Of a stretch of 64,000 bases of DNA, positions 1 to 64,000 are shown piece after piece. Position numbers and translations under genes: made by a program. Source of the stretch: Limosilactobacillus sp. WILCCON 0051 (GTDB lineage: Bacteria > Bacillota > Bacilli > Lactobacillales > Lactobacillaceae); the NCBI RefSeq assembly GCF_039955095.1, contig NZ_CP154878.1, forward strand, positions 1,550,001 to 1,614,000, in the 5' to 3' direction. Each line of letters opens with the position of its first letter. Positions within the stretch are counted from its first letter, which is position 1. Under the pieces are notes generated by a model. It worked only from the letters and a program-made list of their open reading frames with translations, was not told the DNA's origin and searched no databases.

Positions 1-506
1 GCGAAATGACGCTGACGTCCGCCAGTATACAAAAAGATGTCGTCAGTCGTTAAATGATGGTCGATCACCACGTTTTGTGCCGCGTCATAGTACTGCTTGA
101 GTTTTGCCTGACCCTTGGCATAAAACGTCTTGGCAAAACGCTGCCCATGCTGATCATATTGATCGATCCACTGCAGCTCGCCAGCCGCGTTCAGCCATTC
201 GACCTGCTTGACGAAACGCGTATTGTCATTTTTAAAGAAACGGATCTCGGCACGCTTGGTATTCAGGTCATAAACCTGGGCCCCACTGGCATCCCCTTTG
301 ATCTGCCAGAAGCGAGGCACCTGAACCTGATCAAAATAAAGCGGCTCGCCAGTCTGCTTACGATACTGCTTGATTGGCGAATCGACCTCTGCCGGCAAAA
401 AACCATCATCATTGATCACCACTGTTGGCACCTTGATTTCAGCGATCTTTTGCGAGCGGACCAGGTCAATGCTGCCGCGCTGCCAGTCGTCAAATAGATT
501 AAGCAT
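1..506 (-). CDS. gtfB: GtfB, glycosyltransferase-stabilising partner of GtfA (N-terminal part, cut by window edge)
   Basis: This reading frame starts with ATG at 504-506 and stays open for 168 codons to the window edge, so only the N-terminus is present. The start lies inside the end of gtfA (8-bp overlap), which points to translational coupling, and the ribosome binding site lies in the gtfA 3' end. In aSec loci GtfB/Gtf2 is the non-catalytic chaperone-like partner that binds the acceptor and stabilises GtfA in an O-GlcNAc (or O-Glc) transferase complex acting on the serine-rich adhesin in the cytoplasm. The call rests mainly on position directly after gtfA and on the N-terminal pattern (MLNLFDDWQRG, then a DDGFLP stretch), which resembles GtfB/DUF1975-type N-domains. 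Without the C-terminus a second GtfA-like transferase is not excluded. Confidence 0.8.
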   Translation of the reverse strand, partial: MLNLFDDWQRGSIDLVRSQKIAEIKVPTVVINDDGFLPAEVDSPIKQYRKQTGEPLYFDQVQVPRFWQIKGDASGAQVYDLNTKRAEIRFFKNDNTRFVKQVEWLNAAGELQWIDQYDQHGQRFAKTFYAKGQAKLKQYYDAAQNVVIDHHLTTDDIFLYTGGRQRHF

Positions 507-2028
507 CTGTTTCCTCCTTTACCAGCTGTCGCCATTTTGCAAGAATCCGATCATCCAAATAGTGCTCGGCAATCTCATAGGAATGCTGACTGAACTTCGC
601 GCCCTGGTTTTCATCGGCAAAGAGCTGCTCGATGGCTCCCGTCAAAGCCGCGACTTTTTCAGCTTCATCCTGCTGTTCGTCATAAGGCAGCAAAAAGCCG
701 TTCTGCTCTGGATCAATAAACGTCTGATTGCCATACGGGACGTCAAAGCCGATCATTGGCAGGCCCCCGCCGACCGCCTCTAACAGACTCAGCCCAAAGC
801 CTTCACTGGTTGAGGCCGCGATGTAGCCGGCGTAGTTTTGGTAGACGTCATCCAGCCGGTGCTGTCCCATCAGATGAATATAGCCGTTTGCCTGGGCCGT
901 GTCGATCTGGCGCTGGAGCCGATCATGCTGCTCGCCATAGCCATAGACATCCAAGACCAGATCGCCAACCGTCTGCCGGGCCGCGATTACCGCGCTGATC
1001 AGCCAGTCAATATGCTTTTCGCCAGCCAGCCGGGAAGCCGTGATCAGCGTATGCCGGCGTCGCTGCTGATACTGCCGCTGCTTGAGGGTGGTCAGACTGC
1101 CAACGGGAATTACGATGACCTTGGCCTCATCGTGCTGATACTTCTTCAGCTGTTTGGTCAGCATCGCTTGCTGGGCCGCGGTTGCCACGATGAAAAAGTC
1201 GGTGTCCGCCGCGTGCACGAACTGATACTCATAAAAGTTGTTCCAGAGGACGCGCTGATTATCCGTATGGTGCGCGTCATAATGTTCGGCATGCACTACC
1301 ACGCCCAGTTTGGCCGGTCCATGCAATTGATACCAGAGCTGGCCGCTGCTTAGATCCGGACTGTCCTCACGATCCAAAATCACCAGATCATCGTCCTGCA
1401 GGTGCAAGCGACGAATCATCTCAGCGTACAGTTCGGTTTTGGAGTAATAGATCTGCTCGGGAAACTCAAAGACCTCATTTTCGCCATTCAGGTACTGATG
1501 ATAGGCAACGCGGCCATCTTGATTCAAAAAGTCGCGCAGATAGACCTGGCCACTGCCATCCAGATATTCCACGGCATAGCAGCTGGCACTGAAGAATTCC
1601 CGCCGCATTAAGCGTGGTCCCGCAAAATACTCGGCATAGTCAATCAGCTGCCGTTTTTGGTCGACTACATGAACTCTGATCCGCCATTCTTCAGCCATTT
1701 CAAAGTCAACCAGCTGCTTGTTGCCTACAAAGGTCTGCGTCTTCATTGGCACGTCCTGCAGCTCATGGGCCTGGCGAAACTCAGCCAATGAATAGGTTGA
1801 TGGCGTGATTGGCATATCGGTAAAAAAGTTGTACAGCCAGATGACCTGATCATCACGCAGTCCCAGATTGCTCGTCAACGCCTGAATGTTATCGGCCAGA
1901 ATCATATCCGAAAAGATAAACCGGGCCTCAATGCCTGCCTGTTCAAAAACCTTGGCGCGATAAGCCTGGGCATACTCAACCCCACTGCTGGCCCAGCCAA
2001 TGCCAAGATTAACGTTATAAACCGTCAT
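499..2028 (-). CDS. gtfA: GtfA, glycosyltransferase priming the serine-rich adhesin
   Basis: The protein has 509 residues. Family knowledge: GtfA (Gtf1) is a GT4, GT-B fold enzyme that puts the first sugar (GlcNAc, or Glc in some L. reuteri strains) on Ser/Thr of SRR proteins in the cytoplasm, together with GtfB. Seen here: an N-terminal beta-rich acceptor-binding domain, then a Rossmann-type C-half with the nucleotide-sugar motif EGFGLSLLEAVGGGLP near residues 405-420, matching the EX7E signature of retaining GT4 enzymes. The length is typical. ATG is at 2026-2028 behind GAGGTGAGG, only 14 bp after the secA2 stop, and the end overlaps gtfB by 8 bp, so it belongs to the secY2-gtfB operon. Sugar specificity cannot be read from sequence by eye. 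Confidence 0.93.
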   Translation of the reverse strand: MTVYNVNLGIGWASSGVEYAQAYRAKVFEQAGIEARFIFSDMILADNIQALTSNLGLRDDQVIWLYNFFTDMPITPSTYSLAEFRQAHELQDVPMKTQTFVGNKQLVDFEMAEEWRIRVHVVDQKRQLIDYAEYFAGPRLMRREFFSASCYAVEYLDGSGQVYLRDFLNQDGRVAYHQYLNGENEVFEFPEQIYYSKTELYAEMIRRLHLQDDDLVILDREDSPDLSSGQLWYQLHGPAKLGVVVHAEHYDAHHTDNQRVLWNNFYEYQFVHAADTDFFIVATAAQQAMLTKQLKKYQHDEAKVIVIPVGSLTTLKQRQYQQRRRHTLITASRLAGEKHIDWLISAVIAARQTVGDLVLDVYGYGEQHDRLQRQIDTAQANGYIHLMGQHRLDDVYQNYAGYIAASTSEGFGLSLLEAVGGGLPMIGFDVPYGNQTFIDPEQNGFLLPYDEQQDEAEKVAALTGAIEQLFADENQGAKFSQHSYEIAEHYLDDRILAKWRQLVKEETDA

Positions 2029-2042
2029 TTCCTCACCTCTGT

Positions 2043-4430
2043 TTAGATAAATTCCAAAACCAGTTCCTGCTTGCGATTAACCTTGATCAAGCTGAGCAGC
2101 AGATGACGCACGGCAACCAGCCGCACCTGATTAAACATCCTTTCAAATGCCTCATAGGCCTGCTTGTGGTAGACGTACACCGCGTCTCGCTGCATCAATG
2201 ACCACGGCTCGGTATAAGACTTCAGCCGCTCCAAAAAGGCCACTTGATCAATCCAGCAGTCATCCAGACTCTTAAGCATCGCGGCCCGATAAAACTGATC
2301 ACACTGCGCGGGAGTCAGCAGCTGCTTTTCTTTTTGATCCAGCACTTTGCGACTCAGCTGCATCAGATATTCCTTGATCGCCGCCTGATCGCTAAAGTCG
2401 ATTGGGGGCAGCTCCGTAATCAGATCATAGGTAATCCAGTGATTGATCGTGTCCTTCAATAGATCCGCATTCCAATCCGTCCGCTCAGCCAGCAGCTGAT
2501 CAAAGCCCTGCGCCAGCCAATTTTCCGCGGCCTGGCGATAGTCATTGAGTTCCATCACCTGCTCGCGCTCAGAATAAAAGACCTCTCGCTGCATGCGCAT
2601 GCTGTGCTCATAGCGATAAGTACGCGCCCGCTGATTCTGTTCCTTATCCAGCAGCCGCTCATTTAAAAAGTGCATCGAAACCCAGAGTGAAGGACTGCGC
2701 AACTGCCGCGGCTCGTCAATTGGGTGCTTTAAGCGGCGGCGTTTTTGGCGGCGATAGTAGTTCTGCAGCTTGACACTGCTGTTTTTGCCGACCAGATCAT
2801 CTTCCAATGACCAGAAAAAGATGCTGGAACCAGGATCACCCTGACGCCCAGCCCGGCCCCGCAGCTGTTCGGCAACCCGCGGCAGCAGCAGCTCAGTGCC
2901 AATCACGGCTAGTCCGCCAAGTTCCTTGACGCCCTTGCCAAGCTTGATGTCGGTACCCCGGCCAGCCAGATTCGTCGCGACCGTTACGGCTCCTTTTTGA
3001 CCGGCTGCTTTGACGATCATGGCTTCTCGGGCTTCATTGCGGGCCGTCAAAACGTTGTGGGCAATCCCCCGGTTCAGCAGCAGTTCAGAAATGATCGCGG
3101 AATTTTCGATTGAACCGGCAATCAAAAGAATCGGCCGTCCTTTTTGATGCAGTCTCATCGTCAAGTCAATCGCCGCCCGCAGCTTTTCGCCGGTCGTCAG
3201 ATACAGTTGGGGCGAGAAATCCTGGCGCACAACCGGACGATGAGTCGGAATGGCAACGACCTTCATCTTGTACAGGTTGATAAACTCGCTGGCTGATGAG
3301 CGCGCCGTCCCCGTCATCCCCGCGACGTTTTCAAACAGGCCGAACAAGCTCTGATAAGTCGTTGAGGCAACGGCCTGCTGATTAGCGGTCAGTTCAACGC
3401 CTTCTTTCTGCTCAACGGCCTGCTGAATCCCAGTATTGATCTTCATCCCTTTTAACAGGCGGCCATTTGCCTCATCAAGCAGTACCACCTTGCCGTCCTG
3501 GACTTCATATTCATGACCGCGCTGCTGCAGAAAATGTGCCTGCAGTGCCAGATTAATGTGTCGATACAGTTCGCGGCGCTGGGGGCTGAACAGATCATCA
3601 ATACGGAAATAGCTTTGAGCATACTCAATCCCAGCCTTGGTCAGCCAGACTGCTTGATCCTTGAGATTCAGCCGATACTCTTGACGATAGCGCAGCGTCC
3701 GGACGAACAGATCGGCCTGCTGATAAAGATTCGACTGCAGCGACGGCTTGCTGGAAACCACCATTGGCGAATTGGCGCCATCCAAAAGCACCGCGTCAGC
3801 CTCATCGATAATCGCGAAATGATAGGGCCGCAGATACTGATCACGCGGATTGGCCGCCAGATTGTTGAAAAGATAGTCAAACGCCAGCGTGGTCCCCGTC
3901 GTGTACATTACGTCGGCATTATACCAGCCCCGTTTTACCTCAGGCTTAACCTTTTTTGATTCATCGTCTTCATCAGCGGCATCCGGATCAAAGCCCAGGC
4001 TGCAGGTCAACCCTAGCCATTCATACAGCGGCGCCATCTCTTCCTGATCACGCTTGGCCAGGTACATGCTGGGCGTAACCAGAATCGCGCCTTTTTGCGT
4101 CAGACCGTTGAGATACAGCGGCAGCGTGGCCGTCAGCGTCTTGCCCTCACCAGTTTTCATCTCGGCAATCTGTCCCTGCTGCATGACGATGGCTCCCAAT
4201 ACCTGCACGTCAAACGGGTACATTCCTAATACCCGGCGTGCAGCCTCGCGTACGGTGGCATAGGCTTCTGGCAGAATCGTCATTAAAGACGCCCCTTCAG
4301 CCAGCTGGGCACGCAGTTTTGGCGTTTGCTCCTGCAGCGACTGGTCATCTAACGACCGCATCTTGGGTGCCAGCGCATTGACTTGCCGCAGGATCCGCCG
4401 TGCTTTTTGATATTCCCATGAAAAGCTCAT
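2043..4430 (-). CDS. secA2: SecA2, accessory Sec motor ATPase
   Basis: This is a 795-residue SecA-family ATPase that energises export of the glycosylated SRR adhesin through SecY2. Visible landmarks are the DEAD-motor Walker A MKTGEGKT at about residue 90, Walker B IIDEADAVLLD at about 205, and the helicase-like RGRAGRQGDPGSS near 530. The protein is shorter than housekeeping SecA (about 790-840 residues) and ends without the C-terminal zinc-binding tail rich in Cys, as expected for SecA2 of aSec loci. The start ATG follows AAAGGAATTTTAA. It lies between asp3 (68-bp gap) and gtfA (14-bp gap) in one leftward operon. Confidence 0.95.
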   Translation of the reverse strand: MSFSWEYQKARRILRQVNALAPKMRSLDDQSLQEQTPKLRAQLAEGASLMTILPEAYATVREAARRVLGMYPFDVQVLGAIVMQQGQIAEMKTGEGKTLTATLPLYLNGLTQKGAILVTPSMYLAKRDQEEMAPLYEWLGLTCSLGFDPDAADEDDESKKVKPEVKRGWYNADVMYTTGTTLAFDYLFNNLAANPRDQYLRPYHFAIIDEADAVLLDGANSPMVVSSKPSLQSNLYQQADLFVRTLRYRQEYRLNLKDQAVWLTKAGIEYAQSYFRIDDLFSPQRRELYRHINLALQAHFLQQRGHEYEVQDGKVVLLDEANGRLLKGMKINTGIQQAVEQKEGVELTANQQAVASTTYQSLFGLFENVAGMTGTARSSASEFINLYKMKVVAIPTHRPVVRQDFSPQLYLTTGEKLRAAIDLTMRLHQKGRPILLIAGSIENSAIISELLLNRGIAHNVLTARNEAREAMIVKAAGQKGAVTVATNLAGRGTDIKLGKGVKELGGLAVIGTELLLPRVAEQLRGRAGRQGDPGSSIFFWSLEDDLVGKNSSVKLQNYYRRQKRRRLKHPIDEPRQLRSPSLWVSMHFLNERLLDKEQNQRARTYRYEHSMRMQREVFYSEREQVMELNDYRQAAENWLAQGFDQLLAERTDWNADLLKDTINHWITYDLITELPPIDFSDQAAIKEYLMQLSRKVLDQKEKQLLTPAQCDQFYRAAMLKSLDDCWIDQVAFLERLKSYTEPWSLMQRDAVYVYHKQAYEAFERMFNQVRLVAVRHLLLSLIKVNRKQELVLEFI

Positions 4431-4498
4431 TTAAAATTCCTTTCTGGCCGCGGATCCTCATTGCTGATCATCATAAAATAAGCAAAAACGGCCTTGCT

Positions 4499-5404
4499 CT
4501 ATTTTGGCCGCGCGACTCCCAGCCGATCGCGCAGTTCCTGCAGAATCATCATGATTGGTAAGCGAACCGCGCCTTGCCAAAAAGCATCGCCGCGGTAGCT
4601 GATCTGATAGCGTTCAATGCTTGGATTAATCGGCAGCTCATCTGGGGCCAGCGTAAAGCCATGCCAGGTCGGCTGCCAATCAATCAGCTGGTGCACCAAG
4701 GCATTGGTCGCGGGCGAAGTACCAATCAGATTCACCCGGCCATAATCGGGAATTGCCTGATTAATCCGCGCTTTTGCCAAATCCAACGCGTCGTTTCGTT
4801 CCTGCCACGGAATCACCACCGGCAGCAGGTTGGAAATGATGTGCTGTTCAGCTAAGGCGTTAAAATCAATCCCGCTACTGGTGCGGCGCGTTTCCAGCAA
4901 TAAAACGCTGACTGGCTGACCGGGAATCGGATTGATCAACGTGGGAACGGTTATTTGCTGATCAATTTCCTGGTCAGCAATCTCCAGCCGTTTAAAATCC
5001 AGCTCCCAACAGCCCAGATTGATCAATTCAACGGTATAGCTGACCACTTCTAAAGGACAGATAACCGTCAGCTGAGTGCCGTGTGCCTGAAACTCCTTGA
5101 TCACATCCCCCTGCGCATCATAAAAAGACGCCTTGAGCATCACGCGCGCTGCTGGTTCAACTTTCATCACGGCCTTGATCTGATAGGTCTGATTGCTGAG
5201 CAGTTCCGGCAGCTGCGGGACTACACGCTGAGCCTGATAGTTGCCCGCTGAATGCCATTTGACCAGCGTTTTGCCCGGTGCCATCAGCCGATTGACAAAA
5301 TGAACCGACTGATCGGCGCGCACGGTCATTGCCGAGCCATAGCGATAGTTGTTGTTTGGCTGATTGCCCCAGTAGACGTAGTTCAGCAAATCCTCACCTT
5401 CCAA
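4499..5404 (-). CDS. asp3: Asp3, accessory Sec system protein
   Basis: This protein of about 300 residues sits between asp2 and secA2. Asp3 forms a complex with Asp1 and Asp2 that escorts and modifies the SRR adhesin at the membrane. The sequence starts with the YVYWGNQPNNNYRYGSAM-like opening typical of Asp3 (a Y-WG motif followed by a carbohydrate-binding-module-like beta-sandwich). There is no ATG at the 5' end. The frame overlaps asp2 by 11 bp and offers only TTG (5404, 5389) or CTG (5386). A GGAAGGTGAGG ribosome binding site lies just before the last two, so the true start may be 5389 or 5386 rather than 5404. The C-terminal third has no motif I recognise. Confidence 0.85.
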   Translation of the reverse strand: MEGEDLLNYVYWGNQPNNNYRYGSAMTVRADQSVHFVNRLMAPGKTLVKWHSAGNYQAQRVVPQLPELLSNQTYQIKAVMKVEPAARVMLKASFYDAQGDVIKEFQAHGTQLTVICPLEVVSYTVELINLGCWELDFKRLEIADQEIDQQITVPTLINPIPGQPVSVLLLETRRTSSGIDFNALAEQHIISNLLPVVIPWQERNDALDLAKARINQAIPDYGRVNLIGTSPATNALVHQLIDWQPTWHGFTLAPDELPINPSIERYQISYRGDAFWQGAVRLPIMMILQELRDRLGVARPK

Positions 5405-6893
5405 AATCTTCTTTTAAGACGCGCGCGTACTGCCGCAAAAACCATTTGATCATTCCACTGCTGTCGTCATTGTGGCGGCCGGGCAGACCATAGTAGTTGA
5501 TCTGGCGGGCCCACCCCAGCAGATGCTTTTTCAAGACGGCCAGTGCGTTGGGATCATAGTCGTCATCAAACATGTACGCGAGGTTGAGCGACGTCTCGCT
5601 GGCATCTTCATGGATCAATGCTTCAATGATTTTTTGATCCAGCTGCCGCAGACTGGTTTCATCCAGCTCGTTTGGCGCGGCAATCAATTCTCTGGCCAAA
5701 TCAAAGCTGGTGCCAAAATCGTCCGGCCGTGCCAAGCGACTCCGCTGTGCGATCGTGCCCAGATGTACCAGGGGCTTGGCGGCAATCACCGCATGAGCCT
5801 TTTGTCGCAAGCCAAATTTAATCGCGCCATAAGTTCCCATTGAAATGCCAGACATTATCAGCTGCGTATGATCAAACCCCAACAGCTGCAGATGCTGATC
5901 AATAATCTTCGGCACGGCTTGGTTGAAAAACGGTCCCGTGTAAAAAGCGCCCCCCTCTAACCGTGAATCAGTAATCAAAAGATAGGGAACCTTCATTTTT
6001 TTCATCATGAAATAGCCTTCAAAGCTTTTCTTGGAATGATAGCCGGCAAAATAAACGCACAGTGGTGGCCGCAGATCACCGGGATTAAAGAAGAACTGCA
6101 CCTCATCGCGCGACTCAAGATCCTGTAAGGCCTGCCCGCCATTGATAAACGTCCCCAGTCCATAGCGTGCCCAGCGAATCTCAAGGTTGCCCAGCGTCAT
6201 CTGGCCATGTCCCTTAGCAAAGACGATCACGCTTAAAAACTGATTATGAGCACTAATCGGCGTCGGGATCACCTGCGGCTTTTGTAGCTGCGCCTCGGAA
6301 AACTCATAAGTCTGGCGCTCGCTGCCATAAACCAAAACGAAGCGGTAGCGAATCTCCACGTTGGCATCATGCTGAAAAACGGGCCAGACCGTCAGCTGCC
6401 GATCGGGATCGACAAACAGATTGGTGCGCAGGTTGGCTAACGGTTCCCAGTCATCACTATCAACCGTCAGCTCCAAGGCCGCGGAATCTTTCCAGCGCTG
6501 ACTTCCCTGATAGCTAGGACTGACAGAAAAAGCATCCGGACCGATTCCCATTCCCTGTTGGCCGACATAGTAGTATTGAGGAATTGCCGACACAAAGGCT
6601 TGACGATCGCTTTTTAACAACCGAGCCTGCGTCCGCGCCAAAAAATACTGCTGCAGCTCATCACCGGCAGCTTCAGGCAAAAAGACCACGTTATATGGAT
6701 CAACCTTGGCATGCAGCTGTTCCCATTCAACCGGGGTCATTTCCAGCTGGTCAGCAATAATCAAAAGCTCAAACCGCATTTTTTTGACTTTTAACTGCGC
6801 CAGGTCGTTAAAGTACCACTGCACGCCAGCGGGAATCCGCAGCGTCTGCGACCAGTCTTCGCCACCCAGCTGCAAGACTCTAATCGGTTTCAA
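5394..6893 (-). CDS. asp2: Asp2, accessory Sec protein with serine-hydrolase fold (adhesin GlcNAc O-acetyltransferase)
   Basis: The protein has 499 residues, the usual Asp2 length. Asp2 has an alpha/beta-hydrolase fold and in streptococci O-acetylates GlcNAc on the SRR adhesin, besides being required for export. Seen here: the family opening IRVLQLGGEDWSQ and the nucleophile elbow SGISMGTYGAIKFG around residues 347-360 (GxSxG with the Ser near 350). The Asp/His partners cannot be assigned with confidence by eye. The start is TTG at 6891-6893. The only nearby ATG is out of frame, and the IRVLQLG opening fits the TTG start. It follows asp1 by 16 bp and overlaps the asp3 frame by 11 bp. Confidence 0.92.
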   Translation of the reverse strand: MKPIRVLQLGGEDWSQTLRIPAGVQWYFNDLAQLKVKKMRFELLIIADQLEMTPVEWEQLHAKVDPYNVVFLPEAAGDELQQYFLARTQARLLKSDRQAFVSAIPQYYYVGQQGMGIGPDAFSVSPSYQGSQRWKDSAALELTVDSDDWEPLANLRTNLFVDPDRQLTVWPVFQHDANVEIRYRFVLVYGSERQTYEFSEAQLQKPQVIPTPISAHNQFLSVIVFAKGHGQMTLGNLEIRWARYGLGTFINGGQALQDLESRDEVQFFFNPGDLRPPLCVYFAGYHSKKSFEGYFMMKKMKVPYLLITDSRLEGGAFYTGPFFNQAVPKIIDQHLQLLGFDHTQLIMSGISMGTYGAIKFGLRQKAHAVIAAKPLVHLGTIAQRSRLARPDDFGTSFDLARELIAAPNELDETSLRQLDQKIIEALIHEDASETSLNLAYMFDDDYDPNALAVLKKHLLGWARQINYYGLPGRHNDDSSGMIKWFLRQYARVLKEDFGR

Positions 6894-6909
6894 TTCTTAG
6901 CATCCCTTT

Positions 6910-8454
6910 CTACCAAAGATTCTGCCAGGCGTTCATGATCATTTCATCCGAGTAGCGATTGATCATGGCAACTGAACTCACCAACGCCTCGTTCCAGTGC
7001 TTCATGGAGCTTAGATAATAGTCCAGGGCTTGGTCTAACTGACTGACCTGCTTAATCTGCAGTCCATTTTGCTGATGCGCAACCAGCTCGCTTGCCGTGC
7101 GATTAATCTGCGGTACGCCAACGCTGACGGCTGCCATCTGAATAAAATCATCCGGTGCCTTGCTGAGATCTACCAATACACGGGTGGAATCCAGCATTGT
7201 CAAGAGATCCTTAGGCTGCGCGATCCGCTTGGTATAGATCGGAATCGGCTGCGCGGCCAGATCTTCCATATCCGGCGTAAGGTCCGCGTCCTGCAGATCC
7301 TCGTTTGGCTTGAGCTGTTCAGGCGTTGGATTGAGCATGATCAAAGGATAACGGTCCTGGGCAAGTTCCTTGATCAGCTCCTCAGCACGACTCAGCTGAT
7401 CATCGTCATAGCCGACCAGCTTCAGATTTTCATTAAATTGCGCTTGATCAATACGGGCTAAAAGCCGGGACAAAACAGCGCGCAGTTCAGCCGGTGTCAG
7501 ATCGTTGACCACCAGCAGAATCGTCTGCTCCAGCTGCTCTTGACTGTGGCCCAGATGAAACTGAGCTGAAAAGATCGGCAAAAGCAGGGTCTCGCGTTCA
7601 TTCCCCAGCAATTCATGCACCTGCGCGTCAACGGCAGCCGAGTCGGTCACCAGCTGCCCAGCAAAATCATTCAGCCGTGGCAAAAATTTTTTAAAAGCAT
7701 GCCAGCGACTGACGACCGCCGCGGTTTTAAAGCCGTTAAAGAAGTCGAGTCTGGCCCGCTGCTGATTAGCCGCCGTAAAAATAATCTCGTCTTGTTTAGC
7801 GTCAAGATTTTGCTTGATGAGCTGCGGCAAAAACTCGTCAATCAATGCCTGCCGATCCTGGTATGCGGCCGTGCTAAAATCTTTGGCAAACCACGGATTG
7901 ACAAAAACACGGCCATCCGCGACTCGTTCCTTGACGCGCCAACTGCCGGCTGGATCTAAAAATACCCGCTCAACCAGCTGCTCTTGTTCATCGTAGTTTT
8001 GCAGACAAGATAGCCAGCCCCGCGAATCCATCACCAGATCCTGAAAATGCTTGTCGTGTTCAAAGCGCTCAATCCGCAGAATCTGTCCGCGAGCATTAAA
8101 AATCACCTGCGCCAGCTTTTGGTCGGCATGGTAAGCCACCACCCGAAACGGATCATATTCAAACCAGGTTCCGCGCGGCCAGTTAAAGTCTGCTAGATCC
8201 AAAACCTGCCGGGCGCGCGGGTCAGTAACGCCCTGAATCAGATCAAACACCGTCAGCAGTTTCTCTGGTGCCAGCCCCGCCTCATTCAGCTGTGCCGTTA
8301 GCTGCGGAATGTATTCACTGACGATCACGCCGCATTGGGCATCATTTCTCATGAAGATCTTTAAATTGTTGATGGCATCGTCAAACTTGAGACGATCAAC
8401 GGCAAATGCCCAGTCGTCAAGCTCATTTTGCCAAGCCGGCACGAAATACTTCAT
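6910..8454 (-). CDS. asp1: Asp1, accessory Sec system protein
   Basis: The protein has 514 residues and starts MKYFVPAWQNELDDWA, the characteristic opening of Asp1. Asp1 has a GT-B-like fold without demonstrated transferase activity in streptococci. It is the scaffold of the Asp1-Asp2-Asp3 complex and takes part in membrane targeting of the SRR adhesin. The start ATG overlaps the end of secY2 by 32 bp and is served by AAGGAGAG eight bases upstream, so the two are translationally coupled. The C-terminal half holds a GT-like region (around VLVDLSKAPDDFIQMAA, residue 430) that resembles a degenerate sugar-nucleotide site. Confidence 0.92.
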   Translation of the reverse strand: MKYFVPAWQNELDDWAFAVDRLKFDDAINNLKIFMRNDAQCGVIVSEYIPQLTAQLNEAGLAPEKLLTVFDLIQGVTDPRARQVLDLADFNWPRGTWFEYDPFRVVAYHADQKLAQVIFNARGQILRIERFEHDKHFQDLVMDSRGWLSCLQNYDEQEQLVERVFLDPAGSWRVKERVADGRVFVNPWFAKDFSTAAYQDRQALIDEFLPQLIKQNLDAKQDEIIFTAANQQRARLDFFNGFKTAAVVSRWHAFKKFLPRLNDFAGQLVTDSAAVDAQVHELLGNERETLLLPIFSAQFHLGHSQEQLEQTILLVVNDLTPAELRAVLSRLLARIDQAQFNENLKLVGYDDDQLSRAEELIKELAQDRYPLIMLNPTPEQLKPNEDLQDADLTPDMEDLAAQPIPIYTKRIAQPKDLLTMLDSTRVLVDLSKAPDDFIQMAAVSVGVPQINRTASELVAHQQNGLQIKQVSQLDQALDYYLSSMKHWNEALVSSVAMINRYSDEMIMNAWQNLW

Positions 8455-9640
8455 CTTCCAGCTCTCCTTTCAACTTGGCATAGCGGCGCGGAATCTTAAG
8501 CTCATCCAGCTTATCGATCAGACCGTTCATAAACATCACCAGCATGATCAGCTGCGCCATCAACTGGAGGATGCTGCCCCATTCATTTTTGATTAAAGAA
8601 CCGGAAAGACTCATGACAATCACGCCCATTGCCAAAAGCGCGCCAAAAAACGTCAGACTAAACAGGCACCGCCGCAGATAGCGCTGCGTTGGCTTGCCCG
8701 GCTGCACGTTTAAAAGATAACTGTTGGTGTATAGCATCTGTTTGGCCTGCTGCTTGGGATTGAACTGCAGCCACGCAAAAAAGTAGGTCAATAAAAAGGT
8801 CAAGCCAGCCGCAAAGCTGATCTGAAATTGTGAATTCAACAAAAGCGTGCGGTGTCCCAGTCTGGTTCCAATCAAAGCCGGCAGTACCGCCAGTGCCGTC
8901 CCAATCATAAAGGTCATCATGACACCCAGGTTGAGCCCGATTGGATACATCAAAGGCGGCGTGTAGCTTGGCAGATAGGATCTGATCTGCGCGTCCTCAT
9001 AGCGAGCCAAACGAAAAGCCGCTAAAAACCAGATCAGTCCCAGACTCAAAAGCACGATTCCGATGATCAGCAGCCAGCCCTGCCAATTTGCCGCCAACTG
9101 GTGAAACAGCTTGCCTGCCTGCACGGCCACGCTCCGCATCATATTGCAGATGATGAGCACGACCATCCCGCCGATCCCCCGACTGCCATTTAGATTGCCC
9201 AGCCAGGTGACCAGCATCGCGCCAGCCGTCAATGCCGCGATTGCCGTGATTTTTGCCAGCGGACCATTAATCAAGTGCGCGCTGCCGACCAACAGATGTG
9301 CTTCAAAAACGGCAATCAGCATCGTCAGCAGGTTTTGCAGCAGAAGAATCTGCCGCTGCGAAAGCTCCCGCAGATATGGCAGTTTCATCAATAACGCCAG
9401 CTGAACTGCCATCATCGCTACCATAAACGGCGTAAAGCCAATACTGAAAAGCGACAGTTTCGGCAGATTAGCCCCTGACATGGCAGCCAGGGCACTGACT
9501 GAGGATTCATGCATCAGCTGCTGATAGTGGCGAGTGATCTTGACTGCCGGTACCGGAATCTGACTGCCCAGCAGATAGATCGTGATCGCCATCAGCGTAA
9601 AGCCGGCCTTTTTTAAAATCCCTTTAGTTTCAGAAAGCAT
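8423..9640 (-). CDS. secY2: SecY2, accessory Sec translocation channel
   Basis: A 405-residue polytopic membrane protein with about ten hydrophobic segments, the SecY arrangement. SecY2 forms the dedicated channel for the glycosylated serine-rich adhesin with SecA2. A plug/first-loop region (IPVPAVKITRHYQQLM) follows TM1 as in SecY. The protein is slightly shorter than housekeeping SecY (about 430), mainly in cytosolic loops, as known for SecY2. ATG at 9640 follows AAAGGGGTTGCA. It overlaps asp1 and is separated from gtfC by a 244-bp stretch made of degenerate repeats. No SecE/SecG-like small gene (Asp4/Asp5) is visible in the locus. Confidence 0.95.
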   Translation of the reverse strand: MLSETKGILKKAGFTLMAITIYLLGSQIPVPAVKITRHYQQLMHESSVSALAAMSGANLPKLSLFSIGFTPFMVAMMAVQLALLMKLPYLRELSQRQILLLQNLLTMLIAVFEAHLLVGSAHLINGPLAKITAIAALTAGAMLVTWLGNLNGSRGIGGMVVLIICNMMRSVAVQAGKLFHQLAANWQGWLLIIGIVLLSLGLIWFLAAFRLARYEDAQIRSYLPSYTPPLMYPIGLNLGVMMTFMIGTALAVLPALIGTRLGHRTLLLNSQFQISFAAGLTFLLTYFFAWLQFNPKQQAKQMLYTNSYLLNVQPGKPTQRYLRRCLFSLTFFGALLAMGVIVMSLSGSLIKNEWGSILQLMAQLIMLVMFMNGLIDKLDELKIPRRYAKLKGELEDEVFRAGLAK

Positions 9641-9659
9641 TGCAACCCCTTTGCTCGTT

Positions 9660-9910
9660 TACGATTCTTTCGTTCTTCAATCTATGTAGCGCGCTGAATC
9701 ATTTTTCCAGGCGCGCTAGCTTGTTCTTAAAAAACGATTCTTTGAAATACGCTAAATTTTTTAAGCACGTTAAACTACTCTTCTATGTGCACTTAATTGT
9801 TTTTCTAAGTACACTAAATAATTCTTTTGCGTGCATCAAACCATTCTTCTAGGCATGCTAAATTGTCTTGTTAAGCACGTAAAACTACTCTTCCAGGCGC
9901 GCTTGAAAAA
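9660..9910 (-). repeat. Degenerate ~22-bp tandem repeat between gtfC and secY2
   Basis: Read on the minus strand, about ten imperfect units of roughly 17-38 bp (mostly 20-24) run from the last codons of gtfC to just before secY2. Each carries a pattern like GCRYGCYTAGAAGARTAGTTTA. Most units begin with a 6-bp palindrome or near-palindrome (GCGCGC, GCATGC, GTGCAC). The first unit encodes the C-terminal residues and stop of GtfC, so the array looks like amplification of the gene's own 3' end followed by drift. Confidence 0.7.
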
Positions 9911-10901
9911 CAGCTTCGGTCAGCGCCCGTTTAGTAAACATTCCCTGCCGATTGAGCCAGCCGAATTGATAGACGTGATTGGCCAGTTGCCGGTACTGAT
10001 CTTCAGTGACCGACTGCACCCATTCACTGGCTTCGGCAAGCGAGTCGACCACCTTGCCCAGATGATATTTTTCGACAAGATCTGCCTGCGCGATGCCGCG
10101 ATGAACAATACTTGGCAGACCAGCCGCCAGATAGGAGCCGAATTTGAAATTGGCATTTAGTTTCATATATTCAAACCAGGATGGCGAACTTTCCCAAAGC
10201 AGGCCAAAGCCCCCATTTTGATGCAGACACTTGGCCAGATATTCATTGGCTACATAGCCTTGAAATTTAACTTGGGGATTGTTAAGCGGCACGGTTGGAT
10301 CGGCAAAAACCTCAAGCGGAACCTTTTCGTGCCAGTCATTGACAAAATTAAACTTGCTGGGACTGCCCGCGAAATTAAGCACCGTGCGATATGGTGATTC
10401 ACCAGTCAGTTGATCGGCAGTCAAAGCGTCCCAGGCCTCCTGATAAACGATCTTTTTGACTTTGAGACCCCATTTGTCCAATTCCTGCTTCATCTGCGGC
10501 ATTGGCAGAATCAAAACGTCAGCCTGATTGTAAAAGTCAATCCATTCCGGAATACGCGCGGGATTGTCAAACATCAACGGTGCCACGTCATGCACGAACA
10601 TGATCAATTTGACGTGATGCTCTACACGGTAGGCATTGATCTTGTCAACCAGCCGCTGCTGCCATTGCATCTCCATCCAGGTTGGCTCTTGCAGAATCAC
10701 GATGTCGTCAACCGTCAATGACGACAGAATACCATCCAGCCGTGCCGATAATTCGCCTGCCGGTTCGGCCGAAGCATCATAAAAGTAGTAGCCCAACTCT
10801 CTGATGCCAATTTCATCAGCAAATTGAGCCGCCATATTTTGAGCAATCTGAGCCGTACTGCTCTTAAGTTGGCCATGCATGTTTGTAATGTAGACCGTCA
10901 T
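9885..10901 (-). CDS. gtfC: GtfC/Gtf3-type glycosyltransferase extending the adhesin glycan
   Basis: The protein has 338 residues. It matches the Gtf3/Nss-type transferase family: opening MTVYITNMHGQLKSSTAQIAQNM shortened here to its first segment, a central HDVAPLMFDN motif around residue 110, and a C-terminal nucleotide-sugar region with KFGSYLAAGLPSIVHRGIA around 270-288. In streptococci Gtf3 adds glucose to the GlcNAc placed by GtfA/B; in L. reuteri aSec loci the corresponding gene is called gtfC. It is the first gene after the SRRP terminator and is probably the first gene of the secretion operon, with its own promoter at 10931-10959. Its 3' end lies inside a tandem-repeat tract. Donor sugar is inferred, not shown. 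Confidence 0.85.
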   Translation of the reverse strand: MTVYITNMHGQLKSSTAQIAQNMAAQFADEIGIRELGYYFYDASAEPAGELSARLDGILSSLTVDDIVILQEPTWMEMQWQQRLVDKINAYRVEHHVKLIMFVHDVAPLMFDNPARIPEWIDFYNQADVLILPMPQMKQELDKWGLKVKKIVYQEAWDALTADQLTGESPYRTVLNFAGSPSKFNFVNDWHEKVPLEVFADPTVPLNNPQVKFQGYVANEYLAKCLHQNGGFGLLWESSPSWFEYMKLNANFKFGSYLAAGLPSIVHRGIAQADLVEKYHLGKVVDSLAEASEWVQSVTEDQYRQLANHVYQFGWLNRQGMFTKRALTEAVFQARLEE

Positions 10902-10930
10902 TAGCCATCGCTCCCTCTTACACTTATCAT

Positions 10931-10959
10931 TTTATAAACGTTATTACAGTTAATAACAA
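10931..10959 (-). promoter_or_regulatory. Promoter of the gtfC-secY2-asp-secA2-gtfAB operon, with a palindrome in its spacer
   Basis: On the minus strand TTGTTA, a 17-base spacer and TATAAA lie 30 bases before gtfC. The spacer region contains the inverted repeat GTTATT-AACTGT-AATAAC, a candidate operator. The match is by eye and untested. Confidence 0.5.
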
Positions 10960-11073
10960 TATACATAATATTTTTTCGAAATGGCCGTTAATTCCAGATG
11001 TTGCACAGATCAACATCAACTTATATTTTGACGTGACTTTCGAAACTTTTTGGCGATTTAAGTAATAAAAAAG

Positions 11074-11099
11074 AAAAACGCTGCGATCACGGCGTTTTT
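11074..11099 (-). terminator. Terminator after the SRRP gene
   Basis: The stem AAAAACGC/GCGTTTTT with a 10-base loop lies 43 bp after the SRRP stop. It is T-rich on the minus strand and separates the adhesin transcript from the export/glycosylation operon. Confidence 0.75.
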
Positions 11100-11141
11100 G
11101 CCATGATGCAACGTTCTTCGTCTTAAATATCAATCGATCAG

Positions 11142-14100
11142 TTACTTATCTTCATCAGTTCGCTTGCGTCCAAAGGCAGCGGCCAATGCACCCAGCATTA
11201 CGGCTGACAGTCCCAGGATACCTGCTTGAGAATCATCAGAACCGCTGAGCTGTGGCAGTTTTTCAGCCTGCTTCTTAGCGGCCGGCGTTGCGCTTGGCGT
11301 TGGCTGACTTGGCACAACACTTTCCGTTGCTGGCTGTTCAACTGATGGTGCGACACGGTCAAACGACTGCACGTCTACCAGCGCTACTGGTTCAATCAGC
11401 GAGCGGCCATTGTTGTTTTCAGCATAACCGCCTGAATTAGAGCCGGTGTTATGAGCATTGCTTTCCGAAATGGATTGACTGATGCTGTTTATCTTGCTGT
11501 TGGAAATTGATTCCGACAAGCTGCGCGACTGACTCTTTGAAGCACTTTGCGATGCACTCTTAGAGATTGATTGACTCGCACTTGTGGAGATTGAAGCACT
11601 AGCTGAAGCTGACTGGCTGGCACTTGCCGAAGCACTAGTTGAAGCCGACTGACTCGCACTTGCCGAAGCGCTCGTTGATGCGGACTCACTCGCACTTGCC
11701 GAAGCGCTCGTTGAAGCTGACTCGCTTGCACTCAGTGATGCACTCGTGGAGGCTGATTCACTTGCACTCAGAGAAGCACTAGTTGAAGTGGATTCACTCG
11801 CACTCAAGGATGCACTCGTTGAGGCTGACTCGCTTGCGCTCAATGAAGCACTAGTTGAAGTGGATTCACTAGTACTCAAGGATGCACTCGTTGATGCTGA
11901 CTCGCTGGCGCTCAGAGATGCACTCGTGGAGGCTGATTCACTCGCACTCAGTGATGCACTCGTCGATGCGGATTCACTTGCACTCAAGGATGCGCTCGTC
12001 GAAGTGGATTCACTCGCACTCAAGGATGCACTCGTTGATGCTGACTCGCTTGCGCTCAGAGAAGCACTCGTTGAAGTAGATTCGCTTGCGCTCAATGAAG
12101 CACTCGTTGAAGTCGATTCACTTGCACTCAGTGAAGCGCTCGTTGAAGTCGATTCACTTGCACTCAGTGATGCACTAGTCGAGGCGGATTCACTTGCGCT
12201 TAGAGAAGCACTAGTTGACGCTGATTCACTGGCACTCAGTGATGTACTTGTCGAAGTGGATTCACTTGCACTTAGAGAAGCACTTGTTGAGGCAGATTCG
12301 CTCGCACTCAAGGATGCACTCGTCGATGCTGACTCGCTTGCACTCAATGAAGTACTCGTTGAAGTCGATTCACTTGCACTCAGCGATGCACTTGTCGAAG
12401 TGGATTCACTTGCACTTAGAGAAGCACTTGTTGAGGCAGATTCGCTCGCACTCAGTGATGCACTCGTTGAGGCTGACTCACTTGCACTCAGGGATGCACT
12501 CGTGGAAGTTGATTCACTTGCACTCAGCGATGCACTTGTCGAAGTGGATTCGCTCGCACTCAGAGAAGCGCTAGTTGAAGTTGATTCGCTCGCACTCAGA
12601 GAAGCGCTAGTTGAAGTTGATTCGCTCGCACTCAGGGATGCACTAGTTGAAGTCGATTCACTTGCACTCAAGGATGCACTAGTTGAGGCGGATTCGCTCG
12701 CACTCAAGGATGCACTAGTTGAAGCTGACTCGCTGGCGCTCAGAGAAGCACTAGTCGAAGTGGATTCACTGGCACTCAGGGATGCACTAGTTGAAACGGA
12801 CTCACTGGCACTCAAGGATGCACTAGTTGACGCAGATTCGCTTGCGCTCAATGAAGCACTCGTTGAAGTGGATTCACTTGCACTCAGCGAAGCGCTCGTT
12901 GAAGTGGATTCACTGGCACTCAGTGATGCACTAGTCGAGGCGGATTCACTTGCGCTTAGAGAAGCACTAGTTGACGCAGATTCGCTTGCACTTTGAGAAG
13001 CACTAGTTGACGCTGATTCACTGGCACTCAGTGATGCACTAGTTGAAGTGGATTCGCTTGCACTCAGAGAAGCACTTGTCGAGGCAGATTCGCTTGCGCT
13101 CAGAGAAGCACTTGTCGAGGCAGATTCGCTTGCGCTCAGGGATGCACTAGTTGATGCTGATTCACTGGCGCTTTGAGAAGCACTAGTTGAGGCAGATTCA
13201 CTTGCACTCAGTGATGCACTAGTTGAAGTGGATTCGCTTGCACTCAGTGATGCACTAGTTGAAGTGGATTCACTTGCACTCAGGGATGCGCTAGTTGAAG
13301 TGGATTCGCTCGCACTCAAGGATGCACTCGTCGATGCTGATTCACTCGCACTCAGTGATGAACTTGTCGAAGCTGACTCGCTCGTACTTTGAGATGCACT
13401 CGTCGATGCTGATTCGCTGGCACTCAAGGATGCACTGGTTGAGGCTGATTCACTTGCGCTTTGAGATGCACTGGTTGACGCAGATTCACTCGCACTCAGT
13501 GATGCACTCGTCGATGCTGATTCACTCGCACTCAGTGATGCACTTGTCGATGCTGACTCGCTAGCACTCAAGGATGCACTGGTTGAGGCTGATTCACTCG
13601 CACTCAGTGATGCACTTGTCGATGCTGACTCGCTGGCACTCAAGGATGCACTCGTCGAAGTTGACTCGCTCGTGCTCAGTGAAGCACTGGTTGAGGCTGA
13701 TTCGCTCGCACTCAAGGATGCACTAGTTGAAGTGGATTCACTTGCACTTTGAGAAGCACTCGTTGATGCAGATTCACTTGCACTTTGTGATGCACTCGTC
13801 GAAGCTGATTCACTTGCACTCAATGAAGCACTAGTCGAAGTTGATTCACTTGCACTCAGGGATGAACTAGTTGAAGTTGATTCACTAGTACTCAAGGATG
13901 CGCTAGTCGATGTGGATTCACTGGCACTTTGCGATGCACTAGTTGAGGCGGATTCACTTGCACTCAGCGAAGCGCTCGTTGAAGTGGATTCACTTGCACT
14001 CAGTGATGCACTAGTCGAGGCGGATTCACTTGCGCTTAGAGAAGCACTAGTTGACGCAGATTCGCTTGCACTTTGAGAAGCACTAGTTGACGCTGATTCA

Positions 14101-17100
14101 CTGGCACTCAGTGATGCACTAGTTGAAGTGGATTCGCTTGCACTCAGAGAAGCGCTAGTTGATGCGGACTCACTCGCACTCAGAGAAGCGCTGGTCGAAG
14201 TGGATTCGCTTGCACTCAGAGAAGCGCTAGTTGATGCGGACTCACTCGCACTCAGGGATGCACTCGTTGATGCTGACTCGCTTGCACTCAAGGATGCACT
14301 CGTCGATGTGGATTCACTTGCACTCAGCGATGAACTTGTTGATGCAGATTCGCTTGCACTCAGTGATGCACTAGTTGATGCTGACTCGCTCGTACTTTGA
14401 GATGCACTCATTGAAGTGGATTCACTCGCACTCAGTGATGCACTCGTTGATGCGGATTCACTTACACTCAGTGATGCGCTCGTTGAAGTGGATTCACTAG
14501 TACTCAAGGATGCACTAGTTGAAGTGGACTCGCTCGCACTCAGTGATGCACTTGTCGAAGTGGATTCGCTTGCACTCAAGGATGCACTTGTCGAAGTCGA
14601 TTCACTGGCACTCAGAGAAGCACTAGTTGAAGTGGACTCGCTCGCACTCAGAGAAGCACTAGTTGAAGTCGATTCACTTGCACTCAAGGATGCACTAGTT
14701 GAGGCGGATTCGCTCGCACTCAAGGATGCACTCGTTGATGTGGATTCGCTCGCGCTCAATGATGCGCTCGTTGAAGTGGATTCACTAGTACTCAGAGATG
14801 CACTAGTTGAAGCTGATTCGCTCGTACTCAGTGATGCGCTAGTCGATGCTGATTCGCTCGCACTTTGTGATGCACTGGTTGATGCTGACTCACTTGCGCT
14901 TTGAGAAGCACTCGTTGAAGTGGATTCACTTGCGCTCAAGGATGAGCTAGTTGAAGTTGACTCGCTTGCACTCAGTGATGCGCTGGTTGAAGTGGATTCA
15001 CTAGTACTCAAGGATGCACTAGTTGAAGTGGACTCACTTGCGCTCAGAGAAGCACTGGTTGAAGTGGATTCACTTGCACTCAGTGATGCACTAGTTGATG
15101 CGGATTCACTAGTACTCAGAGATGCACTAGTTGATGTCGATTCGCTTGCGCTCAATGAAGCACTGGTTGAAGTGGATTCGCTGGTACTCAGTGATGCACT
15201 TGTCGAAGTTGATTCGCTCGCACTCAGTGATGCGCTAGTTGAAGTCGATTCACTTGCACTCAAGGAAGAACTCGTGGATGTGGATTCGCTCGCACTCAGA
15301 GAAGCACTAGTTGATGCAGATTCGCTGGCACTCAGGGATGCACTAGTTGAAGCTGATTCACTTGCACTCAGCGATGCACTAGTCGAAGTTGATTCACTAG
15401 TACTCAAGGATGCACTCGTTGAAGCGGATTCGCTCGCACTCAGTGATGAACTTGTCGAAGTGGATTCACTCGCACTAAGTGATGCACTAGTTGAAGCTGA
15501 TTCACTCGCACTAAGTGATGCGCTGCTTGAAGCTGATTCGCTCGCACTCAGAGAAGCACTTGTTGATGCGGATTCACTTGCGCTCAGTGATGCACTGGTT
15601 GAAGTTGATTCACTCGCACTTTGAGAAGCACTCGTTGACGCAGATTCACTTGCACTCAGAGATGCACTGGTCGAAGTGGATTCGCTAGTACTCAAGGATG
15701 CACTTGTTGATGCGGATTCACTGGTACTTTGAGAAGCACTAGTTGAAGTGGATTCACTTGCGCTTTGTGATGCACTCGTTGAGGCGGATTCACTTGCACT
15801 CAAGGATGCACTAGTTGAAGCTGATTCACTTGCACTTTGAGATGCACTCGTTGATGCGGATTCGCTCGTACTCAGTGATGCGCTGCTTGAGGCTGATTCA
15901 CTTGCGCTTTGTGATGCACTTGTCGAGGCGGATTCACTCGCACTCAGTGATGCACTAGTTGAAGTGGATTCACTTGCACTCAGAGAAGCACTCGTTGAAG
16001 TTGATTCACTTGCGCTCTGGGATGCACTCGTTGAAGTAGACTCGCTTGCGCTCAGAGAAGCACTAGTTGACGCAGATTCACTTGCACTTTGAGATGCACT
16101 TGTTGAAGTGGATTCGCTCGCACTCAAGGATGCACTCGTTGATGCGGATTCGCTCGCACTTTGAGATGCACTAGTTGAAGCGGATTCGCTCGCACTCAAG
16201 GATGCACTCGTTGATGCGGATTCACTTGCACTCAGAGAAGCACTAGTTGAGGCGGATTCGCTGGCGCTCAGAGAAGCACTTGTTGAAGCCGACTCGCTTG
16301 CACTTAATGAAGCACTGGTTGAGGCCGATTCGCTTGCACTAAGTGATGCACTTGTTGAGGCCGATTCACTCGTACTCAGTGATGAACTTGTTGAGGCAGA
16401 TTCGCTTGCACTCAATGATGCACTGGTTGAAGCTGACTCGCTTGCGCTCAATGAAGCACTCGTTGATACGGATTCACTCGCACTCAGGGATGCGCTGCTT
16501 GAGGCCGACTCACTGGCACTCAGTGATGAACTTGTTGAGGCTGACTCGCTCGCACTCAGTGATGAACTAGTTGAAGCTGACTCGCTAGCACTCAAGGATG
16601 CACTGGTTGAGGCAGATTCGCTAGTACTCAGTGATGCACTTGTCGAGGCTGATTCACTCGCACTCAGGGATGCACTGGTTGAGGCAGATTCGCTTGCACT
16701 CAAGGATGCGCTAGTTGAAGTGGATTCACTTGCGCTTTGAGATGCACTAGTGGAAGCCGATTCACTCGCACTCAAGGATGCACTCGTTGAAGCGGATTCA
16801 CTTGCGCTCAAGGATGCGCTCGTGGAAACTGATTCACTCGCACTCAGGGATGCACTCGTCGATGCTGATTCACTCGCACTTTGTGATGCACTCGTTGATG
16901 CAGATTCGCTTGCACTCAGTGAAGCACTTGTCGAGGCTGATTCACTTGCGCTCAGTGAAGCACTTGTCGAGGCTGATTCACTTGCACTCAATGAAGCACT
17001 AGTCGAGGCAGACTCACTTGTACTCAATGATGCACTTGTCGATGCTGATTCACTCGCACTTTGTGATGCACTCGTTGATGCAGATTCGCTTGTACTCAGG

Positions 17101-20100
17101 GATGCACTTGTCGAGGCTGATTCACTTGCGCTCAGTGAAGCGCTCGTTGAAGTTGATTCACTGGCACTCAGTGATGCGCTACTTGAAGCTGATTCGCTCG
17201 TGCTCAGTGAAGCGCTGGTTGAGGCGGATTCACTGGCACTCAGTGAAGCGCTCGTTGAAGTTGATTCACTGGCACTCAAGGATGCACTCGTTGATGCGGA
17301 TTCGCTCGTGCTCAGTGAAGCGCTCGTTGAAGTTGATTCACTGGCACTCAGTGAAGCGCTCGTTGAAGTTGATTCACTAGCACTTTGAGAAGCACTCGTG
17401 GATGCTGATTCACTTGCACTCAGTGATGCACTAGTTGATGTCGATTCACTCGCACTCAGAGAAGCGCTGGTTGAAGTTGACTCACTTGCACTCAAGGATG
17501 CACTTGTCGAAGTGGATTCACTAGCACTCAAGGATGCGCTAGTCGAAGCTGACTCACTTGCACTCAGCGATGCACTAGTGGAAGCTGATTCGCTGGCACT
17601 CAGTGATGCACTTGTTGAAGTGGATTCACTTGCACTCAAGGATGCGCTCGCTGAGGCTGATTCACTCGCACTCAGTGATGCACTAGCTGAAGTGGATTCA
17701 CTTGCACTCAGCGATGCACTTGTTGAAGTTGACTCACTAGCACTCAGGGATGCGCTAGTCGAGGCTGATTCGCTCGCACTTTGTGATGCACTGGTTGATG
17801 CTGACTCACTTGCGCTTTGAGATGCACTCGTGGATGCAGATTCACTTGCACTTTGCGATGCACTCGTTGATGCGGATTCGCTCGTACTCAAGGATGCACT
17901 CGTTGAAGTGGATTCACTTGCGCTCTGGGATGCACTCGTTGAAGTGGATTCACTTGCGCTCAGAGAAGCACTCGTTGAAGTGGATTCACTTGCACTCAGT
18001 GATGCACTCGTTGATGCGGATTCGCTCGCACTTTGAGATGCACTCGTTGATGCAGATTCACTCGCACTCAGTGATGAACTCGTTGAGGCTGACTCGCTTG
18101 CACTTTGCGATGCACTCGTTGAGGCCGATTCACTTGCGCTCAAGGATGCGCTCGTGGAAGCTGATTCACTCGCACTCAGTGATGCACTGGTTGAGGCGGA
18201 TTCACTGGCACTTTGAGATGCACTGGTTGAGGCAGATTCGCTCGCACTCAGTGATGCACTAGTTGAGGCTGACTCACTTGCACTAGTCGATGCCGATTCA
18301 CTGGCACTCAGGGATGAACTAGTCGAAGTGGATTCACTGGCACTCAATGATGAACTAGTTGAGGCGGATTCACTCGTACTCAGTGATGCACTTGTTGATG
18401 CAGACTCGCTTGCACTCAAGGATGCACTAGTTGAGGCTGATTCGCTCGCACTCTGGGATGCACTGGTCGATGCCGACTCACTTGCACTCAGAGATGCACT
18501 AGTTGAAGTGGATTCACTTGCACTCAGTGATGCACTAGTCGAGGCGGATTCACTGGCACTTTGTGATGCACTCGTGGAGGCTGATTCGCTTGCACTTTGA
18601 GATGCGCTGGTTGAGGCGGACTCGCTTGCACTCAGAGATGCACTAGTTGAGGCAGATTCACTCGCACTCAAGGATGCACTAGTTGAAGTTGATTCGCTCG
18701 CACTCAGTGAAGCGCTCGTTGATGCTGACTCGCTGGCGCTTTGAGATGCACTCGTGGAAGCTGATTCGCTTGCGCTCAATGATGCACTCGTCGATGTGGA
18801 TTCACTCGCACTCAGCGATGCACTCGTGGAAGCTGACTCGCTGGCGCTCAGAGAAGCACTAGTTGAAATGGATTCACTAGTACTCAAGGATGCACTCGTG
18901 GAAGCTGATTCACTCGCACTCAAGGATGCGCTAGTCGATGTGGATTCACTGGCACTTTGAGATGCACTAGTTGATGTCGATTCACTCGCACTCAGAGAAG
19001 CGCTGGTTGAGGCTGACTCACTCGCACTCAGTGATGCACTAGTTGAAGCGGATTCGCTCGCACTCAAGGATGCACTAGTTGAAGCAGACTCGCTCGCACT
19101 CAAGGATGCGCTAGTCGAAGCTGATTCGCTTGCACTTTGAGAGGCACTCGTTGATGCCGATTCGCTTGCACTCAGAGAAGCACTCGTTGAAGTGGATTCA
19201 CTTGCGCTCAAGGATGCGCTCGTGGATGCGGATTCACTGGCACTCAGTGATGAACTTGTCGATGCTGACTCGCTTGCACTTTGAGAGGCACTCGTTGATG
19301 CGGATTCGCTTGCACTCAATGATGCACTCGTTGAAGTGGATTCACTTGCGCTCTGGGATGCACTCGTGGATGCAGATTCACTTGCACTTTGCGATGCACT
19401 GGTTGAGGCGGATTCGCTTGCACTCAAGGATGCACTAGTTGAGGCGGATTCACTCGCACTCAAAGATGCACTCGTTGATGCTGACTCACTCGCACTTTGA
19501 GAGGCACTCGTCGAGGCCGATTCACTTGCACTTTGAGATGCACTAGTTGATGCTGACTCGCTTGCACTCAATGATGCACTGGTTGACGCAGATTCGCTCG
19601 CACTCAGGGATGCACTAGTTGAAGCTGATTCACTCGCACTTTGAGATGCACTGGTTGAGGCTGATTCACTTGCACTCAAGGATGCACTCGTCGATGCAGA
19701 CTCACTTGCACTCAATGATGCACTGGTCGATGCTGATTCACTCGCACTCAGTGATGCACTAGTCGATGCGGACTCGCTGGCGCTCAGTGATGCACTCGTA
19801 GAAGCAGACTCGCTAGCACTCAAGGATGCACTGGTTGAGGCGGATTCGCTCGCGCTCAATGATGCGCTCGTTGAAGTGGATTCACTTGCGCTCTGGGATG
19901 CACTCGTGGATGCAGATTCACTTGCACTTTGCGATGCACTGGTTGAGGCGGATTCGCTTGCACTCAAGGATGCACTCGTTGAGGCTGATTCACTTGCACT
20001 TTGCGATGCACTGGTTGAGGCGGATTCGCTTGCACTCAAGGATGCACTAGTTGAGGCTGATTCACTTGCACTCAATGATGCACTGGTCGAAGTGGATTCA

Positions 20101-23100
20101 CTAGTACTCAAGGATGCACTCGTTGATGCGGATTCGCTGGCACTTTGAGATGCACTGGTTGAGGCAGATTCACTTGCACTCAGTGATGCACTGGTCGAAG
20201 TTGACTCGCTCGCACTCAAGGATGCACTCGTCGATGCTGATTCACTCGCACTCAGTGATGAACTAGTCGAGGCTGACTCACTAGCACTCAGTGATGCACT
20301 CGTTGAAGTGGATTCACTAGCACTCAAGGATGCGCTCGTCGAAGTTGATTCACTGGCACTCAGAGATGCACTCGTTGATGCTGATTCACTCGCACTCAAA
20401 GATGCACTGGCCGAGGCAGATTCGCTCGCACTCAAGGATGCGCTCGTTGAAGCGGATTCGCTGGCGCTCAGTGATGCACTCGTAGAAGCAGACTCGCTAG
20501 CACTCAAGGATGCGCTGGTTGAGGCAGATTCGCTAGTACTCAGTGATGCACTAGTTGAAGTTGACTCGCTAGCACTCAGCGATGCACTGGTTGATGCGGA
20601 TTCACTTGCACTCAGTGATGCACTGGTTGATGCGGATTCACTGGCACTCAGGGATGCACTCGTTGAAGCTGACTCACTCGCACTCAGTGAAGCACTCGTT
20701 GAAGTTGATTCACTTGCGCTCAGTGATGCACTCGTTGATGCTGATTCACTTGCACTCAAGGATGCACTGGTTGAAGTTGATTCACTTGCACTCAGCGATG
20801 CACTTGTCGAGGCCGATTCGCTCGCACTCAGGGATGCACTAGTTGATGCTGATTCGCTCGCACTCAAGGATGCACTGGTCGATGCTGATTCACTGGCACT
20901 CAGAGATGCACTCGTTGATGCGGATTCACTTGCACTCAGTGAAGCGCTCGTTGAAGTTGATTCACTTGCGCTTAGAGAAGCACTCGTTGACGCAGATTCG
21001 CTCGCACTCAGTGATGCACTGGTCGAAGTTGATTCGCTCGTGCTCAGTGAAGCGCTAGTTGATGTCGATTCACTGGCGCTCAAGGATGCACTCGTTGAAG
21101 CCGACTCGCTTGCACTCAAGGATGCACTAGTCGAGGCTGATTCGCTCGCACTTAGTGATGCGCTGCTTGAGGCTGATTCACTTGCGCTCAAGGATGCACT
21201 AGTTGAGGCTGACTCGCTCGCACTCAAGGATGCACTAGTCGAGGCTGACTCACTTGTGCTCAGTGATGCACTGGTTGAGGCGGATTCGCTCGTGCTCAGT
21301 GAAGCACTGGTTGAGGCGGATTCACTCGCACTCAGTGATGCACTCGTCGATGCGGATTCGCTTGCACTCAGCGATGCACTCGTTGAGGCGGATTCACTCG
21401 CACTCAGAGAAGTACTAGTTGAAGTGGATTCGCTAGCACTCAGTGACGCACTAGTTGAAGTGGATTCACTAGTACTCAAGGATGCACTCGTCGATGCTGA
21501 TTCACTTGCACTCAGGGATGCGCTGCTTGATGCTGATTCACTGGCGCTTTGTGATGCACTGGTTGACGCAGATTCACTCGCACTTTGTGATGCACTCGTT
21601 GAGGCGGATTCACTTGCACTTTGAGATGCACTCGTCGAAGTTGACTCGCTCGCACTCAAGGATGCACTCGTCGAAGTTGACTCGCTCGCACTCAAGGATG
21701 CACTAGTCGATGCTGATTCACTGGCACTCAGTGAAGCGCTCGTTGATGCAGATTCACTTGCACTTTGAGAAGCACTAGTTGAAGTGGATTCACTGGTACT
21801 TTGAGATGCACTCGTCGATGCGGATTCACTTGCACTTTGAGATGCACTCGTTGATGTGGATTCGCTGGCACTCAAGGATGCACTTGTAGAAGTGGATTCA
21901 CTTGCACTCAGAGAAGCACTAGTTGAAGTTGATTCACTCGCGCTCAGAGAAGTACTAGTTGAAGTGGATTCGCTAGCACTCAGTGACGCACTAGTTGAAG
22001 TGGATTCACTAGTACTCAAGGATGCGCTCGTCGAAGCTGACTCACTTGCACTCAGAGAAGCACTCGTTGATGCAGATTCACTTGCACTCAAGGATGCACT
22101 AGTTGAAGTGGATTCACTTGCACTTAGTGAAGCGCTCGTTGAAGCCGATTCACTAGTACTCAGCGATGCACTCGTCGATACGGATTCACTTGCACTCAGA
22201 GAAGCACTCGTTGAAGTTGATTCACTTGCGCTCTGGGATGCACTCGTTGAAGTAGACTCGCTTGCGCTCAGAGATGCACTCGTTGATGCGGATTCACTTG
22301 CACTCAGAGATGCACTCGTCGATGCGGATTCACTTGCACTCAGTGATGAACTAGTTGATGCGGATTCACTCGCACTCAATGATGCACTCGTTGATGCGGA
22401 CTCGCTCGCACTCAGTGATGCACTCGTTGATGCTGATTCACTTGCACTTTGTGATGCACTGGTTGAGGCCGATTCACTTGCACTCAGGGATGAACTCGTT
22501 GAAGCAGACTCGCTTGCACTCAATGATGCACTTGTCGAGGCAGATTCACTCGCACTCAAGGATGCACTGGTTGAGGCTGATTCACTCGCACTCAGTGATG
22601 CACTGGTTGAAGCTGACTCGCTCGCACTCAGTGATGCACTCGTTGACGCAGATTCGCTTGCACTCAGCGATGCACTGGTTGAGGCTGATTCGCTCGCACT
22701 CAGCGATGCACTAGTTGAGGCCGATTCACTGGCACTCGTTGAAGCTGATTCACTCGTACTTAAGGATGCACTAGTTGAGGCAGATTCACTCGTACTCAAT
22801 GATGCGCTCGTTGAAGCAGATTCACTTGCACTCAGGGATGCACTGGTTGAGGCCGACTCGCTTGCGCTCAGAGATGCACTGGTTGAGGCAGATTCACTGG
22901 CACTCAAGGATGCACTGGTTGAGGCTGACTCACTCGCACTCAAGGATGCACTAGTTGATGCTGATTCACTCGCACTTTGAGATGCACTCGTCGAGGCCGA
23001 TTCACTTGCACTTTGAGATGCACTAGTTGAAGCTGACTCGCTTGCACTCAATGATGCACTGGTTGACGCAGATTCGCTCGCACTCAGGGATGCACTAGTT

Positions 23101-26024
23101 GATGCTGATTCACTCGCACTTTGAGATGCACTGGTTGAGGCTGATTCACTTGCACTCAAGGATGCACTCGTCGATGCAGACTCACTTGCACTCAATGATG
23201 CACTGGTCGATGCTGATTCACTCGCACTCAGTGATGCACTAGTCGATGCGGACTCGCTGGCGCTCAGTGAAGCACTAGTTGAAGTTGATTCGCTCGCACT
23301 CAGTGATGCACTCGTGGAAGCTGACTCACTCGCACTCAGTGAAGCACTCGTTGAAGTTGATTCACTCGCACTCAGTGAAGCACTCGTTGAAGTTGATTCA
23401 CTTGCACTCAGCGATGCACTAGTTGATGCAGATTCGCTCGCGCTTTGAGATGCACTTGTCGAGGCCGATTCGCTTGCACTCAGTGATGCACTCGTTGATG
23501 CTGATTCACTGGCACTTTGAGATGCACTGGTTGAAGCTGACTCACTTGCACTTTGTGATGCACTAGTTGAGGCTGATTCGCTCGCACTCAAGGATGCACT
23601 AGTCGATGCAGACTCACTTGCACTCAATGATGCACTGGTCGATGCTGATTCACTCGCACTCAGTGATGCACTAGTCGATGCGGACTCGCTGGCGCTCAGT
23701 GAAGCACTAGTTGACGCAGATTCACTGGCACTCAGAGAAGCACTCGTTGAAGCTGACTCACTCGCACTCAGTGAAGCACTCGTTGAAGTTGATTCACTTG
23801 CACTCAAGGATGCACTGGTTGAAGTTGATTCACTTGCACTCAGCGATGCACTTGTCGAGGCCGATTCGCTCGCGCTTTGAGATGCACTTGTCGAGGCTGA
23901 CTCACTTGCACTTAGAGAAGCACTAGTTGACGCAGATTCGCTTGCACTCAGAGATGCACTCGTTGATGCGGATTCACTTGCACTTTGAGATGCACTAGCT
24001 GATGCGGATTCACTGGCGCTCAAGGATGCACTAGTTGAAGTTGATTCGCTGGCACTCAGTGATGCACTCGTTGAAGCCGATTCGCTTGCGCTCAGTGATG
24101 AACTAGTCGAGGCTGACTCGCTCGCACTCAAGGATGCACTAGTTGAGGCGGATTCGCTCGCACTCAGCGATGCACTCGTGGAAGCCGATTCGCTTGCACT
24201 CAATGAAGCACTTGTCGATGTAGACTCACTTGCACTCAATGATGCACTTGTCGATGCTGATTCACTCGCACTCAGTGATGCACTCGTTGAAGCCGATTCA
24301 CTTGCACTCAGCGATGCACTCGTTGAAGTGGATTCACTTGCGCTTTGTGACGCACTAGTGGATGCTGACTGACTCGCACTTACTGAGGCAGACTTACTTG
24401 CGCTTTGTGATGCACTAGTTGATGCGGACTGACTTGCACTTACTGATGCAGATTTGCTTGCACTCTGAGATGCACTGATTGAAGCGGACTTACTTGCGCT
24501 TTGTGACAAACTCGTTGAAGCTGATCGGCTAGCCGAAGTACTCTGAGAATTGGATTGACTAGCCTGCTTGCTGGTTGAAACCGACTGACTGTTTGAGGCC
24601 GATTGTGAAGCACTCGTACTTTGCTGCTTACTGGTCGATTGTGATACTGAAGTACTGTTAGACTTGCTTGGCTCCGTACCAGAAACAGAATTTGTAAAGT
24701 AATTTCCTTCATTTAAGCCGCTAGTATAGGAAACGTAAGGCGCAATCGTATAATTCAGATTACTTGATGATTCATCATAATTAAAAGTAACCGTAATCTG
24801 TTCTGAAATTACTTTGTTTTTTCCGTAATTATTGTATCGGCTGCTACCATTAATATTTTGGTAGGTTAATCCCTGTCCTTGGGCATCAAGATCGTAGAAG
24901 TCATAAGAATTACCACTCGTATTGTACAAATGTACGCCACTTGTCATGTTATAGACAGTATTACCGTTTGCATCCAGCGTTACTACTGAAGTAAGCGTTC
25001 CATTTGAATAGCCGCTTCCCATGTTAAAAGTTGCAGTCTTCGCGTAAATACTGTTACCAAAGTGGTAAACATCGGATCTCGATGATGGACCAGCTGAAAT
25101 TTCTCCGGTAATCGGATCCTTTAGCGTGTACGTAATAGTAAAGGAAACCGTTCCATTCAGATTGTTGGTAACTTTAACGATGTAGTAAATAGGATTATTG
25201 GATACACTATCAGTCCCTTTACCGTAATACGTCACTGACAAACCATCGCTACTGATGATTGGCGTGCCATACGTGTTGGCCGTCGTGTTCAATGCAGCAA
25301 ACAGCCGCAACGTCAGCGCCCGAGCTTTAGCAACCGTTTGCGAAGCCGCCAAGTCGTTTGTCGTTGATGATGCCGTGGAAGTACTGCTTTGTGCCTGACT
25401 TGCCGTTGACATGCTCAACGATTCAGACAGGCTGGCACTGGTATCTGACGTACTCGTGGATGTTGACTGGCTAGTCGAATCAGACGCGCTGGCTGCTGAC
25501 TGAGAGCTTGACGTCGATGCAGAAGTTGAACTCGATTTTGAAACTGCTGAACCAGAACCGGAAGTTGAGCTGCTGGTTGACGTCGAAGTTGATGCCAGAC
25601 TGGTTGAAGTACTGATCGACGTTGAAACAGATTCTGACATTGAAGTCGAAGCGGATGCTGAACTGGAAGTTGATTCCGAAGTTGAGCCAACGACTTGGGA
25701 ATCTGCAGCATCAGTCGTCTGCTGAACCTGCGTCGTATCAGCGGATGCATTACCCTGCAACAGTGCCGTCGTTCCCAACACTGCCCCAAAAGCAGCTAAT
25801 CCCTTAGCATAGGAATCGAGCGGCCCGCTTAGCGCGTCATCGTCAAATCCCTTCTCAAGCTTAATTTGATTAGCTGAAATCTCTTCTTTTTTGCCAAATT
25901 TCATCAGCGAAAAGAACCGGGACAGACAACTCATCCAACCGCGGTGAGTCTTATAAAGCTTGACCTTACTTGCCTCTTTGGCTTCAGCATAGTCTCGATT
26001 GTTCGCTTTTTTCAATATAAACAC
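11142..26024 (-). CDS. Giant serine-rich repeat glycoprotein adhesin (SRRP), cell-wall anchored
   Basis: The protein has 4960 residues. Domain order: a long KxYKxGKxW-type signal peptide ([10 protein letters not shown] at 21-30, hydrophobic core about 73-90, likely cleavage after ASA near 95); a short Ser-rich region SRR1 at about 114-222; a non-repetitive, Asn/Tyr-rich presumed ligand-binding region at about 230-450; SRR2 from about 455 to 4830, made of the 12-residue unit [12 protein letters not shown] with Ala/Thr, Leu/Gln and Glu positions alternating; a Pro-rich wall-spanning linker; and a C-terminal anchor with LPQLSG at 4923-4928, a hydrophobic helix and a RKRTDEDK tail. The substrate of the adjacent SecA2/SecY2 system: glycosylated in the cytoplasm, exported and anchored to the wall. 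The LPQLSG sorting motif differs from LPxTG. The frame is intact through the whole repeat. The ligand cannot be named from sequence. Confidence 0.95.
11640..24375 (-). repeat. 36-bp coding tandem array (about 350 units) in the SRRP gene
   Basis: Units of 36 bp encode [12 protein letters not shown] and variants. Almost all length variation is in whole units. Two shortened 24-bp units (near 18280-18300 and 22728-22745) delete four residues (SASL) and keep the frame. Codon choice varies between AGT/TCA/TCG serine codons, so neighbouring units are not identical in DNA. Some blocks of several units recur exactly (for example around 12935-13055 and 14015-14135), which suggests unequal crossing-over. 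The opposite strand is open in long stretches only because of this composition. Confidence 0.95.
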
Positions 26025-26066
26025 CTCTCATGACTACTCTTTTCATCAAAATCCATTAATTCAATA

Positions 26067-26210
26067 TTTATCGTTTTATAACTATCTTTAGAAAATTGAC
26101 GAACTGTTTTGAATATGATACAAGAGGTGGAGGGTCAAAATCTCTCATTTAAAGGATGTTATACACTTCTTGGCAAGGTTATATCAATCGGTTATTACAA
26201 CACTCATATG
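26067..26210. repeat. SRRP upstream region, copy 1 of a ~150-bp imperfect duplication
   Basis: This stretch directly before the SRRP gene matches 26657-26810 imperfectly in the same orientation. Conserved blocks are TCGTTWTATAACYATCTT, AAAATTGAC, ATATGATACAA, and TTATTAC-TCA-T-TG further on. It probably contains the adhesin promoter and upstream control region. I could not settle on a -35/-10 pair on the minus strand. Confidence 0.6.
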
Positions 26211-26386
26211 CATAGAAATACTTATTATATAGCGCTTTATTATTGAATCGAGTTTCTTTAGCCAACTAAGTGTTTACCAAAATTAGCCAAAATCGTTTTA
26301 AATTTGGTCATAATCAATCAAATGTCCTCTGCTAATTTAATCTTTCAATCGATATTTAATTCGCCCATCTATATAAAATCAGCAAA

Positions 26387-26429
26387 AAAAACGTTGCCTT
26401 ATTGGAACTCCATCCATAGGCAACGTTTT
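26387..26429 (-). terminator. Hairpin terminator between the SRRP gene and its decayed leader copy
   Basis: AAAACGTTGCCT and AGGCAACGTTTT form a 12-bp stem, followed on the minus strand by a run of eight T. It would stop transcription entering from the upstream remnant toward SRRP. Confidence 0.8.
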
Positions 26430-26534
26430 CTTCATATACTATATTTGCGGTCCAATAATCGTCATGCAAAAGATTGAAGCTGGATCAGCGGACTCAAATC
26501 TGATATAGAGATTCATCCGCTCACCATGACATCT

Positions 26535-26810
26535 TTCATTCTTTTAACCAGATCGACTTAACCAGGCATCCAAAAACCAAAGCAGCTTGCCATGATGGAT
26601 TTTCCAGCTTAACTTGTCTTCTTCAATTCAACATCGTTTTTATTGTTATTTGGAAGTTATCGTTATATAACCATCTTCGCGAAAATTGACATAAGCTTAA
26701 CTATATGATACAAAAAGTGTTGATTGAGATCTCGAGGTAAACCCATCTTACACAACCCTTAGCGAGGTTAAATAAACAGATTATTACGTCATTAATGTGT
26801 ACAAAATAAA
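26535..26810 (-). pseudogene. Decayed second copy of an SRRP promoter and signal-peptide start
   Basis: Read leftward, 26810-26657 repeats the SRRP upstream region and is followed at about 26612-26560 by codons for WKIHHGKLLWFLDAW, which resembles the KxYKxGKxW signal motif and the corresponding SRRP segment [12 protein letters not shown] similarity to the SRRP start is clear in CAAGTTAAGCT and CATCATGG-type blocks, but no start codon is in frame and stops follow. I read it as the remnant of a second SRR adhesin gene or a duplicated 5' end. The similarity was found by eye; an alignment is needed to fix the borders. Confidence 0.45.
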
Positions 26811-27004
26811 GAATTGGTGTCTTTTTGTAACAACCATTCATTTCTAGAGTTTACCAGTTGATCAATTAAAGATACATTTAGTTTATTAAATAAAATTTTC
26901 ATCAAGATAAGTCGTGATTTCAATTAACTTTTCACTTGATATTTACACAAGCATACGTTTAAAATAAATTTCAGTTTAGATGTATCTGAAAGGATGAATC
27001 GATT

Positions 27005-27688
27005 ATGACCGATATTCGCATTATCAATACTAAGAACCGTATTCGCATGGGGATGATCAATGCGCTGAAAGAAAAGCCATTGAATGAAGTTACTACGAAA
27101 GACATCATCGAAGCAGCTGAAGTCAGTCGTAAAACTTTCTACACCTACTACAACGACCAAAACGATCTGCTCTTCGAAATCGAAAATGCCATGATCTCAG
27201 ATTTGGTTGAAGGCATGAAGAAAGATCGGGAAGCAGTTACTCAGCTCGACGACACTGCTGACCAGGTTGAAATTGCCAAGCTGGCCGACCAAGCCTTTGT
27301 CGAAACCATCAAGGCCTGCGCTAAGCACCGCGAAGTCACCCGGATCCTGCTTTCTGCCAATGGTGACATTAACTTCCTTTCTAAAATCAAAAAGGCCGTT
27401 TATAAAGAACTCTTGGCACGGGCACCTAAACTGGTCGTAGCCAACGACCCATCCGTACAGAATCTCAAAAAACAGTTGCCTGTCCGGATTCCGCTTGACT
27501 ACCTGTTTGAGATCTATGTCGGCTTGATGGTCAATATTATTCAACACTGGCTGACTTCTGAAGACCCAATCTCACAGCGTCAGGTTCGTGGAATTATGGG
27601 AGCCGCTCAAATTTTGTCACCACTGCAGCTGCTTGCCTTTTCCGACCTGCCGGAAGATTTGAACGATATTGAAGACTACCAATTCTAA
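27005..27688 (+). CDS. TetR/AcrR-family transcriptional regulator
   Basis: The protein has 227 residues. The N-terminal helix-turn-helix is typical of TetR: IRMGMINALKEKPLNEVTTKDIIEAAEVSRKTFYTYY, quoted here as two parts, with the recognition helix VSRKTFYTYYND at about residues 40-51. The C-terminal part (about 80-220) is an all-helical ligand-binding/dimerisation domain like that of DhaS-type regulators. ATG follows GAAAGGA. It stands alone, with its own terminator and 980 bp upstream that separate it from the SRRP gene. Its target cannot be read from sequence; the divergent SRRP promoter is one possibility. Confidence 0.85.
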   Translation: MTDIRIINTKNRIRMGMINALKEKPLNEVTTKDIIEAAEVSRKTFYTYYNDQNDLLFEIENAMISDLVEGMKKDREAVTQLDDTADQVEIAKLADQAFVETIKACAKHREVTRILLSANGDINFLSKIKKAVYKELLARAPKLVVANDPSVQNLKKQLPVRIPLDYLFEIYVGLMVNIIQHWLTSEDPISQRQVRGIMGAAQILSPLQLLAFSDLPEDLNDIEDYQF

Positions 27689-27696
27689 ACATACAT

Positions 27697-27731
27697 AAAA
27701 GAGCAGCCGCTTAATTGCAGCTGCTCTTTTT
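27697..27731 (+). terminator. Terminator of the TetR gene
   Basis: AAAAGAGCAGC and GCTGCTCTTTT form an 11-bp stem followed by T5, nine bases after the stop codon. Confidence 0.85.
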
Positions 27732-27954
27732 GTTGAGTTAACTGATCGTCGGCTAAATCGTTTAACTAGGCTAAATTTATCCAAATTGCGTCAATTAAGC
27801 TTTTGAGATTCCCTGTTTTACCAAATCAACTTCCGAAACTCAGTGTATCTAACATATACTGTCTAAACTGTCTCTTCTCATTTATAATAAGAACTAATGT
27901 AAGGCTTTTACATTAAACACTTAAGAAGGTGATAAGGCAATAACTGATGTGTAT

Positions 27955-28635
27955 TCCTGTTTCCTTTTTAAAACTTTTTCAAGACTATTGACTGATTGGC
28001 GACCCAGCCGACAATGCTTATCCGCCTGCTGAAGCTCAATAGTGTCCAGCTTGGTTTCCCATGATGATCGAACCCAGCTCCCAAACGGTTTGATTAAAGT
28101 GATTGATTAGAAATCGTCGAGACTCCCATAAGTATTTTCCCTTTCTCTAATCTTCTCCTCAAGCTGGCCAGATTTCACTTGTTATACTCCCGCAATTATG
28201 AAGTCTGCTTCGGTTGATACCATGGAAATATCGACTTCCTATAACCAGTTATTTAACTTTCTTCCGCAACTGGCATTAACCGAATTTAGTTGAGATTCAC
28301 AGGCTCGCTTTGCCGATACCTTTCAAAGCAAGACGAAACGTACCTCTAATTTTCGCCTTGTTTTAAATCCTCATGTTGAAATGATTGGTGCCACAGTTAG
28401 TTTCGTTTACCAATGAGGGCATGATTGGTTGGTTAAGCCTGCTTAGACATCGATCTCCTCTTAGTCTATACCTTTCGATTTTTATAGTGAATTAACTATG
28501 AGCGGCTTATCTCTTTGTTAAGGTCGAGAATCATTTTAATCAATCAGGTTCCGTATCCAGCTTGATTGAGCACCTCGTTGAAACACTTCTCGCTTTAGCA
28601 ATCAGACGCAATCAAAAATCAGTCAACAATAGTAA
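27955..28635 (+). pseudogene. Degenerate coding region, function unclear
   Basis: A ribosome-binding-like AGAAGGTGAT is followed by codons MCIPVSFLKLFQDY, a stop, then protein-like stretches in shifting frames (LIGDPADNAYPPAEAQ; NQLFNFLPQLALTEF; NHFNQSGSVSSLIEHLV), several stops and a terminator at 28640. The stretches look like a decayed regulator or enzyme, but I cannot name the family. A translated search of the whole interval would settle it. Confidence 0.35.
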
Positions 28636-28639
28636 TATT

Positions 28640-28679
28640 AAAAGGCTGCCAGCTTTCCTGTTGCCTGGCAGTCTTTTTG
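28640..28679 (+). terminator. Hairpin terminator closing the degenerate region
   Basis: AAAAGGCTGCCAG and CTGGCAGTCTTTTT form a stem with a short loop and a T-tail on the plus strand, consistent with a former gene ending here. Confidence 0.7.
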
Positions 28680-28816
28680 TTTACCCATTTTTAAGCTGCT
28701 GACCGATATTGCAGCAAGTCACCTGGTGTTACGGCTTAGTTGATGGGCCTGTTCGCTTACTCAGTATGTTTGAATATCAAAGGTAACGAGATTTATGAAC
28801 TTAGCCGTGTGCGCGG

Positions 28817-29072
28817 AAAACTCGACAATATAACTAGCGTAAAATCTGATGACTCGTTCATCGACTCGGCTCTGCCCTACGAGAAAAGTCAACAACTAGC
28901 GTGAAAGCTAATCGTACATTTATTGACTCGGCTCTGTCCTATGAGAAAAGTCAACAACTAGCGTGAAAGCTAATCGTACATTTATTGACTTGGCTCTGCC
29001 CTATGAGAAAAGTCAACAACTAGCGTGAAAGCTAATCGTACATTTATCGACTCGACTCTGCTCATGGAATAA
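28817..29072. repeat. 62-bp tandem repeat, about four units
   Basis: Units starting GAGAAAAGTCAACAACTAGC recur at 28881, 28943 and 29005 with a spacing of exactly 62 bp, preceded by a degenerate unit from about 28817. The three central units differ by only one or two bases each. No reading frame or known motif is evident. Confidence 0.9.
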
Positions 29073-29279
29073 TCCAACGACTGACAGCAAGCAACTCCCC
29101 TATCCGCCAATAACGATAATACTAAATCATTTTATTGAGCCATCTGAAATCAGTTCACGGAAATAATAAACCCATCACTGGTTCAAATCATCTGTCTGAA
29201 ATCTAGTCTAGCAGTCATAATTTAGCTGCTAGCCGGAAATGTCGTTAATTTACTTCACCTGGTAAATCAGCAACACGCA

Positions 29280-29629
29280 TTATGCAAAAAATCCTGCATA
29301 ATGACATATGACAAAAATATCATTACCTACTTTTTCTAAAAATCGATGTATAAGTAGGTAAAAATCAATGTATATCGAGTTAGGGATACCTAACATTACC
29401 TACTATTTGATGAAAAGCGCTCAATAGTAGGTAATTCACAAAGTCGATCTAGCCCAATCAACTCCTATCAGCTCTTAAATATGCATCTTTACCTACTATT
29501 CGGAAAAAAATCGCTTCAAGTAGGTAAAGTTAAGCAAATTGAATATACACTTACCTACTTCTGGCTCAAAATCAGCGAATAGTAGGTAATTGCATAGGGC
29601 TTAGCTGGTCAAAGCCTGATTTTCTTCAC
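29280..29629 (+). repeat. Multi-hairpin intergenic element, copy A1
   Basis: About 350 bp in fixed order: a TTATGCA...TGCATAA hairpin; H1 29323-29361 (TTACCTACTT/AAGTAGGTAA); GTTAGG/CCTAAC at 29379-29394; H2 29396-29434; a linker containing CACAAAGTCGRTCTRGCCCAAT; H3 29488-29528; a linker AGTTAAGCAAATTGAATATA; H4 29551-29589; and an end near TTCTTCAC. The same order and the same linkers occur at 35840-36179 (inverted) and 39447-39795. No open reading frame runs through it. Confidence 0.9.
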
Positions 29630-29824
29630 TAAGTTAGCCGTTTTGCGATGCTCACTAACTCATTTTCATCATTCCCAGGCAAGCCGCCACTATTCCTGCC
29701 AAATTACTCCCGGACTTCTCACGCCCATTTCCGACCACTACTCTAGTGATCTCACTTTCCAAGACTCGAACCGGTTAAATTAACCATCAGTCGGCAGTAC
29801 GATAAAAAGCCTCGTTCCCATCCG

Positions 29825-29870
29825 TAAAAAATCGCCCGCCCTGCCTTTGACAGCTAGAGCGCGCGATTAA
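29825..29870 (-). terminator. Probable terminator of the SPFH gene
   Basis: On the minus strand AATCGCGCGC and GCGGGCGATT pair around a ~19-base loop and are followed by T6, 21 bases after the SPFH stop. Confidence 0.6.
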
Positions 29871-29890
29871 GCATTCTATGATAAATTCAG

Positions 29891-30751
29891 TTATTTTCCA
29901 GTATTAATTACCGGCTGTGTGCCGCGTTCACTAATGATTGCTACCATTATATTGTTAATGACCTGTAAACGCTGCTCATCAGTCAGATTTAAATCAGTTT
30001 CCTTGGCCAGCCGCTCCATGGCATCTTCCGTGATTGAGACGGCACCTTCAACGATAATCTTACGTGCTGACAGAATCGCCGCGGACTGTTGTCTTTGCAG
30101 CATCGCACTGGCAATTTCCGTGGCATATGCCAAGTGCGTCAGCCGCGTTTCCAAAATCTGCACGCCGGCCACGTTAAGCCGTTCCTGCAGTTCTTGTGTC
30201 AAGCGGTCAGAAACTTCAGTCGGATTCCCACGCAGCGTCAGCTTATCCTGCTCATCAAATGTGTCATACGGATATTCGCTGGCAACGTGACGCACGGCAG
30301 ACTCGCTTTGGATCTCAACAAATTCCTCATAGTCATCAACGTTGAACAGAGCCTGCGCCGTATCAACAACTTTAAAGACTACTACGGCCGCAATTTCAAC
30401 CGGGTTCCCTTTTGAGTCATTAACCTTCAAAATTTCAGAATTAAAATTGCGCACTCGCAGGGAAATGCTCTCCTTGTCCGTTAACGGCACCGTCATAAAC
30501 AGGCCGGCATCGCGAATCGTGCCAATATAGTTACCGAAAAAAGTCAGTACTTTAGCTTCATTAGGCTGTACGATCGTCAATGCTGAAGCGCACAGTGCAG
30601 CCAGCAAAATCAAAACGACCCCAACTGCCAGTTCTCCATGCTGCTGATCAGCGTAACCGCGATAGCCCAGCCATACTCCTAAAACCGCGACCGCAATGGC
30701 AACGATCAATCCCAGATAGCCATTGACGTGAAATGCCTTTTTCTCTTGCAT
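29891..30751 (-). CDS. SPFH/band-7 domain membrane protein
   Basis: The protein has 286 residues if started at the ATG at 30751, chosen because AAGAAGGG lies six bases upstream; the frame is open further upstream but without a ribosome binding site. Two hydrophobic segments (about residues 12-35 and 43-63) are followed by a prohibitin-homology domain at about 65-265. Its landmarks are NEAKVLTFFGNYIGTIR, VEIAAVVVFKVVDTAQALF and the RLTHLAYATEIASAMLQRQQ-type coiled-coil end, quoted as shortened. SPFH proteins form oligomeric membrane scaffolds and often regulate proteases or lipid domains. It is monocistronic, so no partner can be inferred. Confidence 0.88.
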   Translation of the reverse strand: MQEKKAFHVNGYLGLIVAIAVAVLGVWLGYRGYADQQHGELAVGVVLILLAALCASALTIVQPNEAKVLTFFGNYIGTIRDAGLFMTVPLTDKESISLRVRNFNSEILKVNDSKGNPVEIAAVVVFKVVDTAQALFNVDDYEEFVEIQSESAVRHVASEYPYDTFDEQDKLTLRGNPTEVSDRLTQELQERLNVAGVQILETRLTHLAYATEIASAMLQRQQSAAILSARKIIVEGAVSITEDAMERLAKETDLNLTDEQRLQVINNIMVAIISERGTQPVINTGK

Positions 30752-30888
30752 CGTCATCCCTTCTTTCAGATCGATTCTAGAACTATTATAACCTAGAAAG
30801 GATTTCCAACAAAATAGCAAACACAACGCTGGATGATTGCTTCCCTTATTGCCGGCTGCTACATGGTCAGTCATTTCTGGCCAAAAAG

Positions 30889-30926
30889 AAAAACCATCTT
30901 TATGAGTTGCAGCTCTAAGATGGTGT
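30889..30926 (-). terminator. Hairpin with T-rich tail upstream of the SPFH gene
   Basis: On the minus strand ACCATCTT and AAGATGGT pair around an AGCTGCAACT core, with TTTTTCTTTTT after the stem. No annotated gene feeds into it; it may end an unrecognised short transcript. Confidence 0.5.
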
Positions 30927-30982
30927 TGTACATTCTTAATTCAGTTTAAAGTGTAAGCACTGTCGATTTTCAAGGACATTCG

Positions 30983-31015
30983 GGCTAACGTGTTCCCTCA
31001 CGTTAGCCTTTTTGT
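30983..31015 (+). terminator. Orphan terminator on the plus strand
   Basis: GGCTAACGTG and CACGTTAGCC form a perfect 10-bp stem with a 6-base loop and T6. There is no recognised plus-strand gene before it in the 30752-31267 gap; a small RNA or a lost gene is possible. Confidence 0.7.
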
Positions 31016-31058
31016 TTACGCCATAATTATAGCTGATTTCAATCGGCATTGCAATTTG

Positions 31059-31090
31059 AAAACGCCTTGCCAGACCAGACAAGGCGTTTT
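31059..31090 (-). terminator. Probable terminator of glpK
   Basis: AAAACGCCTTG and CAAGGCGTTTT form an 11-bp stem about 180 bp after the glpK stop. It would work on either strand but is the only strong hairpin after glpK. Confidence 0.55.
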
Positions 31091-31267
31091 ACCAATTTTT
31101 ATTTTACCGCTAAGAATAATCAACGTGCCGCCGTTTAAGCAAATCGCTGTCCCAAAAAGCAGCATTCTTCTTAGGGCGCAGCTGAATTATTCCTAGGACC
31201 TACCCAATGCTTTATTCTTGCGTGGAACTAAGGTCATGCGGGATGTCAGCGGACACAGCTTAACGCT

Positions 31268-32791
<1,524 letters not shown>

Positions 32792-32944
32792 TTATGAGTA
32801 TTGCGCGGTTTGCCTGGGTGCTGCCCATTCGTAAGCTTCCCCAGCATGCCGGCTATTCCCAAGCGTTCGCAAAATTACTAAGCTGTCCAGCTGTCTGGAT
32901 ATGCTGATTGGAGACTCCCCCAACTCAATTTCAGCACGCTTGAG

Positions 32945-32985
32945 GACGCAAAAAAACCGCTGGCGACCCGAGGCCATTCAGCGGC
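32945..32985 (-). terminator. Terminator of the tautomerase gene
   Basis: On the minus strand GCCGCTG and CAGCGG pair around an internal loop and are followed by T7, a few bases after the stop at 32993. The remaining ~170 bp to glpK holds no gene I can support. Confidence 0.75.
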
Positions 32986-32992
32986 TAATCGT

Positions 32993-33178
32993 TTACTTAT
33001 CGCTGACCATCTTGCCAGCCACACTGTAGCGATCCTTGCGCATTTCGTTTAAAACGATGTGGATTCGTTCTTCAGGAACATTGGCATCCTTAGAAATAGC
33101 TGCCGTAACGTCCTTAACCAGGGCCTTTAATTGTTCTTCAGTGCGACCTTCCAACAGATCAATGTGTACCAATGGCAT
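32993..33178 (-). CDS. 4-oxalocrotonate tautomerase family protein
   Basis: The protein has 61 residues, the usual size for the family. The start is placed at the ATG giving MPLVHIDLLEGR, because removal of Met exposes the catalytic Pro-1 and AAAGGAGAG lies just upstream; the longer open frame would bury the proline. The RTEEQLKALVKDVTAAI helix and the Arg-rich HIVLNEMRKDRYS strand follow the 4-OT pattern. 4-OT proteins catalyse keto-enol tautomerisation; the physiological substrate in lactobacilli is unknown. Monocistronic with its own terminator. Confidence 0.92.
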   Translation of the reverse strand: MPLVHIDLLEGRTEEQLKALVKDVTAAISKDANVPEERIHIVLNEMRKDRYSVAGKMVSDK

Positions 33179-33434
33179 GAAAAATCTCTCCTTTAATCCA
33201 ATAACTTGGGGCAATCATACCACAATTAACACTGGTTTGGCAACGCTTTACATAGTCTTAAAAACTACTTAATTAATTTTCAAAACTATTCTTTAATGAC
33301 GTAACTGCCACCTGTCAATAATTTGCCAGCCGGCGTTCAACAGCTAATTTTCTTAAAGATTGCCGCTCAGTCACTCCCGCCCCTTTACTCAAAAACCGCT
33401 CAACCAGCCTCAGCCAGTCGAACGGTTCTTCTAT

Positions 33435-33584
33435 TTAATGCTTCTTGATCAACAGCCATGCCGCCCCAGCTGCCAGCATGACGCCAGCCATTTTGTGAAG
33501 GTCAGTCTTAACGCCTTTAACCAGGGGCTTTTTGCTTTCCAGAACTACTTGAAAATGTTCGCCGTCATATAATGTCTTTTTCAT
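33435..33584 (-). CDS. Small single-span membrane protein (49 aa), function unknown
   Basis: ATG at 33582-33584 follows AAAAAGGAAGTG with good spacing, and the 49-codon frame ends at TAA. The N-terminal half is charged (MKKTLYDGEHFQ...), then comes one hydrophobic segment MAGVMLAAGAAWLLI and a KKH end. This looks like a genuine small membrane peptide, but I recognise no family. Confidence 0.6.
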   Translation of the reverse strand: MKKTLYDGEHFQVVLESKKPLVKGVKTDLHKMAGVMLAAGAAWLLIKKH

Positions 33585-33800
33585 GATCGACACTTCCTTT
33601 TTCAATTGGCTTTTGATTTATGCTTTGCCTTTATTTTACTCCGCATCGCAAGCCATGACGAGCAACAATTGCGCCAAACCTTCTTATTGATAGGCCAAAT
33701 GACACAATCTTCCATCTTCAAATATCCACTTATTGCTGATCAATCTAAGCAGACTTTTTATTGACCGACTGACCAGATTTTAACATCAAACCGTTTGATC

Positions 33801-35207
33801 CTAAAACTGTGCAAACAGCTGGTCCATGTCAAGGTTGGCACTGTTAATGTATTTTTGGTTGGTAAACTCGCGAATACCTTCTGCGCCCAGCTCGCGACCA
33901 TAGCCAGATTCTTTGATCCCGCCAAATGGAATTGCTGGTGAGGCCATCGTTGGCTGATTGATTGAAATTGCGCCGGCTTCAATTCCCGCTGCTACTCGAG
34001 CTGCATCGACTACGTTTTCACTGTAGACTGAGCCGCCCAGACCAAATGACGTACCATTGGCCAGTTTCAAAGCTTCTTTTTCATCGTTCCAGCTAAAGAT
34101 CATCATTACCGGCCCAAAGATTTCCTGCTGGAAGATTGGATTGTCAGCTGTCACGTCAAGCAGCAGGGTTGGCCGAACAAAAGCACTGTCTGCCGGAACT
34201 TCAGGACCAATCTCAACTGCCTTGGCACCATTAGCAACGGCCAGTTCAATCTGAGCCTTGACCTTGTTGGCAGCCTTCATCGAACTCAGAGGGCCAAAAG
34301 TCGTCGTTTGATCAAGCGGATCGCCGGCTTTCAGCTGAGCTGCCGCCTGCGTTACTCCGCCAATGAAAGCATCATAAAGTGATTCATGCACAAACATCCG
34401 CTTGTCGCTGGCACAGACCTGTCCTGAAATCGTCAGTCGGCCAAGCATCGCACCTTGAACGGCTTTTTGCAGGTCGGCATCCGGCAGCACGATCATGGCA
34501 TCCGAGCCACCCAGTTCCATCACATGCTTCTTCAATGCCCGGCCGGAATTAGAAGCAACTCCACGACCAACCTCAGTACTGCCAGTGATCGTTACGCCAC
34601 AAATACGTTCGTCTTCAATCAAGCGGTCAGACTGTTCGTAGCTGATAAACAGATTTTGGAAGCATCCTTCAGGCAGGCCAGCGTCTTTTAACAGCTGTTC
34701 CATGGCCAGAGCACTTTGCGGACAGTTGGAGGCATGCTTGAGAACGACCACGTTGCCGGCCATCAGTTGAGCTGCCGTTGGACGTGTCATCTGGAAAAAT
34801 GGAACGTTCCATGGCTCGATTTCATAAATGATTCCCAGTGGCTGATAAATGCCGACCGCGTTGCCAGCCATCTTGTCATCTGTTTTGATAAAGTGAGGCT
34901 TCAGCAGTTCCTTTGCATTATCAGCATAGTAGTTCATGATGTCGGCACAGAGATCATTTTCCCAAACAGCGATCTGAAGCGGCTTGCCAGTTTCAATCGT
35001 GTTGATGGCACCATACTTCTCCCGGCGTTCCGTCATCAGTTCAGCGGCCCGCTTTAAAACCGCTGCCCGTTCTTCAAATGAAGTTTTGCTCCACTTTTCA
35101 TATGCAGACTGCGCTTTTTGCAATTTTGCTTCCAATTGAGCGTCCGTTAAGTCGTCAAACGTCTTCAGTACCTCGCCAGTATATGGGTTCGTCGTTTTGT
35201 AAGTCAT
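33801..35207 (-). CDS. gabD: NAD(P)-dependent aldehyde dehydrogenase, succinate-semialdehyde type
   Basis: The protein has 468 residues. It oxidises an aldehyde, probably succinate semialdehyde or a related short-chain one, to the acid with NAD(P). ALDH landmarks: the PWNVPFFQMTRP segment near 125, the Rossmann-loop motif GSTEVGRGVASN around 210, general-base Glu in MELGGSDAMIV near 229, and catalytic Cys in SGQVCASDKR near 263. The C-terminal EIFGPVMM is also present. ATG follows AAGAAGGAC. It is isolated, with no gabT beside it. Substrate preference is inferred from family similarity. Confidence 0.9.
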   Translation of the reverse strand: MTYKTTNPYTGEVLKTFDDLTDAQLEAKLQKAQSAYEKWSKTSFEERAAVLKRAAELMTERREKYGAINTIETGKPLQIAVWENDLCADIMNYYADNAKELLKPHFIKTDDKMAGNAVGIYQPLGIIYEIEPWNVPFFQMTRPTAAQLMAGNVVVLKHASNCPQSALAMEQLLKDAGLPEGCFQNLFISYEQSDRLIEDERICGVTITGSTEVGRGVASNSGRALKKHVMELGGSDAMIVLPDADLQKAVQGAMLGRLTISGQVCASDKRMFVHESLYDAFIGGVTQAAAQLKAGDPLDQTTTFGPLSSMKAANKVKAQIELAVANGAKAVEIGPEVPADSAFVRPTLLLDVTADNPIFQQEIFGPVMMIFSWNDEKEALKLANGTSFGLGGSVYSENVVDAARVAAGIEAGAISINQPTMASPAIPFGGIKESGYGRELGAEGIREFTNQKYINSANLDMDQLFAQF

Positions 35208-35393
35208 ATTAATGTCCTTCTTTCTTTTAAATCATGCTATTAGCTATTCGATGTCATTATCTTAACGGCTACAGCATGAATTTAGAACATCATTTAGCGT
35301 CATTGTTTTATCAATTCGTGCCAAAGATATAACCTAAACGTACCCTTGCAACTAGATATCTGCTATCCTGGCCCCCAACATCTATGTCCGGGC

Positions 35394-35640
35394 CCTACCA
35401 CATTACAGCAACAGCACGATTGCAGGCTCGATATATCGCCAAAGCATCCATCCCATGTCATGTCACATTACAGCAACGGTATGATTGCCGGCTTGATTTA
35501 TCGCCAAAGCATCCAGGTCATACCATACTACATTACTGCCACGATATGATTGCCGGCACGGTCTGTCAGCCAAAACATTCATCTCCCGCCATGTCACATT
35601 ACAGCAATGGTATGATTGCCGGCTTGATTTATCAGCATCC
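35394..35640. repeat. 65-66-bp tandem repeat, about four units
   Basis: Units starting CATTAC recur at 35401, 35466, 35531 and 35597. They share AGCAACGGTATGATTGCCGG and CTTGATTTATCGCCAAAGC blocks, with the third unit most diverged. Reading frames cross the array, but none has a ribosome binding site. It is unrelated in sequence to the 62-bp array at 28817. The 150 bp on its right contain a second, looser direct repeat (GTTAAGTC-GTA-GCTTAAA-GACAGAT). Confidence 0.88.
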
Positions 35641-35839
35641 ATGCCCGCCCCATTGCTGCCATCGACATCATCGACATTTACATTCAAATTCGTTAACGCT
35701 GCGAGTACTCATACCTAGATCAGTTAAGTCAGTATGCTTAAACGACAGATTCGATTTCCTAGCAGTGCGTCGACCGTAGCGATTTTGTGTTAAGTCTGTA
35801 CGCTTAAATGACAGATGCGACTGCTGGATCGCCAGGCTT

Positions 35840-36179
35840 GTGAAGAATATCTGGTTTAGACTGGCTGTGGGCCGCTAGTTTACCTACTTCGCGCGGATTT
35901 TTAAGCAAAAGTAGGTAAGTGAATATTCGATTTGCTTAACTTTACCTACTTATAGCTCGTTTTTCCGGAATAGTAGGTAAAATTGCATATTTTGGAGCTG
36001 ATTGGGTCAGACCGACTTTGTGATTTACCTACTATTATCCGTTTTTTATCAAATAGTAGGTAATGTTAGGGATCCCTAACTCAATATACATTAATTTTTA
36101 CCTACTTATACATCGATTTTTGCAAAAAGTAGGTAATGATGATTTTGTCATATGTTTTATGCATGTTTTTTTGCATAAT
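35840..36179 (-). repeat. Multi-hairpin intergenic element, copy A2 (inverted)
   Basis: This is the same element as A1 in reverse orientation: the TTATGCA hairpin, H1, GTTAGG/CCTAAC, H2, linker, H3, linker, H4 and TTCTTCAC end. Stem arms stay complementary where bases differ from A1. The linkers with CACAAAGTCGGTCTGACCCA and AGTTAAGCAAATCGAATATT are conserved. Confidence 0.9.
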
Positions 36180-36682
36180 TCGTGCTGAGAACATTTGCAG
36201 ACGCTTTTTCCGACACTGATTCATTGATCACACGTCACCATATCCATTGACCAAGCGTTTATGACCGGTTCCGCGCTGAATGCCGTCGTAAGCTTGCTTA
36301 TGCTATTCTCGATCATTGACTCATCCGAACCCATCACTGTATTTATAACTGGGTTACTGATATTTTTTGTTGCGCCAGTCGCATTCCAGCAGCCTCTTCA
36401 TCCGCTCCAAAGCCGCCATTATGTCAATACATTCACACTTGGCGATTCGTTAGATAAACAAAAACATATTTAATTTATTAAATCACTTATTTGTTTAGTT
36501 TAGCTAACAAACGTTGATATATTGGCATTTGTAAGCTATGACGAAATTATCATATCTAATTATTAATAATTGTTTACCACTGCTTGCAGCAATGCGAATC
36601 GTTTCTATAAAAGTGATTTTCTCCTTGACCTAGTTATCACATGAATGATACTTTTTACCAAACGTAAGGGGATGATTACACC
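36180..36682 (+). other. Intergenic region before the adhesin gene; possible remnant of a membrane protein and a promoter
   Basis: A 70-codon frame at 36261-36473 encodes two hydrophobic stretches (ALNAVVSLLMLFSII and PITVFITGLLIFFVAPVAF) but has no ribosome binding site; I do not call it a gene. The right part is AT-rich; TTGACC near 36626 and an extended TGATAC-type box 15 bases on form a tentative promoter for the adhesin. Confidence 0.35.
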
Positions 36683-39235
36683 ATGCTTAGTAAAAACAAT
36701 CACAATCTGAAAATCAAACAAGCCAGCGATCGCCAATTGCGGTTTTCACTGCGCAAATTCGGTACCGGGATTGCCTCGGTAGCCATCGCCAGCCTGTTCT
36801 TTATCGGCAGCAGTGCCACGACGGTCCACGCCGATACCAGTGATGGATCCACGGCGACGACTGTCTTGACAGCCAATTCAACGGATCAATCAACTACTGC
36901 TTCCGACGCTTTAACTCAGTCAGCAGCCGCCTCTGATTCCGCTGCTCAGTCAACCACTGCTGACAATGCCAAGGATCAAGCGTCAACCGCGACTGATTCT
37001 GCCAACACCGCGACGAGCACGAACAGTTCGACTGCTCAAAGCACTGAGGCTGATCAAACGATTATCAACTCCAAGCAAAACAGTGCCCAGGCGCCTGCAA
37101 AGGATAACATTCAGCACGGCATCAACATTACGGCCAACAACCAGACGACTGGATATAACGGCAGCTCAATTTTAAATGCCAATCAATCCGATGGTACTTT
37201 CGATGTCAACACGGTCGTTACCAACAATAATTCTGACAGCCGTAAAGTTGAAGAAATCGTCCTGTTGCCAACGTTTACCGCCAACAACTCAACCGACGTC
37301 AACATGATCAAGCCAGTTATCGATGCTGACAAGATTGGCAGCGGTATTCAATTTACCTCCTCTACCGGCTCCATGCCAACCGATTTGGAGGTCTACTATG
37401 CCATCACGGCCGGCGACTTTGAAACGCTGGATGTGTTAATGCAGAATGCTGATTTCTCCTGGGATCAAGTCGTTGAGATTCAATTCGTTGCTACTCTGCA
37501 GGCTGGTCAATCGCTGACGGCCACCGTTCCAATGAAGATTGCCAACCTGGAACAAATGAAAAAGCAGCTGGCAGCACTGGCGGATGGTACTGCCGACAAG
37601 GCGCTCGAACAAGACCTGTCCGCACGCAATATGACGTTTGATGAATATTTCTACTACTGGGATGCAGACGGCAATTTCTATTCTGATGACATTCATTCGC
37701 TAAACATGCGGCTGGCCGTACCAGCAACCGATACGATCAGCGCCATCCAAAACATCAATGGCAGCTACCACGCCGTTATCAAAAATGCCAACGGTCGCTA
37801 CCAAGACGCGCCAGCTGAGATTCAAGCAGCCATGCCTAACGTTTCACCAAGCGACGTTACCGTAACCAACTTTACCAATGGCAGCGCGGAAGATACTTTG
37901 TTTACCGATGGCTACTTTAGAATCAATGCCATTAATATCTTTAACGCGGTCAAGGATCTTGGCTATACGACCAATATTGCTCCCAACGGCCACGATCTTT
38001 GGCAGACTTACAACTACTTCTCTTTCGGCACGACTCATCCGGATGGTTCCGCAACCAAGCTGTATGTAGAAGTGCAGCCAGTCTTCTTGCTGCAGGACGT
38101 TACCTTGCCAAGCGGCAGCAGCTGGAATCAAGCGCTGAACCTGCAGCAGAATCCAAGCGTCAAGTTCACCAATCAATCCTCAATGACCGTTACCGAGCAA
38201 AAGACACTGGCCTACAGCACGACTGGGGGCGCCGGAACCTACCAAGTCGACACGTCCAATCTGCCGCTGGATTCTGATGGCAACTTAACCACGCCAGGTA
38301 TCTACAACGTTACCTACATCTACCAAATCAATGATCAAGATAGCGTAACGGCAACCGCGCAAGTTATCGTGCAGGCCGTCAAAACAATTACGCGGACGAT
38401 TCATTACGTCGATGGCGACAACAACAATCAAGCCGTCGCAGATGATGTCGTACAATCACTGACCTACTACGGAACGCCGACTGATGCCGCGGGAACTGAA
38501 TTTACCTGGCAAGCAGCTGCCGGTAATGAATTTGCCAGTGTTGACTCTCCCGTGGTTGCCAACATGACGCCGGACCTGACCACGGTAGCTGCCGCAGCGA
38601 CTGACGAAAACAGCGCCAATGCCGAAATCACAGTCGTCTACCACCATGACCTGACGACTGAAAACGTTGAAAAGACCGTACAGCGGACGATTCACTTTGT
38701 TGATGAACAAGGTAATCAGGTTGCCAATGATGTAACTCAAACCGTAACCTTGACCGGCACTAAGTCAACTGATCTGGTTACCGGCAACAGCACAACGGTT
38801 TGGAATCAAGGACAGTTTGCCAGTGTAGATGCGCCATCAGTAGCCAACATGACGCCTGAGATTGCCGTTATTGCTGCTGAAACGGTTGATGAAAACAGCA
38901 CGGATTCTGAAATCAATGTTGTCTATCATGCAACGCCGGCTGTTGATCCAGTTGACCCAACGACGCCTGAAACGCCGGCACCATCAACTCCTGATCAGCC
39001 AGCAACGCCTAACACGCCGGCAGCAACATCAGATCAGCCATCATCTGTTTTGAATACGCCGGCTGTTACAGTCACAGCTTCATCAATGAACAACCGCCAA
39101 AACACTACCAAAACCAGCCGAAAGACGCTGCCACAAACTGGCAATGAACAGACTGGTTTACTGGCTGCCTTAGGACTTGGCTTGTCCAGTCTGGCACTTT
39201 CCTTAACGGGAGCTTTCAAAAAACGTCATAACTAA
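36683..39235 (+). CDS. LPQTG-anchored surface adhesin with two mucus-binding (MucBP/Mub-type) repeats
   Basis: The protein has 850 residues. The N-terminus carries a YSIRK-like signal (RFSLRKFGTGIASVAIASLFF at about 21-40, shortened) with cleavage after VHA near residue 50. A Thr/Ser/Ala-rich stretch follows (50-140), then a large presumed beta-rich region (about 140-500). Two mucus-binding-type repeats follow at about 575-655 and 665-750, each with a RTIHYVDGDN/RTIHFVDEQGN opening and a NSTDSEINVVYH-type end. Then comes a Pro/Thr linker and LPQTGNEQTG at about 814, a hydrophobic helix and a KKRHN tail. It should be sortase-linked to the wall and bind mucus glycans. ATG follows AAGGGGATG. The gene is bracketed by inverted copies of the multi-hairpin element. 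Confidence 0.9.
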   Translation: MLSKNNHNLKIKQASDRQLRFSLRKFGTGIASVAIASLFFIGSSATTVHADTSDGSTATTVLTANSTDQSTTASDALTQSAAASDSAAQSTTADNAKDQASTATDSANTATSTNSSTAQSTEADQTIINSKQNSAQAPAKDNIQHGINITANNQTTGYNGSSILNANQSDGTFDVNTVVTNNNSDSRKVEEIVLLPTFTANNSTDVNMIKPVIDADKIGSGIQFTSSTGSMPTDLEVYYAITAGDFETLDVLMQNADFSWDQVVEIQFVATLQAGQSLTATVPMKIANLEQMKKQLAALADGTADKALEQDLSARNMTFDEYFYYWDADGNFYSDDIHSLNMRLAVPATDTISAIQNINGSYHAVIKNANGRYQDAPAEIQAAMPNVSPSDVTVTNFTNGSAEDTLFTDGYFRINAINIFNAVKDLGYTTNIAPNGHDLWQTYNYFSFGTTHPDGSATKLYVEVQPVFLLQDVTLPSGSSWNQALNLQQNPSVKFTNQSSMTVTEQKTLAYSTTGGAGTYQVDTSNLPLDSDGNLTTPGIYNVTYIYQINDQDSVTATAQVIVQAVKTITRTIHYVDGDNNNQAVADDVVQSLTYYGTPTDAAGTEFTWQAAAGNEFASVDSPVVANMTPDLTTVAAAATDENSANAEITVVYHHDLTTENVEKTVQRTIHFVDEQGNQVANDVTQTVTLTGTKSTDLVTGNSTTVWNQGQFASVDAPSVANMTPEIAVIAAETVDENSTDSEINVVYHATPAVDPVDPTTPETPAPSTPDQPATPNTPAATSDQPSSVLNTPAVTVTASSMNNRQNTTKTSRKTLPQTGNEQTGLLAALGLGLSSLALSLTGAFKKRHN

Positions 39236-39270
39236 TCTGCCTGCTTGTTGATCTAGCATGGACTCGTTTA

Positions 39271-39307
39271 AAACCTCATCGCGGAATTGCTCGTGGTGAG
39301 GTTTTTG
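39271..39307 (+). terminator. Terminator of the adhesin gene
   Basis: AACCTCATC and GTGAGGTTTTT pair around a ~17-base loop, 36 bases after the adhesin stop. Confidence 0.7.
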
Positions 39308-39315
39308 ATTTGATT

Positions 39316-39395
39316 GATGCAATCGTTCCTGGAAGCTTTAAGTAATGCCGCTTGTGATGCAATCGTTCCCGGAAGCCTTAAGTACTGCTGCTTAG
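39316..39395. repeat. 40-bp direct repeat, two units
   Basis: GATGCAATCGTTCCYGGAAG is present at 39316 and 39356 and continues with TTTAAGTA-TGC-GCTT in both. The pair lies between the adhesin terminator and element A3. Confidence 0.85.
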
Positions 39396-39446
39396 ATCAG
39401 GTTCGCAACAATGAGCGGCCGTTTTTGAACTGCTTAGTCGGGGCCG

Positions 39447-39795
39447 TTATGCAAAAAATCTTGCATAAAACATATGACGAAACTATCATTACCTACTTTT
39501 TACCAAAATCGATGTATAAGTAGGTAAAAGTTAGTGTATATTGAGTTTATATCGAGTTAGGGCTCCCTAACATTACCTACTATTTGATGAAAAAAGCGTA
39601 ATAGTAGGTAATTCACAAAGTCGGTCTGGCCCAATCAACCCTAAAATATGCATTATTACCTACGATTTGAAGAAAAGCCGTCAAAAGTAGGTAAAGTTGA
39701 TCCGTTCGAATATACAACTACCTACTTCTGACCTAAAATCGGCGAATAGTAGGTATCTGCAGGAATCAGTGGCTGTTCGTGCTGAATTTCTTCAC
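39447..39795 (+). repeat. Multi-hairpin intergenic element, copy A3
   Basis: This is the third copy in the same orientation as A1, with all hairpins and linkers present. H3 has one arm altered (TTACCTACGA). An extra GAGTTTATATC insertion lies before the GTTAGG/CCTAAC hairpin. The end near TTCTTCAC is again shared. From 39796 to the pnuC terminator I see nothing that can be called. Confidence 0.9.
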
Positions 39796-40154
39796 AATAT
39801 CAGTCGTTTAACGCCATAATCAGATAACTTTGACAATCGCACAATCAATTAAGCCTGCTTTAATCATTCCCAACTGGTTAAAACTGCCCGCATTGTACTG
39901 CCGATGCGTTCAAAGATAATCGCCTTAAAGAAGTAAATATTGGGAGTAAAACGCAACCGTACCTTGGATTCCACTTTATAATGGAAAAGATTGCAACTGT
40001 GCTCTGGATGATCATGCACTTACGATCAACTGGGTCACGTTCCCACATCATCCCTTAACACCGCTGAATCTAATTGACGATCACGGCACAAGCCAGCTGG
40101 AACCAAAAGCAATCCAAACGCCACCGTCAAGACTCAATCGGAAACTGCGCCAAT

Positions 40155-40188
40155 AAAAAACTGCCTTCAGATCGCTCTGAAAGCAGTT
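40155..40188 (-). terminator. Terminator of pnuC
   Basis: On the minus strand AACTGCTTTCAGA and TCTGAAGGCAGTT form a long stem followed by T6, 25 bases after the pnuC stop. Confidence 0.85.
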
Positions 40189-40212
40189 GGTGCCGATAAC
40201 ATCCGGCCTGAT

Positions 40213-40947
40213 TTATTCCATTTCCGTTAAACCAGCTTGACGACGGCCGCGATTAAACCATGGCGAAACCGTAAAAGCCAGAATGTCATTGACCACATAG
40301 ATCAAACTGTTAATTGCCATTGCCAGCGTAGCATCCCCTTGCGCAAAGGTCACGCCCCAAAGAATCAGCTGGAAGATCCCAGAAGCCAGCCACCAGTAGT
40401 ATTGGTTATTGTAGCGCATAAAGCACATGATCCCTGCAGTCAGACTGATGGCAAAACTGATGGCATCGATCCATGGCCGCGGATCATTAGTGAAACTGCA
40501 AATCAGGTAACCACTGATAGCGTAGACCAGCAGCGTACCAATAATGGCTACGATCCATTGTTTGGTTCCGAAACGGCGCAGATGATTTTTAGTGTCATCG
40601 TTCCAGCTGCGTACGGCAAAGATCACCGGCAGATCAAGCGTCAATACATAGGCAATCTGTTCAAAAATCGACAGGTAGTTCTTCGCTGCCAAACCCGCGT
40701 AGATAAAGCAGGCAGCCGAGATCAGCCCCAGCCAGCCATTAATCGCCTTGGTAGCATTGATGGCCAATACGCACAGCGTCCCCAAGATCGTGCCGATAAA
40801 CGTGATCAGCGTGACCGACGTAACCTTGCTGCTGATCAACAAAGCCAGCTGAAAGCCCAGGGCAAAGAAAAACAGCAGATAGTTCTGCATTGGCCACCCT
40901 TTCAGTTGATTGAACAGCCAGACAAAGTAGTTTTCATTACGTTCCAT
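40213..40947 (-). CDS. pnuC: PnuC-family nicotinamide riboside transporter
   Basis: The protein has 244 residues starting at the ATG at 40947, chosen because AAAAAGGAGAA precedes it; the frame is open upstream through the leader. It has about seven hydrophobic segments in the PnuC arrangement. Landmarks are the TKAINGWLGLISAACFIYAG segment, the WIVAIIGTLLVYAISGYL helix and the late RYNNQYYWWLASGIFQLILW motif, where aromatic residues line the substrate site in the family. It imports nicotinamide riboside for NAD synthesis, driven by intracellular phosphorylation. It is monocistronic with a long structured leader, which suggests control by NAD or a related metabolite. Vitamin specificity (NR versus thiamine/riboflavin homologues) is inferred. 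Confidence 0.88.
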   Translation of the reverse strand: MERNENYFVWLFNQLKGWPMQNYLLFFFALGFQLALLISSKVTSVTLITFIGTILGTLCVLAINATKAINGWLGLISAACFIYAGLAAKNYLSIFEQIAYVLTLDLPVIFAVRSWNDDTKNHLRRFGTKQWIVAIIGTLLVYAISGYLICSFTNDPRPWIDAISFAISLTAGIMCFMRYNNQYYWWLASGIFQLILWGVTFAQGDATLAMAINSLIYVVNDILAFTVSPWFNRGRRQAGLTEME

Positions 40948-41115
40948 GAATCGATTCTCCTTTTTCTCAGTAGCTTTTACCACGCGAACTGCGCGGCTGC
41001 TTATCCGTGGGGCGACCCCCACCTCGGTTGACAAGAAGTGCTCGGTTTCTCGCCAGCTGTCTTATTTTACGGGCCCATAAAATAAAACAAATCAGCCGTT
41101 TTGGCTTTGAGCAAC
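40948..41115 (-). ncRNA. Structured 5' leader of pnuC, candidate riboswitch
   Basis: The ~165-base leader contains, near its 3' end (40978-41034), two adjacent GC-rich hairpins: GTGGGG-GTCG-CCCCAC flanked by CCG/CGG, and CCGCG-CAGTT-CGCGTGG. A GTCAAC motif precedes the first and GGATAAG follows it. pnuC genes of Lactobacillales can carry the pnuC/NAD-II riboswitch; I cannot confirm the consensus by eye. A covariance-model search would decide. Confidence 0.35.
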
Positions 41116-41121
41116 TTGTAT

Positions 41122-41151
41122 ATCCTACCAAAAGATCGATTCACTTGCCAA
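41122..41151 (-). promoter_or_regulatory. Putative pnuC promoter
   Basis: On the minus strand TTGGCA, an 18-base spacer and TAGGAT, about 170 bases before the pnuC start. The further upstream stretch to 41352 holds no gene. Confidence 0.45.
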
Positions 41152-41352
41152 TGCAAATTTCTTTATCTATCTTAAACAAAATCACGCTAAAGTATCTATT
41201 TAACCGTAACGACTGCGCTTACCAAAAATAAATAAAAAATTTTTGACTAGCCGTTTTGCGTCGTTTGATTAAAGGATCGATAAGGCGTCCAGCAATCTAG
41301 ACCTCCGCTTTTATTAATCAGCCAAATTCGAAGGGGCGTTCATTGCTGCAAT

Positions 41353-42867
41353 CTAGTTCATCCGAAACTGGAATTGACTGACGGAAGCATTCGGTAATTC
41401 GAGCGCGAAAACATCAGCTGCAAATGGCGCTGGTTCTTTAGTACGCTTTCGGACACGATCTGGTGCAGCTGCCGAATTATATTCATTAGGCGAGGCCGCG
41501 CTGAGTTCTTCGTGACGCGTCATCGTGGCTAGAGCGCCCAATCTTAAAATCAGCTGATGGGATTTGGCATAGTCTTTATTAATGATGGTTACCGTCAATT
41601 GGCCCTGCTTGATGGTTGCCATGACATCAAGTTTTTCACTGTTCATTGCCGGCAGTTGAATCACTCGCCCATTTTGATGCCGCTGATACATGACAAAGAC
41701 ATCATAGTTTGGCGTCATGATCGTCTTTTCATCTTCAGTCAAAAACAATGCATTCAGCACGTTGACCGACTGTGCTACCGTAGCCATTTTCACCAGATCA
41801 CAGTGACGCTGCAAGACATTGAGCGTAATCGCAGTTGCCACTGCATCCCGCATTGTTACCTGCTGTTTTAATGCCGGTTTGGCGGTAAAAGCATCTCGGT
41901 GCCAGACTCCCCATTCACCGACGATCAGTTCCAGTTTGCTCAGACGCTGATCCATACTTGACTCCGGCGTTGGCATTTTCGCAAGCCCTTGATTAATCAG
42001 TTCTCCTTGTTGAACGATTACTTCTTCAATCTCACCAGCCCCTTTAACTACTCGATCCCAGCTCTGCTTATCAAATTCAGTTGGTGTATCGTCGTTAGCC
42101 AGATTCCAATTATAGTAATGCATGTCGAGGCCTTGAATCGATGGCTGTCGATACCTTGCCAGCTCTTTCAACAGATCGCGCGTCCAGTTCACGCGTTCGA
42201 TCGGTTTGTTGCCATCGGGTCCGGAAGCAATTCGATAGATCTGTTCCTTATCAAAGAGATCATGCTTAAAGCTCGGCATAGCGGTCGCAAACTCACGATA
42301 CTTGGCTGCATAGGCCGTGGGAGTCATAAAGCCGCCGCCTGCCCAGACCTCATTGCCAATCCCCCAGTACTTAACGTGATAAGGTGCCGGATGTCCATTT
42401 TGAGCACGCAGTCTTGCCAGATCGGTGCCCGACTCTCGATTGCAGTACTCCATCCAGTCTTTCATTTCCTGAACCGTGCCGCTCATCAGATTGATATTGA
42501 TCCACGGTTCTGCACCAACCAGTTCGCAAAATTCCATAAACTCGTCCGTGCCGAATTGATGATCATCCCTGGTAAACGTACCAAAATTTTCATTAAAGGT
42601 GATCGGCCGCTGCTTGCGTGGACCAATTCCATCCCGCCAATGATATGAGTCTGCATAACAGCCGCCTGGCCAGCGAATTACTGCTGGGTGCAGCGCCTGC
42701 ATCTTTTCGACGATCGTCTTGCGAAAGCCATGAATATTGGGAATCTTTGAATCCGGACCAACCCAGATTCCTTGATCAATACATTCACCCAAAAACTCGA
42801 TAAACTGCCCGTGTAGCTTAGGGTCAACGATTCCCAGCGTTTGATCGATATCAATTGATAGTTCCAT
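41353..42867 (-). CDS. Alpha-L-arabinofuranosidase, GH51
   Basis: The protein has 504 residues, standard for intracellular GH51 enzymes (AbfA type). It releases terminal arabinofuranose from arabino-oligosaccharides with retention. Landmarks: HGQFIEFLGECIDQGIW at about 19-35, VIRWPGGCYADSYHWRDGIG at 63-82, acid/base Glu in YWGIGNEVWAGGG near residue 173, and nucleophile Glu in LIVGEWGVWHRDA near 317. No signal peptide, so it acts on imported oligosaccharides. It is divergent from an AraC-type regulator and has a cre site upstream, which fits induction by arabinosides and glucose repression. No transporter gene is adjacent. Confidence 0.95.
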   Translation of the reverse strand: MELSIDIDQTLGIVDPKLHGQFIEFLGECIDQGIWVGPDSKIPNIHGFRKTIVEKMQALHPAVIRWPGGCYADSYHWRDGIGPRKQRPITFNENFGTFTRDDHQFGTDEFMEFCELVGAEPWININLMSGTVQEMKDWMEYCNRESGTDLARLRAQNGHPAPYHVKYWGIGNEVWAGGGFMTPTAYAAKYREFATAMPSFKHDLFDKEQIYRIASGPDGNKPIERVNWTRDLLKELARYRQPSIQGLDMHYYNWNLANDDTPTEFDKQSWDRVVKGAGEIEEVIVQQGELINQGLAKMPTPESSMDQRLSKLELIVGEWGVWHRDAFTAKPALKQQVTMRDAVATAITLNVLQRHCDLVKMATVAQSVNVLNALFLTEDEKTIMTPNYDVFVMYQRHQNGRVIQLPAMNSEKLDVMATIKQGQLTVTIINKDYAKSHQLILRLGALATMTRHEELSAASPNEYNSAAAPDRVRKRTKEPAPFAADVFALELPNASVSQFQFRMN

Positions 42868-42913
42868 AAGCGACTTACCTACCCTTTCTAAGTTGTCAAA
42901 AAATGCTTGCTTT

Positions 42914-42927
42914 TGATAACGGTTTCA
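42914..42927. promoter_or_regulatory. cre site (CcpA binding) between GH51 and araC-type genes
   Basis: TGATAACGGTTTCA matches the catabolite-responsive-element consensus TGWAANCGNTNWCA with one mismatch. It lies about 47 bp before the GH51 start, a position suited to repression by CcpA. Confidence 0.65.
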
Positions 42928-42996
42928 GCATAAGCTATCAATATGGTTTTTAATATCAAAAAACAACGCAAGGTATCAAAAAAGTAAGGTGATCTT

Positions 42997-44115
42997 ATGC
43001 AGCCATTGCAATTAACGCTCGACTATTTTCAAAGAGTCCATCACTGCCCAATCTCAAACTGGCAAAAAAGCAATCACTGCTGGGCCCCGAAAATCAAGAA
43101 TCCTGCCACCCCGCTGAACAGCGATTTTGACGTCGACCGGCTTGGCAGTCAATGCCACACTGATATCCCACTGATTACGGGCACGCACGGCAAAATCATC
43201 GTGCTGATCAAGTTAAATTGGCAAAAGCTAATCTTAATCGGACCTGTCAGCGCTGATCAAATCAGTGAACCGCAGCAAACTTTTCTGGAAGGCGTGTGTC
43301 TGATTCAGAATCTGATTTCAGCGACTGATCTACATGCCAGCGATCTGATCAGTCAAACCCGCTATTTTCAAGAATTGCGGCAAACCCAGCAAAAAAGTGC
43401 GGCTCGGCACCTGTTTAACGCGCATGAAGCCAACTTTCGCCATAATCCTTATGACGAAGAGCAGCGCGAACTCAGTGCCATTGCAGCGGGCAACGAAGAA
43501 CAGCTGAAAAAGGCGTTAAATGAAAGCTTCACCGGCTCATATGGCACTCTTGCGCAAAATCCGCTCCGCTCTTTTAAGAACCTGGCCATTGTCGATCTGG
43601 GCCTCATCGCCAGGGCAGCAATTAAAGGCGGGATGAACTATGAAGATTCTTTTTCGCTTAATGATGCCTATATTCAGTCCATCGAAAATGCTCGGACGGC
43701 TGATGAGGTTTATTCAATTACGGTTAACGGCAAGTTTGAATATCTGCGGCTGGTCAAAAAGATTCAGCAGCAGTCACTGGCCAGCGATCATCCCTTAGTT
43801 CAGCGCGTCAAGGCCGAGGTTGCCGTTCATTTGCACGAGCCGTTAACGGTAGCCGCTCTCGCCAGACATCTGCACGTGACTCCCAACTACTTATCAGCAC
43901 TCTTCAAAACGACGACCGGGATGCCGCTTAAATCCTATCTCAATCTGTGTAAAATCAATGCCTCGCAAAATGAGTTGGTGTATTCCTCACTGTCAATCAG
44001 CCAAATTGCAGTAAACTACGCCTTTGCCTCCGCCAGTCATTACGATCAGACTTTTAAGAAAATCTGCGGTGTCAGTCCACGACGCTACCGTCAGCTGCAC
44101 CAAAAGTTTGAATAA
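42997..44115 (+). CDS. AraC-family transcriptional regulator
   Basis: The protein has 372 residues. The C-terminal ~100 residues are an AraC double helix-turn-helix: LTVAALARHLHVTPNYLSALFKTTTG (about 275-300, shortened in meaning) and ISQIAVNYAFASASHYDQTFKK with the conserved end GVSPRRYRQLH. The N-terminal 250 residues have no family name I can assign and probably sense a sugar. It is divergent from the GH51 gene across a 129-bp spacer with a cre site, which makes it the likely local activator. ATG follows AAGTAAGGTGATCTT. Confidence 0.88.
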   Translation: MQPLQLTLDYFQRVHHCPISNWQKSNHCWAPKIKNPATPLNSDFDVDRLGSQCHTDIPLITGTHGKIIVLIKLNWQKLILIGPVSADQISEPQQTFLEGVCLIQNLISATDLHASDLISQTRYFQELRQTQQKSAARHLFNAHEANFRHNPYDEEQRELSAIAAGNEEQLKKALNESFTGSYGTLAQNPLRSFKNLAIVDLGLIARAAIKGGMNYEDSFSLNDAYIQSIENARTADEVYSITVNGKFEYLRLVKKIQQQSLASDHPLVQRVKAEVAVHLHEPLTVAALARHLHVTPNYLSALFKTTTGMPLKSYLNLCKINASQNELVYSSLSISQIAVNYAFASASHYDQTFKKICGVSPRRYRQLHQKFE

Positions 44116-44285
44116 AAAACAGTTTGACCACTGTTTTAATTGCAAGTTTAGGCGAGCAATCGAAAAATGGCTGGCTGATTTGAACTATGTCAGTCGCTTG
44201 GATATCAATTACAGCCGCATCCCGATTCAAGCGATGCGGACCTTGCTGAATCAAGCCAACTAAGCTAATGATTTAAATAATATAT

Positions 44286-44320
44286 AAAAGGACCCGCCAA
44301 AATCGACGAGTCCTTTTTAT
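44286..44320. terminator. Bidirectional terminator between the AraC-type gene and the SDR gene
   Basis: AAAAGGAC and GTCCTTTTT flank an imperfect stem. The hairpin serves both converging genes. Confidence 0.7.
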
Positions 44321-44334
44321 CTGGTTAATTATTA

Positions 44335-45147
44335 TCAGCCTTTTTTAATGCTGCCGCTCATGGCATCCCCATAGATCGGCGTTGGCAGGCCAAAGCCACC
44401 GGCAACCGTAATCAGCTCACCCGTTACATAGCGCGCCTTATCGCTGGCCAGGAAAGCAACCATATTGGCAATATCCACTGGCTTAACGACCTCATTTAAC
44501 GGCACGTGTTTTAAGAAGCCATCCAAGAAGCTCTTTGACATGTTCTGCAAGGCGCCATCCGTACCAACAAAACCAGGCAGTACCGCGTTGGCCCGAATCT
44601 TATCCCGCGCATACTCAACGGCTGTCTGTTTGGTCAGCGAGTTGATGGCTGCCTTTGAGACGCCATATGCCAAGCGGCTGATATCTGGCGTCGTACCGGC
44701 AACTGATGAAATATTGATGATGTTGCCGCCGCTTTCCTGCTCGCGCATTACTTTAACGGCATATTTGGAAGTGTAATAAACGCTTGCGATGTTTTTGTCA
44801 ACGATATCAAAGAAGGTCTGACTGTCGCCATCAACCAAAGTCGTATCTTTTTTAACATCCGTCGTGCCAAAGTTATTGACCAGAATGTCCAAATGACCCG
44901 CGTCTTGCACTACTTCTTGAATCATGGGTGCATAGGTTGCAAAGTCAAACGCATCATAAAAAACGCTGCGGAAGTTTTCATTTTGCTCATGCAGCTGGGC
45001 GGTTAGCTGACGGTTCTTTTCACTGTCCCGCACAGCCATATAAACAATGGCGCCCTGCTCAACCAGCTTTTCGGCAATTGCCAGGCCAATGCCGCGACTG
45101 GCTGCCGTAACGATCGCCGTTTTATTTTCCAAGTCTTTAGTCATCAT
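44335..45147 (-). CDS. SDR-family oxidoreductase
   Basis: The protein has 270 residues. It is a classical short-chain dehydrogenase: TGxxxGIG-type cofactor motif AASRGIGLAIA at about 16-26, NNFG in place of NNAG near 95, catalytic Ser in NISSVAG near 150 and YGVSK (Tyr-x-x-x-Lys) near 163-167. The IKKG tail and GFGLPTPIYGD segment resemble bacterial hydroxysteroid-dehydrogenase-like members, but the substrate cannot be named. RBS AAGGAGG serves ATG at 45147 or the next one at 45144. Its promoter region holds a perfect inverted repeat at 45271-45302. Confidence 0.9.
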   Translation of the reverse strand: MMTKDLENKTAIVTAASRGIGLAIAEKLVEQGAIVYMAVRDSEKNRQLTAQLHEQNENFRSVFYDAFDFATYAPMIQEVVQDAGHLDILVNNFGTTDVKKDTTLVDGDSQTFFDIVDKNIASVYYTSKYAVKVMREQESGGNIINISSVAGTTPDISRLAYGVSKAAINSLTKQTAVEYARDKIRANAVLPGFVGTDGALQNMSKSFLDGFLKHVPLNEVVKPVDIANMVAFLASDKARYVTGELITVAGGFGLPTPIYGDAMSGSIKKG

Positions 45148-45270
45148 AAATTCCTCCTTATCCTTGCAGACAGGTAATCAACAACAACTTTTAAGGATAT
45201 CCTAGGACGGCATTGAGCAACTCATCGCTAAATAAACCGTCTTTTTGATATTGGAGAAAAGTATAACACC

Positions 45271-45302
45271 TTTAACAAAATAATAACTTATTTTTTGTTA
45301 AA
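45271..45302. promoter_or_regulatory. Inverted repeat overlapping the SDR promoter
   Basis: TTTAACAAAA and TTTTGTTAAA face each other around an AT-rich centre, just upstream of a TATACT -10-like box (minus strand) of the SDR gene. The arrangement suits a repressor operator. The rest of 45148-45532 holds no gene. Confidence 0.5.
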
Positions 45303-45532
45303 TTCGATAAAAATATACTTTAGATTAACTAATTTTAATGAATGTTTCTTTAAAAAACGTTTTCATTTGTGTTATATTCTTTCATGGTCACACAGACTGC
45401 ATTTTGTTTTTTGCCATAAGTTGATTATTAAGTAATTCATTATTTAACGATTAATTGATAAATGTTATCAAAATGGCAACCAATCAGAATGTGACAATAA
45501 TAAAGACAGAAATTCGAAAAGGAGATTGTATC

Positions 45533-46903
45533 TTGAAAGAAATTGACGCAAGCGAAATTCTGCACCGACCCTTTGCCTCCACCTTTTTAAACCGGATCGG
45601 GCATGGCATCGTTGTCGGACTGGCAACTGGTCTGATCGTGACCACCTTTCGCAAAATCATTGACACAACGCTGCAGGGACTCAACGTTATCTATCCTTAT
45701 ATGCGAACTCATTATCTGGTGCTGGGCGCCTATCTGATCGGTACGCTTGTTTTATGGCTGATAATGGCGCGTCTGTTGAAAAATCATCTATTTGACATCG
45801 TTGGCTCGGGAGTACCGCAAGTTGAAGACGTTTTACATGATGAACATTGGATGTCTTGGTGGTCAGTGCTATGGCGCAAATACGTGCTTGGTCTGATGGC
45901 AATCTGCCCGGGGCTGTTCCTTGGCCGGGAAGGACCCTGCATTCAGATGGGAGCAGCAGTTGGTCAAGGACTGGCGGAAAAATGCTTCAAGTCTTCGCAT
46001 CAGGAAACCAAAGCCATGATCGCCTGTGGCATTGCGGCTGGACTTTCCGCGGCATTCTCAGCCCCATTAGCCGGTGCGCTTTTCTTGTTGGAAGAAATCA
46101 CCTACACCTTTGAATCGCAGACCTGGCTGACGGCTTTAACTGCCGCCATTGCTTCTGATTTCGTTACCCTGCTCTTTTTTGGCACGCGGCCCTGCATGTG
46201 GCTGCCCGTCGTTGATCGTCTGTCGCCCGCTGCCTACCTGCCCCTGGCTGGATTCGGCATTTTGCTGGGCATCCTCGCCTGGTTTTACCAATATTGTCTG
46301 ATTAATATTCATTGTTGGTATGGCAAGATTTCCTGGCTGCCAAGAAATCGGCGCGCGATCATCCCCTTGCTGCTGGTGGTTCCAATCGGCTTGTGGGATG
46401 CCAGCATGCTGGGCGGCAGTCACGTTTTTGTTGAGGTCATCGCCCAGCTGCCGCGTCATGTGCACGGATTTCAAGCGATGATGATGCTTTTAGGAGTTTA
46501 TTTCATAATTCGATTCGTCTTTTCAATGGTTTCTTATGGCGCAGCCGTTCCAGGCGGGATTTTCATGCCAATCCTGGTACTGGGCGCAATTTTAGGTGGC
46601 TTGGCTGGCTGCTTGATGATTCACTTTGGCCTCATTCCTGCCAAAGCCTACATCAATCTGGTGGTCATTGGCATGGCTGCTTATTTTGGCGCAATTGAAA
46701 TGGCCCCGTTTACCGCCATCTGTCTTTTAACTGAAATGGTCGGTACGGTTCAGCAGATTCTGCCAATGCTGCTGGTTACGTTCATTGCCTACACAGTCAA
46801 CGATCTGTTAGGGGGACGGCCAATCTATGGCGCGCTGCGTGAACAGATGGCTCCCCAGGCTGCACAAGAACGGAATGCCAAAGCCGGCAACCTTAATTAT
46901 TGA
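45533..46903 (+). CDS. ClC-family chloride channel/transporter
   Basis: The protein has 456 residues. The start is TTG at 45533, chosen for AAAAGGAG eight bases before it; the frame extends 26 codons upstream without a ribosome binding site. ClC signatures are all present: GSGVPQVEDVL near 85-95, FLGREGPCIQMGA near 130-142 with the gating Glu, SAAFSAPLAGALFLLEEI near 172-190 and GAAVPGGIFMPILVLGA near 338-355. These are the Cl-/H+ type motifs, not the fluoride-specific variant. It likely exchanges chloride and protons and could help acid tolerance. No CBS domain follows the membrane part. Confidence 0.92.
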   Translation: MKEIDASEILHRPFASTFLNRIGHGIVVGLATGLIVTTFRKIIDTTLQGLNVIYPYMRTHYLVLGAYLIGTLVLWLIMARLLKNHLFDIVGSGVPQVEDVLHDEHWMSWWSVLWRKYVLGLMAICPGLFLGREGPCIQMGAAVGQGLAEKCFKSSHQETKAMIACGIAAGLSAAFSAPLAGALFLLEEITYTFESQTWLTALTAAIASDFVTLLFFGTRPCMWLPVVDRLSPAAYLPLAGFGILLGILAWFYQYCLINIHCWYGKISWLPRNRRAIIPLLLVVPIGLWDASMLGGSHVFVEVIAQLPRHVHGFQAMMMLLGVYFIIRFVFSMVSYGAAVPGGIFMPILVLGAILGGLAGCLMIHFGLIPAKAYINLVVIGMAAYFGAIEMAPFTAICLLTEMVGTVQQILPMLLVTFIAYTVNDLLGGRPIYGALREQMAPQAAQERNAKAGNLNY

Positions 46904-47088
46904 ATTAATTCGATTGGTTTCATCGCAAATAATCACCTAATCAACTTTAGATATTTAACAAATGAAAGTCATCAGAAATTTTTTGAAAAAGTTTTTGATG
47001 GCATTTTTTGTTCATTTTCTAGTTCACCACTAAACAAAAACAACACTTGTTTCAAAGAGCAGGCGACTAAAGTAATCGAAAAACTTTA

Positions 47089-47268
47089 CGAACGTTCGCA
47101 TGTCTAAATAATCAAATTCTTGTTCAATTGTTCAGTTAGCAATTATCGAACGTTCGTTACATTTCGGCGTTATTGTTCGTGATTCATTTGATAAACAAAG
47201 CTGTATTAGGTAGATAGTACGGTTTACAAACTAACGATAACAGGATATGATAAGGCCACGTTCGAACG
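47089..47268. promoter_or_regulatory. Three palindromic operator-like sites before ribB
   Basis: CGAACGTTCG occurs at 47089-47098 and 47147-47156, 58 bp apart, and the related palindrome CGTTCGAACG at 47259-47268. The last lies directly after the ribB -10 box, where a bound repressor would block initiation. The stretch 46904-47088 is AT-rich and holds no gene. Confidence 0.5.
47223..47251 (+). promoter_or_regulatory. Promoter of ribB
   Basis: TTTACA, a 17-base spacer and TATGAT, 63 bases before the ribB ATG. The spacing is ideal and both boxes are near consensus. Confidence 0.7.
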
Positions 47269-47313
47269 GAGAGTTGATTTTACATTTGGCAAAGAGAGAA
47301 AGAGGCTAAAATC

Positions 47314-47979
47314 ATGGTTCAATTTGACACGATCGAAACTGCACTGCAACAACTGCAAAATGGCGGCTACGTAATTCTTTCCGACAATGAGGATCGCGAA
47401 AACGAAGGCGATCTGGTGGCTTTGGCTGACCGCATCACTCCCGAAACGGTCTACGAAATGCTGCACGAAGCCAATGGTCTAATGTGCGTACCAATCACCA
47501 TCCAGCGAGCACATGAACTGGGCTTTACCAAGATGGTCGAACACAGTACTGATCCTCACCAAACGCCATTTATGACGACCACGGATGGCACTTTTGAGGC
47601 AACCGGCGTCACGACCGGCGTTTCCGCATTTGACCGCGCGGCTACGATCAACCGCATTGCCAACCCGGCTGCCAAGCCAACCGACTTTAATCACCCTGGT
47701 CACATCCAACCGCTTTATGCTTTGGACGGCGGGCTGCGCAAGCGAATCGGCCATACTGAGGCTTCAGTTGACCTGGCATATCTCGCTGGTGCTCAGCCAG
47801 CTGCCGTGATTATTGAAGTGCTTAAAGAAGATGGCCACATGGCTCGCCGCGACGATCTGGCAGAAATGGCCAAGCGCGTCAACGTTCCTTACATTACCAT
47901 CAATCAAATCATCGAATACATGGATGCTCACAACATCAAAGAGGCCAGCGACCTGCAAACTGCCCCGGTTCAAGGCTAA
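47314..47979 (+). CDS. ribB: 3,4-dihydroxy-2-butanone-4-phosphate synthase (RibB)
   Basis: The protein has 221 residues, single-domain RibB without the GTP cyclohydrolase II half found in RibBA. It converts ribulose 5-phosphate to 3,4-dihydroxy-2-butanone 4-phosphate, a riboflavin precursor. Metal/substrate motif DNEDRENEGDL is at about 24-34, and GHTEASVDLAYLAG at about 149-162 matches the second signature. It is alone: no ribD, ribE, ribH or ribA is near, and no FMN riboswitch is visible, so it may serve another purpose or supply a pathway encoded elsewhere. Confidence 0.95.
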   Translation: MVQFDTIETALQQLQNGGYVILSDNEDRENEGDLVALADRITPETVYEMLHEANGLMCVPITIQRAHELGFTKMVEHSTDPHQTPFMTTTDGTFEATGVTTGVSAFDRAATINRIANPAAKPTDFNHPGHIQPLYALDGGLRKRIGHTEASVDLAYLAGAQPAAVIIEVLKEDGHMARRDDLAEMAKRVNVPYITINQIIEYMDAHNIKEASDLQTAPVQG

Positions 47980-47996
47980 GCCGACTTTTCAATCTC

Positions 47997-48035
47997 AAAA
48001 TAAAACTCCCCGCTTGACTGCGAGGAGTTTTGTTG
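47997..48035 (+). terminator. Terminator of ribB
   Basis: AAAACTCCCCGC and GCGAGGAGTTTT form a stem with a short loop about 20 bases after the ribB stop. Confidence 0.85.
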
Positions 48036-48060
48036 TATTTGAGGAGATATTGATACTATT

Positions 48061-48127
48061 TCAGCATACTTGAGCAAAACGATCTCAGCCCACGATTGTT
48101 GATCTTTTGCATATGCTGTTTTTTTAG
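48061..48127 (+). terminator. Second, long hairpin with T-run after ribB
   Basis: CAGCATA-(...)-CAAAACGATC pairs with GATCTTTTG-(...)-TATGCTG, followed by T7 on the plus strand. It may be a back-up terminator, or on the minus strand the end of the metE-like transcript. Confidence 0.45.
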
Positions 48128-48163
48128 GAAAAATGTCAATTAAGGAGATCAATCAAGACTGTT

Positions 48164-49318
48164 TTAAGCGCCCCAGACTTCTTCGGCAATGCTCTTGACT
48201 AAGGCAATCTTAGCCCACTGCTGTTCTTCAGTCAGAATGTTGCCCTCTTCAGTTGAAGAGAAGCCACATTGCGTACTCAGACATAATTTGTCCAGATCAT
48301 GGTACTGCGCAGCTTCTTGAATGCGGTCCAAGATTACCTGCCGATCTTCCAATTCACCAGATTTGGAGGTTAACAGACCCAGCACCACGTATTTATCAGC
48401 TGGGACCTTCGCCAAGGGTTCAAAACCGCCCGCCCGCTCTGAATCGTATTCCAGATAAAAGGCAGTTACATTTTCTTTCGCCAGTACATAATCAGCAACA
48501 GGACCATAACCGCCCTTGGTTGCCCAAGTGGAGTGGTAGTTGCCACGGCAGACATGCGTAGTCACGACCAAATCAGCTGGCAGGTTTACCAAGGCATCAT
48601 TGTTGATCTTTAAGAGCTGTTCTTGCAACAGTTCACGGCTTTGACCCTCTTCTGCAAACAAATGCCAGAATTCGTTGTCCGCAATTGAGCCCCAGGTACA
48701 GTCGTCCAGTTTCAAGTCACGACAGCCGGCATCATATAAAGCTAAAATCAGATCATGGTAAGCTTGCGAAACGTCTTTGGCCAATTCTGCCTTGGATGAG
48801 TAATATTCAGCGATTGCCTCGGTCTTCCCCTCACCCAATACTAATTCTTCATAACATTGTGCCGGTGCCGGAATGCTTTGGCGTGGAATCAGATCCGTGC
48901 CATCCGTTAGACTCTTGAGATATTTGAAGGCTTCCAGATCGGGATGCGTGCCGTTAAAGCGAACCTTGCCTGTCACAGCCGCTGAATCTGCACGAGTTTC
49001 TTCACCATGGAAAAAGTAGCCATGCTCTGGATTCGTGTGTGCGATGCCTTCAAAGCCCCAGAACGTGTCCAGGTGCCACCAAGAACGCCGGAACTCGCCA
49101 TCCGTAACTGCGTGCAGACCTGCTTGCGCCTCTTTTTCGACCAGTTCCTTGATACACTTGTCTTCAACTTTTTTCAGTTCGTCATGGTCAATTTCATGAT
49201 TGGCAAATTTTTCCCGGGCTGCCTTTAGTTCGGCTGGGCGCAGGAAACTGCCCACAATGTCATAACGGAATGGTGAAGTCGTGCGGTTGGTAAAAGTTAA
49301 GGTTTGTGATTGCGTCAT
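48164..49318 (-). CDS. MetE C-domain-like methyltransferase (YxjG/YxjH type), methionine related
   Basis: The protein has 384 residues, the size of stand-alone MetE-C-like proteins. The family is cobalamin-independent methionine synthase-like and transfers a methyl group to a homocysteine-type thiol, in some bacteria from an alternative donor. Landmarks: VTDGEFRRSWWHLDTFWGF at about 70-88, LDDCTWGS near 203, the zinc-ligand-like THVCRGNY near 254 and LSTQCGFSSTEEGN near 355, quoted with His/Cys in family positions. Control is shown directly by a T-box leader with AUG specifier. ATG follows AAAGGAAG. The methyl donor is unknown. Confidence 0.85.
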   Translation of the reverse strand: MTQSQTLTFTNRTTSPFRYDIVGSFLRPAELKAAREKFANHEIDHDELKKVEDKCIKELVEKEAQAGLHAVTDGEFRRSWWHLDTFWGFEGIAHTNPEHGYFFHGEETRADSAAVTGKVRFNGTHPDLEAFKYLKSLTDGTDLIPRQSIPAPAQCYEELVLGEGKTEAIAEYYSSKAELAKDVSQAYHDLILALYDAGCRDLKLDDCTWGSIADNEFWHLFAEEGQSRELLQEQLLKINNDALVNLPADLVVTTHVCRGNYHSTWATKGGYGPVADYVLAKENVTAFYLEYDSERAGGFEPLAKVPADKYVVLGLLTSKSGELEDRQVILDRIQEAAQYHDLDKLCLSTQCGFSSTEEGNILTEEQQWAKIALVKSIAEEVWGA

Positions 49319-49364
49319 ATGTGATAACTTCCTTTCGAAAATGCTTGTTTGGCAGGACTTCTCA

Positions 49365-49685
49365 GGAAATCAAAAATCCCTGGGAAAAGCACATCTTGCA
49401 CTTTCTCCCAGGGACGTTGACTGCTTATTCAACGTGTTACCACCCTGATTCAGCTAGACCTCACAATCTAGCCCTTACTGAGTACTCTAAAAATTAGAAG
49501 ACCCGGACCGTGATATCGGACGTCACCCCGCGGCCGGCTTACCAAACGGCTCGCCCACCGACTTGCTCCAAGACCATCTTCATCGCGTTTTACGATCCCG
49601 GCTCTCACCTAACCCGGTTCTCTTTAAGGGTTGCCCGCGACTACTCATCTCTTCTAAGCAATTTCTAATTTTGTTGTGATTATAA
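49365..49685 (-). promoter_or_regulatory. T-box riboswitch, methionine specific
   Basis: On the minus strand a long stem I with a probable AUG specifier at 49575-49577 is followed by the T-box sequence AGGGTGGTAACACG (49433-49446) and by a terminator CCCTGGGA...TCCCAGGG-T5 (49372-49415). Uncharged tRNA-Met pairing with this leader would allow transcription of the methyltransferase gene. The specifier is placed by eye from its position in stem I. Confidence 0.9.
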
Positions 49686-49785
49686 TACTTGGTATAACGA
49701 TAAATGTCAACCATTATTCTAAAAATTATTAGATTCCATCAAGATGAGATTAAAAAGCTTTAATTTAGAAGCGATATTTTCTGGT

Positions 49786-50604
49786 TTAGGAAGCATGCAT
49801 CATAATAAAGTCGAATACGCGCGTTGGCAAAATGGCGTGGGCAAATACCAATGGCTTGGCCCCGAACCCAATCAGATAGCGTGGCTTAGGGCGTCGCGCA
49901 TTAACTGCCTTGACGGTCGCCTTAACGACTACCTGAGGCTTGCTCATCATGTTGCCATTATATTGCTTGTGCATCCCTTCAGCGACCTTAAGCGCAGTCT
50001 TTTCATAAGCGCCGCCCTTAGCTGAGGCAGCGAGATGATCAGCCGCAATGTGTCCCCAGTCAGTCTTGATGCCGCCTGGTTCGATCAAAATTACGTCGAT
50101 GCCAAACTGCTTTACTTCCATTCGCAGGGCATCGCTAAAAGCTTCAACGGCATATTTGGTTGCATGGTACCAACCACCCATAAACGATACCAAGCGGCCA
50201 CCCATCGATGATACATTGATGATTTTACCTGAGTGTTGTGCACGCATGTAAGGCAAAACGTTTTTTGTCAAAGCTGCCAAGCCAAACAAGTTGACATCAA
50301 ATTGGCGCTTGGCCTCTGCCAGATCAACGTCTTCAATCGCGCCGTAACTGCCATAGCCTGCATTGTTAACCAGGACATCAATCCGGCCTTCCTTGGCAAT
50401 AATTTCGGCAATGGCAGCCTTATTCGATGCTTCATCAGTAATGTCCAGCTTCAGTGGCGTTACCCCATATTCCTTTAAGGCAGCCATTTTTTCAACCCGA
50501 CGCGCGGCACCATAAACTTTATCGCCTTGCTGTGCTAAAGCCTTTGCCGTCTCAAAACCCATTCCGCTGCTGGCACCCGTTACCAAGATCACTTTGTTAC
50601 TCAT
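49786..50604 (-). CDS. SDR-family oxidoreductase
   Basis: The protein has 272 residues from the ATG at 50604 (GGAGG seven bases upstream; the longer open frame has no ribosome binding site). Classical SDR motifs are present: TGASSGMG at about 9-16, NNAGYG at about 85-90, catalytic Ser in NVSSMGG near 137 and YHATK near 150-154. The C-terminal half with EPGGIKTDWG and a late hydrophobic ILPTRVFDFIM end fits the oxidoreductases often annotated YkvO/DltE-like. Substrate unknown. Monocistronic, next to the silent hsdS cassette. Confidence 0.9.
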   Translation of the reverse strand: MSNKVILVTGASSGMGFETAKALAQQGDKVYGAARRVEKMAALKEYGVTPLKLDITDEASNKAAIAEIIAKEGRIDVLVNNAGYGSYGAIEDVDLAEAKRQFDVNLFGLAALTKNVLPYMRAQHSGKIINVSSMGGRLVSFMGGWYHATKYAVEAFSDALRMEVKQFGIDVILIEPGGIKTDWGHIAADHLAASAKGGAYEKTALKVAEGMHKQYNGNMMSKPQVVVKATVKAVNARRPKPRYLIGFGAKPLVFAHAILPTRVFDFIMMHAS

Positions 50605-50699
50605 AATTAACCTCCATTTGCTTAACTCGTATTTGATGATCTTAGTATATCCAAAATGACCAGATTGATAAACATCATAAGACGCCATTGGTTTATCAA

Positions 50700-50762
50700 T
50701 ATGTGCCAATTTATTTTGCCATAATTGTACAATTTGAGATTGCCATTTTTGTACATTTTGAA
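50700..50762. repeat. Short direct repeat upstream of the SDR gene, operator-like
   Basis: On the minus strand TGTACAAAAATGGCA and TGTACAATTATGGCA lie about 24 bp apart, with a third partial copy ATGGCGACTTC beside them. They lie about 100 bp upstream of the SDR start, and could be regulator binding sites. Confidence 0.4.
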
Positions 50763-50774
50763 GTCGCCATCGAC

Positions 50775-51946
50775 ATTGTTTAAGGGGTCAGAATGCTTGG
50801 GAGCAACGAAAATTTTCTGACATCTACAAAAAGTCTTCTGAAAAAAATGATTTGTCTTTTTCTAAGGATAAAGTTATTTCTGTTGCTAACAATAAATGGG
50901 GAACTGCACCCAAAAATTCAACAGATAAATATATGAGAACCTACTACGTTTATCGCATTGGAGATATTGCTTTTGAAGGTAATAAAAGCAAAAAATTTAA
51001 ATTCGGAAGATTTGTTGAGAATACTTTAGCTAATGGCATAGTCTCGCATGTTTTTGATATATATAGGCCAACACAAAAAGAGCACGATCTTTGGTTTTGG
51101 AAGTACTATATTCATAATGAAAATATAATGCGGGATATTTTGAGAAAGTCTACAACAAAAGCAACAATGATGACGAATCTGGTAAATAAGGATTTGTTAA
51201 AACAAAAATTGAATATTCCAATTCTTGAAGAACAGAAAAAGATAGGACGTTTATTTAATCAAATAGATAGAACTATCACTTTGCATGAAGAAAAGCAGCG
51301 CCAGTTAGAACAGCTGAAAAAGGCTTTATTGCAAAAAATGTTTGCGGATAAAACTGGATATCCAGCGCTCCGTTTTAAGGGCTTTACTGAAAAGTGGGAG
51401 CAACGAAAATTTTCTGACATCTACAAAAAGTCTTCTGAAAAAAATGATTTGTCTTTTTCTAAGGATAAAGTTATTTCTGTTGCTAACAATAAATGGGGAA
51501 CTGCACCCAAAAATTCAACAGATAAATATATGAGAACCTACTACGTTTATCGCATTGGAGATATTGCTTTTGAAGGTAATAAAAGCAAAAAATTTAAATT
51601 CGGAAGATTTGTTGAGAATACTTTAGCTAATGGCATAGTCTCGCATGTTTTTGATATATATAGGCCAACACAAAAAGAGCACGATCTTTGGTTTTGGAAG
51701 TACTATATTCATAATGAAAATATAATGCGGGATATTTTGAGAAAGTCTACAACAAAAGCAACAATGATGACGAATCTGGTAAATAAAGATTTGTTAAAAC
51801 AAAAATTAAATATTCCTTCTATTGAAGAACAAGAAAAGATAGGTAATTATTTATCTAAGCTAGATCACCTCATCACTCTTCACCAGCATAAAATTGATAA
51901 TCTAAAGCGTCTCAAGCGCGCATTACTACAAAAGATGTTCGTCTAA
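50775..51946 (+). pseudogene. Silent, 5'-truncated hsdS cassette with two near-identical target-recognition domains
   Basis: From the conserved-region remnant at about 50775-50808 the frame codes for TRD-C, a central conserved region (EEKQRQLEQLKKALLQKMF...), a second TRD-C and the C-terminal conserved region ending LLQKMFV. There is no proper start: the first in-frame start-like codon is TTG at 50852 without a ribosome binding site. The two TRDs are base-identical over roughly 400 bp and diverge only near their ends (AATAAGG versus AATAAAG, then IPILEEQKK versus IPSIEEQEK). The cassette lies head-to-head with the expressed hsdS across a recombinase gene and acts as a donor of specificity domains. 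Confidence 0.85.
51272..51407 (+). repeat. Left copy of the ~135-bp hsdS inverted repeat
   Basis: The central conserved region of the silent cassette (from AACTATCACTTTGCATGA to GTGGGAGCAACG) matches 53477-53610 in inverted orientation with few differences. It is the expected site of recombination for swapping C-terminal TRDs. Confidence 0.9.
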
Positions 51947-51950
51947 TTTA

Positions 51951-51988
51951 AAATCTCCCTAGCAAGACATTTGCTAAGGAGATTTTTT
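51951..51988 (+). terminator. Hairpin with T-run that also contains the recombinase ribosome binding site
   Basis: AAATCTCCCTAGCAA and TTTGCTAAGGAGATTTTTT form a near-perfect stem with a 4-base loop. The 3' arm carries AAGGAGA, the ribosome binding site of the recombinase that starts at 51989. It ends the cassette transcript and should mask the start of the next gene. Confidence 0.85.
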
Positions 51989-52906
51989 ATGCGGAGAAAA
52001 CAAATTTTGTTATATGACTACTTTGCTCAATGGATTGAGGTGTATAAGGATGGAGCAGTCCGAGAGCGAACATTAGAGAAGTACTGGCTATCATATCGGC
52101 ACTTAAAACAGATTGCCCCAGAACTTAAATTAGTTGATGTATCACGACTAGAGTATCAGCAGATCTTAAATGAATTTGCCAAAACACATGAGAAAGCAAC
52201 TACGATGGACTTCCACCATCAATTAAAAGCTATGCTGCTTGATGCGTATGATGAAGGCTATTTAAAACGAGACCCAACCCGTAAAATTGTTGTCAAAGGT
52301 AAAACGCCAACCGAGAAGAAAACTAAATATTTAAATGAGTTTGAGCTAAAATTACTGTTGCGCCACCTTGATTTGTCAAAGTTCCCCAACTTTGATTGGC
52401 TCATTTTAATCATTGCCAAAACTGGTCTGCGCTTTGGTGAAGCTTTGGGACTAACCAAGAAAGACATTGATTTAGAAGGACAGACTATTAACGTTGACAA
52501 AACTTGGGACTATAAAAATTATGCGGGTGGCTTTAAACCGACTAAAAATGCTTCATCGATTCGCAAAGTTTCAATTGACTGGAAATTAGCAATGCAACTT
52601 AACCGAGTTACTCAAGACTTCCCTGAAGATCAGCCTTTATTTGTCCAAAAACGTGTATTTAATTCAACCATCAATAATCTTTTACAGCGGTACTGTGAAG
52701 AACTTGATATTCCAGTAATTTCAGTGCACGGATTAAGACACACTCACGCTTCTTTGCTGCTTTTTGCGGGCGTATCGATTGCGAGTGTTGCCAAGCGTTT
52801 GGGACATGCTGATATGACAACTACTCAACAAACCTATCTCCATATTATTCAGGAGTTAGAGAATAAGGACAATTCAAAAATCATGCAGCATTTAGCATCA
52901 CTATAA
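51989..52906 (+). CDS. Tyrosine recombinase of the hsdS-inverting (XerC/PsrA-like) type
   Basis: The protein has 305 residues from the ATG at 51989 (AAGGAGATTTTTT upstream). It has an N-terminal SAM-like core-binding domain (about 5-105) and a C-terminal catalytic domain with Arg in TGLRFGEALG near 148, a Lys in the hairpin near 185-195, HGLRHTHAS near 247-255 and the HxxxTYLH end with nucleophile Tyr near 283. All catalytic residues are visible. It lies between the silent and expressed hsdS copies, the typical setting of recombinases that invert hsdS segments in lactobacilli and streptococci. It was probably acquired with the RM locus. Confidence 0.92.
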   Translation: MRRKQILLYDYFAQWIEVYKDGAVRERTLEKYWLSYRHLKQIAPELKLVDVSRLEYQQILNEFAKTHEKATTMDFHHQLKAMLLDAYDEGYLKRDPTRKIVVKGKTPTEKKTKYLNEFELKLLLRHLDLSKFPNFDWLILIIAKTGLRFGEALGLTKKDIDLEGQTINVDKTWDYKNYAGGFKPTKNASSIRKVSIDWKLAMQLNRVTQDFPEDQPLFVQKRVFNSTINNLLQRYCEELDIPVISVHGLRHTHASLLLFAGVSIASVAKRLGHADMTTTQQTYLHIIQELENKDNSKIMQHLASL

Positions 52907-52909
52907 CAA

Positions 52910-52943
52910 AAAGGATAACGGTTTCATGCCGCTATCCTTTTTA
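52910..52943. terminator. Bidirectional terminator between recombinase and hsdS
   Basis: AAAAAGGATAACGG and CCGCTATCCTTTTT form a stem with T-tails on both strands, serving the two converging genes. Confidence 0.85.
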
Positions 52944-52944
52944 T

Positions 52945-54180
52945 CTAGACAAACATTTTTTGCAATAATCCTCGTTTAAGTTGTTTAAGATACTGGATTT
53001 TCTTGTCATGCAAAGTGATAGTTCTGTCGAGAGAGTTTATTAGGTTTCCAATTTTTGTTTGCTCGCTTTTGTATGGAACCAATATTGGCATTTCCAAAAA
53101 ATCTTTTTCATGAATTCGCTTAGCTTTTCGGGATCCATTAGCTCTTTGACCATTTCTTAAGTAAAATTCCTTTCTCAAGAAAAATTCGAGTAAAAATTTT
53201 GGATTACCATCAATAATATCAAAAGCCGGCGAATCAGCCGTTGATTCATACTTATCTAATTCTTTGGGAACTATGCCAAATGCAGCATGTAAAAAGTCTA
53301 ACTTACCATACATCAATTGTCCGGCATGCCTAATATAATATCTTGTATTGTTACTTCCGGATATAGATTCTTTCTTTTCGACTACACCTTTGCCCCAAAG
53401 CTTAACCGTTAATTTTTTTGCATCTACACCAGTTGACCCTAAAATTCTACTTTCCCTCAAATAATTTTTTGGCTTACGTTGCTCCCACTTTTCAGTAAAG
53501 CCCTTAAACCGCAGCGCCGGATATCCGGTTTTATCCGCAAACATTTTTTGCAGTAAAGCCTTTTTCAGCTGTTCTAACTGGTGCTGCTTTTCCTCATGCA
53601 AAGTGATAGTTTTATCAATTAAGAATAATGCTTTGCCAATTTTCCTTTGTTCTTCCATTGTCGGAAAATTAACAAATGTATTCATCACTTGTTTTTTTGA
53701 AATATTATATCGAGATATGCCTTGAGCTAAGACGGTCATTCGCTTTCTGAAATTTTCAGCCCTAAGTAAATAAGCCATATAATAAGAATCAAAATTTTGC
53801 TTTTCAAGAATTCTATATCCAAAGCAAAAACTATTTAAATAGATATTTTTAATATGACCAAGCCAAACAGAAGACATCCCAACTTCTTCAGGTGTTTCAG
53901 AAGAAGTGGTAAATAATATATCACCATACATTACTTGATTTTGCTTTGAATCAATTTCAACATGTTCAGTACCTCGAAGATCAGCAATAGAGTTAGAAAA
54001 AACATTCATATAAGTAATGAAACTCGCATCGCCATGTCCAAAGTCATTTTTATTTTTTCCGGATAAACCTGAAAAAGTTTCTCCTATCTCTCCCAGCTTA
54101 CGTTGCTCCCAATCATCCGTAAAGCCTTTAAATCGCAGTTCTGGGACTCGTTTAGCATCCTTTTCATTTTGTTTAGTCAT
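52945..54180 (-). CDS. hsdS: HsdS, type I restriction-modification specificity subunit (expressed copy)
   Basis: The protein has 411 residues from the ATG at 54180, which overlaps the hsdM stop by 8 bp. Structure: N-terminal conserved start (LRFKGFTDDWEQRK), TRD-A (about 27-175), central conserved coiled-coil (EEKQHQLEQLKKALLQKMF, about 190-208, then LRFKGFTEKWEQRK), TRD-B (about 235-375) and the C-terminal coiled-coil ending LLQKMFV. HsdS binds the bipartite DNA target and assembles HsdM and HsdR. TRD-B differs wholly from the TRD-C copies of the silent cassette, while the conserved regions are nearly the same, as required for exchange by inversion. Confidence 0.95.
   Translation of the reverse strand: MTKQNEKDAKRVPELRFKGFTDDWEQRKLGEIGETFSGLSGKNKNDFGHGDASFITYMNVFSNSIADLRGTEHVEIDSKQNQVMYGDILFTTSSETPEEVGMSSVWLGHIKNIYLNSFCFGYRILEKQNFDSYYMAYLLRAENFRKRMTVLAQGISRYNISKKQVMNTFVNFPTMEEQRKIGKALFLIDKTITLHEEKQHQLEQLKKALLQKMFADKTGYPALRFKGFTEKWEQRKPKNYLRESRILGSTGVDAKKLTVKLWGKGVVEKKESISGSNNTRYYIRHAGQLMYGKLDFLHAAFGIVPKELDKYESTADSPAFDIIDGNPKFLLEFFLRKEFYLRNGQRANGSRKAKRIHEKDFLEMPILVPYKSEQTKIGNLINSLDRTITLHDKKIQYLKQLKRGLLQKMFV
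53477..53610 (-). repeat. Right copy of the ~135-bp hsdS inverted repeat
   Basis: This is the central conserved region of the expressed hsdS, inverted relative to 51272-51407. The ~2.07 kb between the two copies holds the second TRD-C, the recombinase and TRD-B. Confidence 0.9.
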
Positions 54181-55816
54181 GCTTAAACACCGCCTTAATC
54201 GCATCAATAGTGGATTGCGTATGTTCATTCACATCAAGATCATCGACCAATGACAAAAATTCAGCTTCACTTTGAGCAATTTTTTGATCGATGTCCTGCA
54301 TTTCTTTACTCAAGGCCACAATATCAATTGGTGGTTCTTCTTCAAAAGTATCAACATATCGAGGGATGTTAAGGTTAAACTCGTTCTCCTTAATTTCATC
54401 CATTGTGGACAAGTGCGCGTATTTATCGACGTCTTGGCGTTTTTTATATGTCTTGATAATCTTGTCAATGTCTTGATCACGCAGGATATTTTGGTTTTTG
54501 CCCTTTTCAAAGCCTTTTGAAGCATCGATAAACAAAACGTCTCGATTATCACGATGCTTTTTTAAGACCATTATAATGGTTGGAATACCCGTAGAATAGA
54601 ATAAACCAGCTGGCATCCCAATAATTGCGTCAATTTGTCCTTTTTCTAATAAGGCTTTGCGAATTTTGCCCTCTGCTGCTCCACGGAAAAGAACCCCGTG
54701 TGGCAAAACAATCGCCATCGTACCATTTTGCTCCAGGTGATACAGTGAGTGCAGCAGGAAAGCATAGTCAGCCTTACCCTTGGGAGCAAGTGCACCGTAA
54801 TCCTTAAATCGTGGATCTTTTAATTTACTCGAATCAGCATCCCATTTTTGTGAATATGGCGGGTTTGCAACAACAGCATCGAAAAAGTGAGGACGATCAA
54901 CCCCATCTTGGTCCAATCCGTCTGGCCAGTCCATTGCCAAAGTATCAGCATTACGCAGCGTCATATTGCCATAGTCAACGCCATGCATCATTAAATTCAT
55001 GCGCGCCAGGTTGTAAGTCGTCGTGTTCAGTTCCTGGCCGTAAAAACGTACTCGTCCCTTTTGTCGACCATTTGGAATCTCATCACGCACGGTCAGCAGC
55101 AAGGAACCGGATCCCATCGTCGGGTCATAGATTGAAAATGATTCTTGATTCAGATCCATGTTGGCTGCTACCAACTTAGCCAAGACCTTAGATACTTCAT
55201 GCGGCGTGTAAAATTCACCGGCCTTCTTTCCGGCATTGCTGGCAAACTGCTTAATCAGATATTCATAGACGTCTCCTAAGATATCATGACCATTTTCATC
55301 AAAATAATCAAAGTCGTTTACCATTTTGGCGGTTGCAATCAGAGCTTTGGTTCGCGTGGCCAGATTGTTTCCCAGCCGACTATTGTTCAGATTGACATCG
55401 GCAAAAACCCCACGAAAGTCCTTTTCGGCAAATGAATTAAGCTGCGCGTTTTCTTCAAAATGATCAAAAATATTTTGAAAATCTTCGGCATTTGCCTTGC
55501 TGTCATGAATTTTTTCCATCAATGTCGTCCAGGTATCTTCTGGCGCAATTGCGTATCCTAACGCCCCAGAGATATCTTCCAGGTAGTCCTTTAAATCATC
55601 ACCAACCGCGTCTTGGCGATACAGATCATTAATGCTCTTTCCTTCTACCTGATCAAAAATATCATTATCAATCAGATATTTTTCCTGCTTTTCTGATAAA
55701 TAGCGATAAAACATAAATCCAAGGATATAGTTACGGTATTCGCTGGCATCCATCGTCCCACGCAGTTCGTTTGCCATGCTCCATAGTTGGCTTGATACAT
55801 CTTGTGCTTTTGACAT
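54173..55816 (-). CDS. hsdM: HsdM, type I adenine-N6 DNA methyltransferase
   Basis: The protein has 547 residues. It methylates adenine in the target chosen by HsdS with S-adenosylmethionine. The N-terminal HsdM helical domain (about 1-150) is followed by the methylase domain with the SAM motif DPTMGSGSLLL near 229 and the catalytic NPPYSQKWD near 317. The C-terminal helix pairs with HsdS. It follows hsdR by 16 bp, overlaps hsdS, and forms the hsdR-hsdM-hsdS operon. ATG is preceded by TTAGGAGAG. Confidence 0.96.
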   Translation of the reverse strand: MSKAQDVSSQLWSMANELRGTMDASEYRNYILGFMFYRYLSEKQEKYLIDNDIFDQVEGKSINDLYRQDAVGDDLKDYLEDISGALGYAIAPEDTWTTLMEKIHDSKANAEDFQNIFDHFEENAQLNSFAEKDFRGVFADVNLNNSRLGNNLATRTKALIATAKMVNDFDYFDENGHDILGDVYEYLIKQFASNAGKKAGEFYTPHEVSKVLAKLVAANMDLNQESFSIYDPTMGSGSLLLTVRDEIPNGRQKGRVRFYGQELNTTTYNLARMNLMMHGVDYGNMTLRNADTLAMDWPDGLDQDGVDRPHFFDAVVANPPYSQKWDADSSKLKDPRFKDYGALAPKGKADYAFLLHSLYHLEQNGTMAIVLPHGVLFRGAAEGKIRKALLEKGQIDAIIGMPAGLFYSTGIPTIIMVLKKHRDNRDVLFIDASKGFEKGKNQNILRDQDIDKIIKTYKKRQDVDKYAHLSTMDEIKENEFNLNIPRYVDTFEEEPPIDIVALSKEMQDIDQKIAQSEAEFLSLVDDLDVNEHTQSTIDAIKAVFKHD

Positions 55817-55832
55817 TTTGACTCTCCTAATT

Positions 55833-58800
55833 CTAGTATTTGCGTTTCATCGTATCGGCAAAATCATTAAAGGCCTGCCGCAAATGGGTTCGATATTTTA
55901 CCCGCTTCAGATTCCGGACTTCTTGATCATGTGCCGTAGTCTGGTATGATTTTTGAGCTTCTTTAATAATATTGGCTAATTCCCCCTGCATATCCAGATC
56001 ATCATGTTCAAGCGTATGCTGCTGAATCAAATGAGTAATCTTATCTTTATTCAGGTTCACTAAGCCCCATTTTTGCATAAACTGCTCAATATCATTTGAT
56101 TCACTGCCTTTAGCATATGATCGCAGCAGGTTCCCCGCATCTTTGCCTTGAAGCGGATAAGTACCGCCCTGCACTGCCCGATCGAACAAGGCCTTGATAA
56201 AAGCCACCAGCTGAGCAGCATACTTTTCATCTTCAATTAGATTGGTATAGCTCTGCAACTGCTCATGCGTTTTTTGCGCTCCAGCTTCATCACCATCATG
56301 CAGCTGATTTGCCAACTGTGCCAATAGTTCTTCAATATAATCATAATTGACTCGGACGTCATTTACGTGTTCCATTCTTAACGTTGGCATTGGCATCTCA
56401 TCATCAGACTCGCCTCTTCGTTGATTAATCAATTTATTGAGCTTAGTAGCAATACGCCCGGTCAGCGCCGTTTCATCTTGTGCATTCATATTAACTTGCC
56501 CAAACAGCTTTTCTGGATGCTTTTCATCGTAATTATCATCCTGTTTAATCTTTACCATCAGATGATTATACCGATGCATCGTATGCCATAGCTCAACCTG
56601 TGAATTCTCGCTCTTTGGCACATCATCAAAGTTGTCGGTAAGATTCTTAATCTGCTTCACAACTTCTGCCAGTTCATCAACTAATTCAGCATAGGGTTTT
56701 TCCACGATTCCATCTGGGCGATCAATCAATTCGCCCTGTACGGCAGCTGACTGGCGATTGGCATAGAGAGTCAACGCCTTATTCATCAAGTCTTCTGCGT
56801 GCTGAGGCCAGCGGTAGTTAACGATTCGTCCAAACGGCTTTTTTTCCATATCCTGCACACGATTGGTCCGCGAATATGCCTGGATTAAATTAGCCCCTTT
56901 CAGCGTCCGATCGACATAAAGTGTATTAAGCATCGGGGCATTAAATCCCGTCAACAGCTGATCAACTACAATTACCAAATCCAGATTAGTGGCATCGTCA
57001 CCCAGATTTCTTGCCAGGCGATTAACCACGTCTTCGGTATATTCTTTTACCGTCGTATCATCAAAGCCAGTCCCAAATTCCGCATTGTAGTTTTTAATGG
57101 CACGACTCAAGCCTTGATTATTCTCATACTGGTTTTCTCCATTCGATGTATCCTGGCTAAACGTAATCGCCACTTTTAAGCGTTGATCAGCAGGCCTTAA
57201 TTTATTTTGACGTTGAAACTCATCGTAGTACATCATTGCCATTGGCGTTGATGCCTTGCCACCACCAACATGAGTCGTCAAAATCGCACTATACAATCCT
57301 TTATTCGAACGATTCGACCAGTACTTAAAGATATCCGTGACTACCAAGCGCACATGTTCTCGGTTATTATCATAAACACTCGGCTGTATCAGATCGTCCA
57401 TGTCACTCGGCGTTAGATTTCTAATTCGTTCTTTAATATGCTCATCAGTCCACGTTGGGTTGATCTTTTTGAAGTATTTTGGCAAGTACTCGTTTTCCAG
57501 GCTGTCTTTAGGCAGAGTCGTCTGGAAATCAACCTTAAATCCCAAAACATTTCGATCGGCAATTGCCTCTCTGATCGTGTAGATGTGTAGCGGATCACCA
57601 AAAATATCTCTGGTCGTAGTTATCTTAGCCGCGTTTTTCCTTTTTGTACCATTCACAGTTTCATCATCAAAAACTGGCGTGCCCGTGTAGCCAACCCATG
57701 CCGAATGAGGAAAGGCTTTTTTGATGTCTTTGATCATGTCGCCACTGGTCGATCGATGGGCCTCATCAACGATAAAGACCACGTGCTGCTGATCCGTATA
57801 TTCACGCCGCCGTACTAAAGTCGCCATCTTTTGCGTTGAAGTGACGATCACACTGTTACCCTTCTTTTTCAGCTTACGACTCAAATCAGAGACGTTGGCA
57901 GTTTCTTTTACCACGCCACCACTAGATTCGGAATCATTCTCAGGATCATAGGCTTTATATTCTGCTACGGTTTGATTGGTGAGCGCGATTCGGTCAACTA
58001 AAAACACAACCTTATCCACGTTTGGCTGCCTTGATGCAAGCCAGGCAGCTTTAAAACTCGAAATTGTTTTGCCTGACCCAGTTGTATGCCAAATATAACC
58101 CAAACGCTGGTCATCAACTTCGAAATCATGCGTTTTAATCTTATCCATTACCCGACGCGTTGCATACACCTGATAAGGACGCATAACCTTAATCATTTGA
58201 TGATAAGGCGTACCATCTAAAATCATGTAATTGGTAGCCAGCTGGTGTGCCATCGGAATTGATAGTACCTTGGATGCAAACACCTGCCAGTCGTGAATTG
58301 GACGGTTGGTCTTTTCATCCTGCCATTCAAAGGCAAAGTCTGTGTTAAAGTGGTCGGCATCATTTGGCAAAGCCATGTAGCGAATTTCATTGCGCGTCAT
58401 CCCTACAATAATCTGAAGTGTCGAATAAATTCCGCTATATTGACGTTCACTAAGGTACTGCTTCATTTGATTAAATGCCTTATCCGTACTGATGGAATCA
58501 CGTTTTTCCTCAATCTGTATAATCGGCAAACCATTGATCAGCAGCGTAACGTCAAATCGACGCGGTTTTTTCCCACTGATAACCGGATCACGCTGAATTT
58601 GATTAACCATTTGATATACAGTATTGCCGCCACCAATTTGGTCTTGGTCAAACACTGTTAAAATCACTGACTTGCCATCTTCATCACGCTCAACCGATAC
58701 TTGGCTCTTACCACCGACACCATATAAAAAGATGCCGGCTTTATAAGGATTATCCAAGCTTTCAATCTGTTTTTTCACCTGGCTGAATTCCGTGTCTGAA

Positions 58801-58982
58801 AGCGGCTTGCCATCCAACTTATCCTGGTTGTTCTGTTCAAGAATCTTTCTAAAATTAGCCCAAAGTTGATTGGTTGTTTTAATTTCTTCTTCATATTTCC
58901 ATTGGCGACTTGCACCAACATGCTGCAGATATTCAATCAATTCATCTTCAAAAGCTAGTTCTTCTGTATTATTGCTTTTCAT
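55833..58982 (-). CDS. hsdR: HsdR, type I restriction endonuclease/translocase
   Basis: The protein has 1049 residues, the usual HsdR size. It cuts unmethylated DNA after ATP-driven translocation. The N-terminal PD-(D/E)xK nuclease has FDVTLLINGLPIIQIEEKR near 140-160; the helicase has Walker A TTGSGKT near 302, DEAHR near 407 and the later motif QAYSRTNRVQD near 730 with the typical Arg finger. A C-terminal helical region contacts the methylase core. The frame is intact, so restriction is probably active. ATG follows GGGAAGG; TATAAT at 59015-59020 is the likely -10 box. Confidence 0.96.
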   Translation of the reverse strand: MKSNNTEELAFEDELIEYLQHVGASRQWKYEEEIKTTNQLWANFRKILEQNNQDKLDGKPLSDTEFSQVKKQIESLDNPYKAGIFLYGVGGKSQVSVERDEDGKSVILTVFDQDQIGGGNTVYQMVNQIQRDPVISGKKPRRFDVTLLINGLPIIQIEEKRDSISTDKAFNQMKQYLSERQYSGIYSTLQIIVGMTRNEIRYMALPNDADHFNTDFAFEWQDEKTNRPIHDWQVFASKVLSIPMAHQLATNYMILDGTPYHQMIKVMRPYQVYATRRVMDKIKTHDFEVDDQRLGYIWHTTGSGKTISSFKAAWLASRQPNVDKVVFLVDRIALTNQTVAEYKAYDPENDSESSGGVVKETANVSDLSRKLKKKGNSVIVTSTQKMATLVRRREYTDQQHVVFIVDEAHRSTSGDMIKDIKKAFPHSAWVGYTGTPVFDDETVNGTKRKNAAKITTTRDIFGDPLHIYTIREAIADRNVLGFKVDFQTTLPKDSLENEYLPKYFKKINPTWTDEHIKERIRNLTPSDMDDLIQPSVYDNNREHVRLVVTDIFKYWSNRSNKGLYSAILTTHVGGGKASTPMAMMYYDEFQRQNKLRPADQRLKVAITFSQDTSNGENQYENNQGLSRAIKNYNAEFGTGFDDTTVKEYTEDVVNRLARNLGDDATNLDLVIVVDQLLTGFNAPMLNTLYVDRTLKGANLIQAYSRTNRVQDMEKKPFGRIVNYRWPQHAEDLMNKALTLYANRQSAAVQGELIDRPDGIVEKPYAELVDELAEVVKQIKNLTDNFDDVPKSENSQVELWHTMHRYNHLMVKIKQDDNYDEKHPEKLFGQVNMNAQDETALTGRIATKLNKLINQRRGESDDEMPMPTLRMEHVNDVRVNYDYIEELLAQLANQLHDGDEAGAQKTHEQLQSYTNLIEDEKYAAQLVAFIKALFDRAVQGGTYPLQGKDAGNLLRSYAKGSESNDIEQFMQKWGLVNLNKDKITHLIQQHTLEHDDLDMQGELANIIKEAQKSYQTTAHDQEVRNLKRVKYRTHLRQAFNDFADTMKRKY

Positions 58983-59273
58983 AGATTACCTTCCCAATAT
59001 AGTTTTACTATTAAATTATAACCTTTGGGCAGGTGTATATTGGCCGTTTTATACAAGTTTTTTAATAGTGTGAAATAATTTGATTTTTTCATCGGCTATC
59101 ATTATGTAGGATTTTGGCATAGTGGCTATTACCCAACCAACAATTCTCCACTGTTTTAGTTAAAACGTGGGGATTTCATCTAAAATTGATTTTCTACACT
59201 GTCTAATCTTAATTCGTATTTATCAAACAAACCTGAGTGAGAAGCACGTTAAGTACACTCAATCGATCGTAAA

Positions 59274-59310
59274 CAAAAAACCGCCACACGACGTAATGTC
59301 ATCTGACGGT
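59274..59310 (-). terminator. Terminator of the rRNA/tRNA operon
   Basis: On the minus strand AACCGTCA and TGTGGCGGTT pair around a ~14-base loop, followed by T6, just after tRNA-Gln. The stretch 59060-59270 holds no gene I can support. Confidence 0.75.
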
Positions 59311-59317
59311 TAATCAG

Positions 59318-59389
59318 TTGGGCTAGCTGGGTTCGAACCAGCGCATGACGGTACCAAAAACCGTTGCCTTACCACTTGGCTATAGCCCA
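59318..59389 (-). tRNA. tRNA-Gln (UUG)
   Basis: The cloverleaf folds with acceptor TGGGCTA/TAGCCCA and anticodon stem ACGGT/ACCGT around the loop TTTTGGT (anticodon TTG). The T-arm contains GGTTCGAACCC. It is the last gene of the rRNA operon. Confidence 0.95.
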
Positions 59390-59400
59390 ATAAACAAAAA

Positions 59401-59473
59401 TGGAGGATACAGGGCTCGAACCTGTGACCCTCTGCTTGTAAGGCAGATGCTCTCCCAACTGAGCTAATCCTCC
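59401..59473 (-). tRNA. tRNA-Val (UAC)
   Basis: The acceptor GGAGGAT/ATCCTCC and anticodon loop CTTACAA (anticodon TAC) fold correctly. It lies between 5S rRNA and tRNA-Gln. Confidence 0.95.
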
Positions 59474-59479
59474 ATAATG

Positions 59480-59597
59480 CATGGCAATGCCCTATCCTCG
59501 CAGGGAGCGATCCCCCAACTACTTTCGGCGCGTTGAAGCTTAACTTCTGTGTTCGGCATGGGAACAGGTGTATCCTTCAAGCCATCATCACCACACT
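59480..59597 (-). rRNA. 5S ribosomal RNA
   Basis: This ~117-base gene contains the conserved CCGAACACAGAAGTTAAG block and paired ends (GTGTGGTGA/ TGCCAT region). It follows 23S with an ~85-bp spacer. Confidence 0.95.
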
Positions 59598-59682
59598 AAT
59601 CCTTTTCAGGACTGAGAGCTTGCACTCTCAAAACTAAACAATATCTATTCTTCTCACGTTCAATCGAAACACCCTAAACTTG

Positions 59683-62601
<2,919 letters not shown>

Positions 62602-62751
62602 TTGATGATCTTACGATCACCTCAGTTATTGAGTATGCGATTAATTTCGTTAATAAAACTCAAATAACGCGGTGTTCTCGGTTTAATTGTGAATAAAGAA
62701 ATAAATATTATTTAGTTTTCAAAGTACAAGCACCAGTCAAACGACTGGCAA

Positions 62752-62824
62752 TGGAGAATAACGGGATCGAACCGATGACCTCCTGCTTGCAAAGCAGGTG
62801 CTCTCCCAGCTGAGCTAATTCCCC
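62752..62824 (-). tRNA. tRNA-Ala (UGC)
   Basis: Acceptor GGGGAAT/ATTCTCC and anticodon loop TTTGCAA (anticodon TGC). It lies in the 16S-23S spacer. Confidence 0.95.
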
Positions 62825-62829
62825 ATATA

Positions 62830-62903
<74 letters not shown>

Positions 62904-62987
62904 AACAAGCGAACGATTATTGAGATGAGGTGGTAAACCCCTCAAAACTGAACGCAGTTTCAACGAATGTGCAGGTTTCCGATTAAT

Positions 62988-64000
<1,013 letters not shown>

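Follow-up and report, generated by a model that had tools for sequence, protein, structure and literature searches.

MITEs are short, non-coding and dispersed multi-copy elements, which carry terminal inverted repeats and are accompanied by a target duplication. A modular type of intergenic repeat is represented by BOX of Streptococcus pneumoniae, which consists of boxA-boxB(n)-boxC modules. It is predicted to fold as RNA, whereby the number of its internal units varies between genomes (PMC3049150). REP/PU and BIME sequences are palindromic intergenic repeats that serve as insertion sites for the IS3-family elements IS1397, ISKpn1, and ISPsy8 (PMC1525189). From a lactobacillus, which is L. johnsonii according to our reading of the source tables, the stem-loop repeat family Lac-1 has been described (PMC2267715).

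Here, we analyzed an intergenic repeat of about 350 bp, in the following referred to as the array, from Limosilactobacillus sp. WILCCON 0051 (the host). The array is alike to MITEs in being short, non-coding, multi-copy, and dispersed; it differs from them in that no parent transposon was seen and in that its internal sites are conserved after insertion. BOX and the array are both dispersed modular intergenic repeats with repeated internal units and both are over-represented between convergent genes. Four units in 46 of 47 arrays of the host, a unit spacing that follows the helix, and uncompensated arm changes set the array apart from BOX (PMC3049150). With REP/PU and BIME the array has in common that an IS3-family element inserts specifically into a palindromic intergenic repeat; in contrast to the systems of PMC1525189, the target comprises 350 bp with four units, the insertions are located in spacers and not inside a palindromic unit, and no REP-associated tyrosine transposase (RAYT) was recognized. 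Lac-1 is likewise a lactobacillus repeat family found via stem-loops (PMC2267715), whereas our search of 396 family genomes detected arrays in the L. mucosae group only. Overall, the array resembles BOX in its modularity and REP as an insertion sequence target, minus the defining tag and stem of REP.

Each Array Consists of Four Units and Accessory Motifs in a Fixed Order

The window, i.e., the whole stretch of 64,000 nucleotides that was analyzed (positions 1,550,001 to 1,614,000 of contig NZ_CP154878.1), harbors three copies of the element. The first-pass annotation had placed them at 29280-29629, 35840-36179 (inverted), and 39447-39795, and all three are present there, each being an array with four 37-bp units (Table 1). 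The unit has the sequence TACCTAC-N23-GTAGGTA with an invariant central AA. Scanning the window for this pattern with up to three mismatches yielded 13 matches, namely the 12 exact units of the three copies and one three-mismatch match at 48335, compared to a mean of 0.5 and a maximum of 3 matches in 100 shuffled versions of the window at the same threshold. In the list of open reading frames no gene belonging to the element was seen in the window copies, which agrees with the lack of coding capacity noted before.

Table 1. Positions of the three arrays and of their parts in the window.
Feature	Position	Strand	Basis
Array 1, 5' TTATGCA palindrome to 3' CTTCACTAA motif	29280..29632	+	sequence reading, unit pattern scan
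Array 1, 5' palindrome TTATGCA-N8-TGCATAA (two TATRCA-type sites)	29280..29301	+	
Array 1, unit 1 (37 bp)	29324..29360	+	unit pattern scan
Array 1, GTTAGG/CCTAAC palindrome, unit 1-2 spacer	29379..29394	+	
Array 1, unit 2	29397..29433	+	unit pattern scan
Array 1, TTCACAAAGTCGATCTAGCCCAATCA motif, unit 2-3 spacer	29435..29460	+	
Array 1, unit 3	29490..29526	+	unit pattern scan
Array 1, unit 4	29552..29588	+	unit pattern scan
Array 2 (inverted)	35837..36178	-	sequence reading, unit pattern scan
Array 2, 5' palindrome	36157..36178	-	sequence reading
Array 2, unit 1	36099..36135	-	unit pattern scan
Array 2, unit 2	36026..36062	-	unit pattern scan
Array 2, unit 3	35943..35979	-	unit pattern scan
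Array 2, unit 4	35881..35917	-	unit pattern scan
Array 3	39447..39797	+	sequence reading, unit pattern scan
Array 3, 5' palindrome	39447..39468	+	sequence reading
Array 3, unit 1	39490..39526	+	unit pattern scan
Array 3, unit 2 (preceding spacer exceeds the usual length by 11 bp, about one turn)	39574..39610	+	unit pattern scan
Array 3, unit 3	39657..39693	+	unit pattern scan
Array 3, unit 4	39719..39755	+	unit pattern scan

The first half of the array starts with the TTATGCA/TGCATAA palindrome, which is followed by unit 1, a spacer with TGTATA and the GTTAGG/CCTAAC palindrome, and unit 2. The latter palindrome had been assigned to a position after the four units and actually sits between units 1 and 2. 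The second half continues from unit 2 with a TTCACAAAGTCGGTCTG-like motif, a TATRCA site, unit 3, a spacer with a further TATRCA site, and unit 4, whereby CTTCACAAA ends the array approximately 35 bp past unit 4. Motif counts were carried out with 41 uninterrupted arrays of the host genome, omitting six arrays that bear an insertion sequence. TATRCA/TGYATA occurs in five fixed segments, each of them present in 36-41 of the 41 arrays, at about 39 times the frequency in the flanks. With up to four substitutions allowed, the first 17 bases of the TTCACAAAGTCGATCTAGCCCAATCA motif are present in 37 of the 41 arrays, and the TTCACAAAG motif was found at its middle place in 37 and at its terminal place in 29 of them. 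The 3' motif was detected at a distance of 24-44 bp in 35 of 45 arrays, namely at 34-35 bp except for one case of 24 and one of 44 bp; the tally also includes a false value of 97 bp from one array, in which the fourth unit was missed, and nine arrays without a match. In six arrays (L004, L012-L014, L022, and L025) a weak common sequence is visible by eye in the approximately 60-90 bp that precede the TTATGCA palindrome, which includes an inverted relative of CTTCACAAAG. Due to this weak upstream similarity in some copies the borders are not sharp and the true element may exceed 350 bp.

At Least 47 Arrays Are Dispersed in the Host Chromosome

The host chromosome is a single contig of 2,356,337 bases with a dnaA-like gene at its start (by eye) and contains at least 47 arrays dispersed in both orientations, 45 of which came from the first searches and two of which were added later. 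Since only the best 40 of 69, 71, and 75 candidates were scored in the host-genome similarity searches, 47 is a minimum. With one arm mismatch allowed, the genome holds 185 units in total (reversed pattern: 0), which leaves little room for further intact arrays. Four units are present in 46 of the 47 arrays, the exception being L047 with two units and an insertion sequence, and a one-unit remnant is located near 169.8 kb. Copies within the host genome are 75-85% alike, and one orthologous pair with a relative is 98% alike.

Further copies thus occur both in the host genome and in relatives, whereby the family is narrow. When 50 genomes of the genus were searched at a tolerance of one arm mismatch, 185 units were found in the host, 47 in L. 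mucosae DSM 13345, where most arrays have lost units, and 2 in Lactobacillus sp. MRS-253-APC-2B, where remnants are left; two other genomes hold one unit match each. Single matches represent chance, because the reversed pattern gives 0-3 per genome. Hence, the family exceeds chance in 3 of the 50 genomes, and in two of these the set is reduced or made up of remnants. A stricter pattern matched in 8 of 396 family genomes, which comprise the three of the L. mucosae group, four in which the match is a common, unrelated sequence of 33 bp, and one in which it is a simple palindrome, so that no array was found outside the L. mucosae group in this set. The 33-bp sequence, TTACCTACT-N16-AGTAGGTA, is identical in G092, G151, G276, and G386 (loci L051, L052, L053, L058, and L062) from two other genera; it is apparently unrelated to the arrays and perhaps part of another mobile element. 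A pattern search of genome contigs also gave one match in a Cytophagaceae MAG. No description of the element was recognized in the literature searched, which was largely without subscription journals, and the earlier statement that no named family matches held in the Rfam, plasmid, phage, and literature searches made. The unit arm may resemble the enterococcal TAGTARRR iterons; a literature search on this likeness gave nothing useful.

Unit Arms Are Conserved at Orthologous Places

In 176 host units, the arms (7 + 7 bases) depart from the consensus at 9 of 2464 positions and AA is present at unit positions 18-19 in all 176, whereas the middles are far more variable, being partly conserved beside the arms and around the A-tract and near random at positions 13-15 and 21-26. 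This set consists of 37-bp units only, with two 36-bp units and the two later-found arrays absent from it; one of these arrays has another arm departure, which is common to its DSM 13345 relative. None of the nine departing arm pairs is compensated.

In the genome of DSM 13345, 23 array places were found, 18 of which are orthologous to host arrays by their flanks and one more by its units. When 29 orthologous units were matched by their middles, 0 of 406 arm positions had changed in the host lineage and 5 of 406 in DSM 13345, compared to differences at 36 of 551 middle positions (arms vs. middle, p = 3e-5). The probability of zero arm changes in the host is p = 5e-6 if the flanks diverge by 6% in all and p = 0.001 if they diverge by 3.3%; DSM 13345 had more arm changes than the host lineage, but the difference is not significant (p = 0.06). 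From this test we omitted the other MRS-253-APC-2B row and four unit matches that retained fewer than 11 of the 14 arm bases, which are junctions or one-base shifts (three from DSM 13345 and one from MRS-253-APC-2B). Six well-aligned orthologous pairs showed differences at 5 of 301 arm positions, 44 of 459 middle positions, and 743 of 12,480 flank positions. The cruder comparison of all 18 pairs including misaligned deletion junctions yielded 20 of 578, 97 of 854, and 3376 of 41,324 differences, respectively, whereby the arm differences arise partly from misalignment at the deletions. The absence of arm changes in the host, set against the differences in the middles, means that the arms are kept in their present places, at least in the host. 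In DSM 13345 the number of units per place ranges from 0 to 4, and the losses join equivalent arms where they were read. As few as 5 of the 23 places still have four units, and the arrays are thus dispensable in this strain; away from contig ends it is 4 of 18, with five places near contig ends, one of them with four units, set aside.

Unit Spacing Is Close to Whole Turns of the DNA Helix

The usual start-to-start spacings of the units are 73 bp (units 1-2), 83 bp (units 2-3), and 62 bp (units 3-4). Among the 41 uninterrupted arrays, the first spacing is 73 bp in 38 (others 72, 83, and 84 bp), the second is 83 bp in 32 and 93 bp in seven (others 82 and 72 bp), and the third is 62 bp in 31, 61 or 63 bp in six, and 72 or 73 bp in four. 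All changes beyond 1 bp amount to 10 or 11 bp (variants of +10/+11 or -11), which is about one helical turn. A period scan from 5 to 25 bp with the same arrays gave the best fit at 10.45 bp with a vector strength of 0.974 (0.946 at 10.0 and 0.933 at 11.0 bp); the 13 distinct spacings alone yielded about 0.93 near 10.4-10.5 bp and 0.90 at 10.0 and 11.0 bp. The best-fitting period corresponds to about one turn of B-DNA. The additional 11 bp of array 3 arose by tandem duplication, and given this origin and the small number of independent spacing changes, slippage could contribute. Helical phasing of the units is therefore strongly indicated, yet short of conclusive.

An IS3-Family Element Inserts Into the Arrays

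An IS3-family element of 1544 bp is present in six near-identical full copies among the best 40 of 71 candidates scored, all within arrays, whereby the six interrupted arrays lie outside the window. As the arrays make up approximately 0.7% of the genome, finding six of six copies in arrays is far above chance (p about 1e-13 under uniform insertion). Outside the arrays one fragment of 472 bp with 90% identity was detected. Five of the six copies are flanked by a 3-bp target duplication, and all seven insertions, including a related copy in MRS-253-APC-2B, are located 12-16 bp outside the nearest arm. Array sequence flanks the MRS-253-APC-2B copy on just one side, and in the inspected flanks of a second fragment from this strain no array sequence was found. 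At 23 loci of relatives of the insertion sequence in other species no array arms were present within 90 bases beyond the recognized end (both ends in a few cases), and array targeting is thus not a trait of the whole insertion sequence group. A plasmid search with the insertion sequence gave nothing. The IS3-interrupted two-unit array L047 (host 1484535-1486240) is directly adjoined by Y1 transposase fragments and a 444-aa tnpB-like ORF.

Arrays Are Over-Represented Between Convergent Genes

Gene context was deduced from simple ORF length, in one convergent case from the window ORFs. From 45 arrays, 21 are located between convergent, 19 between co-directional, and 3 between divergent genes, with 2 unassigned. 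In control spaces of at least 100 bp from 400 kb of the host chromosome, 16 of 132 are convergent (p = 4e-6). Regarding the replication fork, with the origin placed at the dnaA-like gene of base 1, no significant orientation bias was observed (29 of 47, p = 0.14). The largest gap extends from 136030 to 761912 of the host chromosome, i.e., over 626 kb without a full array, and holds the one-unit remnant; random placement produced a gap of this size in about 5 of 100,000 cases (simulation of 20,000).

The only three tandem repeats found in window positions 26100-43000 (28863-29061, 35399-35633, and 39315-39393) are each no more than about 250 bp away from an array, and throughout the host a tandem repeat with a period of at least 15 lies within 400 bp of 13 of 45 arrays. 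Tandem repeats occur in 5 of 14 array-bearing spaces vs. 5 of 132 others; the excess is not significant when limited to spaces of at least 400 bp (5 of 14 vs. 3 of 27, p = 0.10). These data are suggestive of local duplication beside the arrays, weakly so against long intergenic controls. Next to the array region of the window there is a serine-rich repeat ORF of 4960 aa on the minus strand (11142-26024), and a 374-aa repeat ORF (21856-22980) is located on the strand opposite to it.

Discussion

Judged from its sequence, the element is probably a double-stranded multi-site protein-binding array, of which about 47 copies form an intergenic interspersed repeat and whose arms are kept by selection. 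This elaborates a suggestion of the first-pass annotation, which had listed an array of protein-binding sites with TACCTAC half-sites among several options; helical phasing, uncompensated arm conservation, and conservation at orthologous places favor it over a structured RNA. From these features we infer protein binding, DNA bending, a single joint particle, and any role in the host. A putative DNA-binding protein would recognize TACCTAC, whereby a unit would offer two half-sites in inverted orientation, which are separated by approximately 30 bp, or roughly three helical turns, and enclose an A-tract that may ease bending. Four units near whole turns apart would bring the bound proteins to the same side of the DNA and assemble them into one nucleoprotein particle, and the TATRCA/TGYATA and TTCACAAAG sites at their fixed places would probably bind additional proteins. 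The host would use these particles most likely as chromosome-organizing or insulating sites, mainly between convergent genes, with selection keeping the arms, and the IS3-family element would land on the array. A convergent bias has also been reported for repeats that are read as parasitic (PMC3049150).

It could also be that the array is a non-autonomous transposable element of a MITE/BOX-like kind, in which the units would be sites for a transposase or accessory protein that builds a synaptic complex and the autonomous source would be lost or located elsewhere. Arm conservation would then reflect that spreading was confined to lines with good arms. We consider this reading unlikely, though a serious contender. 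The many dispersed copies in both orientations and their lower likeness within the genome than between orthologs are in line with it, as are the convergent bias and the variation of unit number from four in nearly all host arrays to 0-4 in DSM 13345, by losses that join equivalent arms in the way boxB number varies in BOX (PMC3049150). On the other hand, no autonomous relative occurs among the array matches listed, and neither a clean empty site nor a target duplication was seen where examined. At the window region both DSM 13345 and MRS-253-APC-2B were inspected without a clean empty site, whereby both relatives differ from the host by more than the array itself, so that borders and target duplication are unreadable there. 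Moreover, after insertion the arms have remained conserved at orthologous places, which mobility alone does not predict. A mobile origin of the arrays is likely in some form, and the non-autonomous one proposed by the annotation is possible; its specific version, a folded single strand mobilized by a transposase elsewhere, is unsupported, the best Y1 transposase being of the IS200/IS605 type.

That the array is a structured RNA, an RNA processing element, or a terminator made of hairpins is very unlikely. The arms are palindromic and the arrays are intergenic and rarely located between divergent genes (3 of 45), which would suit such an element, and in the 5' palindrome an inner-pair change is compensated in 2 of 44 arrays and the outermost base is re-paired in one more. 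However, 22 of 24 variants of this palindrome lose at least one pair, the unit arms are nearly invariant with all nine departures uncompensated, unit positions 9 and 29 vary seemingly independently of each other, and spacer changes keep the helical phase. The Rfam search for a known family, which the annotation had advised, brought none to its gathering score: four sub-threshold matches were obtained at E up to 1, all of them well short of their gathering scores, the best with E 0.005 and 20 bits compared to a gathering score of 242. The uncompensated unit-arm changes, together with this lack of a match at threshold, led us to reject the structured RNA raised by the annotation.

Mobile-element control regions can be composite, with several motif types in fixed order, and the recurrent motif types of the array recall such an arrangement. 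The arrays might accordingly represent what is left, in scattered form, of the control region of a phage, plasmid, or conjugative element, such as an attachment site, partition site, or operator array, recognized by a protein of that element. We regard this as highly improbable, since a window copy had no match among 72,556 plasmid and 50,697 phage records and the exact unit-1 pattern had none in IMG/VR viral contigs.

Least probable of all, and rejected, is a REP/BIME-type element whose single-stranded hairpins are acted upon by a RAYT, for which the GTAG in the right arm (GTAG-tagged REPs being a known superfamily; PMC3733652) and the IS3-family insertions (compare IS1397 and ISKpn1 in REPs; PMC1525189) would speak, whereas the GTAG lies inside the arm and not, as a GTAG/CGTC tag, at the foot of a short stem-loop, the 23-bp middle has no conserved short stem, and the Y1 transposase examined falls below the REP-transposase cut-off. 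The host has 10 Y1_Tnp matches, the best of which, the one that was typed, is of the IS200/IS605 type beside a TnpB gene. As to a transposase that co-occurs with the element, which the first-pass annotation had suggested to look for, Y1 genes are also found in six array-free genus members searched.

Returning to the double-stranded protein-binding array, we regard the arrays as a family of bacterial intergenic repeats that is new and ordered to an unusual degree, and for which a chromosome-organizing role is possible. More tentatively, the arrays may constitute an undescribed nucleoprotein system of about 47 same-face, A-tract-centered four-unit platforms, which a putative lineage-specific protein would occupy and which would organize or insulate the chromosome between convergent genes, with the IS3-family element having evolved to home to the assembled platform. 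In most cases, palindromic repeats between bacterial genes have been interpreted as parasites or RNA hairpins, whereas the phasing and the orthologous arms of the present family point to a double-stranded protein platform. A natural target-specific IS3-family element would allow to study how insertion is guided, and if the binding protein is found, the arrays would make it possible to test, in a lactic acid bacterium, whether a repeat family serves as chromosome architecture.
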